A stretch of 64,000 bases of DNA from Cherax quadricarinatus (lineage: Eukaryota; Arthropoda; Malacostraca; Decapoda; Parastacidae), in the NCBI RefSeq assembly GCF_038502225.1, contig NW_027195407.1:1-64000 (forward strand), in the 5' to 3' direction. Positions 1-64,000 of this stretch are shown here, piece after piece. The notes below the pieces were generated by a model. That model made no database searches. It saw only the letters and a list, made by a program, of their open reading frames with translations, and was not told the origin of the DNA. Both the position numbers and the translations under genes were made by a program. Each line of letters begins with the position of its first letter. Position 1 is the stretch's first letter.

Positions 1-1377
1 AAGGGACTGGAGATGAAGTGTGGGGGGGGGACAGAAGAGGCAGAAACCTGGGAGGTGGCAGAAGAGGGAGAAACTTGGGAGGAGACGGGGGTGGAAGGCA
101 TAGTACGAGGAGGAGGGTGAATCTCCACACTTGTAATAGAGCCAGAGAGAGGGGAAGAACTAGGTACAGAGACTGGAAAGGTAAAATGTGGAGGTGGAAG
201 AAGGGAAGGAAGGGGCAAAGAAGATTTGAGCAATGTGGATTTTTTGGACTTCTGAGTAGAGGGGCGATTGGTATTAGGTGTCGTACGAGGTCTTGTCGAT
301 ACTGGGGATTGTGAAGAAGGACGCGAAGATGTGAGAACAGACTGAGTTGTAGTCGGGACGTCAGAGCCAAGGACAGGAAAAGGATTAGATGCCATAGTGG
401 CTATGGGAGGGGTAACAACAGAGGAGGCTGCAGAAGATGGGACCCCAGAAGTGGGGGGATGTTTGGAAACACGAGAATAAGAAACACGGGGTAGTCTCCC
501 TTGGAGGCGGAGATGAGTAACTGCCATAGCATAAGGGAGACCTTCTGCCTCTTTGAGGCAACGGATTTCACATTCATTTAAGTAGACCTGGCAATGGCGG
601 GAGTACGAAGGGTGAGCTTCATTACAATTAAGGCAAGATGGAGGTTGACTGCAAGATGTATTAGAATGGTCGTCGGCGCCACAGACTGGGCATTCGGTCA
701 TAGATCTGTTGGACTATGGTATGGGGCAGAATGACAGTACCACTACAAGAATTGAGAGAAAGATGTTTTTCAATAGTGATAGGAGTAGTATCGATTTTCG
801 AAAGGAGAGAAAGATCATGAGCTTGGGTAGCATTCTGGACAGTGACGATGCGCATACCGCTCTTGAGAGCATGAAAGGAAATATCTCTACCAACATGATG
901 CAGGAGTGCTTTGCCAATACTATGGTCAGAAAGGTAGGCAGAAGAAGAAGTCGGTCTTAAAGTAAAGAATTTAATCCATTGTGTGGTCCGAAACTGAGCA
1001 TGGAGAGGGAGTGCTTGATGTGTCGGTCTTTTCTGAGTAGAATGGGAAGGTAACGAAGGAGCATCATCAGGAGATTGACGTTGGCGTTTAGGAGTAGGAC
1101 CGGAGTTGGTCCGGCGTGAAATGGGCGGGCGATTTGAAAATTGCCGTACTGTAGAGGGAGAAGCCGGAAGCATAGTCAAAGGAGAGCGGAGTTCAGACAA
1201 ATCGAAGGAGTCAGTCGAAGCCCCGGTACCTGAAGCGGGTGAGGAAACAGCACCAGCAAGAGGTACAGGGGCATCAGGAGTGTCCGAAGAGTGGTCTAAA
1301 CACAAGGCAGGGTCAGAACGGGGTGCAGTATCAAGAAGGGGCCCGGGGGTAGTGGGTTCATGGACTAGGGCTGCCAT
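1..1377 (-). pseudogene. LINE-J ORF1 (gag-like), Jockey/I-type LINE, internally deleted
   Basis: The likely start is the ATG at 1375-1377 (MAALVHEPTTPG), preferred over an upstream ATG at 1593 that would read through the T-rich leader. The N-terminal part is Ser/Pro-rich. Next comes the block FFTLRPTSSSAYLSDHSIGK to SGTVILPHTIVQQ, typical of decapod Jockey/I-type ORF1 nucleic-acid-binding proteins. The frame stops at 661-663. Just before that stop another frame takes over with a CCHC knuckle (CPVCGADDHSNTSC, about 660-700) and a second Cys/His group (CLNCNEAHPSYSRHC), then a Ser/Pro/Thr-rich tail running off the window start. Related ORF1s have about 60 residues and a first knuckle between the PHTIVQ block and this knuckle, so I infer an internal deletion plus frameshift. 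The product would bind element RNA; this copy is broken. Confidence 0.7.
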
Positions 1378-2035
1378 GGTTAGGTTACTCCTTTGCTTTT
1401 TGTTTTTAAGAAAAAAAAAGAAAGAAGAAAAGAAAATAAAAATAAAAAAAAGAATAAAAAAAGGGGGGAGCGGGGAGGAATAGTTCCCAGGAGGAATGAA
1501 AGGGCCGGAAATCTCCCTCCGTGCCCAAGAGGACCTCAGCACCGCTAGTAGCGCAGATGCAGCATGGAACCCGTGCCATACCCTACCCTTCATGCCAGTA
1601 AACCAGCAATCCGGGATAGCAACCTCACATCTGCCGAGCTACCTCGGTGGACAAAAGAGAGGGCGGCCGGATATCCACCACAAAGCATACCTCCTTCGTC
1701 CACCACCCCCGGAATCCGAAAGGTGGCTTCCAGAGATACACCCGTCGCCCGAAAGACACCCAAAGCTACTCCGGGATACCGGAGAGGGATCGGGACATCC
1801 CCAGGCAATCCAGATTCCACGGCAAACTACGCCACTGCCAAGAACCTCAACGGAATGGGATGGACCCCGGTGTCCTTTCCCCTACCTAGGAACTAGCGCG
1901 CCTGTGGGAGAAATCCCAAAGGCCAAAAAGAGGAAGGGCAAAAGGGAGGGGTGGGGAGGAGGAGGAGGAATGGAAAAACGGGTGGATGGGGAGGATGGGA
2001 TAGGGGAGGGGAGAATGGGGGGTAATTAGGTTCGG
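1378..2035 (-). other. GC-rich 5' leader of LINE-J
   Basis: This stretch lies directly upstream of the ORF1 start on the minus strand. It begins with a C-rich segment, continues as GC-rich unique sequence and ends in a long T/A-rich tract (about 1405-1470) before the ATG. The long plus-strand open frame at 1496-2029 is compositional, with poly-Gly and Lys/Arg runs, and I do not regard it as a gene. The position and the lack of a coding frame on the minus strand fit a LINE 5' UTR or internal promoter. Confidence 0.5.
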
Positions 2036-2160
2036 TCTGAGAAAGAAGACCGACAGGGCTAATTCCTCAGACCAAGAGCCTCTTCACCACGCCAAGGAGC
2101 CCCCGTTGAAGAGGTATCGTTGGAGAAAAATAAAGTTTACTTATATTTTAAATAAATAAA
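2036..2160 (+). repeat. Possible 3' tail of a LINE/SINE
   Basis: A stretch with paired GGTCTGAG/CTCAGACC-like segments is followed by an AATAAAG signal and an A/T-rich end (about 2130-2160, TAAATAAATAAA). It resembles the 3' end of a decapod retroposon on the plus strand, abutting the leader of LINE-J head to head. The family cannot be named from this alone. Confidence 0.3.
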
Positions 2161-2423
2161 AATGATAAACGCAGCAGTGTTCTTACTTTCTCAATTAGTT
2201 CTAAAACGAACATTACATGATTAATACATGTTACGTATTAAACTGATACAGCCACTGAAAAAGCTGATATTTATTTGGTACAGCAACTCATAAAGATGCG
2301 TAGACAGACGCTGGAGAGTCAGTGTGAGTGAGACTACTTTGCTCATAAAATTTAGAACATACACCTAAGCAGTGATGGCGCATATCAACATACAGGATAT
2401 AGAATGATGCGATCCTTGACTGA

Positions 2424-2462
2424 CTACATTTCGCCCACACATTGGGCTTTATTAAGTCATAA
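2424..2462 (-). ncRNA. Degenerate hammerhead-like motif at the PLE-a end
   Basis: On the minus strand, CTTAATAA is followed by a GCCCA-ATGTG-TGGGC hairpin and GAAATGT. The layout (core, hairpin, GAAA) matches the motifs at 39532 and 51247, but the core CTGANGA is changed and the palindromic ACGT after GAA is lost. I take it as a dead remnant. Confidence 0.35.
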
Positions 2463-2599
2463 ACAGATCTGTCTGAGCAGAGAGTACGTGAATATATATA
2501 AAGAGCATAGTGAAGTGAAGGATTAGGTGAGGAAGGCAGAAATTTGCTGCTGAGAAGAGGCTCGATTTTTGAAGGACCCACTAGGTATTAGCCAGTACG

Positions 2600-3000
2600 T
2601 TTGTTGCTACTCAGGATGACGCTGAAAAAAATTTCCTGTTAATAAGTTCAGCTATGTTGTAAAAGCCGTTGTTCTGGTTAAAACTGTTGGGTATACAGAT
2701 GAATAATGATTCCAGGATATTGTCTCTAAATGTCTTCTTTCCTAGTGACAAGCTTTGCTTCTCTGCTGGCATGTTCTAAGACACATCTTTGGATGTCTCT
2801 GGATGTTTTGCCCGTGTTTAATTGGTTAAAATCGTTGCAATGGATTATACATATCTCTGCAGAGGACTGAACCTGGTGTTGTCCCATACTGATGATGTCT
2901 TTGATTGTGGTGGATACAGAGGTAAATACTAGGAATACACCACTGGAAAAGATATTGACAGCGGTATAAGTAGGAAGAATTATGTATCTTCTCTAGGCGA
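2600..3000 (-). pseudogene. PLE-a GIY-YIG region relic
   Basis: The minus strand keeps scattered matches to the PLE-b C-terminal region: an IxxCNDF block, TSRDIQR, an LEHAS block, then NFNQNNGFYNIAEL-like sequence near 2640-2700. The endonuclease frame is destroyed by stops. The assignment rests on collinearity with 53041-53384. Confidence 0.5.
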
Positions 3001-3970
3001 TATAATACCTGGTTGAGTTGAAGATGTTATATTCATGTCCTCATAATTCTCGAATGAAGTAATGAGGATGGTAAAGTTTAGAAAATACTTGATCGATGAA
3101 AGGATATTCTTCCTCGAGGAATTCACTTCTACATATCTGGCGGACAAGAAGGAAGAAACCTATGATTACGATACATTTCATTTTGGAATCGTTGTTGGTG
3201 TGTCGGTACTCGATAGACTTTAAAACGAGGTTCGTGGTCAGCTTAGCAGAGAAGAACATCAAGGAAAGGAAGTGTTGTCGACTTCTAGCGTGAATTGGAT
3301 TGAGAGCTCTATCTGGTTGAGGTTGTGTTGGAGAGCAGAAAGGATGAAGCCTATGGGAGTTATGGTGATAATGTCGTCAGCATAACTGAGCCAAGTGACT
3401 GAAGAGGGAATGTTAGAGGAAAACCGTTAGGCTAATAGATGTTCCATGTATATGTTCGCCAGTACGGCACTAAGTGGGGAACCCAGAGTCGGTCCAAAAG
3501 TCTGTTGAAAAAAATCATTTTCAAAAGTGAAACATGTGAAACAAATACACAATTCATCAAGGTTGATGAAATCGTTGGCTGGAGCTGGAACGTCGAGACA
3601 GTCATCAATTTTCCGGAACAGGAGATCAGTGGCTTCTATAATGTGTGCCTTGGTAAATAGGGATGTCACGTCTAGGCTGGAGAGTTAAGGAGATCATTAG
3701 AATGTTTAAAATGTGCTCGACTAATTGTGTCCAAGAGTTTAAAAATGTCTTTTTTAAGCAATTATCCTGAGAGTTAGTGGGGAGCACTACTTTTCCATCG
3801 TGTAGGTATTTTATTCCATTTATCTCCATACAAGCTGTATAACAGTTATGTGTAGACTCAGACTTGAGTGAGCGGTTAATGAGACGGTGAACAAGCAGGC
3901 TCAAGGTTGCACACCCGTAGAGGTGATGAATCGACGGCAGTGATGCAGCAAAGGAAACTAGAGAGCACAA
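3000..3970 (-). pseudogene. PLE-a reverse transcriptase relic
   Basis: Broken frames read in order: SLFTKAHIIEATDLLFRKID (RT motif with the LFT block), FFQQTFGPTLGSPLSAVLAN (the GSPLS block of PLE RTs), SVTWLSYADDIITIT (catalytic YxDD as YADD, about 3375-3415), LEVDNT with LDVLLC-like remnants, and SIEYRHTNNDSKMKC with FIDQVFSKLYHPHYF (thumb region). PLE RTs prime reverse transcription at nicks made by the element's GIY-YIG nuclease. Here the YADD segment is intact by eye but the frame is broken on both sides. The copy has no insertion at the YxDD site, unlike PLE-b. Confidence 0.7.
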
Positions 3971-4049
3971 TCATACGTAGAAGCAGGAATTGAAGTAGAA
4001 AAAATCTTTAGGATTCTTGTGGGATCCTAAGCAGCCTGACGTGTCCCGT

Positions 4050-4588
4050 CGAAGGTCAGCCTTCTGAATGCAACATACAGGGTTATATAATATTCCACAC
4101 TGATAGGGCCAACAGGAAGGGTGGTGGTGTGGCGATGTATGTCAGAGAAAATTTAAATGGCTGTCTTAGACATGATATAAAATTAGAAACATCGAACACA
4201 GAATCTGTTTGGCTACAGTTTCTCGAGGGACGTGACAAATTAATTTTGGGTGTGATTTATAGGCCCCCAAACCTTGATAGAGAGTGCAGTAAGCTGTTAT
4301 GGGACGAAATGCATAAGGCATCTAGATATGAAAATGTTGTGATAATGGGAGATTTTAACTTTAGACAAATTGATTGGAACAATATGACAGGAAATCTTGA
4401 GTCTAGTGACTTTCTTGATACGGTTCAGGATCGCTTTTTAGAACAGGTTGTGACAGAACCAACCAGAGGAAACAATCTGCTTGACTTGGTTCTTGCCAAC
4501 AAGGATTCACTAATTAATAATCTTGAGGTTAATGATGAGCTTGGGGAAAGTGATCACAAATCACTTAGTTTTAATATATCATGGAATT
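4050..4588 (+). pseudogene. CR1-a ORF2, endonuclease part (5' fragment)
   Basis: The plus strand reads SECNIQGYIIFHTDRANRKGG..., ILGVIYRPPNLDRECSKLLW, VIMGDFNFRQIDWNN, TEPTRGNNLLDLVLAN, then GESDHKSLSFNISWN. These are AP-endonuclease motifs (GDFN and SDH) of a CR1-type LINE and align with CR1-d at 48240-48720. The fragment is 5' truncated near 4050. It is interrupted at 4588, inside SFNISWN, by Tx1-a and resumes at 7740 with the duplicated ATCATGGAATT. Confidence 0.85.
4578..4588. repeat. TSD (left) of Tx1-a: ATCATGGAATT
   Basis: An 11-bp direct repeat, identical to 7740-7750, flanks the minus-strand Tx1-a. One copy is native CR1-a coding sequence (ISWN) and the other continues the CR1-a frame. 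Confidence 0.85.
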
Positions 4589-6531
<1,943 letters not shown>

Positions 6532-7597
6532 CTAACCTACATCCAATCTTAACATTTCACCTACCGTCAGATTACGATAACCCAAAGGAAAATTATTTAC
6601 CCACAACCTCCTATATAATAGCCTATTCCTGCAAACCGTTCGATACACACTCGCCGCAAGCGCCCACACCCGACACTCACCCCTCACCTCCCTCATACCC
6701 CAAGACACATACAAAAAATCTGCCACCACATACATCACTGCCCTCTGAATGTCCTTGGAAACCCCGCCCACATCAAAAAGCAAAGCTCTCAAAGTCGAAA
6801 TGCTTCTCCCCCCTCCCGCCACTATACCCAGGACCCTCGCTAACCATTTCCTTACAATCCCCAAATTTTCGCAAAAATATACAGCATGAAACGCCGTCTC
6901 CTCCTCCCCACAATGTAAACAAGTGCCATCACCTACATACCCCATTCTATATAGCTCCGACCTTGAAGCTAGAATTCCCATAAAAAACCTATATACCACT
7001 TCACGAACCCTCAGCTTTAATCTAATCTTCCTAAAATCTTCCCAAATGCCCCTCCAATTGTACATCGGATATGTAGCTACGCCCTGTCGCACCCCACCCT
7101 TCCTATCTGTTCTCCCCAGCTTACTGACCTTTACTTTTCTTGCATCCCGTATTGTCAACAAATTACGCACCATATCTTCACACACCAATAGCGCCTTCCC
7201 CTTCCACCATTTATTCACATCCTCCATGACCTCTCCCACCCTTATGCCCCTCTCCCCTCTCGCCCTCAGGTACCGCTGCTTCACATACACTGCCTTCACT
7301 CGTGTGTCTAAAGGAATAACACCCACCCCACCCTGCCGCCCGTCATCACCACCTCCTTCCTTAGCCATGGCCTGCCATAACCCCACACATATCTCAAAAC
7401 CCGCCTCTCCAGTTCCTGAATATCACACGACCTCAGAGGATATACTTCTGCTACTCCCCACACTTTACTATACACAAGTGTGTTTACTACCACTACCCTC
7501 TGCTGCAATGTTATATCCCCAGCCCTCCACCCTTGCATCCTGCCTATCGCTCTACTCACAACATCCTTTGAGTTTATTTTCTGTGCCTCCTGTTCCT
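6532..7597 (-). pseudogene. Tx1-a ORF2, C-terminal third
   Basis: The frame opens just after the deletion junction with EQEAQKINSKDVVSRAIG, then DITLQQRVVVVNTLVYSKVW, matching the region after the RT domain in Tx1-b and Tx1-g. A frameshift near 7370 moves to the second frame, which carries the C-terminal zinc motif CLHCGEEETAFHAVYFC (C-x2-C-x8-H-x4-C) and the conserved tail WGMRE...YRTVCRNRLLYRRLW. EN and RT domains are absent, so it cannot encode an active polymerase. Confidence 0.8.
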
Positions 7598-7650
7598 TTA
7601 ACTAAGTCAACACACACAGTGTTACTCCTCCTGCGGTAACTGGTCGCCAT
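7598..7650 (-). pseudogene. Tx1-a ORF1 stub
   Basis: The ATG at 7648-7650 sits in the context AAAATGGC and begins MATSYRRRSNTVCVDLVKGT, the N-terminus shared by Tx1 ORF1s here (compare MADRLYRRINTVCIQLVRGS in Tx1-c). After about 17 codons the sequence jumps into the last third of ORF2. Confidence 0.7.
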
Positions 7651-7739
7651 TTTGGTGAAAACAGGAAGTTGCGCAAACAGAAAATGCAGGAGCTTTTGCG
7701 CAGCACGTCCACATGGCCCGAGAGCGATAAGGACAATGA

Positions 7740-7750
7740 ATCATGGAATT
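7740..7750. repeat. TSD (right) of Tx1-a
   Basis: Identical to 4578-4588 (ATCATGGAATT). Confidence 0.85.
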
Positions 7751-9201
7751 ACCCAGATAACTGCAATCAAATCTCTTTCCCAGATTTTCGCTTGGCTGAC
7801 TTCATGGGACTGAAAAATTACCTGGGTGGGCTAAATTGGGATGTCCTGACTATGGGTCAGGTAGGTAATCTTGGTTGCCAACATGACGTTTTTCAGAGCA
7901 TAGTTCTAGCTGCCCAGACAACTTTTGTTTCGAGTAGGGAAATTAGATCTAACAAAAATGATGATCACTGACAGTGATAAGGATATGTGTGAAATTTTCA
8001 ATACCTACTTCCTCTCAGTTTTCACCCAGGAAAATACTAGCGATATTCCTGAATTAATAGATTATGTAGAACAGGGTGATGATAAACTATGTACGATTGC
8101 GGTAACTAGTGACATGGTCCTCAGACAAATAGAGAAACTAAAACCTAACAAATCCCCAGGCCCTGATGAACTGTTTGCAATGGTGTTAAAGGAATGTAAA
8201 GAGGAACTTAGCATACCTTTGGCTAATCTTTTTAACATATCACTACAAACTGGCATAGTGCCTGATAAGTGGAAAATGGCAAATGTAATACCTATTTACA
8301 AGGCAGGTGACAGGTCCTTGGCTTCGAACTATAGACCAATAAGCCTTACCTCCATAGTGAGAAAATTTATGGAATCAATAATTGCCGAAGCAATTCGTAG
8401 CCATCTTGACAGGCACAGATTGATTAATGAATCTCAACTCGGTTTTACAAAGGGGCGTTCCTGTCTTACGAATTTACTAACTTTTTTCACTAAGGTGTTT
8501 GAGGAGGTAGATCATGGTAATGAATATGATGTGTATATGGACTTCAGTAAGGCTTTCGATAGAGTTCCACACCAGAGGCTATTGAGGAAACTTAAGGCAC
8601 ACGGTGGAATAGGAGGAGAAATTTTTTCCTGGGTAGAGGCATGGCTGACAAATAGACAGCAGAGAGTTTGCATAAATGGGGAGAAATCAGAATGGAGGCA
8701 CGTCACAAACGGTGTTCCTCAGGGGCCAGTGTTGGGCCCGTTGTTGTTCACAATTTACATAAACGACATAGATGAGGGAATAGATACCGACATAAGCAAA
8801 TTTGCTGATGACACCAAAATAGGCCGTCCAATTCATTCTAATGAGGACACTAGAGCACTCCAGGATGATTTGAATAGACTGATGCAATGGTCGGAGAAGT
8901 GGCAGATGCAGTTTAATATTGACAAATGCAAAGTTCTAAATGTTGGACAGTTAAATAACCATGCCAAATATAAACTAAATAATGTAGATCTTAATACTAC
9001 TGATTGCGAAAAGGATTTAGAAGTTCTGGTTAGCAGTAATCTAAAACCAAGACAACAGTGCATTAGTGTTCGCAATGAAGCTAACAGAATTCTTGGCTTC
9101 GTATCTAGAAGTATAAATAATAGAAGTCCTCAGGTTCTTCTTCAACTCTATATATCCTTGGTTAGGCCTCATTTAGACTATGCTGCTCAGTTCTGGTCAC
9201 C
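7740..9201 (+). pseudogene. CR1-a ORF2, continuation (RT part)
   Basis: The CR1-a reading resumes after Tx1-a with SFPDFRLADFMGLKNYLGGL and EIRSNKND. An internal deletion of roughly 280 bp with a frameshift (about 7950-7970) then joins it to TDSDKDMCEIFNTYFLSVF. The RT follows: NKSPGPDELFAMVLKECK, NYRPISLTSIV, LGFTKGRSCLTNLL, YMDFSKAFDRVPHQRL, VPQGPVLGPLLFTIYIND and the catalytic KFADDTKIG (about 8800). The frame ends inside LDYAAQFWSP at 9201, where the poly-T end of Tx1-b begins. The rest of the element was not found downstream. Confidence 0.85.
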
Positions 9202-10031
9202 TTTTTTTTTTTTATTTTATTTAAAAAACACAATACATATCATACATTTGTGCTATATTTAGGTTACATAAACAAAGAAACATAATCCATTAAATAATAA
9301 AAACAAACAACTTCACATTCCTTATCCCAGCACTAAACTTATACATAAGAAAAACACGTTCAACTGTAAATGCTTAATTCCCCCTCCAAAGTGCCCAACC
9401 AGCACACACAACATACATGTAACTAAAAACAGCCCACACCTGAACATACAGGTGGGTTTATTATATCCATAAAATACAGCCAGTATTTTATAACACAAAA
9501 GGTAATATTATCCTAAGAATGTTACACTTATTTACATTATATATGAAACATTATAAACAAAGACATTCTCATATAATCCAATTCGTTGCACACTCATTAA
9601 TATTGTATATTAAACTTTATACACAAAGACATAATACTAAACACCTCAAAAATTACAATATAATAAAGGTGACAAAATAGCCATTTCCACACCTTACCAC
9701 AGAGAAACTAAACACACTATTAAAATAACAAAGATACACACTCATGTTACATAGCACATTATTATCAGTGTTAACAATGCTTTGAGTGTTCCTTCTTGTA
9801 GTCGTCTCACTGACAAAGATCATTTAACTTATTAAAACTATGTTCATCAATGACCTCTTGTCTTTCAACACATGGTTAAACTAAAACATTCACACACAAG
9901 AAAACTCTCCAATTACACCACATCTGACATGTCATCCCTCCCATACAACTCTCATGACAATCCTACCACATTTACATATCCTTCAGTATGGTCATAACTC
10001 GCTCTAGAAAAGGAAAATGGTCCCTTAGTAC
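9202..10031 (-). other. 3' UTR of Tx1-b
   Basis: A/T-rich, non-coding on both strands. The part next to ORF2 (about 9940-10030) is similar to 35560-35680, the equivalent position in Tx1-f, which helps identify Tx1-f. No long G-tract or (TA)n is seen here. Confidence 0.6.
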
Positions 10032-13000
10032 TTAAGTAGCCAAATTACTGAGTCCCCTTACCGTTATATTTCTATATGCCTCCGGGAACGCAGTTGCCCA
10101 CCTGTTACCATAAATGAGTTTATTTCTGCATACCGTGCGATAAATTCCTGCCGCAATAGCCCTTACCCTAATCCCCCCGCCTTTTTCCTTCAAGCCCCAG
10201 GAATAAAACAAGAAATCTGTCACAATGTACAGAATGGCTCTCTTTACAACCTCAGACACCCCCCTTACCTCTAAAGTTAGGGCACGCAGGATCTCTACAT
10301 TGCCCCCACCCATTAACTTGAAGACTCTAGCCAGCCACACCCGTACTTGCCCCAACTCCCTACAAAAATATACGGCATGAAAAGCTGTTTCCGATTCCTC
10401 ACAATGTTCGCATTTCGCTTCCTTTACCAAACCCATCACACACAAAGCCTGCTTTGACGCTAAAATCCCCATTACAAACCTATAAACTAACTCCCTTACC
10501 CTAGGCATTAATCTAAGTTTCTGGAAATCATGCCAAATCGTACCCCAATCATACAAAGGGTATACCGCCACCCCTTGCATCACTTCTGGTTTCCTACTCA
10601 TCTCTACTAACCTTCCCACCTTGAGCTGTTTTACCTCACCTATTACTAACATAACCCTTAGCATATTCTCACATTCCATCAAGTCCTTTCCTCCCCACCA
10701 ACGTCGTACATCCCTCATTACCCTCCCAACCCTCACCCCTTTTACCCCCCCCTCCCTTACGTACTTTTGTTTAACATACATGGCCTTTACCCTCGGCCCT
10801 AGCATCAAAAGCCCTACTCCCCCTCTGCGCACCTTCGTCATAACCACCTCTTTACTTAGCCATGCTCGTCCAAAACCCCATATATAACGAAGCACCCTTC
10901 TCTGTATCTCCTTTATCTCCTGTTCCCGTAAAGGATACACCACTGCCACGTTCCACACTTTACTATAAACCAATGAATTTATTATTATTGCCCTTTGCAT
11001 TAGAGTAACATCCTTCGCTCTAAGGTTCCTAATCCGTTGTACAACTTTCTCTCCCACCAATTCTGAATTCCTCCGTCTAGCCTCTTGCTCATCTGCCATA
11101 TAGATAATCCCACAAATTTTCAGCTGTTCAGTCACATCCCATCCAAACTCCACCCCCATTCTACCCCCCACCCAATCTCCTATCTCTAATAATTTCGATT
11201 TAGCCCTGTTGACACGCATGCCTGACGCCTCTCCAAAAAACCTCATTACTCTCTCCACCTTTCGCAAACCTTCGACATCATTGATCAGTATTGTTGTGTC
11301 ATCTACATAACCAACTACCTCTGTGATCCCCGACCCCTCCTCCTGTAACGTTGTTGCTTCCTCAACCATTTCATAAAACGGGTGTTGCATACATGCAAAC
11401 AGAATTTGAGACATAGGACACCCTTGTCTCAAACCTTTCTCCATTTTCAACACGCTACCCAACCTACCATTAATTTGCACCTGAATCGTAGCTTCTGCAT
11501 ACAAGGTCTTCACCCATTTTACTATTCCCTCCCCAAAACCCATAAGCCTTAAAATGTCAACCATGTACTCTCTATTCACACCGTCATAAGCATTCTCCCA
11601 ATCAATGCCCAAAATTCCACCTCCCTTACAACCCTGCAAAAATTCCCTAATACGACTATGTCCATCCCTCATACTACGACCCGGAATTCCCAACTGACCC
11701 TTGTGCACCATACCACCTATTACCTTCTTCATCCTGTTCCCTAAAATCTTCGCAAAAATCTTATAATCCGTACACATTAAAGATATGGCCCTGTACGTGC
11801 TCAGTGTTCTCCCCTCGCTTTTTTTCTTTACAAGCACGACCACACCCGTCCTCTGTGACGTTCCCAATTTTCCTTCCTTCAGCATACAATTCAATACCTG
11901 AACCAAACAAACATTTATGGTTTCCCAATGCACTCTGTAAAAATCATTGGAAAGCCCATCAATTCCCGGTGCTTTCCCCTTACTTAAATTGAACACTGCC
12001 TCTTTCACTTCTTCCATACTTATTATTCCCTCCAATCCCCCTCTGTCCTCCCCACCTTTCCCCAAGACCTTCACCCCTCCTCTTTCTTTATTAACTATCT
12101 CCAAATTACCTTTTTCCCATTTCCTTTTAAACCAATAGTCCGCATAATTACTTATCCCCTCAGTTGTCACCAACATTTGCCCCTTAGTATAACCTTCCAA
12201 ATCGTCACTAACCTCTAAAAGTATGATAGTGGACTCCTGTTGTCTAATGCGAAAACTTCTTAACACACTACCCGACGGTTTATCTCCCCATAGCACGGCA
12301 TCCATACCTGCCCTTACCCTTAATTCATCAAATCTTTCATTATGTATGTCCCTTAGTCTCCCTCTTAGCCCTGATATTTCTTCAAAAGACTTCTCCTCAT
12401 CTCTTGCGTAACACTCATTGAGCTGCTGTTCCAAATAATTCTGTAAACCGTACCTCCACCTCGCCTCCTCCCTTCCTTTAAATTTATAAAACCCCGCGAT
12501 ACCAGGTTTAGCCCTATTTTCCCACCAATCCAAAATACTCCCTACCCCATCCCTTGCCCTCCACAATTGTCCCCACCAGTCTCTAAACTCTGCGTTCACC
12601 ACCTCACTCCTCACCAACCTTGCATTTAACTTCCAGAAACTTGAATATACCTTTACCACTCCCTCCCAATCCAGTTCTACCAAAACTGCCCTATGATCCG
12701 AAAACCCTACGTCCACTGTTTTTACCCCTCCTACCCTAACTGCCTCCGTTATATAAATCCTATCTAACCTCGCTGAATAATTTCTCCTAACAAAAGTGTA
12801 ATCCACTCTCCAAGCCCCACTCCCCTCCACGTCCCTCACCCCTGCATCCTGTAAAACATTGCGTAACGACCGTAATACACAACCCGCCCCCCTTGGCTCC
12901 ACGTCCCCCCCCCTTATAACACAGTTCCAGTCCCCCCCAATTACAGTTACTAGAGGTAAACTCCTTAAAAAATACACTAAAACGTCTCTCACAAAATCCT

Positions 13001-13343
13001 CTTTTACTTTGATTATATTCTCTGCTGGCATATAAACCCCAATGAAACATACTCTAGATGCTCCCCACTCACCATCCACCCTCACTACCCTCCCCCCCCC
13101 TTCTTCCCACTTTATAATACGTAAGGGACTATTTTCCTTCACAGCCACTGCCACTCCCCCTTTTAACCTAACAGACCCACTTACATACAATTTATAACCC
13201 TTTAATGCCAAAGCACAGCCTATCTTATAATTATGTTCTTGTATAAAGCATACATCCACATTATATCTCCTCAAAAACCATTCCATCCATACTCGTTTCA
13301 CTTCATTCTTCAATCCATTTACATTTACAGTTACTATCGTGAA
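10032..13343 (-). CDS. Tx1-b ORF2: endonuclease-reverse transcriptase
   Basis: An open frame of about 1,100 codons. AP-endonuclease motifs appear in order: NVNGLK (about 13320), FIQEHN, VIGGDWNCVI, RLDRIYI, and FSDHRAVLVEL (SDH). The RT follows: GKAPGIDGLSNDFYR, YRAISLMCTDYKIFAK, LGIPGRSMRDGHSRIREFL, GILGIDWENAYDGV, GLRQGCPMSQILFA and catalytic GYVDDTTIL. A C-terminal CEHCEESETAFHAVYFC gives C-x2-C-x8-H-x4-C. This arrangement is that of Tx1/L1-group LINEs, where EN nicks the target and RT copies the RNA at the nick. No ATG precedes NVNGLK; here the frame follows ORF1 directly after its single TAA (13344-13346), unlike the -1 relation in Tx1-c, -e and -g. No internal stop is seen, so the protein could be functional. 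Confidence 0.88.
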   Translation of the reverse strand, partial: FTIVTVNVNGLKNEVKRVWMEWFLRRYNVDVCFIQEHNYKIGCALALKGYKLYVSGSVRLKGGVAVAVKENSPLRIIKWEEGGGRVVRVDGEWGASRVCFIGVYMPAENIIKVKEDFVRDVLVYFLRSLPLVTVIGGDWNCVIRGGDVEPRGAGCVLRSLRNVLQDAGVRDVEGSGAWRVDYTFVRRNYSARLDRIYITEAVRVGGVKTVDVGFSDHRAVLVELDWEGVVKVYSSFWKLNARLVRSEVVNAEFRDWWGQLWRARDGVGSILDWWENRAKPGIAGFYKFKGREEARWRYGLQNYLEQQLNECYARDEEKSFEEISGLRGRLRDIHNERFDELRVRAGMDAVLWGDKPSGSVLRSFRIRQQESTIILLEVSDDLEGYTKGQMLVTTEGISNYADYWFKRKWEKGNLEIVNKERGGVKVLGKGGEDRGGLEGIISMEEVKEAVFNLSKGKAPGIDGLSNDFYRVHWETINVCLVQVLNCMLKEGKLGTSQRTGVVVLVKKKSEGRTLSTYRAISLMCTDYKIFAKILGNRMKKVIGGMVHKGQLGIPGRSMRDGHSRIREFLQGCKGGGILGIDWENAYDGVNREYMVDILRLMGFGEGIVKWVKTLYAEATIQVQINGRLGSVLKMEKGLRQGCPMSQILFACMQHPFYEMVEEATTLQEEGSGITEVVGYVDDTTILINDVEGLRKVERVMRFFGEASGMRVNRAKSKLLEIGDWVGGRMGVEFGWDVTEQLKICGIIYMADEQEARRRNSELVGEKVVQRIRNLRAKDVTLMQRAIIINSLVYSKVWNVAVVYPLREQEIKEIQRRVLRYIWGFGRAWLSKEVVMTKVRRGGVGLLMLGPRVKAMYVKQKYVREGGVKGVRVGRVMRDVRRWWGGKDLMECENMLRVMLVIGEVKQLKVGRLVEMSRKPEVMQGVAVYPLYDWGTIWHDFQKLRLMPRVRELVYRFVMGILASKQALCVMGLVKEAKCEHCEESETAFHAVYFCRELGQVRVWLARVFKLMGGGNVEILRALTLEVRGVSEVVKRAILYIVTDFLFYSWGLKEKGGGIRVRAIAAGIYRTVCRNKLIYGNRWATAFPEAYRNITVRGLSNLAT

Positions 13344-14177
13344 TTATTTTAAAAGTGGTGGTTTACCCTTTCTTCTTGGCACACACCCTCCTATACCGTC
13401 CTGCTGTATGGCATCTTTCTTGCCAGCTTGCTTATTCACCCCCCCTATCCCTTCATTATCCCTAGAACCAATAAACCCTACATTACCCCTTCCCTCTTTC
13501 CCCTTATGACATACATCCTTTCTCCAAGATTTTACTCCTGTTCTTTGTCCTGGAGTAAGAACATCGTCCATCTCAGACGTTCCTGCAGTTCTCTTACAAG
13601 AACTCCCCTCCCCACACACCTCGTCACCTGTCTTTTCTGCCCTATGGACCTCTGCCACAACGTTGTGCACATTAACATTAGTGCACACAGTATTCCTAAC
13701 CTCCTTATCTTGCTGCACAGTTGCCTGCACCAGGTTACACCCTTCATCCACCTGTCCCTCTTCAACGTCATGCAAAAAGGAACTAAGTACTTCCTCCAGC
13801 AAGCCATCCTGTTGGCCCGTACCCTCCTCATCAGACGTCGATGTCGTCTGTCCCTTATCAACTGATAGTGTTACACTTTCTTCCATAGTCGCCTCAGCCC
13901 TGTCCACTTCGTCACTCCATCGGCAAGGAATCTTGTTTGGCCTTACTCCTTCCTCCGACACCTCTAGAGCATTCCTCTGATGTAAGATCACTGGTTCCTG
14001 TTCCCTCCGTCCAGCTTTTTTATAGCATTGGGCCGCCATATGTTCAAAAGAACCACATAATCTGCAAGTCTTCCGCTGCCCTGAGTAGTACACGTAGACC
14101 TGCGTTCGGAAGACCTCCATAAATACGTATGATGGAATTGACTGCCTCAACGTCATTTTCAGCGTAAATGATCCTTC
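13344..14177 (-). pseudogene. Tx1-b ORF1, 5' truncated
   Basis: The frame begins within EGSFTLKMTLRQSIPSYV and has the CCHC knuckle CRLCGSFEHMAAQC (C-x2-C-x4-H-x4-C). A long acidic, low-complexity region follows, then the conserved motif DVLTPGQRTG and the C-terminal GKPP motif before TAA. ORF1 of this group is a Gag-like RNA-binding protein. The N-terminal domain present in Tx1-c, -d, -e and -g is missing because the element is truncated near 14177. Confidence 0.8.
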
Positions 14178-14214
14178 ACATTTCTATTAATCCATTTATA
14201 TTTTTTAGACTGAG
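14178..14214. other. Filler between Tx1-b and Tx1-c
   Basis: A/T-rich bases matching neither neighbouring element. They may be filler made during insertion of Tx1-c. Confidence 0.4.
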
Positions 14215-14304
14215 CATTCGTCTCTCGACCTGCGGGGAGAGAGGACGCTTCTACTGGTTCTCTTGCACGCCACCTGGTGAGGAAAACATAGTATTAGCAC
14301 CAAG

Positions 14305-15565
14305 ATGGCGGACCGACTGTACCGGCGCATAAATACAGTCTGCATTCAGCTGGTTAGAGGATCTTTAAGCAACGACACGATGAACGTTCTCCTGCCAAGC
14401 ATTATCAGGGACTGTTATGGCATCCCCAATGAAGAGCTGTATGGTGTGGCATTGAATGGAATGTCAAGGGTCTTCGTGAAGTTCATGAGGGCTGACTTCT
14501 ACTCTACCATCGTAGATGAATTTCAAGAACGACGGATGAGCATCAATTCGGCAGTGGAAGTATGCTTGCATGATGTGTCTAAGTATTTTACTTGGGTGAA
14601 GGTAAGGAATGTACCTTTTGAGGCAACAGCATACAGCTTACAAGAAGTGTTCAGTGGTTATGGAACTGTACATTCGACGAGCATGGGAATGTGGAGGGAC
14701 GGCCCTTATGAGGGGATGCCGGAAGGATCCTGCACACTGAAAATGACCCTGAGAAGACCGATACCATCATATGTTACATTGCGTAACCATAGAACACAGG
14801 TTTTTGTACACTATGCGGGGCAGAGGAAGACGTGCCGTTTATGTGACTCTTATGAGCACATGGTGGCACAATGCCCCAGGAGACAGGAGCCGAGGCGTCA
14901 GGAAACAGCCTCTGTGGATACGCCATTAGAAGCCACGGATGTTATGACGGGTGAAGTGGAAAGCCGGGGTACAGGCCTATGGAGTGAGGAGGTCGACAGG
15001 GCAGAGGTGGTTTTGGAGACGTGTGTTACACTACCAGTGGAAACGGGGGGGGAGGGAATATCGCCGTCAGACAGGCCGTTAGATAATGCAGAGTCAGCTC
15101 AGGACGGGATTTTGGAGGCTGTGCTGAAGGATTTTTTGGAAGAGTCGGAGATTGGTGTGGAAAGTGATGTGAGTTCAGGTAATGACAAGGTGATGGATGA
15201 ACAGAAGCAGGGTAAGGAAGACTTGAGTGAGGTTCGAAAGGAGAGCAATGTGGTGGTGGAGGTCCATCAAGAAGATGTGGTTGCAGAAGAAATGTATGTA
15301 GAGGGTAGCTCCCGCAAGAGATCAGAGGGGGGCATCAGACATGGACGAGGTCCTCACACCAGCGCAGAGGCCTGGGAAGAAGATGTGGGCAGCTGTGGTT
15401 GCAAAGGCAAGTCAGGGAGGAGGGGGGGGCAATGGGAAGCTAGGTGGGAAGGGACAGGGAGGGGTTGGAGGGCAGGAACGAGGGATTGATAGAGAAGAAC
15501 CGAGACCTATGAAAGGAGGACCAAGTAAGCCTCAGCGGCACAGGGGTAAGCCGCCATTCTTGTAA
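14305..15565 (+). pseudogene. Tx1-c ORF1 with one frameshift
   Basis: ATG in the context AAGATGGCGG. The N-terminal domain runs MADRLYRRINTVCIQLVRGS through YGIPNEELYGVALNGMSRVF and VEVCLHDVSKYFTWVKVRNVPF; the last part resembles an RRM strand. Then comes the knuckle CRLCDSYEHMVAQC and an acidic tail. After a G6 run (15327-15332) the frame shifts: the conserved DMDEVLTPAQRPGKKMWA and the terminal HRGKPPFL lie in the next frame, ending at 15565. Without the shift the frame stops at 15489. The product is a Gag-like nucleic-acid-binding protein. Confidence 0.8.
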
Positions 15566-18500
15566 AATTCAGGTGTGTAACTTTCAATGTAAACGGTCTT
15601 AAAAACGAGGTCAAGAGGGTATGGTTAGAGTGGGTTTTGAGGAGATTTAGTATTGATGTCTGTTTTTTGCAGGAACATAACCATAGGTTAGGATGTGAGT
15701 TGTTGTTGAAAGGTTATAGGTTGTTTACATGTGATGCTTTGAGGTTGAAAGGAGGTGTGGCTGTGGCGGTAAAGGAGACCAGTCCTTTGCGTATCCTGGG
15801 TTGGGAGGAGGGGGGGGGTGGGAGGGTTGTCAGGGTGGATGGGTTTTGGGGGGCCAGGAGGGTTAGTTTTGTAGGTGTGTACATGCCAGCAACTAGTAAC
15901 ACTAGAGTGAAGGTGGATTTTGTACGCGAGGTTCTGGTATATCACTTGAGAGGTTTACCTGCTTTTACGGTGATTGGTGGGGATTGGAATTGTGTCATTA
16001 GGAAGGGTGATGTGGTTCCGAGGGGGGCGGGTTGTGTTTTGGGGGTTCTGCGGGATGTTTTGCGAGATGTTGGAGCAGTAGATGTGGTGGGAAGTAGGGG
16101 ATATGGAGTGGAGCACACTTTTATTCGTAGGGGATATGAGGCACGGTTAGATAGGATTTATGTTAGGCAGGGCATAGGTGTGGAGAGGGTGAGGACTATC
16201 GATGTGGGTTTTTCTGATCATCGTGCTGTTATAGCAGATTTGAGGGTAGATGGCATAGTGAGGGTTTATGCAGGATATTGGAAATTAAATGTGAGGCTAC
16301 TTAGGGAAGAGGGTGACCCTACGGGGTTTGAAGATTGGTGGAAATCCTTGTGGGAGACTAGGAATATGGAAATGGATTTGCTGGATTGGTGGGAAATGAG
16401 GGCTAAAGTTGAAATTGGGAAATTTTTTAAAGTACGGGGTAAGGAGATGGCTAGGTGGAGCTATGGCCTACAAAATTATCTTGAGGGTCAGTTAAATGAC
16501 TGTTATGCAGAGGAACGTGTGGGGCGGAGTGAGGATATGGAACGTTTGCGAAATAGGTTGGCGGAAATTCACAATGAAAAATTTGAGGCAATTCGAGTTA
16601 GGGCAGGGTTGGAGGATGTCTTAAGGGGAGATAGGCCATCGGGTTTTGTATTAAGGAGGTTTAAGGAACGGCAGGCGAAGACCACCTTGGCGTATATTGT
16701 GGCAGGTACAGGGGGGGGTGGCTTTGAGGAGGGTCAAGGCCTATCCACCACGGAAAATATTAGTTTGTATGCAGATTTTTGGTTTAGGGAGAAGTGGAGG
16801 AGGGTTGGCAGGGGAGTGGGTGAGGGCCGGTTTGGGGATGAAGGGTTTAATAGAGTATTAAGTGAGCAGGACAGTGACAGAATCGAGGGTAGTATTAATG
16901 TAGAGGAGGTGGAGGAGGCAGTTTTTGGGATGTGCCAGGGTAAAACCCCAGGCATAGACGGAATACCAAACGATTTTTATAGGTATCATTGGGGGAGTGT
17001 ACGGCATTGTCTGGTGGGGGTTTTGAATTGTATGTTAAGTAGTGGGAGGATGGGGAAATCACAAAGAACGGGTGTCACGGTTTTAGTGCCCAAAAAGAAG
17101 GAATGCCGAGTTTTGAATGATTACCGTGCGATTACGTTAATGTGCTCGGATTACAAAATTTTTGCTAAGGTTTTGGGCAACAGAATGAGGAAAGTGTTGG
17201 GTTTAGTGTTACATAGGGGACAGTTGGGAATTCCAGGAAGAAGGATGAGGGATGGACATGGTTTGATTAGGGATTTTCTAGAGAGATGTACGGGAGGGGG
17301 AATACTAGGTTTAGATTGGGTGAATGCTTATGATTGCGTGGACAGAGATTTCTTAGGGGTTTGCTTAGAGAGGTTGGGGTTTCGGGAGGGGGTAGTGAGG
17401 TGGGTGAACACCCTGTATGATGGGGCAGAGGTGAGGGTACAGGTTAATGGGAGGTTGGGTGAAAGTGTACCAATGGAGAGAGGTTTGAGACAGGGCTGTC
17501 CGATGTCACAGCTGCTCTTTGCGTGTGTGCAGAATCCTTTTTATGAGTCTGTTGAGAGGGTAATGAACAGTCAGGAGATGGAAGGGGGGTGCAAAGGGGG
17601 CATCGTTGGGTATGTGGATGATACTACTGTTTTGCTAAGGGGTAAGGAGGAGTTAAGGAGGGTGGGTAGAGTGATTCAGATGTTTGGTATGAATACCGGA
17701 ATGAGAGTTAATACGGTGAAATCAAGGTTACTAGAGGTCGGTAATTGGATAGGGGGGGGGCTTGGGGATAGGGTTAGGATGGACAGTGGTTGACAGAATC
17801 AAGGTATGTGGGATATGGTATTTGGCGGAAGTGCAGGCATGCAGAAGGGTAAATTCGGAGTCTGTCACGGGTAAGGTTTTAAGTAGACTAGGAGGTTTAA
17901 GTGCGAGGGACTTAGCTTTACATCAGAGGGTAGTGGTGGTAAATTCACTTGTCTATAGCAAGGTATGGGGGGTGGCAGAGGTTTTTCCCTTAGAGGTACG
18001 AGATATTGTGGAAATGCAGAGGAGGGTGCTGAAGTTTGTGTGGGGATTTGGGAGGGCATGGTTAAGTAAGGAGGTAGTTATGACGGATGTTCGGAGAGGG
18101 GGTTTAGGTTTGTTGCCTTTAGGACTGAGAGTAATGGCTGTATATATCAAGTGGAGGTATATGAGGGAAGGGGGTGTGAGGGGCGCTAAAGTAGGAAGAG
18201 TTATGGAGGAGGCACGTAAATGGTGGAGTGGGAAGGAATTGAGGGTTTGTGAAGATATGTTGAGTTTTTTATTGACAGTGCAACAGGTGGATAAAATCAA
18301 AGTGAAACGGTTGGTGAGGGTAGTGAAAGGTCAAGGAATTATGCAAGGGGTAGCCGTGTATCCAACGTATGATTGGGGGGTTATTTGGAAAGATTTTAGT
18401 AAGCTTCGGATACCGGCTAGAGTAAGAGAATTAGTATATAGGTTTATCATGGGGATTCTGGCTTCCAAGGAAGTGTTACGTAGTATGGGGTTTGTGGAAG

Positions 18501-18735
18501 AGGCTTTTTGTCAGTTTTGTGGTGATGTTGAAACGGCGTTTCATGTGGTCTTTTTTTGTACTTCCTTGGAGGGGGTGAGATCATGGATGGGTGGGGTTAT
18601 CAGACTGTTGGGGGGGGGTCGTTTGCCGCTTTTAAGGGCTTTACTACTGGATGTAAGGGGAGTTACTAGGGTTGTTTGAAGGGCTATAATGTATATCATA
18701 GTGGATTATCTGGACATTTCATGGGGAATGAGGGG
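15550..18735 (+). pseudogene. Tx1-c ORF2 with frameshift, nonsense codon and lost C-terminus
   Basis: The frame opens at 15550, overlapping the repaired ORF1 end by 16 nt in the -1 frame. It has no ATG before VTFNVNGLKNEVKRVW (from 15577). EN motifs: FLQEHNH, VIGGDWNCVI, RLDRIYV, FSDHRAVIADL. RT motifs: GKTPGIDGIPNDFYR, YRAITLMCSDYKIFAK, GLRQGCPMSQLLFACV, GYVDDTTVLL. A frameshift at a G9 run (17752-17760) moves to the frame that continues to 18679, with CQFCGDVETAFHVVFFC. After TGA (18677-18679) homology continues about 55 nt (RAIMYIIVDYLDISWGMRG) and then ends; the last ~50 residues are missing. Confidence 0.82.
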
Positions 18736-19131
18736 ATTTATGTTTGTCATAGTGAGATATAAGTGTGGTTTCCAGGGTTACATTTCTAAGCCTGATGGTT
18801 ATGTTCACTGGGTTTAAAATTTCCTTGAAAGCCAGGATACCGAGCCCTTAGGATCTCGTTTTTAAGTAATTAGATTGGCACGTTGGTATCAACACAAAAT
18901 TTTTCTGAGATACATGTCAGTTCTTTTGGGACTGGCACATTACAGCAGCCTTATCCTTATTACTACTCTAGTCTTATTTTAGTCTCGGGTTCTTTAAATA
19001 ATTTACATAGCCTAGTATTGTACCGCTAATGTGGCATGTGGTGTATTATCTTGCATTTTGAGTGTGAACTTCACGATATGCAATGTTTTGAATGTTTGTA
19101 ATTCATGGTTAACATTAATATTTGATATCAT
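18736..19131 (+). other. Tx1-c 3' UTR, first part
   Basis: Non-coding sequence after the broken ORF2. No gene or known repeat recognised. It ends at the insertion site of the 681-bp hammerhead element. Confidence 0.5.
19117..19131. repeat. 15-bp TSD (left): AATATTTGATATCAT
   Basis: Exact copy at 19813-19827. The two copies bound the inverted hammerhead element. Confidence 0.9.
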
Positions 19132-19203
19132 TGAACATTAAAATGGTATAAAATACCGACAGGTTGTTAGGTAAGACACATATGCAACAGTTAGGTATCT
19201 TTA

Positions 19204-19245
19204 TTATGAAACGTTTCGCCTACACAGTAGGCTTCTTCAGTCAAG
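19204..19245 (-). ncRNA. Hammerhead-like motif, left arm of Rz-1
   Basis: Mirror copy of the motif at 19733: core CTGAAGA plus an extra A, hairpin GCCTAC-TGT-GTAGGC, then GAA and palindromic ACGT. Confidence 0.6.
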
Positions 19246-19574
19246 TACAGAAAAGTTGATAGAAGCAGAAGATACTTGAAGACGATGTAATCAGTCCATC
19301 ACCCTTAAAGTTTTGAGGTGGTCAGTCCCTCAGTCTGGAGAAGAGCATTGTTCCATAGTATGAAACAATATGGAGAAGAAGTGACAGGATGGAGCTTTTT
19401 ATACCATTTTAATGTTCAATCTGTCAGACACTGCAACACAAGGGTATCTTGGTACAGACCTGCAATCAACTTCGACAACTTCCACTAGTGAGAGGGGCTG
19501 GGTTTGAGAGGGACCTAACCTTTCAACATCTGAGTTCTTACCTCTCCTAGTGGCCTACGTCTCACCTCCTGGCG

Positions 19575-19582
19575 CTATAAAA
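19575..19582 (+). promoter_or_regulatory. TATA-like box of Rz-1 right arm
   Basis: TATAAAAG preceded by GGCGC. A related TATATAAG box recurs at matching positions in the 418-bp units of Rz-2 and in Rz-3. It could drive RNA polymerase II transcription through the hammerhead. Confidence 0.4.
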
Positions 19583-19732
19583 GCTCCATCCTGTCACTTC
19601 TTCTCCATATTGTTTCATACTATGGAACAATGCTCTTCTCCAGACTGAGGGACTGACCACCTCAAAACTTTAAGGGTGATGGACTGATTACATCGTCTTC
19701 AAGTATCTTCTGCTTCTATCAACTTTTCTGTA

Positions 19733-19774
19733 CTTGACTGAAGAAGCCTACTGTGTAGGCGAAACGTTTCATAA
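19733..19774 (+). ncRNA. Hammerhead-like motif, right arm of Rz-1
   Basis: Stem I TGA/TCA (three pairs), core CTGAAGA (fits C3-U-G-A-N7-G8-A9), an extra A, stem II GCCTAC-TGT-GTAGGC (six pairs), GAA, then ACGT followed by T as the cleavage-site base. The self-complementary ACGT would form stem III either as a tiny hairpin or between two RNA molecules. Stem I is the weakest of the copies. Confidence 0.6.
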
Positions 19775-19812
19775 TAAAGATACCTAACTGTTGCATATGT
19801 GTCTTACCTAAC

Positions 19813-19827
19813 AATATTTGATATCAT
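19813..19827. repeat. 15-bp TSD (right)
   Basis: Identical to 19117-19131. Confidence 0.9.
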
Positions 19828-20455
19828 ATTGGTGGTGTATATTCTTCTACTTATTACAGTGTATGTGTATAGGAATGTAATGTTTCATATCTGTTTTAGT
19901 CTGTAAATTTTGTGTTTTTGTCTTGTTCATGCACTACCAACTTTTAGGTTTTGATGAGGTCAGGGTATGACCTTTCATTAGGATAATTCAATGTATGTTA
20001 TTTAGAACGGGGACTGTACATACGGGGGGGGGGGGGGGGTGGAAGTGTCAGCTGTGTCTGCACTGGCAATAATGATTATTATAAAAGGAGGGTTTATAGG
20101 TTATGTATATGGTTGTGGGTTATGTATATGGTTGTAATATGGCCTTGATCTATGGTGTTCTTAAAATGTACCGGGATTGTGTACTAGAGGTTTTGTAATA
20201 TCTAGTATGTTTTTTAATTTTATACTATTATCATTATTGTATTTGCTCTGTTTTAAATAAAAATATAAAAAAAAAAAAAAAAAAAAAGATCCATTATGTT
20301 ATGTTGATTATACGTCTTGGTCTGTATCCTAGGAATTGGGAAGGGGTTTTGCTTTTACACAGAACACTGATGTGTGTATGTAATATTGTTTGTTGGATAG
20401 CAGTCCTGGTAACGCTTTCTCATTTTGATTTAGATTTGTTGTATTGATTTTATTA

Positions 20456-20457
<2 letters not shown>

Positions 20458-20516
<59 letters not shown>
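20458..20516 (+). repeat. Long poly-A run (about 59 nt)
   Basis: A homopolymer of A following TTATTAAT. It may be an internal poly-A tail; the exact length is uncertain in any assembly. Confidence 0.8.
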
Positions 20517-20520
<4 letters not shown>

Positions 20521-20693
20521 GTTTTCTATGAAAAAAAAAAAAATTCTGTATTGTAAGGATGTGGAAGGTTGGGTTTTCAATATTGTGGTGTATGTGTTAG
20601 GTATGGTGCTCCTGTTTAGCCAAGTACTTGTGACATGCAAGTAAACTATATGTATTTTTTCTGTATACCGATCTGAGTTGTATATTAATTTAA

Positions 20694-20880
<187 letters not shown>

Positions 20881-21094
20881 ATTGTCATCAATACTAAGTA
20901 CTTCTATAAAGTTACAGTGGATGTGGTTGGTTTTATTGACTAGTTTGTAATGTTGGTGTTTAATTTCATGTTCGGAGAGGTATGAAGTTCACTGTATGTA
21001 CCATTTATTTTATTTTTCACCGTGGTTTGTTTTGTAAGTAATACAATGTATTATGTATATGCAGTTTTTTTTAAATAAAATATAAAAAAAAAAA

Positions 21095-21503
21095 AGGCAC
21101 GTTTCGTACCTTCACCCACGTCACATAGCTGGACATATCATGTAAGCAGACTTCCACCATAGTGTTCACTGCCAGCCTCTTCTCTTGATATTTGTTGACT
21201 ATGCTTGTGTAGAATCCTGCGTCTTTAAACTTGATGAAAATTCTCGACACACCATTTACTGCTACTCCATATAATTCTTCGGTCGGTATTCCATATACTT
21301 CACTGATGATGGCAGGTAGTAACACGTGCATGGTTGTTCCTGTAAGCGTGCCACGCACCAATTCCACACAAACAGTGCTCACCCGGCGTCCAATGCGATC
21401 CGCCATGTTGTATGCACAAAACAGGAAAACTGCGCAGTAAACCAGTTGTATCAGGAGCTACTGCGCAGCCTGTCCGCACGGCACAATAGCGATGCGAACA
21501 ATG
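21095..21503 (-). mobile_element. Tx1-d: 5' end of a Tx1/L1-group LINE
   Basis: The minus strand starts at 21503 with CATTGTTCGC, the shared Tx1 5' terminus. A leader with two TGCGCA elements follows (also in the Tx1-a leader), then ORF1, cut at 21095 by the poly-A end of Tx1-c. It may be the missing front of Tx1-b: the ORF1 residues lost between the two pieces number only about 35. Confidence 0.75.
21096..21406 (-). pseudogene. Tx1-d ORF1, N-terminal domain only
   Basis: ATG at 21404-21406 in the context AACATGGCGG. The frame reads MADRIGRRVSTVCVELVRGT, VYGIPTEELYGVAVNGVSRI, VEVCLHDMSSYVTWVKVRNV and is then interrupted by the poly-A tail of Tx1-c. About 103 residues remain. The zinc knuckle is not present in this piece. 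Confidence 0.8.
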
Positions 21504-22048
21504 TATTGCTAATGTGATTCTCAAAAACCGACTATTAGTTCACGAAAGTTTCTAGATACATTAATTAATGATTTATGATTCGCTTACAAATTACACTCCA
21601 TATCCAGCAACTGGTATCTGATTATTAACACTTGCCAACAATAATTTCTGTTAACATTCATAAAACGTGATTCTAATTAATATTTGGTCGCTGAACTCAA
21701 ATTTGAACTTAATTTTGTTCCAACACCTACAATTAATATGAAACAAAATCACACGGTGAACGATTTCACCAAGACAGCCATTATGGCAAAGTGATCAGTT
21801 TGATGGTCAACTACAGCAGCACTACTTGTGCATGAGAGCGATACTGAACACTAACATAAAAAAGCCTGAAAACTCTGTACCTCTATAATTAGTCACTATT
21901 GGTAATCAGTAGGTTACCTGTAGTATTCTTCTCTTTTGATCTTGCATATTATTACTATTATAACCAAAAGTTGCACTGCTACCATTCTCTATTACTGCTT
22001 CTACCACTTGACTACCATTACCAACGAGTAATGGTAGTCTTAGTTGAC
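21504..22048. other. No recognisable gene
   Basis: A/T-rich, without long frames. Nothing recognised. It may be host sequence or old repeat. Confidence 0.4.
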
Positions 22049-22270
22049 GAAGCATTTCGTCTGAGTGACAAGCGTCATCAGACGCTTGTCACTCAGAAAC
22101 GGTAGAATAGGTGGGAAGGTGATTTCGGGTGGTTGGAAGGTGACTGATTTCCACGAATGTTGTGTTTGCTTCGCGCTGTCTCTTCACGTCTACTGTCACT
22201 GACAAGGCCTGTTGCGAGGGCGAGACGTTTCGTCAGTGAAGATGCATGAGTGACACTATATGTCATTCTT
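22049..22270. repeat. PLE terminal-repeat-like fragments with palindrome
   Basis: Contains a perfect palindrome (22060-22097). Near 22222-22240 the string GGCGAGACGTTTCGTC resembles the GGCGAAACGT end of the hammerhead units, flanked by complementary TCACTGAC and GTCAGTGA. The CTGANGA core cannot be placed, so I do not call a ribozyme. Confidence 0.4.
22060..22097. repeat. Perfect 17-bp palindrome, 4-nt loop
   Basis: TCTGAGTGACAAGCGTC, then ATCA, then its exact reverse complement. It could be a fold-back junction between inverted repeat copies, as at 51105-51148. Confidence 0.9.
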
Positions 22271-22579
22271 ATTAATCTATCGGTGTTTTATATTGATACA
22301 ACTTTTATTGCAACTTTATTGTAACTTCCAGTGTTGCTACCATAAATACGACCATTATTTCTGCCGCTGTTAATTCTATTAATTTATTCAAATTACTTCC
22401 TTCTTTCCTCTCCCTCTTCCGACCTCATTTTTTTTTATTTCCCTGTCTACATGTGTCTTGGCAATAGCTCAGAACTGACTAAATCATCGTTTTAAGTGTC
22501 CTCTCACATGGTCAACTGTGATTTCTTCCTGTCACGGAATATTGATTATTATTCTTCAACAAGTTAATTCTTTGGATAT
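22271..22579. other. No recognisable gene
   Basis: A/T-rich sequence up to the poly-T start of Tx1-e. Nothing recognised. Confidence 0.4.
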
Positions 22580-23445
22580 TTTTTTTTTTATATTTTATTT
22601 AAAGCAGTTCATACAATATACATAGATAGTTTCGTATATATATGTGAATAAATATATATAAAAAGAGACATTATCAGTGGCTCTGATCCTGCCCACTAAG
22701 TAACACTATTCATTATGAGTCTGATATGCACCTAACTACATAACTAACATAATGTACAATGATACAAAGCACTTACAATATTAGTGACTCACCCCCCCCC
22801 CCCCCAACATTTACGTAATTGTTATTATTACACTCAAAAAGTTGCGCTAAACCACAATGATGAACATGTACTTTAACAGTATTATATACTCCATACATTC
22901 TCATTTTTAGTTTAAAACATTACTATGCGTTAATAAAGAAAAGACGCCTTAGCTGGTCCTCCACAGAACTAAATGAAATTACCTATGTGCAATACACTTA
23001 CACGTTTATCAATGAGCTGACATGAAATATAGACTCCACAACATCTTAAAACTATTCAATGAACTTTTAAAATACTGACATCTATTATACTTTATGACAA
23101 TATTTGTATAATAACACTGCTTTACTATAGTGAACAATGTCAAACAATATGATAACTGTACACTGGATATTGAAATACACACTTGTATTACATATACCAA
23201 GAATGTATATTATTAAACACGTATTGTCTTGTTCAACAAATTCTAGATGTTTATTGATGTTTCAGAGCGATTTTTAGACTTGCTCTTTCACGCACTATGG
23301 TTAATAATACAACATTATAGCCCCTAATCGAATTGGTAAGCCGCCTCTTGCTTCTCAGGAAACTATGCTTAATAATCATGATATTCTATATCCATATAAT
23401 TCATTTTACCCTCCCCCCTTTTACAGAGACCAGTCCACCCAGCCA
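22580..23445 (-). other. 3' UTR of Tx1-e
   Basis: Non-coding. It carries a C14 run (22792-22805, a G-tract in the sense of the element) and short TA-rich stretches. Ends in the oligo-A tail. Confidence 0.6.
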
Positions 23446-26400
23446 TTACGACACTAATGCGCGCAACCCTCTCACAGTCATACCTCTATACGATACCGGA
23501 AAATCTCTGGCCCATCTACGTCCATACACTACCTCATTTATACACTTTGTTCTATAGAAGTGTCCTGCTAAAGCCCTTATTCGTTCCTCCCCCCCCACTT
23601 CCCTCATCACCCACGATATATAGACATAATCTACCACTAAATACATGACGGCCCTCCTCACACTATCTCCCACTCCCTCTATATCCAAACTCAGTGCCCT
23701 TAATACCACTAACCCACTCCCACCCACCATATCCAACACTCTGCGTAACCATAGTCGTGCCCGCTCGATATGCTCACAGAAATACACCACATGATATGCT
23801 GTTTCCTCCCCCCCACACAAAACACAACATTGACACTTCAAAATTCCCATCTGATACAGTCGTACTTTAGTTGGCAAAATCCCATGTAAAAACCTATACA
23901 TAGTTTCCTTCACCCTTGACTTCACCCGTAACTTACTGAAGTCTCCCCAGATTCGTGTCCAATTATATAATGGAAAAACTGTCTCCCCTTCCAACACCTC
24001 TTGAACCCTTTCCAACCTCCCCAAAACACACGCCGTTACATTTTCCGGATTTCTTACTTGTAATAAGTATCTCAACATACTCGTACACTCCTCTAATTCC
24101 CTACCCCCCCACCACCGCCTCACATCTTCCATCACTTTTCTCACTCTGACACCACGTTCCCCGCCCAATCTCAGATAACAATGCTTCACGTACATGCTCT
24201 TCATTCTGCTACCCAAAGGAATTAAACCTAAACCCCCTTTTGCCAGCGGTGTCATTACAACCGTTTGCCTCAGCCAATGACAACCATATCCCCATATAAA
24301 ATTCAGTACTTTCCTTTGCACTTGCCGCACATCTTTCGCCATCAATGGGTACACCACAGCCACGTGCCACAATTTAGGATAAATGAGTGTATTAACTACA
24401 ATGACTCTCTGTTGTATAGTCAAACCACTCGTTCTTATTCCCCCTAACCTAAGCAATACTCTTTGCACTACCCTTTTAGAATTTGCCTCTCGAGTCTCCT
24501 GCGCTGCCCCTCTGTACAATACTCCACAAATTTTTAACTGCTCTACTACCTGCCATCCAAACTTTTTTCCCAGTTCCCCTCCCACCCATGACCCCACCTC
24601 CAGTAATTTCGACTTCTCACTATTAACATTCATACCTGTTGCTCCACTAAATATTTCAACAATTCTACTTACATTCTTTAACCCCTCCTCTCCCCCCACT
24701 AAGACCGTCGTGTCATCTACATAGCCAACTATACCCGTAGCACCCCTAAGTCTTACCTCCCCCTCACTTACACCAACATTTATCAACCTATATAATGGGT
24801 CTTGCAGACATGCAAATAGGATCTGAGACATGGGGCATCCCTGCCTCAGCCCCCTACCCATACTAACCATCTTCCCCACCCTTCCATTAATTTGCACTCG
24901 TATTTCTGCACCTCTATATAAAGTTTCCGCCCACTGCACGATTTCCTCACCGAACCCAATCTTCCTCATAATCATCCATAATGTCTCTCTCTCTACACAA
25001 TCATAAGCCGCCTTCCAATCCAACGCAAGAACACCTCCACCATCCATCCTACGCTCCTCTATATAACCTTTTATCCTCCCATGCCCACTAAACATTGTTC
25101 TCCCTGGCACACCCATCTGTCCCCCATCTATAACCTTCCCAATTACTTTACGCATTCTATTACCTAACACCCTGGCAAACAATTTATAATCCCTGCACAT
25201 TAATGATAAACCTCTATAATCTAGGATGCTATTCTGTACTTCCCCCTTTGGAACCATAACTACTACACCTGTCCTTTGTGTTAGACTCATGCTTCCCTTA
25301 TCCTTCATTACATTCATCAACTGCACCAAGAATTCCTTCATGACATCCCAGTTGCTCAAATAAAATTCATTTGGGATTCCATCTATCCCAGGTGCTTTCC
25401 CGACACTCATCCCTTTTAATGCCGTCCTCACTTCCTCTTCATCTATAGGCCCTTCTATCATCGCTCTATCTGCTGACTCTAGGTTGCTCTGTATCCCCTT
25501 CTCTAAAATCTTCATATCCGCTATCTTTCTGTTTCCCCCTCTCATATATATCTCAAACCACTTATCAGCATAACCACTCATACTTTCCGTAGTTACTAAC
25601 CTCTGTCCCATCGTATACCCTCCCACATCCGTATGTACGTCCAAATTCATCATAGTCATTGTCTTCTGTCGCGTCTTTAATCGCCGCAAAACACAGGCGG
25701 ATGGCTTATCTCCCCATAAAACATCTTCCAATCCACCTCTCATTCTCTCACCATCAAATCTTGCATTCTGCATTTCCATTAATTGCGCTTTGATGCCCTC
25801 AATCTCTTGTACTGGATAAACCCCACTAAAACCTTCATAGCACTGTTTCAGCAGCCCTTCCAAATATCTCTGTAAGCCATATTTCCATTGACTTACCTCC
25901 TTTCCTTTCCTCATATAAAAATTTTTGATTCCTGGTTTGGCATATTCCTCCCACCATCGTAGGATATCACCTCCTTTTCTCCCCATGGTCCACTCCTTTG
26001 TCCACCACTCAACAAAACTATCACCGTCTTCCTGCTCATCTAACAATCTCACATTAAGTTTCCAATAACTCATGTAACGCTTTGGTAAACCTCCCCATCC
26101 CACATCCACGACCACTCCTCTATGATCTGAAAACACTACATTTATAGTTTCTGTAGTAGCCACCTGTAACCCGGGAGAAGCATAAATACGATCTAGTCGT
26201 GCCGCGTATCCTCTCCTCACATATGTATGCTCCACGTTCCACCCCTCCCCCCTCACAACATCCGTTAAGCCAACTCCCCCTAAAACATCTCGTAGAACCC
26301 CCAGAACACACCCTGCATCCCTCGGCTCCACATCTTTTCTACGTATCACACTATTCCAATCCCCTCCAAATAATGAATAAACAGGTAAACCCCGCATATG

Positions 26401-26790
26401 ATAAATTAGTGTGTCCCTTACAAATTCCTCTTTAACACGTCTATTACTGTCCGCCGGCATGTATACACTCACAAAACACACACGTACCCCACCCCATGTC
26501 CCATCCACCCTCGCTACTCTCCCATCTCCCCCTTCTTCCCAATGTAACAATTGGAACGGACTGGTCTCAGCTATTAAAACTGCAGCACCTCCCTTAAGCT
26601 TCCCAGTATACCCAGCATAAACTTTATATCCATCTACCGACAAATCCCTTCCATACCTGAAATTATGCTCTTGTAAAAATACTACTTGTATGCCAAGTCT
26701 CTTTAAAAAAACACTAAATATCTTACGCTTTACATCAGCCCTTAGGCCGTTAACATTTAAGGTTAGACACTTAAAAATGCTATCGGGGGC
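23446..26790 (-). CDS. Tx1-e ORF2: endonuclease-reverse transcriptase
   Basis: Open from 26790 (after TAA at 26791-26793), overlapping the end of ORF1 by 28 nt in the -1 frame. The first conserved motif LTLNVNGLRADVK precedes any ATG; a possible non-AUG start at 26643 would lose it. EN motifs: FLQEHNF, LFGGDWNSVI, RLDRIYA, FSDHRGVVVDV. RT: GKAPGIDGIPNEFYL, YRGLSLMCRDYKLFAR, MGVPGRTMFSGHGRIKGYIE, LALDWKAAYDCVERE, GLRQGCPMSQILFACL, catalytic GYVDDTTVLV. C-terminal CVLCGGEETAYHVVYFC (C-x2-C-x8-H-x4-C) and tail YRTKCINEVVYGRRW. All key residues are present and no stop is seen. Confidence 0.9.
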   Translation of the reverse strand, partial: APDSIFKCLTLNVNGLRADVKRKIFSVFLKRLGIQVVFLQEHNFRYGRDLSVDGYKVYAGYTGKLKGGAAVLIAETSPFQLLHWEEGGDGRVARVDGTWGGVRVCFVSVYMPADSNRRVKEEFVRDTLIYHMRGLPVYSLFGGDWNSVIRRKDVEPRDAGCVLGVLRDVLGGVGLTDVVRGEGWNVEHTYVRRGYAARLDRIYASPGLQVATTETINVVFSDHRGVVVDVGWGGLPKRYMSYWKLNVRLLDEQEDGDSFVEWWTKEWTMGRKGGDILRWWEEYAKPGIKNFYMRKGKEVSQWKYGLQRYLEGLLKQCYEGFSGVYPVQEIEGIKAQLMEMQNARFDGERMRGGLEDVLWGDKPSACVLRRLKTRQKTMTMMNLDVHTDVGGYTMGQRLVTTESMSGYADKWFEIYMRGGNRKIADMKILEKGIQSNLESADRAMIEGPIDEEEVRTALKGMSVGKAPGIDGIPNEFYLSNWDVMKEFLVQLMNVMKDKGSMSLTQRTGVVVMVPKGEVQNSILDYRGLSLMCRDYKLFARVLGNRMRKVIGKVIDGGQMGVPGRTMFSGHGRIKGYIEERRMDGGGVLALDWKAAYDCVERETLWMIMRKIGFGEEIVQWAETLYRGAEIRVQINGRVGKMVSMGRGLRQGCPMSQILFACLQDPLYRLINVGVSEGEVRLRGATGIVGYVDDTTVLVGGEEGLKNVSRIVEIFSGATGMNVNSEKSKLLEVGSWVGGELGKKFGWQVVEQLKICGVLYRGAAQETREANSKRVVQRVLLRLGGIRTSGLTIQQRVIVVNTLIYPKLWHVAVVYPLMAKDVRQVQRKVLNFIWGYGCHWLRQTVVMTPLAKGGLGLIPLGSRMKSMYVKHCYLRLGGERGVRVRKVMEDVRRWWGGRELEECTSMLRYLLQVRNPENVTACVLGRLERVQEVLEGETVFPLYNWTRIWGDFSKLRVKSRVKETMYRFLHGILPTKVRLYQMGILKCQCCVLCGGEETAYHVVYFCEHIERARLWLRRVLDMVGGSGLVVLRALSLDIEGVGDSVRRAVMYLVVDYVYISWVMREVGGEERIRALAGHFYRTKCINEVVYGRRWARDFPVSYRGMTVRGLRALVS

Positions 26791-28013
26791 TTACCAATCG
26801 ACCGATATCCTTGCCTTTCCTTACGTTTTTGCTGAACATTCTGATCGCATTGTCCATTCTTTGCCTCACCTTTCCTCTGCCCCTTTCCTCCCCCCCCTGT
26901 TATTTTTTTTTTTACATCCACTGATAGTTTCTTACCAGTTCGTTGCGCTGGTGTGAGGACATCATCACTATCAGAAGCCCCTGCCTCTCTCTTACGTGAT
27001 GCCTCTACTATGTGCATTCCCTCATCTCCACAATCTACGTTGTGTACTTCAACCACAACCTCACTAATCCTGTTTAATTGCTTATCCCCAACACCCACAT
27101 TACTCACCTCTTCAATTCCTTCCTCACCTATAAGTTTCCCTTCTGACACCATGCTTAGTGTCTCGCCCTCATTCTGATTACCTAAGAATTCTTGAATAAC
27201 ATTATCTATTGTAGCCGTAACCTGACTACCCAAATCCTCTCGTCTCACCTCATCCTCCAAACGCATATTCTCAATAACCTGAGATACCTCCGGTAATGTT
27301 ACACATTCTTCCGGATTGTCTTCCACGATTTCACTCCATGTTCTATGATCTTGAAGATGCTCCCCTGTAGACTGGGTCGTCACCTCTCTCTCCTTCCACA
27401 CACCTTTTCCCTCTCCATTTTTCTCAGGTGTTGATCGACGAGGACACATTGCTGCTATATGATCAAAGGCTCCACATAGTCTACAGGTTCGTCTTTGCCC
27501 CGCATATGTTACATATACCTGTATTCTAAAGTCACTCATAGTCACATATGATGGTATAGATTTGCGCAAAGACATTTTGAGGGTAAAGGAGCCCTCACGC
27601 AGTCCACCATACATATTATCAGACCACCTTCCAACTGTTGCCTGATGTATAACACCATACTCGTTGAATGTTGCTTTTATATCTTCTTCATCCGCTTCAA
27701 ATGGGACATTCCGTAACTTTACCCAAGTATAATACTTGGATACGTCCCTCATGCGTACTTCCAGACCAGGATTAACCGTCATACACACGTCTTGGTATTT
27801 TTCCACCATCTTGTCATAAGTCGCAGCCGTCACAAATTTCACAAATATCCTTGTTGCTCCATTTAAGGCGATACCATACAGATCGTCTTTGCTGATGCAG
27901 TAGGTATCCCGTAGTATAGCAGGCAGCATAACAGAGGCATTGGTTTGATAAACTGCTCCTTTCAACACCTCAATACACACAGTGTTGATTCTCCGCCTGA
28001 TAGCCTGCGCCAT
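26763..28013 (-). CDS. Tx1-e ORF1: Gag-like zinc-knuckle protein
   Basis: 416 codons from the ATG at 28011-28013 (CAAAATGGCGCAGG); a frame starting further upstream at 28040 would use TTG and add leader sequence. The N-terminal domain (RINTVCIEVLKGAV, YGIALNGATRIFVKF, DVSKYYTWVKLRNVPFEADE) includes an RRM-like segment around residues 100-140. Next is a CCHC knuckle CRLCGAFDHIAAMC, an acidic middle, VLTPAQRTGKKL and a terminal GKPP motif. It should bind element RNA with ORF2 in a ribonucleoprotein. No defect seen. Confidence 0.85.
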   Translation of the reverse strand: MAQAIRRRINTVCIEVLKGAVYQTNASVMLPAILRDTYCISKDDLYGIALNGATRIFVKFVTAATYDKMVEKYQDVCMTVNPGLEVRMRDVSKYYTWVKLRNVPFEADEEDIKATFNEYGVIHQATVGRWSDNMYGGLREGSFTLKMSLRKSIPSYVTMSDFRIQVYVTYAGQRRTCRLCGAFDHIAAMCPRRSTPEKNGEGKGVWKEREVTTQSTGEHLQDHRTWSEIVEDNPEECVTLPEVSQVIENMRLEDEVRREDLGSQVTATIDNVIQEFLGNQNEGETLSMVSEGKLIGEEGIEEVSNVGVGDKQLNRISEVVVEVHNVDCGDEGMHIVEASRKREAGASDSDDVLTPAQRTGKKLSVDVKKKITGGGGKGQRKGEAKNGQCDQNVQQKRKERQGYRSIGKPPIAFLSV

Positions 28014-28094
28014 TTTGTGAAAATCACTCAGTGCTACCAACAGGTGCTAGCTCAACTGCCAACGTCCGTCCTCCACCAAGGCTGAGTGACAATG

Positions 28095-28427
28095 GTTGTC
28101 AGAGAGGTGCAGCAAACGTCCACCCTCACCAGCAGCTTGGCGAGGAATCTGACTTTGGACATTAGGGGAATGATGACCCTGTGCGAGGATGGAGAAGGGT
28201 TAGTTAATTGTGTTGTTGAGGTGGTATGTCTCTGCCTGTATCGAGTACAGTTTGTGATGAGATTTATAAATCTGTCAAACACTTTTTCCACGAGTTTTTC
28301 TAAATCGTTTTGCAATTTTTAGGTGTCAGCATAAAAATAAATAATTTAAGAAATGACTGCATTAGTAGGGAAGAGGTCAGGGGTATAAGTTATGTTTTAC
28401 ATTAAGTAATATATTGGTGAGGATAAC
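28095..28427. other. Spacer between Tx1-e and Tx1-f; no recognised gene
   Basis: A short plus-strand frame (28086-28322) begins inside the Tx1-e 5' end and has no recognised homology. I do not call it a gene. Confidence 0.4.
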
Positions 28428-29435
28428 TTTTATTTTTTTTTTATATTTTTATTAAAACAAAATTACAATATAACGATTAAAATGTATAAACTTCAAATGC
28501 GAACAAAAAGGGTCTCCATACATAGACATTACACACTTGGCATCCTGAGACTAGTTGTACATTTTAACTGTTGCTAAAAACCCTAAAACTATCCATTCCT
28601 TATTACAACATACAGATATGAAGAAAAAACATTAAATTATTTCGTGTACTAACTCAAATTCCCTACCATCAAAAAAACAACACACCGATCTGATGTTAAA
28701 AAACTTAAACCCTTTTTTCTACACTATGACAAATGCTATGGAAGTTAATGACTAGTCTATCTCATATATTTGTAAGTACTTATTTCACATAATATACAAA
28801 CAATTAAAAAATAACATGTCCTATATAGATACTGAACACAGTGTTAATATCCTACAATACTAAGGATAAAAGCCATGAACCTGATGCCCCTCCCAATATT
28901 ATATATGTTTTATCGCATATTTTACAATATATATGAACAAAAAGCCAAGGTTACATACTTGGACTGTCAAAAGCACAAAGTATAATTATCCTCCGACATG
29001 GCTGCCCACAGTGTCTAATACCATGGAATATCCATTTAACTAAACTTCCGTACATGTCCCTTAGTAACAAAAACAATTTCTTCCTTTAAACTCACCTTTG
29101 ATCAGTCACTCAACTTCTGTTACACTGAAAATCCTGACTAATAATGCCACTCACGGCTTATGGTACATATTACTAAAGAGATCTAGTTAGGACGCAAGAT
29201 CTCACAAGTACCTACATATGTATATAATAATTCTGTCGCATGGCACAATGGCCGTCTTAAAAAGTTATTAATATACACACATATACATTTACATATATAT
29301 ATTTATACACCTACACATATACCTACATACTCATACACACACATTAACACAATAATAGAAGAGCTTGTATGACCAATTGTTTTTGTCTTGTATCGTCAGT
29401 ACAATGCACGACAAACGGCAATAATACTTTGACGT
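28428..29435 (-). mobile_element. Tx1-f, 3' UTR part (split by Tx1-g)
   Basis: It starts with an oligo-T tract and TATATTTTTATTAAAAC, the reverse of the Tx1 3' tail, and is A/T-rich and non-coding. It ends in AATACTTTGACGT (29423-29435), repeated at 35536-35548 next to the ORF2 end of Tx1-f. The two pieces therefore read as one minus-strand element interrupted by Tx1-g. Confidence 0.7.
29423..29435. repeat. 13-bp TSD (left) of Tx1-g: AATACTTTGACGT
   Basis: Exact copy at 35536-35548. Up to two leading A of the right copy could belong to the poly-A tail, so the TSD is 11-13 bp. Confidence 0.88.
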
Positions 29436-29520
29436 CATTCGTCGCTCAACCTTTGGGACGAGCGGACGTGAGCTGAGCCTGCCCTCTGCTGTCAGCCGGT
29501 GACAACTTGGTTTTCTCAAA

Positions 29521-30795
29521 ATGGCGCAGCCGGCAAGAAGAAGGGTAAACACTATCGGCATAGAAGTGGTGCGTGGGGCTGTGCATGCCCACTCAGCTCA
29601 AGTTTTATTACCTGCCATCATCAGGGACACATACGGCATTGCCAACGAAGAGCTGTATGGTGTAGCCTTGAACGGGGCATATAGAATTTTTGTGAAATTT
29701 CTCAATGCAAGTGTATATGAGGACATAGTCGCCAGGTTCCAAGATCTTTGTGTACCAGTGAATCCTGCAGTGACGGTAAGGCTACATGATGTGTCCCGCC
29801 ATTATACATGGGTGAAGATAAGAAATGTACCCTTTGAGGCTAATGAGGCAGACCTACGTGCTGCCTTCGAGAAGTTTGGGACTGTTCATATGGCGACATT
29901 GGGGAAATGGAAGGAAGGATCGTATTCTGGGATGCCTGAAGGAAGTTTTTCCTTAAAAATGACATTGAGGCATCCTATTCCTTCCTATATTTTCCTAGAA
30001 GACTTCAGGACTCAAGTAATGGTGACTTACGCAGGGCAACAACGTACCTGTCGATTATGCGGTGCCTATGATCACATTGCTGCGCAGTGTGTTAAACAAC
30101 AGGGTACACAGGCGAAGGAGCAGCATAAGGAGGCATCAGAGGACCTTGAGACGTTGGATTTGGCACGACCTGAGTCGGTTTCCTTGAACAAGGCTTGGAG
30201 TGTGGAGGTCGAGGAGGCCTTGAGGGAGGAAGAGTGTGTAACTCTTCCGAGAGAGACATGCACTGCCAGGCAGGCACCGGAGACCAAAGATGTGGTGTCA
30301 CTGGGTGAGGACAGAGCCGTGGAGGCTACCATTGATTCAGTCCTCCACGACCTGTTAGGGACCCCAGGAGAGGTCACAGTTGAGGGGCTTGTGGGTGCCC
30401 TGGATGCTGCTGGGGTTCCAGGTGGTGAGAGGGGGGGAGGCATGTCAGAGACCCAGGTTGAGGCTGGGTTGCAAATTGGCACGGTGGTGGCGGAAGTGCA
30501 CGGGGATGGCTTCCAGGTGGAGGCGGGAAGAAAGGCTCGAGTGTCACGGAAGAGAGCGGCAGTGCCCTCGAACGTGGACGATGTGGCTGTGCTCACTCCG
30601 GCACAGCGTTCGGGCAAAAAGATGTGGGCTGAAGTGGTTGAGCATGGACCTGGGGGGTCCAGGGGCAAGGGGCATGTGAAAGCAGATCACAGAATGGTGA
30701 TTGAAGATCATGGGCGTATAAAGGGGAAGGGGGATAAAGGTGGTGCAATACGTAAAGGCAAACCTCCATTGACAAATTCAAGAGTCTCTCTATAA
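29521..30795 (+). CDS. Tx1-g ORF1: Gag-like zinc-knuckle protein
   Basis: 424 codons; ATG in the context AAAATGGCGC. Residues 1-155: conserved N-terminal region (RRVNTIGIEVVRGAV, YGIANEELYGVALNGAYRIF, DVSRHYTWVKIRNVPFEANE) with an RRM-like fold predicted around the last block. Residues 177-190: CCHC knuckle CRLCGAYDHIAAQC. The rest is acidic and Gly/Arg-rich with VLTPAQRSGKKMWAEVV and a terminal KGKPP motif. Role: RNA binding in the retrotransposition particle. The final 40 nt overlap the ORF2 frame. Confidence 0.88.
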   Translation: MAQPARRRVNTIGIEVVRGAVHAHSAQVLLPAIIRDTYGIANEELYGVALNGAYRIFVKFLNASVYEDIVARFQDLCVPVNPAVTVRLHDVSRHYTWVKIRNVPFEANEADLRAAFEKFGTVHMATLGKWKEGSYSGMPEGSFSLKMTLRHPIPSYIFLEDFRTQVMVTYAGQQRTCRLCGAYDHIAAQCVKQQGTQAKEQHKEASEDLETLDLARPESVSLNKAWSVEVEEALREEECVTLPRETCTARQAPETKDVVSLGEDRAVEATIDSVLHDLLGTPGEVTVEGLVGALDAAGVPGGERGGGMSETQVEAGLQIGTVVAEVHGDGFQVEAGRKARVSRKRAAVPSNVDDVAVLTPAQRSGKKMWAEVVEHGPGGSRGKGHVKADHRMVIEDHGRIKGKGDKGGAIRKGKPPLTNSRVSL

Positions 30796-33700
30796 ATGTT
30801 AATGGTCTGAAAAATTCTAGGAAGTGTGAATGGTTTCATGAGATGCTCATTAGGTATGGTGTAGATGTAGTGTTTGTGCAAGAGCACAACCACAAGCCGG
30901 GTTGTATGTTGATGATTGAGGGGTATACTGTATATACGGCACACTCAACGAGATTGAAAGGAGGAGTGGCTATTTTGGTGAGGGAGGCTAGCCCGTTTAC
31001 TGTACATCATTGTGAGGAGGGGGGTGAGGGGAGGGTTATAAGAGTGGATGGAACATGGGGAAGAGATAAGATGTCTTTTGTGTGTGTTTATGGTCCGGCG
31101 GAGGGGGACAGTCGAGTGAAGAATGAGTTTGTACGTGAAGTGTTGGTGTATCACTTAAGGTCGCTTCCAGCATTAGCTGTGGTGGGAGGGGACTGGAATT
31201 GCGTTATACGCCGCAAGGATGTGGAACCTAGGGGAGCAGGATATTGTTCTGGTGTTCTGAGGGACCTGTTAACCGGGGTGGGGTTGGTGGATGTAGAGGG
31301 GGGGGCGGCGTGGGAGGTGCAGCACACCTTTGTGAGGCAGGGGTATGCTGCACGGCTGGACAGGATATACGTGACAAGGAAAGCTGTGGTGCGGAGTGTA
31401 AGGGTTTTGGATGTCTTTTTTTCTGATCATAGAGGTGTTTTGGTGGATTTGGGATGGGAGGGTCGGCCGAACAGGTATAAGAGTTATTGGAAATTGAATG
31501 TTCGGTTGCTTCAAGATGTTGAGGGGAGGGTCCTATTTGCACAATGGTGGAAAGACTTATGGGAAGGGATGGAAGTCAATGGGGATGTGTTGAGATGGTG
31601 GGATGTGACGGCGAAGACGAGGATTCGAGAGTTCTATGTCCGACAGGGAAGGCACGAGAATCAGTTGGCTTATGGGCTTATTAGGTATCTTGAGGGGCAG
31701 TTAAGGGAGTATCATGAGAGAGGAAGGGGGGGGATGGGAGCCCCTGTGGCTGACATAGAAGGAGTGAAGGAACGCCTAATGGAAGTGCAAAATGAGAGGT
31801 TTGATGCGGCAAGGGTTTTAGGGGGGTTGGAGGAGGTCATGTGGGGTGATAGACCATCGGCGTGTGTCCTGCGAGGGCAGGGGCACCGGCGCGTTGCAAT
31901 GGAAATGGTGGGTTTGAGAGTTCTTGAGGACATAGAGGGGTATAGGGAGGGACAAGATTTGGTGACAATGGAGGGGATGGGAGGGTATGTTGATTCTTGG
32001 CTTAGTACACATATGAGGAGTGTGGGTGTGAGAGAGGGGGCTTTAAGAGAGACAGGGGGATGGGTGCGGAGTGTGCTGGACAGGGACGACAGGGAACAGT
32101 TACAGGGGCCTATTGTGGAGGAAGAGGTGTGGACGGCTCTAATGAGTATGAGCAGGGGTAAGGCACCGGGGATAGATGGGCTGCCTGCGGAGTTTTACAT
32201 ACAGCATTGGGGAGTATTAAAAGATTTTTTGGTGCAATTATTTAATATCATAAAAGAGAGGGGTGCGTTAGGACCTTTGCAGGCGACAGCACTAGTAGTT
32301 TTGGTGCCAAAGGGTGAAAGTCAGTGCACAGTGAGAGATTACCGGATGATATCACTCATGTGTGCAGACTACAAACTTTTTGCAAAAATTTTGGGTAATC
32401 GTATAAAAAAGGTCATTGGAAAGGTAATAGTGAGGGGTCAATATGGGATTCTGGGGAGATCAATGTATGAGGGGCATGGGGTTATTAGAAGGTTTATTGA
32501 GGGTCCACAAGAGGGGGAACGTGGGGTATTGGCGTTGGATTGGAGAACGGCATATGACAGTGTCGAGAGGGAGGCTCTGTGGAGAATCATGGAGTGGCAA
32601 GGGTTCGGGGAGGACATTGTGAATTGGGCACGTACTTTATATCGGGGAGCTGGGATGTGTGTACAGATAAATGGGAGGGTGGGTTTGCATGTGAAAATGG
32701 GCAGGGGATTGAGGCAAGGTTGCCCGTTGTCACAAATATTATTTGCATGTTTACAGAATCCGTTTTATAGGGCAGTGGAAAGGTGCATACAGGAGGGGGT
32801 AAGGGAGGACTTACGAGGTGGGAGTCCCAGTATCATAGGTTACGTTGATGACACAACTGTCCTAGTGAGTGGGAGGGAGGGATTGGAGGGTCTGGAGAGA
32901 GTTATAGACGTTTTTGGGATGGCAACAGGTATGGCAGTGAATGTGCATAAATCTAAGCTCATGATATTGGGTGAATGGGATGGGCAGGAGGGCGGGGGTG
33001 GGGGGGTGAGGTGGAGTGTCGTGGACCGGGTGAAAATTTGTGGAGTTGTGTATATGGGTAATGCTCAGATGGCGAGGGAGAATAATTCAAAGGGTGTGGT
33101 AGATAGGGTATTGGGAAGATTGTCAGGATTGAGGCCGACACATCTTACGCTACACCAGAGGGTCATTGTGGTCAATGTGCTTTTGTACAGTAAAATATGG
33201 CATGTGGCAGCTTTGTACCCTTTGGTGTATGGGGATGTCCGGAGATTGTTGAGCAGAGTTTTCCGTTTTATCTGGGGTTCGGGATGCGATTGGTTGAAAA
33301 GAGAGGTGGTAACACTTCCGGTGGCCTTGGGAGGGCTGGGGTTAATTCATTTGGAAAGAAGGTTGAAGTGTGTATATGTGAAACATGGGTTGCTAAGGGC
33401 TCGGGGGGAAGGGAGTGGAGGGTTGGGGATGCTGCAGGGAGATCTTCGGAGATGGTGGAAGGGACAAGATTTGAGAGATGGTGAGGAGTTGTTGCGTCTA
33501 TTGATGATGGTCAGAGAGCCGAGAAACATGCGGGTAGGGTCCATGGAGAGGAAGATATGGCCTAGGGTGGTAGTGGCAACGGAAGGAGTGTACCCGATGT
33601 ACGCATGGGAAGACATTTGGGGCCGATTAAAAGGGTTACGCATCCGGCCACGCGTGAGGGAGGTAATGTATAGGTTTCTTCACGGAATATTGCCGTCTGG

Positions 33701-34115
33701 GGTTGTTTTACGAAATAGGCGAATAAGGGAGGGTGGGGTGTGTCAGGTTTGTGGGGTAGATGAATCAGCTTTTCATGTAGTTTATTTTTGTGAAAGCCTA
33801 GGGATTGTGCGGGAATGGTTAGGGAAAGTAATCCGGTATGTGGGGGGGAAAGGGTTGTCGGTTTTGAGAGCGCTTAGTTTAGATGTAGGTGGGGTTGGGG
33901 TAAAGGTTCAAAGGGCAGTGGCTTACTTAATGGTTGATTTTGTGTATATATCATGGGCAATGAGAGACAAAGGGGCGGAGGAACGTAGGATGGCCATAGC
34001 AGCATCCTTTTATAGAACAAAGTGTCGCAACAGGGAAATATATGGTAGGAGGTGGGAGAGGGATTTCTCGGAGGGCTACAGGGACTTTCTTTTGAGGGAT
34101 TTATGGTCTTTATAA
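30756..34115 (+). CDS. Tx1-g ORF2: endonuclease-reverse transcriptase
   Basis: The frame opens at 30756 (after TAA 30753-30755), in the -1 frame relative to ORF1. The first ATG (30843) lies downstream of SLSINVNGLKNSRK, the first EN motif. Numbering from that ATG: VQEHNH near 11, VVGGDWNCVI near 115, RLDRIYV near 173, FFSDHRGVLVDL near 193; RT with GKAPGIDGLPAEFYI, YRMISLMCADYKLFAK, GLRQGCPLSQILFACL and YVDD at 667-670; C-terminal CCHC at C967, C970, H978, C983; tail YRTKCRNREIYGRRW. No stop or missing catalytic residue is seen. EN nicks the target and RT primes from it; the zinc motif probably helps RNA or target binding. Confidence 0.92.
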   Translation, partial: RQTSIDKFKSLSINVNGLKNSRKCEWFHEMLIRYGVDVVFVQEHNHKPGCMLMIEGYTVYTAHSTRLKGGVAILVREASPFTVHHCEEGGEGRVIRVDGTWGRDKMSFVCVYGPAEGDSRVKNEFVREVLVYHLRSLPALAVVGGDWNCVIRRKDVEPRGAGYCSGVLRDLLTGVGLVDVEGGAAWEVQHTFVRQGYAARLDRIYVTRKAVVRSVRVLDVFFSDHRGVLVDLGWEGRPNRYKSYWKLNVRLLQDVEGRVLFAQWWKDLWEGMEVNGDVLRWWDVTAKTRIREFYVRQGRHENQLAYGLIRYLEGQLREYHERGRGGMGAPVADIEGVKERLMEVQNERFDAARVLGGLEEVMWGDRPSACVLRGQGHRRVAMEMVGLRVLEDIEGYREGQDLVTMEGMGGYVDSWLSTHMRSVGVREGALRETGGWVRSVLDRDDREQLQGPIVEEEVWTALMSMSRGKAPGIDGLPAEFYIQHWGVLKDFLVQLFNIIKERGALGPLQATALVVLVPKGESQCTVRDYRMISLMCADYKLFAKILGNRIKKVIGKVIVRGQYGILGRSMYEGHGVIRRFIEGPQEGERGVLALDWRTAYDSVEREALWRIMEWQGFGEDIVNWARTLYRGAGMCVQINGRVGLHVKMGRGLRQGCPLSQILFACLQNPFYRAVERCIQEGVREDLRGGSPSIIGYVDDTTVLVSGREGLEGLERVIDVFGMATGMAVNVHKSKLMILGEWDGQEGGGGGVRWSVVDRVKICGVVYMGNAQMARENNSKGVVDRVLGRLSGLRPTHLTLHQRVIVVNVLLYSKIWHVAALYPLVYGDVRRLLSRVFRFIWGSGCDWLKREVVTLPVALGGLGLIHLERRLKCVYVKHGLLRARGEGSGGLGMLQGDLRRWWKGQDLRDGEELLRLLMMVREPRNMRVGSMERKIWPRVVVATEGVYPMYAWEDIWGRLKGLRIRPRVREVMYRFLHGILPSGVVLRNRRIREGGVCQVCGVDESAFHVVYFCESLGIVREWLGKVIRYVGGKGLSVLRALSLDVGGVGVKVQRAVAYLMVDFVYISWAMRDKGAEERRMAIAASFYRTKCRNREIYGRRWERDFSEGYRDFLLRDLWSL

Positions 34116-34577
34116 GCGGTCAGGGGCATGAACGGGCTGGCCTTCCCAGGGGGGGGGGGGCTGTTGCAGAGGACGATTGTGTGAGTGTGTGTGGAATTGT
34201 GTGAGGAAAGGATGTTGAGGTGATATTCAATGTGATATTCAATGTAATGTCTTGGTGTTATTGTGAACACCGATGATTATAATTTATCTAAGGATTCCTT
34301 CATGTTTTGTAAGGATGTACATAAGCATGTTAGTATATAAACATATTTTAACCTGTAATTATACATGTCTACCTATATATGAGCAATGTAACTTGTCATA
34401 ATAATGAGGTTTCATACCTGTTTTTTAACTAGTGGAACGTTCTGGTATTATATATAATGTAAGATCTTGCCTGGGCTGTTTTTGCTAATATATTGTTAGA
34501 TGTTTTTTTTTCACATTTTCATTATATATGTTCAAGTGAATGAGTTTTTGATCTTGTGTATTGCCAGGTGAAACTGG

Positions 34578-34612
<35 letters not shown>

Positions 34613-35535
34613 CATTGGGGGTAGGGGGGGTGAGGAGTTTAAGTAATCTCTGCAATAGCAGGTCATGTGATACACATGTCATATTTTAGATGTCTAATGT
34701 TGTCCATTCTCTGTAGGATATGATGTATAGATTATCTCCGGCAGTGTAAATAATCTGTCTGCAGGAGGGAATAATGTGTAAATTTATTTATTATTGTGGT
34801 AGGTTTGTGTGTAGCGTGTTTTTAGGGTGATATATAAGATGCTAATTACTATGAAGGACTGTTGGTGGTTATGAGTGGTGACGGCAGACACAGTTACTAG
34901 GCATGTGGGGGGGGGGGTGAAGTGTCATCGGTAGTGTCTTAAACCCACCACCGTGCACGATATTAATTATTACCATAGGGTATATGAGGGTAGGGTGGAT
35001 TGTGTTCTATGGTGGATGTGAGCCATCAGGTTCAGACATTCCTTGTATTATAGTGTCAGCCGTTTGGCTAGCTGGATTGTGTTTATATATATATTGTCAT
35101 TGAAGTTTTTAATGCTTTTGCAAATGTGTATGTATAAGAGTTTTGTCACTGTGTATTTAAGGTGAAAGTGGCACGTTTTCATGGGGGGGGGAGTGTAAGC
35201 TTTACTGGGTGGGTTGTATGTGTATATGTATGTATATGTATATGTGTATATATATGTATATATATGTATATATATGTATATATATATATATGTATATGTG
35301 TGTTTATATATATATATATAATATATATATATATGTATGACCACATTTTCATGTGAAGCACAGTTCGTACAAGCGGTGTTTGATTTGAGTGCAGCAGCCA
35401 GTTCTGTCATTATATATGTGCTTCTTCAGTACTGTGTAGTCAGTTGATTATTGTTCACTGCCTGTATCTTGTTACATATTGATTATGTACCCATATATTT
35501 TTGTACCTGAGTTTTAAATAAAATATAAAAAAAAA
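34116..35535 (+). other. 3' UTR of Tx1-g
   Basis: Non-coding. Holds G-runs at 34150-34161 and 34917-34927, a T30 run near 34582-34611, a (TATG)n/(TA)n microsatellite at 35214-35336 and the terminal AAATAAAATATA(A)n. The order G-tract, TA-rich tract, tail is the same as in Tx1-c. Confidence 0.7.
35214..35336. repeat. (TATG)n/(TA)n microsatellite
   Basis: Alternating TATG and TA repeats in the Tx1-g 3' UTR. Confidence 0.9.
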
Positions 35536-35548
35536 AATACTTTGACGT
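35536..35548. repeat. 13-bp TSD (right) of Tx1-g
   Basis: Identical to 29423-29435. Confidence 0.88.
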
Positions 35549-37898
35549 GCATTGATAATCATAAAACTTCTGTTTTTCATACCCATCCATACCATACAAC
35601 TCTCAAAAAACCTTACCACGTTCACGTATCCTCCAATATAGTCATATCCTCGCTAAAAAAGAAAAACGGTCCCTTTTTACGTAGTGAGCACATTAATGAG
35701 TCCCTCTACCGTAATATTTCTGTATGATTCCGGGAACAATGTTTCCCACCGTTTTCCATAAATTAGTTTATTTCTACATACTGTACGATATATTCCCGCC
35801 GCAATTGCCCTAATTCTAATCCCTCCCCCTTTTTCCCTCAATCCCCAGGAAAAAAAACAAAAAATCTGACACAACGTACGTAATGGCTCTCCTTACATCC
35901 TCAGACACCCCTCGTACCTCTAATGTTAGGGCTCGCAGAATCTCTACGTTACCCCCTCCCATTAACTTGAAAACTCTTGTCAGCCACAACCGTACCTCCC
36001 CCAACTCTTTATAAAGGTAAAAGGCATGAAAAGCTGTTTCTGGTTCCTCACAAGTTCGCATTTTGCTTCCCTTACCAAACCCATCACACACAAAGCAGAC
36101 TTCGAAGCCAAAATCCCCATTACAAACCTATAAACTAATTCCCATACCCTCGGCATTAATCTAAGCTTCTGGAACTCATACCAAATCTTACCCCAGTCAT
36201 ACAATGGGTATACCGATACCCCTTGTATGATTTCTGGTTTTCTACTCATCTCTACCAACCTTCCAACCCTAAGTTTGTCTACCTCTCCTACGACTAACAA
36301 TAACCTGAGCATAGTCTCGCATTCCATTAATTCCTTTCCTCCCCACCGCCGTCGGACATCTTCCATCACTCTCCCCACTCTCACTCTTCTTACCCCGCCC
36401 TCCCGTACGAACCTCTGTTTAACATACATTGCCTTTACTCTCGGCCCAAGCGCCAAAAGTCCTACTCCCCCTCTGAGTACATTCGTCATGACCACCTCTT
36501 TACTGAGCCATGCCCTTCCAAAACCCCAAACATAACGGAGCACCCTTCTCTGTATTTGTTGCATCTCCTGCCCTCGTAAAGGATACACCACAGCAACATT
36601 CCACACTTTACTATATACCAATGAATTTATTATTATTGCCCTTTGCATTAAAGTTACATCCCTCGCTCTTAGGTTCCGAATCCTGTGCACAACTTTCTCT
36701 CCCACCAATTCCGAGTTCACGCGTCGAGCCTCCTGCTCATCAGCCATATAGAGAATTCCACAAATTTTCAGCTGTTCCGTTACTTCCCATCCGAACTCCA
36801 ACCCCATTCTACCCCCCACCCAATCCCCTATCTCTGTTAATTTCGATTTAGCTCTGTTGACTCTCATACCCGACGCCTCCCCAAAAATCTTCATTACCCT
36901 CCCAATCTTTCTCAATCCTTCTACACCATCGATCAATACTATTGTATCGTCCACATATCCTACAACCTCTGTAAGCCCCTCCCCCTCCCCTTGTAAATTT
37001 GCTTTTTCTTCAACCATTTCAGAAAACGGGTGTTGCATACATGCAAACAGAATTTGAGACATAGGAGACCCTTGTCTCAGACCCTTCTCCATTTCCAACA
37101 TACTACCCAACCTACCATTTATTTGCACCTGTATCACCGCTCCTGCATACAGTATCTCAACCCACTTTACAATACCTTCACCAAAACCCATACGTCTTAA
37201 ATTAGCTACCGGAAACTCCCTATTCACACCGTCATATGCATTCTCCCAATCGGTTACCAAAATTCCTCCCCCCTTGCAACCCTTTAAGAATTCCCTACTT
37301 CGACTATGTCCATCCCTCATACTACGACCCAGAATTCCCAACTGACCCTTATGTACAATACCACCTATCACCCACTTCATCCTATTCCCTAGTATCTTCG
37401 CAAAACTCTTATAGTCAGTGCACATTAAAGATATAGCCCTGTACATGCTCAGTGTTCTCCCCTCCTTTTTCTTGACTAGTACGACCACACCCGTCCTCTG
37501 TGTCCTTCCTAACATTCCTTCCTATAACATACAATTCATTACCTGAACCAGACAATACTTTATGTGGTCCCATTGAACTCTATGAAAATCATTGGAAATC
37601 CCATCGATTCCAGGCGCTTTCCCCATACTTAAATTGAACACCGCCTCTTTCACTTCATCCATACCAATTACACCATCCATCCCAACTACTTCCTCCCTAC
37701 ATTTCCCCGAGGCTTGTACCCCCTCCCCCCTTCCTCGCTACCTATCCGAACGTTACCCTTCTCCCATTTCCTTTTAAACCAATAATCAGCATAATTACTT
37801 ATTCCTTCAGTTGTCACTAGCATTTGCCCCTTGTTATATCCTTCCAAATCTTCACTAACATCTAAATGTAAAATAGTGGACTCCTGTTGCCTAATTCG
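35549..37898 (-). pseudogene. Tx1-f ORF2, RT and C-terminus, decayed
   Basis: The minus strand reads RIRQQEST-like sequence at 37898, then stops and frameshifts until 37515. A long open part follows: TQRTGVVVLVKKKEGR, YRAISLMCTDYKSFAK, LGILGRSMRDGHSRSREFL, GLRQGSPMSQILFACM (the usual GCPMS is GSPMS here) and catalytic GYVDDTIVLI. Frameshifts near 36050 and 35850 break the C-terminal zinc motif, of which FETAFHAFY-like remnants persist, and the tail YRTVCRNKLIYGKRW. It is closely related to Tx1-b. The 5' part is missing where the palindrome at 37927 begins. Confidence 0.8.
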
Positions 37899-37919
37899 AA
37901 AATTTACGAAGACGTTTCT

Positions 37920-38065
37920 GTCCGACTTGGACCATTTACATAGTCACACTGTAAATGGTCCAAGTCGGACCGAAACGTCATCGTAACCTCCTCTCTTCTA
38001 TGTGCGGGTTATTTGTGTATCGTTCCAGTCACGGTATTGCGCCTTTTTTTGTTATTTAAGATCCT
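37920..38065 (+). repeat. PLE-like terminal repeat fragment with long palindrome
   Basis: After the palindrome the sequence CGAAACGTCATCGTAACC and a downstream CAGTCACGGTATTG stretch resemble a PLE terminal-repeat family of decapods. The hammerhead core is not recognisable here. Confidence 0.4.
37924..37992. repeat. 30-bp palindrome with 9-nt loop
   Basis: Left arm GACGTTTC then GTCCGACTTGGACCATTTACA; right arm is its reverse complement with one unpaired position, around the loop TAGTCACAC. It sits at the truncated end of Tx1-f. Arm boundaries are accurate to a few bases. Confidence 0.85.
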
Positions 38066-38478
38066 TCTAAAGAACAAGACGCATTTATATTTCTACAATA
38101 TCAAAAATATTTTGAAAGACATCGTCACTTACAGCCAACATTGTCTAGTACTCTCTATTAACGGTTCTTTTGACATCGATTTTTTTTAAATTTTCTTTGT
38201 AATATTAAGGTAGAACGAGCTTAGTACTTTATTTACGTCAGAGATATTTTAATGCAGAATTTCCATGGAAGTCTATAAGGAACATTTTCATCAAAGGCAT
38301 CTGGTTCATCCTGTAGCTGAGTAAAGCATTCTGAGGCGCCTCTCAGCCAGCTTTATGATCCTCTTACTGTGTCATGAGCTTTCTGGGAAGGCATCATCCA
38401 AATCTGGTTATGATGGGTTTTGGTGCATGGCGTCCAAGGTTACAGTCTTCTTGGTATACGTCAAAGCATCGCATCATA
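38066..38478. other. No recognisable gene
   Basis: Sequence without long frames or recognised repeats, flanking the Rz-2 insertion. Possibly host DNA. Confidence 0.4.
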
Positions 38479-38491
38479 CAACCTTACTCGA
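38479..38491. repeat. 13-bp TSD (left) of Rz-2: CAACCTTACTCGA
   Basis: Exact copy at 40443-40455. Confidence 0.9.
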
Positions 38492-38560
38492 TGTGTACGA
38501 ATGGTATATAATACCGACAAGATGAGAGTAAGACACATGTGCAACATCTGGGTATCTTTA

Positions 38561-38599
38561 TTGTAGACGTTTCGCCATCCAGTGGCTTTATCAATACAA
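38561..38599 (-). ncRNA. Hammerhead-like motif, Rz-2 unit 1
   Basis: Same 39-nt motif as 39532-39570, on the minus strand. Confidence 0.65.
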
Positions 38600-38978
38600 A
38601 TTCAAGGACATAACTTGAAGACAGTAGAACTATGTACAGAAGATGAGGTAATCAGTCCCTCAACCTAGGAGTAGGTGCGAACAGCACCATAGTCGTGGAG
38701 ATTCTGAAGCAGAAGAAAGAATCCTGGCGCTTATATAGTAACGTTAGGTGAAGCAGACGAGGGCAAATTCACTGGTAGGCGGGATTCCCCAGTGGAAGTA
38801 GGTCCTTCCCAAAGAGATGGGTTAGTTGTAGTAGTATTTGTCGTAGTCGTGAAGGTTATGTACATGTCCTCAGAATTAAGATTCCATGATGTTGCAGTGT
38901 CTGACAAGTTGTGTACGAATGGTATATAATACCGACAAGATGAGAGTAAGACACATGTGCAACATCTGGGTATCTTTA

Positions 38979-39017
38979 TTGTAGACGTTTCGCCATCCAG
39001 TGGCTTTATCAATACAA
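38979..39017 (-). ncRNA. Hammerhead-like motif, Rz-2 unit 2
   Basis: 418 bp from the previous one and identical in the motif, minus strand. Confidence 0.65.
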
Positions 39018-39531
39018 ATTCTATTACATAACTTGAAGACAGTAGAACTATGTACAGAAGATGAGGTAATCAGTCCCTCAACCTAGGAGTAGGTGCGAAC
39101 AGCACCATAGTCGTGGAGATTCTGAAGCAGAAGAAAGAATCCTGGCGCTTATATAGTAACGTCAGGTGAAGCAGACGAGGGCAAATTCACTGGTAGGTGG
39201 GATTCCCCAGTGGAAGTAGGTCCTTCCCAAAGAGATGGGTTAGTTGTAGTAGTATTTGTCGTAGTCGTGAAGGTTATGTACATGTCCTCAGAATTAAGAT
39301 TCCATGATGTTGCAGTGTCTGACAAGTTGTGTACGAATGGTATATAATACCGACAAGATGAGAGTAAGACACATGTGCAACATCTGACGTTACTATATAA
39401 GCGCCAGGATTCTTTCTTCTGCTTCAGAATCTCCACGACTATGGTGCTGTTCGCACCTACTCCTAGGTTGAGGGACTGATTACCTCATCTTCTGTACATA
39501 GTTCTACTGTCTTCAAGTTATGTCCTAGAAT

Positions 39532-39570
39532 TTGTATTGATAAAGCCACTGGATGGCGAAACGTCTACAA
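39532..39570 (+). ncRNA. Hammerhead-like motif, Rz-2 unit 3
   Basis: Stem I TTGTA (39532-39536) with TACAA (39566-39570). Core TTGATAA (39537-39543), where consensus is CTGANGA, so C3 is U and G8 is A, which can still pair. Extra A at 39544. Stem II GCCA-CTGGA-TGGC (39545-39557). GAA (39558-39560), self-complementary ACGT (39561-39564) and C39565 as cleavage-site base, giving the favoured GUC triplet. Whether the U3-A8 form cleaves must be tested. Confidence 0.65.
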
Positions 39571-39810
39571 TAAAGATACCCAGATGTTGCACATGTGTCT
39601 TACTCTCATCTTGTCGGTATTATATACCATTCGTACACAACTTGTCAGACACTGCAACATCATGGAATCTTAATTCTGAGGACATGTACATAACCTTCAC
39701 GACTACGACAAATACTACTACAACTAACCCATCTCTTTGGGAAGGACCTACTTCCACTGGGGAATCCCGCCTACCAGTGAATTTGCCCTCGTCTGCTTCA
39801 CCTGACGTTA

Positions 39811-39820
39811 CTATATAAGC
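39811..39820 (+). promoter_or_regulatory. TATA-like box in an Rz-2 unit
   Basis: CTATATAAGC, about 130 nt upstream of the hammerhead at 39950; repeated 418 bp later near 40229 and inverted in the minus units. Confidence 0.4.
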
Positions 39821-39949
39821 GCCAGGATTCTTTCTTCTGCTTCAGAATCTCCACGACTATGGTGCTGTTCGCACCTACTCCTAGGTTGAGGGACTGATTA
39901 CCTCATCTTCTGTACATAGTTCTACTGTCTTCAAGTTATGTCCTAGAAT

Positions 39950-39988
39950 TTGTATTGATAAAGCCACTGGATGGCGAAACGTCTACAA
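39950..39988 (+). ncRNA. Hammerhead-like motif, Rz-2 unit 4
   Basis: 418 bp downstream of 39532 with the same motif. Confidence 0.65.
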
Positions 39989-40367
39989 TAAAGATACCCA
40001 GATGTTGCACATGTGTCTTACTCTCATCTTGTCGGTATTATATACCATTCGTACACAACTTGTCAGACACTGCAACATCATGGAATCTTAATTCTGAGGA
40101 CATGTACATAACCTTCACGACTACGACAAATACTACTACAACTAACCCATCTCTTTGGGAAGGACCTACTTCCACTGGGGAATCCCGCCTACCAGTGAAT
40201 TTGCCCTCGTCTGCTTCACCTGACGTTACTATATAAGCGCCAGGATTCTTTCTTCTGCTTCAGAATCTCCACGACTATGGTGCTGTTCGCACCTACTCCT
40301 AGGTTGAGGGACTGATTACCTCATCTTCTGTACATAGTTCTACTGTCTTCAAGTTATGTCCTAGAAT

Positions 40368-40406
40368 TTGTATTGATAAAGCCACTGGATGGCGAAACGT
40401 CTACAA
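40368..40406 (+). ncRNA. Hammerhead-like motif, Rz-2 unit 5
   Basis: 418 bp downstream of 39950 with the same motif; the element ends 36 nt later at the TSD. Confidence 0.65.
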
Positions 40407-40442
40407 TAAAGATACCCAGATGTTGCACATGTGTCTTACTCT

Positions 40443-40455
40443 CAACCTTACTCGA
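40443..40455. repeat. 13-bp TSD (right) of Rz-2
   Basis: Identical to 38479-38491. Confidence 0.9.
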
Positions 40456-40734
40456 GAAATAAGTAGATTTTAAAAATTGAATGCCCAAGATACTCTGCTA
40501 CCAGACCTTTTTATGTTCATTTGCTTAATTTGTTTATTAGTAATAACATAAAGTATACACAGATTTATGTAACCTTCAATAAAATAGGTATACTAAGCTT
40601 AAATAAAAAAAAGTGCTTCGGGAAAATTATGGGACGATTCTGTAACAGATGGAGGAATTTTTATGACGATGAAATGATTCATCTGTAGTCGTTACTATAC
40701 TTTTCTATAAGAAGAAACACAGAGAACGTCTTTT

Positions 40735-42455
40735 CTCGTGTTACATTTTCTATTCAAATTGAATATATGTCGGATTTCCGACATTACCCTAACTCCGATA
40801 GATTTCGAAAAAGCCATTGACAACATGCCCATGCACTCAGCCCCGGGCCCAGACTCGTGGAACTCTGTTTTCATTAAGAACTGCAAGAAAATCCTCTCGC
40901 GTGCCCTAAGTACACTATGGAGGAGGAGCTTGGACATAGGTGAAATTCCACAGTCACTTAAAACGACAGATATAGCCCCACTCCATAAAGGTGGCAGCAA
41001 AGCACTAGCTAAGAACTATAGACCAATAGCTCTTACGTCTCACATCATAAAAATCTTTGAAAGAGTGCTAAGAAGCAGGAATGCAAATCACCTGGATTCC
41101 CAAAATCTGCTCAATCCAGGGCAACATGGGTTCAGGGTAGGTCGCTCCTGCCTCTCACAACTACTGGATCACTATGACATGGCCTTGGATGCACTGGAAG
41201 AAAATCAGAATGCAGATGTAATATACACAGACTTTGCAAAAGCATTTGACAAATGCGATCATGGCGTAATAGCCCATAAAATACGTGCTAAAGGAATAAC
41301 TGGGAAATTGGGGAGATGGATCTTCAACTTCCTAACAAATCGAACACAAAGAGTAGTGGTCAACAGAGTTAAATCGGAGGCTGCCATAGTGAAGAGCTCT
41401 GTTCCACAAGGCACAGTACTCGCCCCCATCTTATTCCTTATCCTCATATCAGACATAGACAGAGATATACATCACAGCACCGTATCATCCTTTGCGGATG
41501 ATGCTAGGATCTGCATGAGGCTGTCATCTGCTGAAGACGCGGTTAACCTCCAAGAAGATATAAACAAAGTTTTCCAGTGGGCAACGATAAACAATATGAT
41601 GTTCAATGAGGACAAATTCCAACTACTCCGTTATGGAAAACTGGAGATAATAACTAGAACAGAGTATACTACAGACTCTGGCCATACAATAGAGCGGAAA
41701 AATAATGTAATGGACCTGGGAGTAGTAATGTCTGAGGATCTCACTTTCAAGGATCACAACAGTGCCACGATCGCACGTGCAAAGAAAATGATAGGATGGA
41801 TAATGAGAACGTTCAAAAAGAGAGATGCCAAGCCAATGATGATTCTTTTCAAATCACTTGTTCTCTCTAGGCTGGAATACTGCTGTACATTAACATCTCC
41901 ATTCAAAGCAGGTGAAATCGCAGATCTAGAGAGTGTACAGAGATCCTTTACTGCACGTACAAGTTCTGTCAAGCACCTTAACTACTGGGAACGCTTGGAA
42001 GCACTTGACTTGTACTCGTTGGAACACAGGAGGGAGAGATATATCATAATTTACACTTGGAAAATCTTGGAAGGAATGGTCCCAAATCTGCACACAGAAA
42101 TCACTCCCTGCGAAAGTAAAAGACTTGGCAGGTGATGCAAAATGCCCCCAATAAAAAGTAGGGGCGCCATTGGTACACTAAAGGAAAACACCATAAGTGT
42201 CCGGGGCCCAAGACTGTTCAACAGCCTCCCATCAAGCATTAGGGGAATTGCCAATAAACCCCTGGCTGCCTTCAAGAGAGAGCTGGACAGATACCTAAAG
42301 TCAGTGCCGGATCAGCTGGGGTGGGGCTCGTACGTTGGACTGTGTGCGGCCAGCAGTAACAGCCTAGTTGATCAGGCCCTGATCCATCGAGAGGCATGGT
42401 CATGGACCGGGCCGCGGGGGCGTTGATCCCCGGAATAACTTCCAGGTAACCTCCA
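40735..42455 (+). pseudogene. CR1-b ORF2 (CR1/L2-type LINE), 5' truncated, one nonsense codon
   Basis: The frame runs from about 40738 to 42426 with one in-frame TGA at 42133-42135, where CGA may be expected (LGR-stop-CKMPPIK). RT motifs: HSAPGPDSWNSVF, NYRPIALTSHIIKIFE, HGFRVGRSCLSQLLDHYD, YTDFAKAFDKCDHG, SSVPQGTVLAPILFLI and catalytic SFADDARIC. The C-terminal part has LEYCCTLTSPF and ISVRGPRLFNSLP. EN is missing by 5' truncation. The 3' end has a GC-rich stretch (GACCGGGCCGCGGGG) and two TCCAGGTAA repeats, a typical short 3' repeat tail of this group. It cannot transpose itself. Confidence 0.82.
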
Positions 42456-42829
42456 GGTAAGTTAGTGAAGCCAAATAATCAGAATTTTCGCCCAAAAAAT
42501 AAAAGCAAATGTAATAATATACCTATGTGGCCCACATACGTTTCTTGGTTAAAGTATGCAAATTATATCTGACTATCTTGTTCACAGAGTTGGTAATATA
42601 TAAGTGTTCCAGAGAAAATTATTTTCTTTTTCGGGTGACTTGTGAGGTTGGAGGTGGTCTTTGTGTTCAGTAAGAATTGATAATTTAAGGTTTTTCTCCC
42701 ATAGTGATTCATTAAGATGTTAATTATATACTATACTTTAAATACATGTCTAACATGATTTTCTCTGATTCAAATGCTTCCTAAAACAGCTTAATTTATT
42801 CGAGGGTTGAGTAGAGCTGCAGATCATAC
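42456..42829. other. No recognisable gene
   Basis: A/T-rich, no long frames, no repeat recognised. Confidence 0.4.
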
Positions 42830-43115
42830 TGGAGGCCACAGTGAAGATCTGTTTTAAGTGACATTATACTTCAGTGAACGTCACAATGCAGGTCACAGTG
42901 ACACTAAGTTACGCTGAAGGTGAAATTACAAGTCACACTAGAAATCACTGTATATGTTATGCTGGAGGTCACAGTATGCCACACCGGAAGTAAATTTCAG
43001 TTCACACTATAGATCACATTTACAGGTCACGTTGAGGGTAATAGTGAAGGTCATGATCAAGGTTATATTGCAGGAAAGGTTGAAGGTCACACTGGAGGTC
43101 ACATTTGCTCACGGA
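42830..43115. repeat. Decayed minisatellite with GGTCACA-type units
   Basis: Many imperfect copies of a short unit like GGAGGTCACA(N)TG, spaced roughly 12 nt or multiples. The open frame through it is a consequence of the repeat and not a gene. Confidence 0.6.
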
Positions 43116-43689
43116 GCATTACATCAAAGGATCTTTACTCACTAACTTAGTCTGGCCACTTAACACAATCTGATCAATCTCTACTTAGCTCAGTTATTAC
43201 AAAAATATTACAATTTATGGCCATTATTTCAAAGTTTTCTATCCATAAATAATTCCTAATGTGTTCCTTTATTACTGTTATTTTTCACGTATTTTGGAAA
43301 CGTCGAGAATTTTTTTTTTTAATTTGAAGGGAAAGTTTTGTTTTGTATCTTTAAATGAATATATGAATATTTAACGGCCAGTGCGTTACATTAAAAACAA
43401 TATATTTATATATGTGAAGACTTACTCAACCCTGTCAGCTCCTAAATAAGGAATTAAAAACTCTGGTTCCTCCTTATGTAAACAAATGATGGAAACCTAA
43501 TAATATGATAGACATTTTTATTATATGATTTCAAGCATAAATGTAAAATACTTGAACATGAGAATTTATCCAATTTGAAAAAAAATGAAATATAAAAAAT
43601 GGTACATTAATTCGAAGTTAATTTGTACAGATGTAGTTGTAGAAGGGCGTATGGATGTTGTTGCAGCGCTCTGAAGAGTGTCGGAACTC
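43116..43689. other. No recognisable gene
   Basis: A/T-rich stretch up to the Rz-3 unit. Nothing recognised. Confidence 0.4.
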
Positions 43690-43945
43690 TGAAGCCGTTG
43701 AAGAATTGAGACACTTATGCAACACATGGGAATCTTTATTGAAGAAACGTTTCGCCACACAGTGGCTTCATCAGTCCAATACAAAGTAGAAATGGGTAAG
43801 GAGAGGAGAAGTTTGAGGTAATCAGTCCCTCAACCTGGATAGGACCAGAGAGGTGGCTTATATACTGCAGTTAGATGATGTGAAACAGGAGGAGGTGGGA
43901 TCATAGTGGGACCTGCCACTAGTGTAAGTAGGTCGTCGCCCATAG
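43690..43945 (-). mobile_element. Rz-3: single hammerhead/PLE terminal-repeat unit
   Basis: On the minus strand: a TATATAAG box (plus strand 43857-43864), the GAGGGACTGATTACCTC stretch shared with Rz-2, a hammerhead-like motif, AATAAAG and the TTGCATAAGTGTCT stretch that follows the motif in the other units. No TSD identified. Confidence 0.6.
43741..43790 (-). ncRNA. Hammerhead-like motif of Rz-3
   Basis: Core CTGATGA (perfect consensus) plus an extra A, stem II GCCAC-TGT-GTGGC, GAA, ACGT, then T. Stem I is weak: GGA with TCT (two pairs and a G-U). Confidence 0.6.
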
Positions 43946-44374
43946 GAATATAATTGAATTTTATTTCATAAAAAAGAAGTTTTGACAATAATATCAATAT
44001 TTCTTTTGGTTTATATAAATTAGATCGATTTATAATTAATAGAATTTGGGAAGAATTTAATAATACATTGGACAAATAATAAATTTTAAAATTCTTAATT
44101 CTTATGTAGAATAGTTTGTTTGTGGGTTGTGTGATGGACTTGTCCACGTCTTCCATAGTCTAGGAAAACGCACACTGGTACACTATGTTCCACAAGATTT
44201 GTCTTTATTGTTCACAATCTTATCACTAAAGAAGCTGATCACACTTCTCTTAAGTGTTTATTGTGTTTTATGAGACACTTTGTTCACACTAACGCACAGA
44301 TCGTTCTTTGTTGGTTATCCTGGCGTCAGTGTCACTCTCAGTAGAGTCAAAAGTAATCTGAAGACGCCACAGCA
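43946..44374. other. Unassigned A/T-rich stretch next to CR1-c
   Basis: 43946-44110 is very A/T-rich. 44111-44374 is a different, moderately complex sequence ending at the broken edge of CR1-c. Neither is recognised. Confidence 0.4.
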
Positions 44375-45930
44375 CAGGCTTATTGGGCGGTAATTAGATG
44401 GTAACGACTTGTCCCCTGTTTTAAAAATAGGAATTACATTAGCCATCTTCCACATATCAGACACTACACCTGTTTGAAGAGATAAATTAAAAATATTAGT
44501 TAATGGTTCACAGAGTTCCATTTTGCATTCCTTAAGAACCCTTGAAAAAACCTCATCAGGACCCGGTGACTTATTTTGCTTCAGTCTGTCTATCTGCTTC
44601 ACAACCATTTCACTAGTGACTGTGATGTTACATAATTTATCTTCTTCTGGCCCACTATAAAAATTAATTAGTGGAATATTATTAGTGTCTTCCTGTGCAA
44701 AAACCGAGATAAAATAATTATTTAAAATCGAGCACATTTCATTCTCTTTGTCAGTAAGATGCCCATGGTTATTTTTAAGGGGACCTATATTATCTCTAAC
44801 TTTTGTTCTATATACCTGGAAAAAACTTTTTGGGTTAGTTTTAGAATCCCTAGCAACTTTAATTTCATAGTCCCTTTTAGCTTTTCTTATCCCCCTTTTA
44901 ATGTCCCTCTTAATGTCAATATACTGATTCATAAAATGACCCTCACCTCTTTTGATACGCCTATAAATTCCTTTCTTATGCCCTAATAGATATTTCAGCC
45001 TATTATTCATCCATTTTGGGTCATTTCTATTTGATCTAATTTCTTTATACGGGATAAACGTTCTTTGAGCCTCATGTATAGTGTTCAGAAAACTGTCATA
45101 TTGAGAGCTCTCTTCCTTACCCCAGTCATTAGATGATAAGTGTTCTCTAAGCCCATCGTAATCTGCTAAGCGAAAATCTGGGACTGTTACTGAGTTATCC
45201 CTATTATCATACTTCCATTCAATGCTAAATGTAATCGATTTGTGGTCGCTAGCACCCAGTTCCTCTGAAACTTCTAAATTATTAACAAGGGATTCATTGT
45301 TTGCCAGTACTAAGTCAAGCAGGTTATTACCCCTTGTAGGTTCTGTCACAAACTGCTTCAAAAAACAATCCTGAACTACTTCTAAGAAGTCGTATGATTC
45401 TAAATTCCCAGTCAAGAAATTCCAATGAATATGACTAAAGTTAAAGTCTCCTAGAATTACTACATTATCGTGCCTTTTGGCCCTAACAATTTCCTCCCAT
45501 AGTAGTCTCCCTTGGTCCCTAAGTTTGGGGGACGGTATATCACACCTAAAATCAATTTTTCATGCCCCTCTGAAAATTCTATCCAAACAGACTCTGTATG
45601 TGTTGCTTCAGACTTAATTAATACCCGTTTTTATGCAACAGTTCAAGCGATCTCGGACATACAATGCCACCCCACCCCCCTTTCCGACACTTCTATCTAC
45701 TTGGAACAATTTAAAACCCTGAAAGTGACATTCCGCAGGCATGTCCCGACTTTTTGAATTAAACCACGTCTCAGTTAAGGCAAATACATCAATGTTACCT
45801 GCGCTAGCAACTAGTCTCAACTCGTCCATCTTATTCTTAGCACTGCGACTATTTGTGTAATATATATTTAAAGACCCTCCTCTGTCTTTACCCTTCCTGC
45901 TCCTTTCTGTTACTCCACTAAACCTATTAC
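44375..45930 (-). pseudogene. CR1-c ORF2 (older CR1), EN and start of RT
   Basis: The minus strand reads NIYYTNSRSAKNKMDELRLV, IDVFALTETWFN, GKGGGVALYVRD, then after a frame break TEPTRGNNLLDLVLAN, GASDHKSITFSIEW, DPKWMNNRLKYLLGHKKGIY, NKSPGPDEVFSRVLKECK and NYRPISL, where it ends at about 44375. EN motifs are recognisable; the RT catalytic part is missing. CR1-d is inserted at 45930/45931. ORF1 of the same element lies on its other side (50149-51104). The frame across the two sides is continuous once CR1-d and one TSD copy are discounted. Confidence 0.82.
45923..45930. repeat. 8-bp TSD (left) of CR1-d: CCTATTAC
   Basis: Exact copy at 50066-50073. Confidence 0.8.
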
Positions 45931-46101
45931 ATAAGAACATAAGAACGAAGGAACACTGCAGAAGGCCTACTGGCCCATGCGAGGCAGGTCCAAGTCTCCT
46001 ACCGGCTTAAGCCAATGCACCCAACCTAGTCAGGTCAGGTCACATTGACTTAAGGGAGGAACACGGCAACCGACCTGTTAGCACAAGCTATCAGGTCTAA
46101 C

Positions 46102-49047
46102 TCACACCCACCCACATCTACTCATGTATTTATCCAACCTATTTTTAAAGCTACACAACGTTCTGGCCTCTATAACGGTACTTGGGAGTTTGTTCCACTC
46201 ATCCACAACTCTATTACCAAACCAGTACTTTCCTATATCCTTCCTGAATCTGAATTTTTCCAACTTAAAACCATTGCTGCGAGTCCTGTCTAGGCTAGAT
46301 ATTTTCAGCACACTATTTACATCCCCTTTATTTATTCCTGTCTTCCATTTATACACCTCAATCATATCCCCCCTAATTCTACGTCTTTCTAGAGAGTGCA
46401 GTTTCAGGGCCCTTAGTCTATCCTCATAGGGAAGGTTTCTGATACATGGGATCATCTTTGTCATCCTCCTTTGTACATTTTCCAGAGAATTTATATCCAT
46501 TCTGTAATACGGTGACCAAAACTGTGCAGCATAATCTAAATGAGGCCTAACCAAGGATGTATAGAGTTGAAGAACAACCTGAGGACTCCTATTATTTATG
46601 CTTCTTGATATGAAGCCAAGGATTCTATTAGCTTTATTGCGAACACTTATGCACTGTTGTCTTGGTTTCAGATTACTGCTAACCAGAACTCCTAAATCTT
46701 TTTCGCAATCCGTAATATTAAGATCTACATTATTTAGTTTATATGTGGCATGGTTATTGTCCTGTCCAACATTTAGAACTTTGCATTTGTCTATATTAAA
46801 CTGCATCTGCCACTTCTCCGACCACTGCATCAGTCTATTCAAATCTTCCTGGAGTGCTCGAATGTCCTCGTCAGAATGAATTCGACGGCCTATTTTGGTG
46901 TCATCGGCAAACTTGCCGATGTCGCTCTTTATGCCCTCATCTATGTCGTTTATGTAGATTGTGAACAGCAGGGGGCCCAACACTGACCCCTGTGGAACAC
47001 CGCTCGTGACGCTTCCCCACTCTGATTTCTCCCCATTTATGCAAACTCTCTGCTGCCTATTTGTCAACCATGCCTCTATCCAGGAAAAAATTTCTCCTCC
47101 TATTCCATGTGCTTTAATTTTCCTCAATAGTCTCTGATGTGGGACCCTGTCAAAAGCCTTACTGAAGTCCATATACACAATATCATATTCATTACCATGA
47201 TCTACCTCCTCAAATACCTTAGTGAAAAAAGTTAATAAATTCGTAAGGCAGGAACGCCCCTTTGTAAAACCATGCTGAGATTCGTTGATTAATTTATGCT
47301 TTTCAAGATGGCTACGAACTGCCTAGGCAATTATTGATTCCATAAATTTTCCCACTATGGAGGTTAGGCTTATTGGTCTATAGTTCGAAGCTAAGGACCT
47401 GTCACCTGTTTTGAAAATAGGTATCACATTTGCCATTTTCCACTTATCTGGCACCATGCCAGTTTGTAGTGATATGTTGAAAAGATTAGCCAAAGGTGTG
47501 CTAAGCTCCTCTTTACATTCCTTTAGAACCCTTGCATACAGTTCATCAGGGCCTGGGGATTTGTTAGGTTTTAATTTATCTATTTGCCTAAGGACCATGT
47601 CACTTGTGACCCTAATAGTGCACAGTTTATTATCGTCCTGTTCTACATAATTTATCATTACTGGAATATCGCTGGTATCCTCCTGTGTAAAAACTGAGAG
47701 GAAGTATGTGTTAAAAATTCTACACATTTCCTTATCACTGTCAGTGAGCTGACCCGAGGAACTTTTGAGTGGGCCTATCTTGTCCCTGATCTTACTTCTG
47801 TATACCTGAAAGAATCCTTTTGGGTTAGTCTTCGATTCTTTTGCAACTTTAACCTCATAATCTCTTTTTGCTTTTCTAATTCCCTTTTTTATTTCTCTCT
47901 TTAACTGAATATATCGATTTCTTAATTGCCCCTCTCCTCTTTTGATTTGCCTATATATGCCTCTCTTTTGACCAATCAGATATTTTAATCTATTGTTCAT
48001 CCATTTAGGATCATTTTTGTTTGATCTGATTTCCCTATTTGGAACATAATTTGACTGAGCAGCTAGAACTATGCCCTGGAAAGCATCATATCGGCAACCA
48101 TCACCACCTACCTGACCCTTAGTCAGGTCATTCCAGTTCAGCCCACCTAAGTAATTTTTCAGTCCTATGAAATCAGCCAAGCGAAAGTCAGGGACGGAGA
48201 CTTGATTGCCATTATTAGGGGAATTCCATGATATATTAAAACTGAGTGATTTGTGATCACTCTCCCCAAGCTCATCATTAACCTCAAGATTATTAATTAG
48301 TGTTTCCCTACCGGCAAGAACCAAGTCAAGGAGGTTATTTCCCCTAGTTGGCTCTGTCACAAACTGTTTTAAAAAACAATCCTGGATCGTATCAAGAAAG
48401 TCACCTGACTCTAAATTTCCTGTCAAATTGCTCCAGTCAATCTGTCTATAGTTGAAATCTCCCATTAGCACAACATTTTCGTATGTAGATGCCTTACGAA
48501 TTTCGTCCCATAGAAGTTTACTGCACTCCCTATCAAGATTTGGGGCCCTGTAAATCACACCCAAAATTAGTTTTTCTCGGCCCTCGAGAAGCTGTAACCA
48601 AACAGATTCAGTGGCTGACGCTTCTAATTTAATATCTTGTCTAACACAACAATTTAAATTGTCTCTGACATACATCGCTACTCCACCACCTTTCCTGTTG
48701 ACCCTGTCAGTGTGGAATAATTTATAGCCTTGTATGTGACATTCAGAGGGCATCTCTCTATCTTTCAGATTGAGCCAGGTCTCTGTTATAGCAATAATAT
48801 CTATGTTTCCTGCACTTGCAATTAATCTTAGCTCATCTATCTTATTTCTAACACTCCTGCTATTAGTATAGTAAACCTTAAGGGAGCTAGTCCCTTGCTG
48901 CCCTCTGCTGTCCCCCTTTGTTTGCTGACCTGTTCTATTGTCTTTATTTATAACTTCATGCTGAATGCCTTTTATACATTTACTGTTTCCAACCCTAGTG
49001 TTGCAACCTGCTTGTTTCCCACACACACCCATACCTCTATCTTCCAT
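46102..49047 (-). pseudogene. CR1-d ORF2: endonuclease-reverse transcriptase with one nonsense codon
   Basis: ATG at 49045-49047 overlaps the ORF1 stop as TGATG. The frame is 981 codons with one in-frame TAG at 47323-47325, where GAA (Glu) is found in CR1-a; both sides are in the same frame. EN: YYTNSRSVRNKIDELRLIAS, AITETWLN, GDFNYRQIDW, GESDHKSLSF (SDH near residue 262). Linker: DPKWMNNRLKYLIGQKRGIY. RT: NKSPGPDELYARVLKECK, NYRPISLTSIVGKF, YMDFSKAFDRVPHQRL, VPQGSVLGPLLFTIYIND, catalytic KFADDTKIG near residue 712. Without read-through the product stops before the RT active site. Confidence 0.88.
47323..47325 (-). other. In-frame TAG in CR1-d ORF2
   Basis: The only stop in a 981-codon frame. 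It replaces a codon that reads GAA in the related CR1-a (SIIAEAIRSHL). Confidence 0.85.
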
Positions 49048-49973
49048 CAGTTTAAAATCATAGGCATTTCACCAATGGCCTTCTCAATCGAGTCTGCAAG
49101 TGCTACCACCCCCGACCCAGAGAGATGTACCCCATCCCTTGCATACATATCATGTTTGCCATAAAAGTTGTTCCAGTTGTCAATGAATGGGATTGCAAGT
49201 TCCTTGCAGTATCTGTCTAGCCAGCAATTTACACCAATTGCCCTAGACAACCATTCATTTCCTACTCCCCTTCTAGGCAAGATGCTACATATGATTGGGA
49301 TCCCTCCCTTAGACTTAATGAAATCTATAGCTGACCTGTACTTATCTAGCAGCTCTTCTCTCCTACCCTTCCCAATATCATTTCCACCAGCACTGAGACA
49401 GATAATGGGCTTGTTCCCATTACCTGACATGATATTATCCAGCCTGTTGACAATGTCCCCAACACCAGCTCCAGGGAAGCACACTCTATCTCTCATCTTC
49501 TTATTCCTATTACAAAAAGCATGGTCAATATATCTTACCTGAGAGTCACCAACCACAAGAATGCGCTTACCTTCATTAGCAGGGGCAGTAGTACCCTTAC
49601 CTTCACTGGCCACTGAAGTACATTCATCCTGGAGAACAGAGAAGCGATTTCCTACCTTCAGATCTTCACTCTTAACTTTCCTTATTCTGATGCGCCTCCC
49701 ATTACTGTGAACAACTCGCCACTTGTAGCAGGTGCTGGGCTGCACCTCACTGCTGGTAGCCGTTGCTACCTCCCCAACTACAGCCTCCTTACAGCGAGAG
49801 ACAGACTGCACCTCACTGCTAGAAGTCTCATTCCCCACAACTCCAGCCACCTCACACTCTCTCCCAGACCCATTGAAGTGGACCTTCAGCCTCCTAATCT
49901 CCTCCTGGAGAAGCAAGACCTCCTCCTTCAACTCTCCAACCTCAGTTTTTAAAACACTGCAGAAGCAAGCCAT
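49047..49973 (-). CDS. CR1-d ORF1: coiled coil plus SGNH-type esterase
   Basis: 308 codons. Residues ~5-35 (LKTEVGELKEEVLLLQEEIR) form a heptad-like coiled coil. The C-terminal half has SGNH/GDSL hydrolase blocks: RILVVGDSQVRYIDHAF (catalytic Ser in GDS), VCFPGAGVGDIVNRLD (Gly block), ICLSAGGNDIGKG (Asn in GGND) and YARDGVHLSGSGVVALADSI (Asp and His in DGVHL). ORF1 proteins of CR1/L2 elements are known to carry such esterase domains; they are thought to act on lipid or acyl substrates and support mobility. All catalytic positions are present. The stop codon TGA overlaps the ORF2 start. Confidence 0.88.
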   Translation of the reverse strand: MACFCSVLKTEVGELKEEVLLLQEEIRRLKVHFNGSGRECEVAGVVGNETSSSEVQSVSRCKEAVVGEVATATSSEVQPSTCYKWRVVHSNGRRIRIRKVKSEDLKVGNRFSVLQDECTSVASEGKGTTAPANEGKRILVVGDSQVRYIDHAFCNRNKKMRDRVCFPGAGVGDIVNRLDNIMSGNGNKPIICLSAGGNDIGKGRREELLDKYRSAIDFIKSKGGIPIICSILPRRGVGNEWLSRAIGVNCWLDRYCKELAIPFIDNWNNFYGKHDMYARDGVHLSGSGVVALADSIEKAIGEMPMILN

Positions 49974-50065
49974 GCTTTGTAACCATCCACGCTAATCCCC
50001 AAAGCAGCTCAGGGTCTGTGACCTCACGTGACGACTGACCACTGACGACTGACCACCTCATTTTG
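49974..50065 (-). other. 5' leader of CR1-d
   Basis: 92 nt between the TSD edge and the ORF1 ATG. It has a tandem CAGTCGTC/GTGGTCAGTCGTCA stretch and a CACGTGA element near 50024-50030. Probably holds an internal promoter. Confidence 0.6.
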
Positions 50066-50073
50066 CCTATTAC
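50066..50073. repeat. 8-bp TSD (right) of CR1-d
   Basis: Identical to 45923-45930. Confidence 0.8.
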
Positions 50074-50148
50074 TAGTTCTCCTAGTACTCATATTACTAC
50101 ACTGCGACTTCACTGTTTTCCCGCCAAAACCCATACCACTAACTATTC

Positions 50149-51104
50149 CTAGTTTAAAGACCTAACAGCTCCCTCCACTGAGTTGACCAGTGCTCCCACC
50201 TCACACCTAGACAAGTGAACCCCATCCCTGGCATACATGTCATTTCTGCCATAGAAGAGGTCCCAGTTGTCAATGAATGTTACCACATTTTCCTTACAGT
50301 ATTTGTCCAGCCAGCAATTGACACCAATTGCTCTGGACAACCATTCATTTCCAACTCCTCTCCTTTGCAAAATACCACATATGACAGGTTTCCCACCCTG
50401 CCTCCTAATTATCTCTATTGCTGACCTATACCTGTTAATCAGGTTCTCACTCCTACGTCTGCCAACATCGTTGCCTCCAGCACTGAGACAGATAATAAGA
50501 TTTCTCCCTTTACCTCTCATGATGTCATCCAGATGGCTAACAATATCCTTCATCCCAGCCCTAGGAAAACACACTCTCTGCCTCCTACTTTAATCCTTCA
50601 AGCAGAATGCTCTATCCATGTACCTAATCTGGCTATCCCCAACAACAACAATGTTTTTACCTTCCTTGGCGTCGTCCGTCGTGATGCTCCGAGTAGTCGA
50701 CTCACATTCGCCAGGTAGCATTGCACCACTTGTGGAATTCGTCAAGACGTTCTCGATGGTCTTCGTTGGGGTTTCTAGGGATGTCTCACTCACGTCTGCC
50801 AATGCTTCTTTGGTGCTCGTTGTGGCATTCCCAGTAGAACACTCACATTCGTCAGGTAGCACCGAGAATGGGTTGGAAGTTTCCACGGTAGTCTTCTGGT
50901 TTCTCGTTGTTTCTGCCTCTCCAACCGTTTTCTTGATCCTTAGCTTGGTTCCATGTTGCCCGGCCACTGACCAAGTTCCCCTGTTAACCTGGGGACTCAC
51001 AACAGGAGGATTACTACGAATCCTCTTGTTCTCCTCCGTTAATCGCAGTATCTCCAGCTTAGCAACTCTGAGCTCTTCTCTCAGCTGCTGGTAAAGTTGC
51101 TCAA
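50149..51104 (-). pseudogene. CR1-c ORF1: coiled coil plus SGNH-type esterase, one nonsense codon
   Basis: The frame enters at 51104 with EQLYQQLREELRVAKLEILR (coiled coil), then KIVVVGDSQIRYMDRAF-like sequence (KNIVVVGDSQIRYMD), an in-frame TAA at 50590-50592, VCFPRAGMKDIVSHLD, ICLSAGGNDVGRR and YARDGVHLSRCEVGAL. The same catalytic blocks as CR1-d ORF1 are present, with clear divergence in sequence. The start is lost at the palindrome that begins PLE-b. It ends SLN-stop at 50149. Confidence 0.82.
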
Positions 51105-51148
51105 GAGCAGTTCAGTTCCATAGTCCTGACTATGGAACTGAACTGCTC
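51105..51148. repeat. Perfect 21-bp palindrome, 2-nt loop
   Basis: GAGCAGTTCAGTTCCATAGTC, CT, then the exact reverse complement. It marks the start of PLE-b against CR1-c. The right arm is part of the terminal-repeat sequence also present in Rz-1 (ACTATGGAAC...). Confidence 0.92.
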
Positions 51149-51246
51149 CAGGCTGAGGGACTGACAACCTCAAATTCTACGACTTCAAGGGTGATGGACT
51201 GATTACATCGTCTTCACATCTCTACTGTTCCTGCCTAATTTCTGTA

Positions 51247-51287
51247 TTTGACTGAAGAAGTCTACTGTGTAGGCGAAACGTTTCGGA
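51247..51287 (+). ncRNA. Hammerhead-like motif in the PLE-b 5' terminal repeat
   Basis: Stem I TTTGA with TCGGA (three Watson-Crick and two G-U pairs), core CTGAAGA, extra A, stem II GTCTAC-TGT-GTAGGC (one G-U), GAA, ACGT, T at the cleavage site. Hammerheads in PLE terminal repeats are an established feature of eukaryotic PLEs. Confidence 0.65.
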
Positions 51288-51344
51288 ATAAAGTTGTGTA
51301 ACTGTTGCATATGTGTCTTACCTAACAACCTGTCGGTATTGTAT

Positions 51345-51535
51345 ACCATTTTGATGTTCAACCAGGTTTAGTTTTGGTGTCGTGGTGAGAGTAGAAGTGG
51401 AGAAGATCGTTTTGGTTGGTTGGTTTTCGATAGACTTTAAAACGAAGTTCATGGTCAGTTTTGCAGAGAAGAACATCAAGGAAAGGAAGAGTGTTGTTGA
51501 CTTCTTCTTCAAGTGTGAACTGGATTGAGTACCTA
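51345..51535 (-). pseudogene. Inverted PLE RT fragment
   Basis: The minus strand reads FTLEEEVNNTLPFLDVLLCK, TDHELRFKVYRKPT, matching plus-strand sequence at 52620-52720. It abuts the plus-strand copy head to head, an inverted arrangement like that of the terminal repeats. Confidence 0.75.
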
Positions 51536-51778
51536 CTACACAAGCCATCGATCTCCTGCGCAGAAAAATTGACGATTCACTTGAACTTCCTATTCCAGCC
51601 AGCAATTTCATCGACCTCGTTGAACTATGTGTCGGCTTTACGTGTTTCTCTTTCGAAAATCACCTCTTTCAACATGGGCTCGCCACTCAGTGCCGTCCTG
51701 GCGAACTTATACATGGAACATATGGAAGCCGAGCGTTTCTCCACCATTATTCCTTCGACTGTCACCTGGCTCCGTTAT
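51536..51778 (+). pseudogene. PLE-b RT, upstream part
   Basis: Plus-strand frames read AIDLLRRKIDDSLELPIPAS and VELCVGFTCFSFENHLFQ, then, after a small deletion that shifts the frame, NMGSPLSAVLANLYMEHMEA and STVTWLRY. The GSPLS block is conserved. The frame is cut by the solo LTR exactly before the catalytic VDD. Confidence 0.75.
51774..51778. repeat. 5-bp TSD (left) of solo LTR: GTTAT
   Basis: Repeated at 52528-52532. Confidence 0.75.
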
Positions 51779-52527
51779 TGTGAGGGAAAAGTAGGCGTAA
51801 GTGGGGTTAAGGTTGTTCAGGCAACCAGGAACCATTAGCGAGTTACGTCGCGCACCCCCCCCCCCTCTGGCGGGCTGGGGCGAAACTAGTTCTTGGTGTC
51901 TGATTTGTTCAAATTTCTACTCCTGGTAATATTGACCTTACCTGGTGTGGGTTGAAGTTTGGAGAGTCACTTCACCTCCACTCTTCTCCTAATCAGGTAT
52001 GGTGATCTACCAGGAGTATTACTGTTTGTTCCTTTCTTTTGTTTGCTGGTTACCAGTAATGATTTTGGCATTTATCATTCTTTTCCATTCTTAAATGTTA
52101 TATTATCATGACCATTGGTAACCAGTTTATTTTTTCTTATTACCAGCTCTGTTCCTGGCGTGGTCATCCAGGATAGACGCCAGATAAAGGAGCAAGACAT
52201 TTGTTAATGAGACTTATTAACATTTTTGGACTACTACTGGCCCTTACCTGTTCTACTTGTGGTGCTCCATCCAAGTGGTAGGGGATTCCAAAACATCGGA
52301 CTATCACCATCCGCCCAGGATAACCTACATCAATAATATCAGAAGATCTATCCAGGGCCTTACCTACTCCTGCCCAACTACAAGAACCGAAGGCCATTTT
52401 TTTTATTATATTTAAATTTTAAGTAAAATCCTCAAAAGTCATTATTCTTATTTTTTCCTAGTCGTTTCTTTATTTATTTATTTTTCCATTAGTTTCTTTT
52501 GTTCAGATGGAAGGCGTTCCACTGACA
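51779..52527 (+). mobile_element. Solo LTR, 749 bp
   Basis: It starts TGTGAGGGAAAAGT and ends TGACA, i.e. TG...CA, with a 5-bp TSD. The first 14 bases equal the start of the 5' LTR at 57327; the rest looks different, so it may be a related family. There is no internal coding region. It interrupts the PLE RT between Tyr and VDD, a site uninterrupted in PLE-a. Confidence 0.75.
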
Positions 52528-52532
52528 GTTAT
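52528..52532. repeat. 5-bp TSD (right) of solo LTR
   Basis: GTTAT, as at 51774-51778. Confidence 0.75.
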
Positions 52533-53384
52533 GTTGACGACATTCTCCTCATAACTTCAAGGCGCTTCAACCTTCAAGCTCTCCAAGACAAGCTCAACCA
52601 GGTCGAGCCCTTAATCCAGTTCACACTTGAAGTCAACAACACTCTTCCTTTCCTTGATGTTCTTCTCTGCAAAACTGACCATGAACTTCGTTTTAAAGTC
52701 TATCGAAAACCAACCAGCCAAAACGATCTTCTACTCTTACCACGACACCAAAACTAAACGTGGTGTAATTATAGGCTTCTTCCTGCACGCACTCAAAATC
52801 TGCAGCAATGAGTACCTTGAGTATTTTCTAAACTCCACTATCCTCGTCACTTCATCAGAGACTGCAGACGGCGGGCATCAAACATCAACACACCCAGAGA
52901 AGACACTGCCGAGAAGAGGTACATAATCCTCCCCACCAACCCCATTGCCAAACATGTTTCCAACATCTTTTCCAATACATCATTCCAAGTATCTACCTCC
53001 ACAACCACGACCATCAAGGACATCACCAGTAGTAGACAGGACAAGCTTCCATCCTCTGCAGGGGTATACATAATCCCTTGTAATGACTGCAACAAATTAT
53101 ACGTGGGCGAAACATCAAGAGATCTCCAAACACGCATTTCAGAACATCAATACGCAAGCAGGACTGACGATACAAGGAATGCCTGTGTACAACATCGCAA
53201 TTCACACAACCATTTAATTAACTACAGAAACTCAAGATTTATCGCCACAAAAGACAACACTCAATACCAAAGAATCCTGGAATCATCGCTTATCTCTATA
53301 ACCAACAATTTCAACCAGAACAATGGCTTCTATAACATAGCTGAACCACTTGCCAAGAAACTTCTTCATCGCTATCCCACATAA
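52533..53384 (+). pseudogene. PLE-b RT (catalytic part), thumb and GIY-YIG region
   Basis: The frame continues VDDILLITSRRFNLQALQDK, with LEVNNTLPFLDVLLCKTDHE and FKVYRKPTSQND, then stops (near 52757 and beyond) and frameshifts. It resumes with EDTAEKRYIILPTNPIAKHV and the nuclease region: SSAGVYIIPCNDCNKLYVGE (GIY as GVY, YIG as YVG), TSRDLQTRISEHQYASR, NGFYNIAEPLAKKLLHRYPT ending at 53384. PLE nucleases of this type nick DNA for primed reverse transcription. The stops make this copy inactive. Confidence 0.8.
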
Positions 53385-53555
53385 GAACATAGAACACTGC
53401 AAAAGGTCTACTCACAACTTGTCCAATACCCCTGCCAAGCTACCCAAGACTCTATAACCCCACCCAGTGGATCATCAGATGCAGCATTCTCCACCTGACC
53501 TCAGCATTCTGAACCTGTCTATAAATACTCCCGTACCTTCCACCCCAGGTAGATC

Positions 53556-53568
53556 TGTTTGTGACTTG
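53556..53568. repeat. 13-bp TSD (left) of Rz-4: TGTTTGTGACTTG
   Basis: Exact copy at 53685-53697. Confidence 0.88.
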
Positions 53569-53684
53569 TAATAAAGTTGGTAGAATTACCGACAATATGT
53601 AAAGTAAAAGGACACAAGTGCAACTAATGTGACATTTATTGTGGCAACGTTTCGCTCTCCAGGAGCTTTATCAAGCCATTACCA
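53569..53684 (-). mobile_element. Rz-4: 116-bp hammerhead fragment insertion
   Basis: Bounded by a 13-bp TSD. On the minus strand it begins TGGTAATGGC, directly enters a hammerhead-like motif, continues with AATAAATG and a TTGCACTTGTGTCC stretch and ends ACCAACTTTATTA. No protein frame. It shows that a unit starting a few bases upstream of the ribozyme was inserted as DNA with a TSD. Confidence 0.75.
53642..53678 (-). ncRNA. Hammerhead-like motif of Rz-4
   Basis: Stem I TGGC with GCCA (four pairs), core TTGATAA (U3 and A8), extra A, stem II GCTC-CTGGA-GAGC, GAA, ACGT, T at the cleavage site. Both stems differ in sequence from Rz-2 yet pair perfectly. Confidence 0.65.
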
Positions 53685-53697
53685 TGTTTGTGACTTG
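53685..53697. repeat. 13-bp TSD (right) of Rz-4
   Basis: Identical to 53556-53568. Confidence 0.88.
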
Positions 53698-53760
53698 AAA
53701 AAGCCCACTCTGTGGACGAAACTTTGTCAAAGGATCACATTAAACTGCATATGTGTTTGT

Positions 53761-54489
53761 TTCCACGTAACTGGAATATTAGCTTCCTTATGATAACTGG
53801 TTAATAACTCTTCTAAGTCGCTTCAAATCTTAAATAATACTTAACTGCATTAGAAACTTATACCGCACTCTTCACTATTTGTATCACACTAATACACTGA
53901 GGCTGCGGTTGTACAAGACGGAGATATCTTTCTCTGATCACAGAGACCGAAATATTTGTAGGCGACTCATTTTTCTCACGGTTCCTTTCCTGAACCTCAG
54001 AGAAATTGGTTAGCCAGTCATTGAAATTAACCAGTATTTTAAAATATTTTGAAACCTATACATTAGCTGCTTAGAAATTATTTTTTATATGTAAAACATA
54101 TAACAGTGTTAAATATTAGGCTGCTGAATTTATTTGTAATGTTATGGTCTACAGTGTGTCTCTTCATAGTTGAATGACTTTTGTGAGTTCGGTTCCCGTG
54201 AAATAAACGAGAGAATAAGCCTCTGAAAGAATATCATTTCGTTGAACTCTCGTAACAGGGGTTAAAATGATCATATATAACACTGGTCAACATTCATTTT
54301 CTAGCCAATGATATTACAATGATTTTAAGGTAGGTTTGTGGTGCTGATTCCGACTATAACATCAGTTTTGCTTGATTGGCTCTAGTTTTTGATAAATTTC
54401 ATAGTTGAGAAAAATATATTGATCAGGCGGGGCTAACTTACAGATCCTACTAAAATTATTTTTTAGATCATGCAAAACTCAAATCATGT
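53761..54489. other. No recognisable gene
   Basis: A/T-rich, without frames or recognised repeats. Confidence 0.4.
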
Positions 54490-55057
54490 GATATATACCA
54501 GCATTTCATTACATATAATAACAGATTAACATGGTAAGATAATTCAGATACCACTAATTACTGCATATGAAAACGTTCTTCGTACGATTTTTGTCTACGC
54601 AGGTAATCAGCAGTTTTGTTAAATCAGCAATTGGAAGAGATGTATATGGGTTGCCATTGTGCAATTAGATACATTTCAAGCTTCTAATGGAGGTGTCGAT
54701 AAACAGCCGCCAATCTTCTGGTCGATATTCAAGTCCTATCCGAAGAAGTCTAAGGATGTTACTGCAGTACACAAGTTCCTTATCTTGGCTGCAGTGAGGA
54801 AGGAATTAAATCTCCCTTGTCCGATAGGCTGTTATTTTAACTTCTTGTTGTAGACTGTTCTTTTCTTTTAGTCTGGATGCTAAAAATTCAGATGCTTGCT
54901 TTTTCAGACTGACGTTACTTATCAGATCATTGAGTTCTTCCTGGAGTGTTGAAATGCATACTTCATTTTTACTTCCACTGATATCATTTGTGTTAAATCT
55001 TAAACCCTGAGTTTCTTCAACATCTGACAACAGAAGGTCAGGCAGTCTTGTAAACAT
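54490..55057 (-). pseudogene. Relic of a multicopy arthropod gene family of unknown function
   Basis: The minus strand opens MFTRLPDLLLSDVEETQGLR, ISTLQEELNDLISNVSLKKQ, ASEFLASRLKEKN and YRTREI, then a stop at about 54806, after which the same frame continues ELVYCSNI, RPEDWRLFIDTSIRSLKCI, a stop, and LHNGNPYTS. I recognise the order (LQEELNDLI, LASRL, YRTRE, then DWRLFIDSS and LLHNGN) as the N-terminal part of a repeated arthropod protein family, probably transposon-derived; its function is unknown to me. In-frame stops and loss of the rest make it a pseudogene. The assignment is from memory of the family pattern and should be checked. Confidence 0.5.
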
Positions 55058-55551
55058 TGCTATGCTGACTCCAAATCAGAATATTCCTACTTGACTTTCG
55101 ATTGAAGCCTTTCACATTCACAATACAGAAGTATCAAACTTCGTGGTGGATTTTCAGTTCATGACACCATAGGTACACCAGAGTTTAAACTTGTCCTTTG
55201 CCTATTTTTCCATTGTCGTAAGCATTTTACGTGGGTTTTGTAAACTATATGTGGAGCTCAAGACATGTCTTGTTCTTCAAGTGCCACTCCAAAATAAGCA
55301 AGATAAACTTGTTTTACAAAATCTGATTTCTTTTATTTGTTTTTCCAAAGAGTATTTCCCATAAATGTAGCAAAATGATTGAGATTGTTTAAGCAGGCTC
55401 TTCATGAAGAACTCTTGTTTATGTGATAAAAATATCAAAATAAAGGTTACAATATTGTCACGTGATCGTTGTTAATACAACTCCTTTCCTTAAATGTCAA
55501 ATCGTATAAAAATAAAATTCTAATCATTGTTAAAACTATCTGTATATGCAC
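55058..55551. other. No recognisable gene
   Basis: Possible upstream remnant of the preceding pseudogene at 55058-55150; otherwise featureless A/T-rich sequence. Confidence 0.4.
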
Positions 55552-57326
55552 ATTTTTTTTTTTATTTAATAACACATCGGCCGTTTCCCACCAAGTGAGG
55601 GAGGCCAGACAAAGAAAAACTTCCATCATTCACTTTATCACTGTCTTGCCAGAGATGCCCTTACACTACAGTTATGAAACTACAACAATAATACCCGTCC
55701 TTCAGAGTGCAGGCACTGTACTTCCCATCTCCAGGACTCAGGTCCGGCCTAATGGTTTCCCTTGAATCTTTCATAAATATTACCCTGGTCACACTCCATT
55801 CGCTCCTATCTAACAAGCTGGAAATCCAAGCCCCTCACACACAAAACCTTCTTGACCTCCTCCCTCCAACTTTTCCTAGGCCGACCCCTAGCCTGCTTTC
55901 CCTCCACTGCAGATTTCTACACTCTCAAAGTCATTATATTTTACTCCGTCCTCTCTACATGTCCGAACCACCTGAACAACCCTTCCTCAGCCTTCTGGAT
56001 AATAGTTTTGTTAATCCTGCACCTCCTCCTAATTTCCAAACTACGAATTCTCTGCATTATAGTCACACCACACGTCGCCCTCAGACACGATATCTCTACT
56101 GCCTCCAGCCGTCTCCATGTTGCAACATTCACCACCCATGCTTTGGAGTAATTATACTCTAATACATTTCCCTCTTTGCTTCCATGGACAAAGTTCTCTG
56201 TCTCCACAGACTCCTCAGTCCACTCACCTTTTCCTCACGTCAGTTCTATGATTCACCTCATCTTTCATAGACCCATCTGCTGACACACCCACTCCTAAAT
56301 ATCTGAGTACATTCACCTCCTCCATACTCGCTCCCTCTAATCTGATATTCAATCTTTCGTTACCCATTTTTTTGTTATCCTCAACTGTGACAACTCCCAC
56401 TTTTTGTTAGATACCTTATATTTTCACTCCACACCTCTTGCCAACACCCTCGAATTAACTTCTCTTACAGCCCCATCTATAAATATAATGAACAACCATG
56501 GTGACATCACACATCCTTGTCTAAGGCCTACTTTTACTGGGAAATAATCTCCCTCTCTCCTACGTTCTTTAACCTGAGCCTCACTATCCTCGTAAAAACT
56601 TTTCACCACTTTCAATAACCTACCTCCAATACCATACACCTGCAATATCTTCCACATTGCTTCCCTATCCACCCTGTTATACGCCTTTTCCAAATCCATA
56701 AATGCCACGAAAACCTTTTTACCCTTATCTAAATACTGTTCACCTATGTTTCACTGTAAACACTTGGTCTGCACACTCTTTACCTTTCCTAAAGCCTCCT
56801 TGTTCATCTGCTATCCTACTCTCCATCTTACTCTTAATTCTTTGAATAATAGCTCTACCATACACTTTACTAGTTATACTCAACAGACTTATTCCCCTAT
56901 AATTTTTGCACTCTTTGTCCCTTTTGCTTTTATACAAAGGAACTATGCATGCTCCCTGCCAACTCCTAGGTACTTGACCCTGCTCCATACATTTTTTAAA
57001 TACAAGCACCATTCACTCCAGGACTATTAACAATTCCTAAAAATATTCGCTCCATCTTCCCGATACCTCCAACTCTCCATTTAATAATTCTACTCAACTT
57101 TTAACTGTCAAATCCAATTGTTCTCTAGGCTTCCTCAACTTATTAATCTCACTCCAAAACTTTTTCTTATTTTCAACAAAATTTGTTGATAACATCTCAC
57201 CTACTCTTATTTGCTCTCTTTTTATATTTCTTCACCACTCTCTTAACCTCTTCATATACTCCCTTTCCTTGCATCAGTTCTACTTTGTAAAAACATCTCA
57301 TATGCTGACTTTTTCTCTTACTACTC
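55552..57326 (-). pseudogene. RTE-type LINE ORF, decayed, with 3' tail
   Basis: The minus strand from 57326 has a degenerate linker, then MVLVFKKCMEQGQVPRSWQG, YRGISLLSITSKVYGRAIIQ, EQGGFRKGKECADQVF, FMDLEKAYNRVDREAMWKIL and GLRQGCVMSPWLFIIFIDGA. The part that should hold the catalytic FADD is missing (about 56210-56420). The C-terminal domain follows: RRLEAVEISCLRATCGVTIM, EIRRRCRINK, EEGLFRWFGHVER. The 3' UTR (about 55565-55930) contains the GGAAACGGCCGATGTG stretch and ends in poly-A (T-run 55552-55563). These are motifs of RTE-clade elements of decapods. It is cut at 57326 by the Gmr1-like LTR and is inactive. Confidence 0.8.
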
Positions 57327-58379
57327 TGTGAGGGAAAAGTTCAATAGATAGGAGTAGCGAGGGAGTATATAGTAACAATAGTTTCATTGCCGGCTCCCGC
57401 TATTCCCGCTTTTTTTCCCCCTCCCCGAAAGTGATAGTTTCATTGCCGGCTACTTGTTAAGGTAGGGTAAGTCAAGCTCCCGCTATTCCCGCTTTTTTTC
57501 CCCCTCCCCGAAAGTGATAGTTTCATTGCCGGCAGCTTGTTAAGGTAGGGTCAGTCTAGCTCCCGCTATCCCTTCCCCTCCTCCTTCCCCCCCTTCCCCC
57601 GAAAGGTGACGTGTGGGGCTCTGGTCCAAACAGTAATCACTAGACTCACAGCTCCCAGCACTACTGTAAATACATGCCTGCCTTGTATTCTAGTGAATTT
57701 ATGGGTTGAAAGCTTCACTTTTGACCAATAATAAACTTAGTCTTTTCAGCCTTGCTCTATGTTGACTGTTGTAATAATCACCACATCTTTTAGGTATTGT
57801 ACTTATCATGGAGAGTGATTATTTAAGCAGTGGGTAACCTGTCTATCTTTTCAGCTTGGATGACAGAGAGGGTCACCTGTCAATCAACGAGAAGAACTGG
57901 TGGAGATGGACTAACGTCATGAGACTTCCCCTTTTTGGATTTAATTACCTGTGCACCTGTATGAAATTGCAGGATGTAACCCCTCATCATTGCAGCGGCA
58001 AAGAACCTGCTTTCCTGTCATCGGGATATACTCAAGGCTATACTGTGAAGAACTAGCCAGTGGGTCGTAACCAACACCTGCGACCCCTCCCCCATCATCA
58101 GCAATGGCTACGATTTCAACAACAAAGTGTCACCAACACCAGACACCCCTATATATATTAGCGTTGAATTCAGTTATCATTTATATTTTTCATTTTTCAT
58201 TTTCTTTAATGTAGGATTAATATTTCATATTTAAGTGTTTTATATTTTATATTTTCTATATAATAAAGTGTTTATGTTTGTCTGTTATTATTTCTTTTTC
58301 TATTCATTAATTTTCCTGAGGAGGAGCCAGCCTTGGTAATACTGTCTTAAGTTATTACAGGGCTGAGTAAGCCTTCACA
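57327..58379 (+). repeat. 5' LTR, about 1.05 kb
   Basis: TG (TGTGAGGGAAAAGT) to CA (CCTTCACA). It contains a tandem repeat (57379-57600), a stretch from 57676 that reappears at 63587-64000 with about a dozen substitutions over about 410 bp by eye plus one 3-nt indel, and AATAAA-like signals at 57731 and 58262. The small frame at 57856-58056 has no recognised function. Confidence 0.8.
57379..57600. repeat. Tandem repeat in the 5' LTR, period about 83 bp
   Basis: TAGTTTCATTGCCGGC occurs near 57379, 57435 and 57518, with GCTCCCGCTATTCCCGC and a T-run/CCCC block between copies. Could be promoter or enhancer repeats. Confidence 0.7.
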
Positions 58380-58381
58380 AG

Positions 58382-58399
58382 TGGCGACCCTGCCAGGAT
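58382..58399 (+). other. Primer-binding site
   Basis: TGGCGACCCTGCCAGGAT begins two bases after the LTR end and would pair with the 3' end of a tRNA ending in CCA. I do not name the tRNA. Confidence 0.6.
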
Positions 58400-58947
58400 A
58401 CAACTCGACAGAATCAAGATTCAATTCCATCTCGAATCTACCATTGGAACTTCAACGCTGCATACCACAGACGGTTACCACCAGCCATGAGTAATCATTC
58501 TCTATGGTAGGACTACGGTACAGGTATTTAAAAGATTTGGTGATTGTTATAGTCTCAATTTATTGTAAGTCAAGTCAGGCAGGATATAATAGTTAATTCT
58601 GCCACCTTTCTTGTGAGCTTGAAAGACTTTGGAGGATTAGACTCTAGGGACCCGAGATTTTCCAGTGACAATTTGTTTCATTGAGCTCTTTATTTTATCA
58701 AGGGAACTGTCGTTGGACACTCTTGATTTGTTGGTGAGAAGATTGGATGGTCAAGTGACCCCATTCTACTTACTGTTTGCTCAGAGCCGGCAAAGAACCC
58801 TTCGTTTTAATTAATACATATTGTTTAATTGAAGCAGGGATCGAGCCCTCTGGTTTATTTACAGTTTGAACGGAGCAGGAATTGAACCCTCCGTTTTCTT
58901 TAATTCCCGTTTCATTTCCCCTGATAGTTTAAGTTATTCTTGCAAGC
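58400..58947 (+). other. Untranslated leader between PBS and Gag
   Basis: No long frame. Contains two related stretches (GAGCCGGCAAAGAACCCT and CGGAGCAGGAATTGAACCCT). Confidence 0.5.
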
Positions 58948-60167
58948 ATGGAGGAATACCAGTTTTGGATGAATGCTATAAGTAAGTTAGGAATAACAGG
59001 GAAAAATTTAGAATCTTTCATTAGTGCTAAGATCCAGGAAAGACTTGAAAGAGAGAGAATTGAGAGAGAAGAGAGACAGTTATAAAGGGAAAGAGAAGAA
59101 GAAAAGGAGAGAGAGAGAATCGAAAGAGAAGAGAAAAAGGAGAGAGAGAGAGAATCGAAAGAGAAGAGAAAAAGGAGAAAGAGAACCTTGAAAAACAGGA
59201 GAAAAAGGAGAGAGAGAGAATTGAGAGAGAAATCCAAGAAAGACAGTTAGAAAGAGAAAGAGAAGACAAAAAGGAGCGTGATAGACTTGATCGTGAAGAA
59301 AGAGCTAGAGAACGTGAGGAACAGGCTAAAATACATGAGGAACAGGCTAAAATACGTGAGGAACAGGCTAAAATAAGAGAACTTGAGGAAAGAGCAAAGG
59401 ATAGAGAAAAAGCTAGAGAACGTGAGGAAAAAGCTAGAGAACGTGAGGAAAAAGCTAGAGAACTTGAGTTAATAGAGAGAGAAAAGGATCGCGAGCTCGA
59501 AAAATCTCGCCTTGAATTAGAGAATAAAAAGTTAACTCTTACACAACAACAATTAGAGGAAGGAGTAATGGAACAACGTGCAGTCAGTGCACATATTCCA
59601 ACACCTAATTTACCTCCCTTCACAGAGGGGGAAGACATAACTTTATACATTATCAGGTTTGAAAATACTGCTACCCTCTGTGAATGGCCTGCTGACACCT
59701 GGGCTACCAGGTTAGGAATGTTATTTTCTGGTACAGCCTTGAATATCTATGCAACTTTGTCGCAGGATATCATATGTAATTATAACCTACTGAAGAAGGC
59801 AATCCTTAAAGCATATCAAAAAACCACTAATTCTTACAGGAAAGATTTCAGGTATGCCACCTTACAGCCTGGCCAGAACTTTCAGCAGTTACAGGTAACA
59901 CTCTTTCGTTTGCTCGACTTTTGGATAGAGAGTTCAGGAATTGATCACAGTTATGAATCTCTTAGAGACTTCATGGTTGCTGACTAGTTCCTGACAGCTC
60001 TTCCCCATCAGATACGAACATTCATCAGAGAACGTAACCTGATTAAAGCTGAGGAAGTTGCTGAGGCTGCTGACCTGTATGCTGAGACTCACAATTCCTA
60101 TAAAGACCTAAAGGGATCGAACCCTAAGGGCAAGGGTTCATCAGACCTTAAGAAATCAAAGCCTCTA
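58948..60167 (+). pseudogene. Gag of the Gmr1-like element, broken
   Basis: ATG at 58948: MEEYQFWMNAISKLGITGKN, then AKIQERLERERIE and a TAA at 59083-59085. A long Glu/Arg-rich coiled-coil region follows (59086-59560), where a duplicated GA-rich segment shifts the frame. The capsid-like domain is in the second frame: PPFTEGEDITLYIIRFENTA, WATRLGMLFSGTALNIYATL, FRYATLQPGQNFQQLQVTLF, a TAG at 59985-59987, then FLTALPHQIRTFIRERN. This resembles SCAN-related capsids known from Gmr1-like Gag. From there the frame runs into the knuckle and Pol without a stop, so Gag and Pol were probably one polyprotein. Confidence 0.8.
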
Positions 60168-62213
60168 ATGGAAAGTAAAATGACTTCTTTTATTCCTGTT
60201 TGTCATTTGTGTGGTGTTAAGGGACATAAACGTCCAGATTGTCCTTCTAGGAAGGTCCAAAAAGTTGGAAGATGTTTTAAAGACTGTAATGACCAAGCAC
60301 CCTTCTGTTCAGGAACAGTTAATGGACTTAATATATCTACCATTTTACGAGACACTGGATGCACATGTATAGTCATTTCTGATAAGCTGTTCCCTAACCT
60401 TAAAGAAACTCATTCCTCTGCTATACTTTCAGACTACTTGGGCCGTACGGACACTTTTCCTACCATCCGTTGTTACATTAGGTCTAAATGGTTCACAGGT
60501 TGGTCTGAAGCCGTACTAGCTCCCATCACTTCTTACTCCGTACTAATAGGTAATGTAAAAGATGCCATTCTTCCTTCTGAGGTTGACCTTTCATCACTAA
60601 AGATGGACATAAGTGTTTCAGATCCTCTTTCTGTAGAGTCAGAGAAGTCACTCGAAAGTTCAGATGAGACAATGTCTCGTGAGATTCGAGTGGGATTAAA
60701 AACCAGTGATGATACTCTCGAAAGCGAGGTAGTAGGATCACCGGTTCACTTGTTAGATGAAAGTGAAGATATCACCTCCGATACCATAAATGTCTTGACT
60801 AGGGCTCAGACCAAAGCCCAGGCTTCTCCTACTGTCCATCCTTTGATTTTCCCTGACTTTAACCCTTTAGATATATCGAAGGACTCCTTTGTCAAGTTAC
60901 AACGTAATTGCCCTTCTCTTCAGAATTGCCATAATGCCGCTAAACAAAATCAAGTGATCCAAAGGAAAAACTTTTCATATAAATCTGAATATATAAAAAG
61001 TATCTTGTACAAGTCAGTATTCAAACTAAATTCAGATGAGATAGACTATTCCATCTTAGTTGTTCCAAGTCAATGCAGAGAGACTGTTCTTAAAATGGCT
61101 CATGAGCTGCCAGTGGCCGGACATTTCTCGCATCGTAAAACCTTAAATAAAATTAGGGAAACCTATTTTTGGCCAAAAATGTCCTCAGATGTCACTACCT
61201 ATTGTAGATCGTGTAAAGTTTGCCAACTGTCATCCTCCCGAGGTACCAGGCGAGTACCTATGGTCAAAATGCCAATCTTTACGGAACCGTTTGAAAGAGT
61301 AGCTATTGACATCGTTGGTCCTTTATCTCCACTTTCATCTGAGGGACATAGATATATATTAACATTAGTTGATTATGCTTCGAGTTTCCCTGAAGCCATA
61401 CCCTTAAAGACCATAACCACTACAGAGGTGGCTGAAGCCCTTTTGTCCATCTTCTCCAGAGTGGGCATCCCTAGAGAAATTTTGTCTGACCGTGGGACAC
61501 AATTCACATCTGACTTAATGCAACAATTATACCAACTTCTGGGAGTGAAGCCTCTCTTCACCACACCCTATCATCCCAGCTGTAATGGGAAGATTGAGCG
61601 CCAGTATTCGATTCTCAAGTCCATTTTAAGGAAACTTTGCTCCCTTAAACCTAAGGAGTGGCATTGTTACCTACCCTGTGCTTTGTTTGCCATGAGGGAA
61701 GTTCCCAGTGACTCTTTGGGGTTTTCACCTTTTGAACTTCTCTATGGTAGACAGGCCAGAGGCCCATTGTCCATCCTTCATGACTTATGGACTAATGAGG
61801 AGGTAAATGCTGAGGTTCAGTCTTCTTACCAGTTTCTCCTTGACCTTAGATCCAAACTTGAGGAGACCTTTGACATAGTTTCGAAAAACTTAAGTTTGTC
61901 AATGGACCAGTACAAAACCTATTTTGATTCCAAAAGTCAGAGGAGAAGTTTTAAAGTAGGGGATGAAGTTCTTGTACTTTTGCCGATCAAGTCAAATAAA
62001 TTGTTAGTAGCATGGAAAGGTCCATATAAAGTATTAAAAATTTGTGGGAAAGTTGATTACCTCATAGAAGTCAAGGGGAAACCTAAGCTTCATCATATCA
62101 ACATCCTTAAGAAATATTACCGAAGAAATTCGGTTAACTGCCTTTATAACTTTGACTTAGTTTTTCCACACGAACTTGATAAGACAACCGAAGAATGTAG
62201 TGTGCGTAATTGA
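60168..62213 (+). pseudogene. Pol part 1: zinc knuckle, protease, integrase
   Basis: 681 open codons in the capsid frame; the ATG at 60168 is internal and not a true start. Numbered from there: CCHC knuckle at C12, C15, H20, C25; protease DTG at 62-64 (LRDTGCTCIVIS); a long spacer; HHCC zinc region HELPVAGHFSHRKT ... CRSCKVCQ; integrase core D381 (AIDIVGP), D441 (SDRGTQF), E477 (NGKIERQ), i.e. D-D-35-E; C-terminal GPY/F module (FKVGDEV ... WKGPYKVL ... HHINILKKYY). The integrase inserts element cDNA into the host genome. All catalytic residues are present, but the polyprotein is broken upstream and downstream. Confidence 0.85.
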
Positions 62214-63590
62214 CACCTCTAACTTAGACTATGATGAAGAACTACATGACTTGGTGACTGTTGACCACTCGGGCACAACCAACATTAATATTAATGAATT
62301 TTTGGATGACCATAAGAGACATGAACTACTTCAATGTGTGAGTAACTTTTCAGACGTCTTTACTGATATTCCAGGTGTTACCTCCACGGTAGTCCATAAG
62401 ATTGACTTAGTGACAGACAATCCTATCAAACGAAAATTATACCCAGTTCCAGTTCACCTTAGGGATGCATTTGACCGAGAGGTAGACAAATTATTAAAAC
62501 TAAAGATCATTGAACCTTCAGTATCTTCATATTGTTCACCAGTAGTCATGGTTAAGAAGGAGGATAATTCATATAGACTTGCTATTGACTTCAGAGGCCT
62601 TAATGCTATAACTCGGTGGGATGCTGAGCCTATGCCCTTAATAGATAGCGATCTACACAAATTTTATGACGCTTCCTTCTTTTCAGAGATTGATATTGCC
62701 GGGCATATCATCAAGTAATGTTAGATCCTTCTTCTAAGCAGTACACCGCTTTTCCTACACACCAAGGACTGATGCAATATAGAACTATGCCCTTCGGTTT
62801 GGTAACTGCCTGTGCTACCTACGTGAGACTGATGAGAAAGGTCTTGGTTAATATGCCAAATGTTTCAGTTTATTTTGATAAAATTTATGTAATGACATCC
62901 ACGTGGGGCGAACATATCCAAACATTAACATCAGTTTTGCGTAGGTTACGCTCACTTGGCCTCACTGCCAAGCAGAAGAAATGCTTCCTTGGGTATAACA
63001 AGATTAGATATCTTGGACTGATACTTTCTAATAACTCTCTGCAGCCTCTCCCCAGTAAGATCAAAGCTTTATTAGAATTTAAATTCCCCAAAACCAAGAA
63101 CCCCCTTTCCTTAGCTTTCTTGGTTCTGTAAATTTTTATGCACGGTTTATCCCGAACCTTACTGATCTTACAGGCATCTTATCCGACATCCTTAAAAAGT
63201 CTGTGAAGGAACCTCTTCAACTTTCCGACGTAGCTCGGGAAAAGTTTAAGGAGATTAAAAGTATCTTTTCGAAAGACCCTATACTTAAGATTCCAGATAT
63301 TAATAAAACATTTTGTTTAAGAACTGATGCCTCCAATACTGGCTTAGGTGCGGTGTTACTACAATACCATGATGGTACTCCCTTTCCTGTATGCTTCCTA
63401 AACCGGAAACTCCTTCCCGCAGAAACAAGATACTCCACAATAGAAAAGGAATGTTTAGCCCTTGTGTGGGGTATCTCCAAACTTAAATTTTATTTGCTGG
63501 GAAATGAATTCATTTTAGAAACGGACCACAAACCTTTGATATACCTAGAAACTTTTAAGGGAACCAACAGTCGCCTCTTGAGGTGGCCTG
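62214..63590 (+). pseudogene. Pol part 2: reverse transcriptase and RNase H, broken
   Basis: A +1 shift near 62180-62213 leads to TDNPIKRKLYPVPVHLRDAF, KLKIIEPSVSSYCSPVVMVK, YRLAIDFRGLNAIT and FFSEIDIA. A small deletion then breaks the GYHQ region and shifts the frame (62700-62720). Next: FPTHQGLMQYRTMPFGLVTA and VSVYFDKIYVMT. The catalytic box reads YFDK where Ty3/gypsy RTs have YxDD. Another shift near 63115-63130 precedes NFYARFIPNLTD. RNase H follows with LRTDASNTGLGAVLLQ, YSTIEKECLALVWGI and FILETDHKPLIYLE. The coding ends in RLLRW, fused to mid-LTR sequence at about 63587. It is non-functional. Confidence 0.85.
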
Positions 63591-64000
63591 CCTTGTATTC
63601 TAGTGGATTTATGGGTTGAAAGCTTCACTTTTGACCAATAATAAACTCAGTCTTTTCAGCCTTGCTCTATATTGATTGTTGTAATAATCACCACATCTTT
63701 TAGGTATTGTACTTATCATGGAGAGTGATTGTTTAAGCAGTGGGTAACCTGTCTATCTTTTCAGCTTGGATGACAGAGAGGGTCACCTGTCAATCAACGA
63801 GAAGAACTGGTGGAGATGGACTAACGTCCTGAGACTTCCCCTTTTTGGATTTAAATACCTGTACACCTGTATGAAATTGCAGGACGTAACCCCTTATCAT
63901 TGCAGCGGTAAAGAACCTGCTTTCCTGTCATTGGGATATAATACTCAAGGCTATACTGTGAAGAACTAGCCAGTGGGTCGTAACCAACACCTGCGACCCC
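63587..64000 (+). repeat. Partial 3' LTR (starts mid-LTR)
   Basis: From GCCTGCCTTGTATTC onward it matches 57676-58088 of the 5' LTR. The first 350 bp of the LTR and the end of the RNase H region are missing, with GCCTGCC shared at the joint. The LTR runs off the window. Confidence 0.85.

Follow-up and report, generated by a model that had tools for sequence, protein, structure and literature searches.

Metazoan non-LTR retrozymes are non-coding tandem repeats of 150-450 bp that carry hammerhead ribozymes, have target-site duplications (TSDs) of >4 bp and co-occur with Penelope-like elements (PLEs); the parts of Cervera and de la Pena (2020, PMC7229834) cited here also propose circular RNA templates, with PLEs as the likely helpers that copy retrozyme circles. 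PLEs have inverted pLTRs with a tail on one of them, and self-priming was proposed for them in the part of PMC3846280 on which we draw. A lizard PLE protein was shown in vitro to cut and extend both target strands, with its start at two neighbouring internal sites of the RNA whose positions match the optional tail; no difference in start site between the strands was observed, which counts against a division of sites between the strands of the kind described below (PMC11167929).

In the same portions of these papers, what mobilises animal retrozymes has until now been a proposal (PMC7229834), while the insertion mode of PLEs, ascribed to self-priming, and the origin of inverted repeats with a one-sided tail have so far been open (PMC3846280). 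The genome of Cherax quadricarinatus holds thousands of young copies of an element with two fixed start sites and readable TSDs, which makes all three questions testable.

Structure of the array and its unit

The window, i.e. the whole stretch of 64,000 nucleotides of contig NW_027195407.1 that was analysed, contains an arm of 418-bp hammerhead units on the minus strand joined to an arm of the same units on the plus strand, both lying between exact 13-bp repeats. This layout had been described in an earlier note and was confirmed in the sequence, as was the claim of one compact hammerhead-like motif per unit: five motifs were found, two on the minus and three on the plus strand. The box TATATAAG that the note had placed in two plus spacers is present, but with three copies in the plus arm and two in the minus arm. 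Units are numbered from position 39566, the base 3′ of the predicted cleavage site (unit position 1); S and L stand for the two outer-end sites treated below.

38479..38491, no strand: left TSD CAACCTTACTCGA, 13 bp, exact
38492..39386, minus strand: left arm, 2.1 units, outer end at unit 74 (L), inner end at unit 16
38566..38599, minus strand: minimal hammerhead, core UUGAUAA (U3-A8), predicted cleavage at the low-coordinate end
38984..39017, minus strand: minimal hammerhead, from the motif scan
39384..39386, no strand: inner junction, 3-bp microhomology CTG, read from the sequence
39384..40444, plus strand: right arm, 2.5 units, inner end at about unit 234-237, outer end at unit 43 (S)
39532..39565, plus strand: minimal hammerhead, from the motif scan, predicted cleavage after C39565
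39616..39628, plus strand: hairpin GGTAT-TAT-ATACC, unit 51-63, between the S and L sites
40034-40046 (plus) and 38503-38515, 38921-38933, 39339-39351 (minus): the same hairpin in the other units
39812..39819, plus strand: TATA box TATATAAG, unit 247-254; also at 39394 and 40230 (plus), 38730 and 39148 (minus)
39844, plus strand: predicted transcription start, the A in TCAG, unit 279, 32 nt past the first T of the TATA box
39950..39983, plus strand: minimal hammerhead, from the motif scan
40368..40401, plus strand: minimal hammerhead, from the motif scan
40443..40455, no strand: right TSD CAACCTTACTCGA, exact copy, its first 2 bases also readable as unit 42-43

The two full plus units that lie side by side are identical, with a period of 418 bp, and the longest frame of the unit is without a Pfam match. 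At the inner junction BLAST lengthens the overlap to 6 bp with one mismatch. LINE-type open frames of ∼1,100 residues are found elsewhere in the window at 10032-13343 (−), 23446-26790 (−) and 30756-34115 (+); the frame at 30756-34112 (+), the one that was checked, contains Exo_endo_phos and RVT_1 domains. Another LINE reverse-transcriptase frame (RVT_1, 40711-42135, +) directly adjoins the array, and adjoining frames at 59064-63619 (+) read, in translation, like an LTR-retrotransposon gag-pol polyprotein.

The ribozyme of each full unit is TTGTA-UUGAUAA-A-GCCA-CUGGA-UGGC-GAAACGUC/UACAA (slash, predicted cleavage site), and its stem III, the two-base palindrome ACGU, has no loop. The motif scan demanded core, stem II and stem I, with a core pattern written after this family had been seen; it found 10 such motifs in the window, five of them outside the array, and none in 40 order-1 Markov shuffles. 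Rfam called no hammerhead, either at the gathering threshold on the whole window or at E 10 on the array. MIR821 matches in the Rfam searches were discarded, being the array palindrome itself. Because stem III lacks a loop and Rfam is silent, we file the element as retrozyme-like and not as a canonical retrozyme; the canonical type I hammerhead, with stem III and loop-loop contacts, is absent from the unit.

A relaxed scan of the window and loci L009-L044 found core bases 3 and 8 to be U-A in 213 copies (9 distinct sequences), C-G in 42 (15 distinct), U-G in three (one distinct) and G-C in one (one distinct). Hammerheads with U3-A8 in place of C3-G8 are natural and active in vitro, according to the part of Perreault et al. 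(2011, PMC3088659) cited here; they have this pair in common with ours, where it stands in PLE-type minimal motifs belonging to three or more repeat families. Other repeat families contribute additional minimal hammerheads to the window, at 43746-43777 (−), 51247-51282 (+) and 53646-53678 (−), with the cores CUGAUGA, CUGAAGA and UUGAUAA. A PLE hammerhead in L032:1300-1750 has the core GUGAUCA, i.e. G3-C8, the reverse of the usual C3-G8 pair.

The RNA 5′ end is expected at about unit 279, because unit 247-254 is TATATAAG and unit 279 is the A of TCAG. The hairpin, as GGTAT-NNN-ATACC at +51 to +66, is kept in related families, and two copies have GGTTC-NNN-GAACC, changed on both sides; its place between two start sites resembles the PLE tail. 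AATAAA, which served as a filter in the hairpin scan, stands at unit positions 4-10, and at most ∼10 nt past the predicted cleavage site in the families inspected. It precedes both S and L and is a possible polyadenylation signal.

Copies in the genome

The exact 39-nt ribozyme has 15,858 matches (7951 and 7907 by strand) in the 3.95-Gb genome, and a reversed control pattern has none in the same 3.95 Gb. Among the first 100 ribozyme places listed, opposite-strand neighbours <1 kb apart are (−,+) in 24 cases and (+,−) in none, same-strand neighbours within 1 kb number nine, and tail-to-tail (+)(−) neighbours 1-4 kb apart number two. In 43 of the 67 clusters in these 100 places the ribozyme matches are on one strand only; ends were read in inverted pairs.

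Two sets of loci were used. Set A consists of 36 loci including the window, the best matches of a similarity search whose query contained the junction side of the window; 30 of these loci gave 32 inverted pairs. Set B, which was not so picked, takes every locus of the list of 100 that has (−,+) neighbours <1 kb apart, 24 in all, and gave 26 inverted pairs. Some loci, such as L023, L024, L037 and L040, have one main arm only, which counts against a two-sided mode of insertion.

A genome search for more arrays with TSDs of their own, as the earlier note had advised, thus returned many copies with independent TSDs, and an assembly artefact is unlikely for that reason. The note's picture is supported in that the element is non-coding, retrozyme-like, arrayed in tandem, bounded by a TSD and inserted in one event. 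Its view that the layout is unusual is not: palindromic arrays are common in this genome, and the layout is the ordinary product of this element's insertion.

Outer ends

S ends lie at about unit 43-47 and L ends at about 73-77 (nominally S 43 and L 74, 31 nt apart); in diverged subfamilies, where the alignment stops earlier, S ends read 37-38. Both outer ends fall into these classes in 43 of the 58 inverted pairs of sets A and B, and 41 of these 43 pair an S with an L end (binomial p 2e-10). Judging from the ends, S and L appear to be used together, one per side, in nearly every readable insertion. Each side has a different fixed start site at its outer end, an indication that priming took place twice; the single copying event with a strand switch suggested in the earlier note is not supported.

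TSDs of ≥9 bp flank 40 of the 58 pairs, against a chance level of 13 in 400 random placements. Among these 40 pairs, 36 are S/L, with TSDs of 12-16 bp, four have one end outside the windows, and none is S/S or L/L. At least one end lies outside the S and L windows in 15 of the 58 pairs, including the four with a good TSD (L020, unit 378; L028, unit 55; L061, unit 63; second pair of L064, unit 85). The left arm of L020 thus starts at neither S nor L, yet the TSD has 13 bp. Both S/S pairs (L019 and L046) are without TSD.

Set B was fetched after the S/L rule had been seen in set A, and the first end windows (S 36-50, L 70-80) were broadened to S 33-50 and L 70-82 once set B had been seen. Set B alone gives 22/23 S/L with the widened windows and 20/21 with the first ones, where L045 and L052 drop out. 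L009, read as S/L in the first test, is counted as unclassified, its left end not being joined across a nested insertion. When right ends were permuted in set A, the observed count was reached in 4e-5 (first windows) or 1.5e-4 (widened windows) of trials.

A second related family follows the same pattern, with 5/7 pairs S/L, and 4/4 among those with TSD; the remaining two (L037 and L043), one S/S and one L/L, have none. One member lies in the window:

19131..19814, no strand: second-family element, head-to-head, L on the left and S on the right, 15-bp TSD AATATTTGATATCAT just outside

In L019:1840-1860 and L037:6930-6985, two different families meet directly at their S ends, tail to tail and without a TSD; possibly two RNAs were joined in one event.

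Inner junctions

Inner ends are spread over the unit, mostly differ between the arms and are joined with microhomology. Of the 25 BLAST overlaps in set A that are not negative, 20 measure ≥2 bp, compared with 16% expected for random joins. With both sets combined and the transcription-start class left out, 31 of 50 overlaps are ≥2 bp and 11 are negative (extra or mismatched bases).

Both arms end at unit 276-279 in 8 of the 26 pairs of set B and one arm alone in none of the 26; in set A both arms do so in no pair and one arm in two. That 8 of all 58 pairs end both arms there is consistent with a transcription start at unit 279. Joins at this position are nearly blunt or, in our reading of the sequence, overlap by the self-complementary AGA-T-TCT; they are taken as two cDNAs, each of which ran to the end of a linear transcript. 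Opposite ribozymes recur at spacings of 254 and 260; snap-back hairpins were considered as a general mechanism for this and were rejected, because both arms end at the predicted transcription start and the outer ends are S and L.

PLEs of the same genome

The window also contains pieces of PLE reverse transcriptase, whose best protein match is named Cherax quadricarinatus, and the following fragment:

52821..53381, plus strand: PLE GIY-YIG endonuclease fragment (Pfam PF01541), a member of the proposed partner family

Of 56,579 first-look candidates obtained with this fragment as query, 150 were scored; all 150 listed match, with open frames up to 813 aa. Endonuclease pairs <4 kb apart are (−,+) in nine cases and (+,−) in none among the matches listed. 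A TATA-like box, a hammerhead and AATAAA stand 3′ of the endonuclease frame in L013, L028 and L032; the hairpin then follows in L013 (cut by the locus end) and in L032, and L028 ends close to the S position.

From the nine inverted PLE pairs, three with short spacing were picked and fetched, and all three copies read have one S end (∼+44) and one L end. The L ends run through the hairpin to ∼+73-77, as fixed by the TSD where there is one; the TSD is 12 bp in L069 and 11 bp in L071, and none was seen for L070. The same end footprint is present in 3/3 PLE copies read, and PLEs may mobilise the element. The left arm of L012 has a 570-bp insertion (L012:1188-1757) that starts with CATAAGAACATAAGAACGAAGGAACACTGCAGAAGG, a stretch similar to the 3′ untranslated part of the PLEs.

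Mechanism of insertion

We consider it very probable that the element derives from PLEs, is non-autonomous and retrozyme-like, and enters its target by target-primed reverse transcription from both sides, not by way of one strand switch. The 418-bp unit would combine a TATA promoter, a minimal hammerhead, AATAAA and a hairpin tail between the reverse-transcription start sites S and L. A PLE reverse transcriptase with a GIY-YIG endonuclease, presumably acting in trans, would make a staggered cut in the target, and each exposed target 3′ end would anneal by a few bases at S or L. The annealed ends would be extended 5′-ward along the element RNA, one side from S and the other from L, so that both strands would be first-strand cDNAs; their joining by short microhomology would leave a (−)arm and a (+)arm between TSDs of 12-16 bp.

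A broader proposal is tentative, and about as apt to fail as to hold: PLE-type insertion may in general be bilateral, the strands dividing S and L between them without classical second-strand copying, and the internal start may let circles made by the hammerhead give arrays of up to 21 units per arm. If the start is internal, the enzyme can do without an RNA 3′ end, and circles could therefore be copied for many laps. Circular RNA templates, presumably formed after ribozyme cleavage, would account most simply for homogeneous arrays.

It is quite possible, though we rather doubt it, that tandem arrays were copied from linear multi-unit transcripts and not from circles. L068, whose two-unit arms both end at the transcription start, suggests a two-unit linear template, and units are mixed in the arrays of L030, L035 and L037. 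Yet only 4 of 53 arms >418 nt end near the transcription start, two of them being those of L068, and units differ far less within arms (146 of 19,680 informative comparisons, 0.74%) than between loci (43,620 of 656,227, 6.6%; the right arm of L041, which has an internal deletion, is left out), a contrast that homogeneous source arrays or unequal crossing-over could also produce. Many locus-private variants, moreover, stand in every unit, such as T at unit 143 in 21/21 units of the C96 right arm. Such variants are often common to both arms (L009, L013, L015, L036 and L042). The arms of one locus differ at 263 of 7,191 comparisons, including L034 (109 of 657), whose arms may be separate insertions.

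In inversions of L1 elements, attributed to twin priming, head-to-head layout, a TSD and junction microhomology are found together, and the inverted part begins at an arbitrary internal position. An L1-like process, with a single linear RNA as template for priming from both target ends, at an internal position for the second, would give these same features here, and S and L do lie on one RNA; we hold it to be unlikely, since both starts are fixed, at a distance of 31 nt, and both arms often exceed that spacing in length. The present copies also differ from L1 inversions in lacking poly(A) and in that the inverted form is common, not a minority. Twin priming is a special case of the two-sided priming favoured here, not its opposite.

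Self-priming, in which the cDNA folds back and copies itself, was put forward for rotifer Penelope elements in the cited part of PMC3846280. Palindromic inner junctions do exist, the inner ends being ≤10 nt apart in 13 of 58 pairs, eight of these at the predicted transcription start. The other 45 pairs have inner ends >10 nt apart, however, and an arm made by self-copying would have the same outer end as the first one, the opposite of S/L; S/S and L/L are correspondingly rare among TSD-bearing copies (none in the 40 checked). The arms of C96, L022 and L039 carry unlike template variants. All this makes snap-back very improbable.

A change of strand or template by a single reverse transcriptase partway along a concatemer is extremely improbable: such a switch would yield a palindromic layout inside one TSD pair, as seen, but predicts one outer start site, and 41 of 43 pairs have two, of different kinds. 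A fold-back DNA transposon, an inversion after insertion or an assembly artefact, which long inverted arms with a TSD might bring to mind, is scarcely conceivable given independent TSDs in dozens of loci, arbitrary arm lengths and termini that differ (S versus L) where a fold-back or TIR DNA transposon would have matching inverted ones.

Comparison with known systems

The short non-coding tandem units resemble the metazoan retrozymes of PMC7229834, in the parts of it that we cite, and 418 bp lies within their range of 150-450 bp. The hammerheads of retrozymes are mostly of canonical type I in those parts, whereas the motif here is of the minimal PLE type, with a stem III that has no loop; inverted arrays or an analysis of insertion ends are not described there.

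With PLEs, as far as the cited parts of PMC3846280 and PMC11167929 describe them, the element has in common a TATA-bearing terminal repeat, a hammerhead, the head-to-head inverted pLTR, a short TSD, a ∼30-bp tail on one inverted pLTR and reverse transcription that starts at two adjacent internal sites. It differs in that the 418-bp unit is without the reverse-transcriptase and GIY-YIG ORF present in PLEs of the same genome. As in a non-autonomous PLE derivative, a minimal hammerhead stands in a promoter-bearing terminal repeat and the optional tail of ∼30 nt is found at one of the two inverted ends (41 of 43 pairs S/L, 31 nt apart). Those parts of the two papers describe neither the strict pairing of an S with an L end nor the class with both arms at the transcription start, and no two-sided PLE model was found in the literature after 2024, among open-licence papers seen mostly at the level of listings.

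Our data fit all the observations in the cited parts of PMC11167929, PMC3846280 and PMC7229834; the joint use of S and L is not predicted by self-priming. Mobilisation of retrozymes by PLEs and inverted pLTRs with a one-sided tail are already known or proposed, and the S + L rule is the addition made here. If the rule of one S and one L holds, the second strand in PLE insertion would be made on RNA, unlike in the accepted scheme for LINEs.
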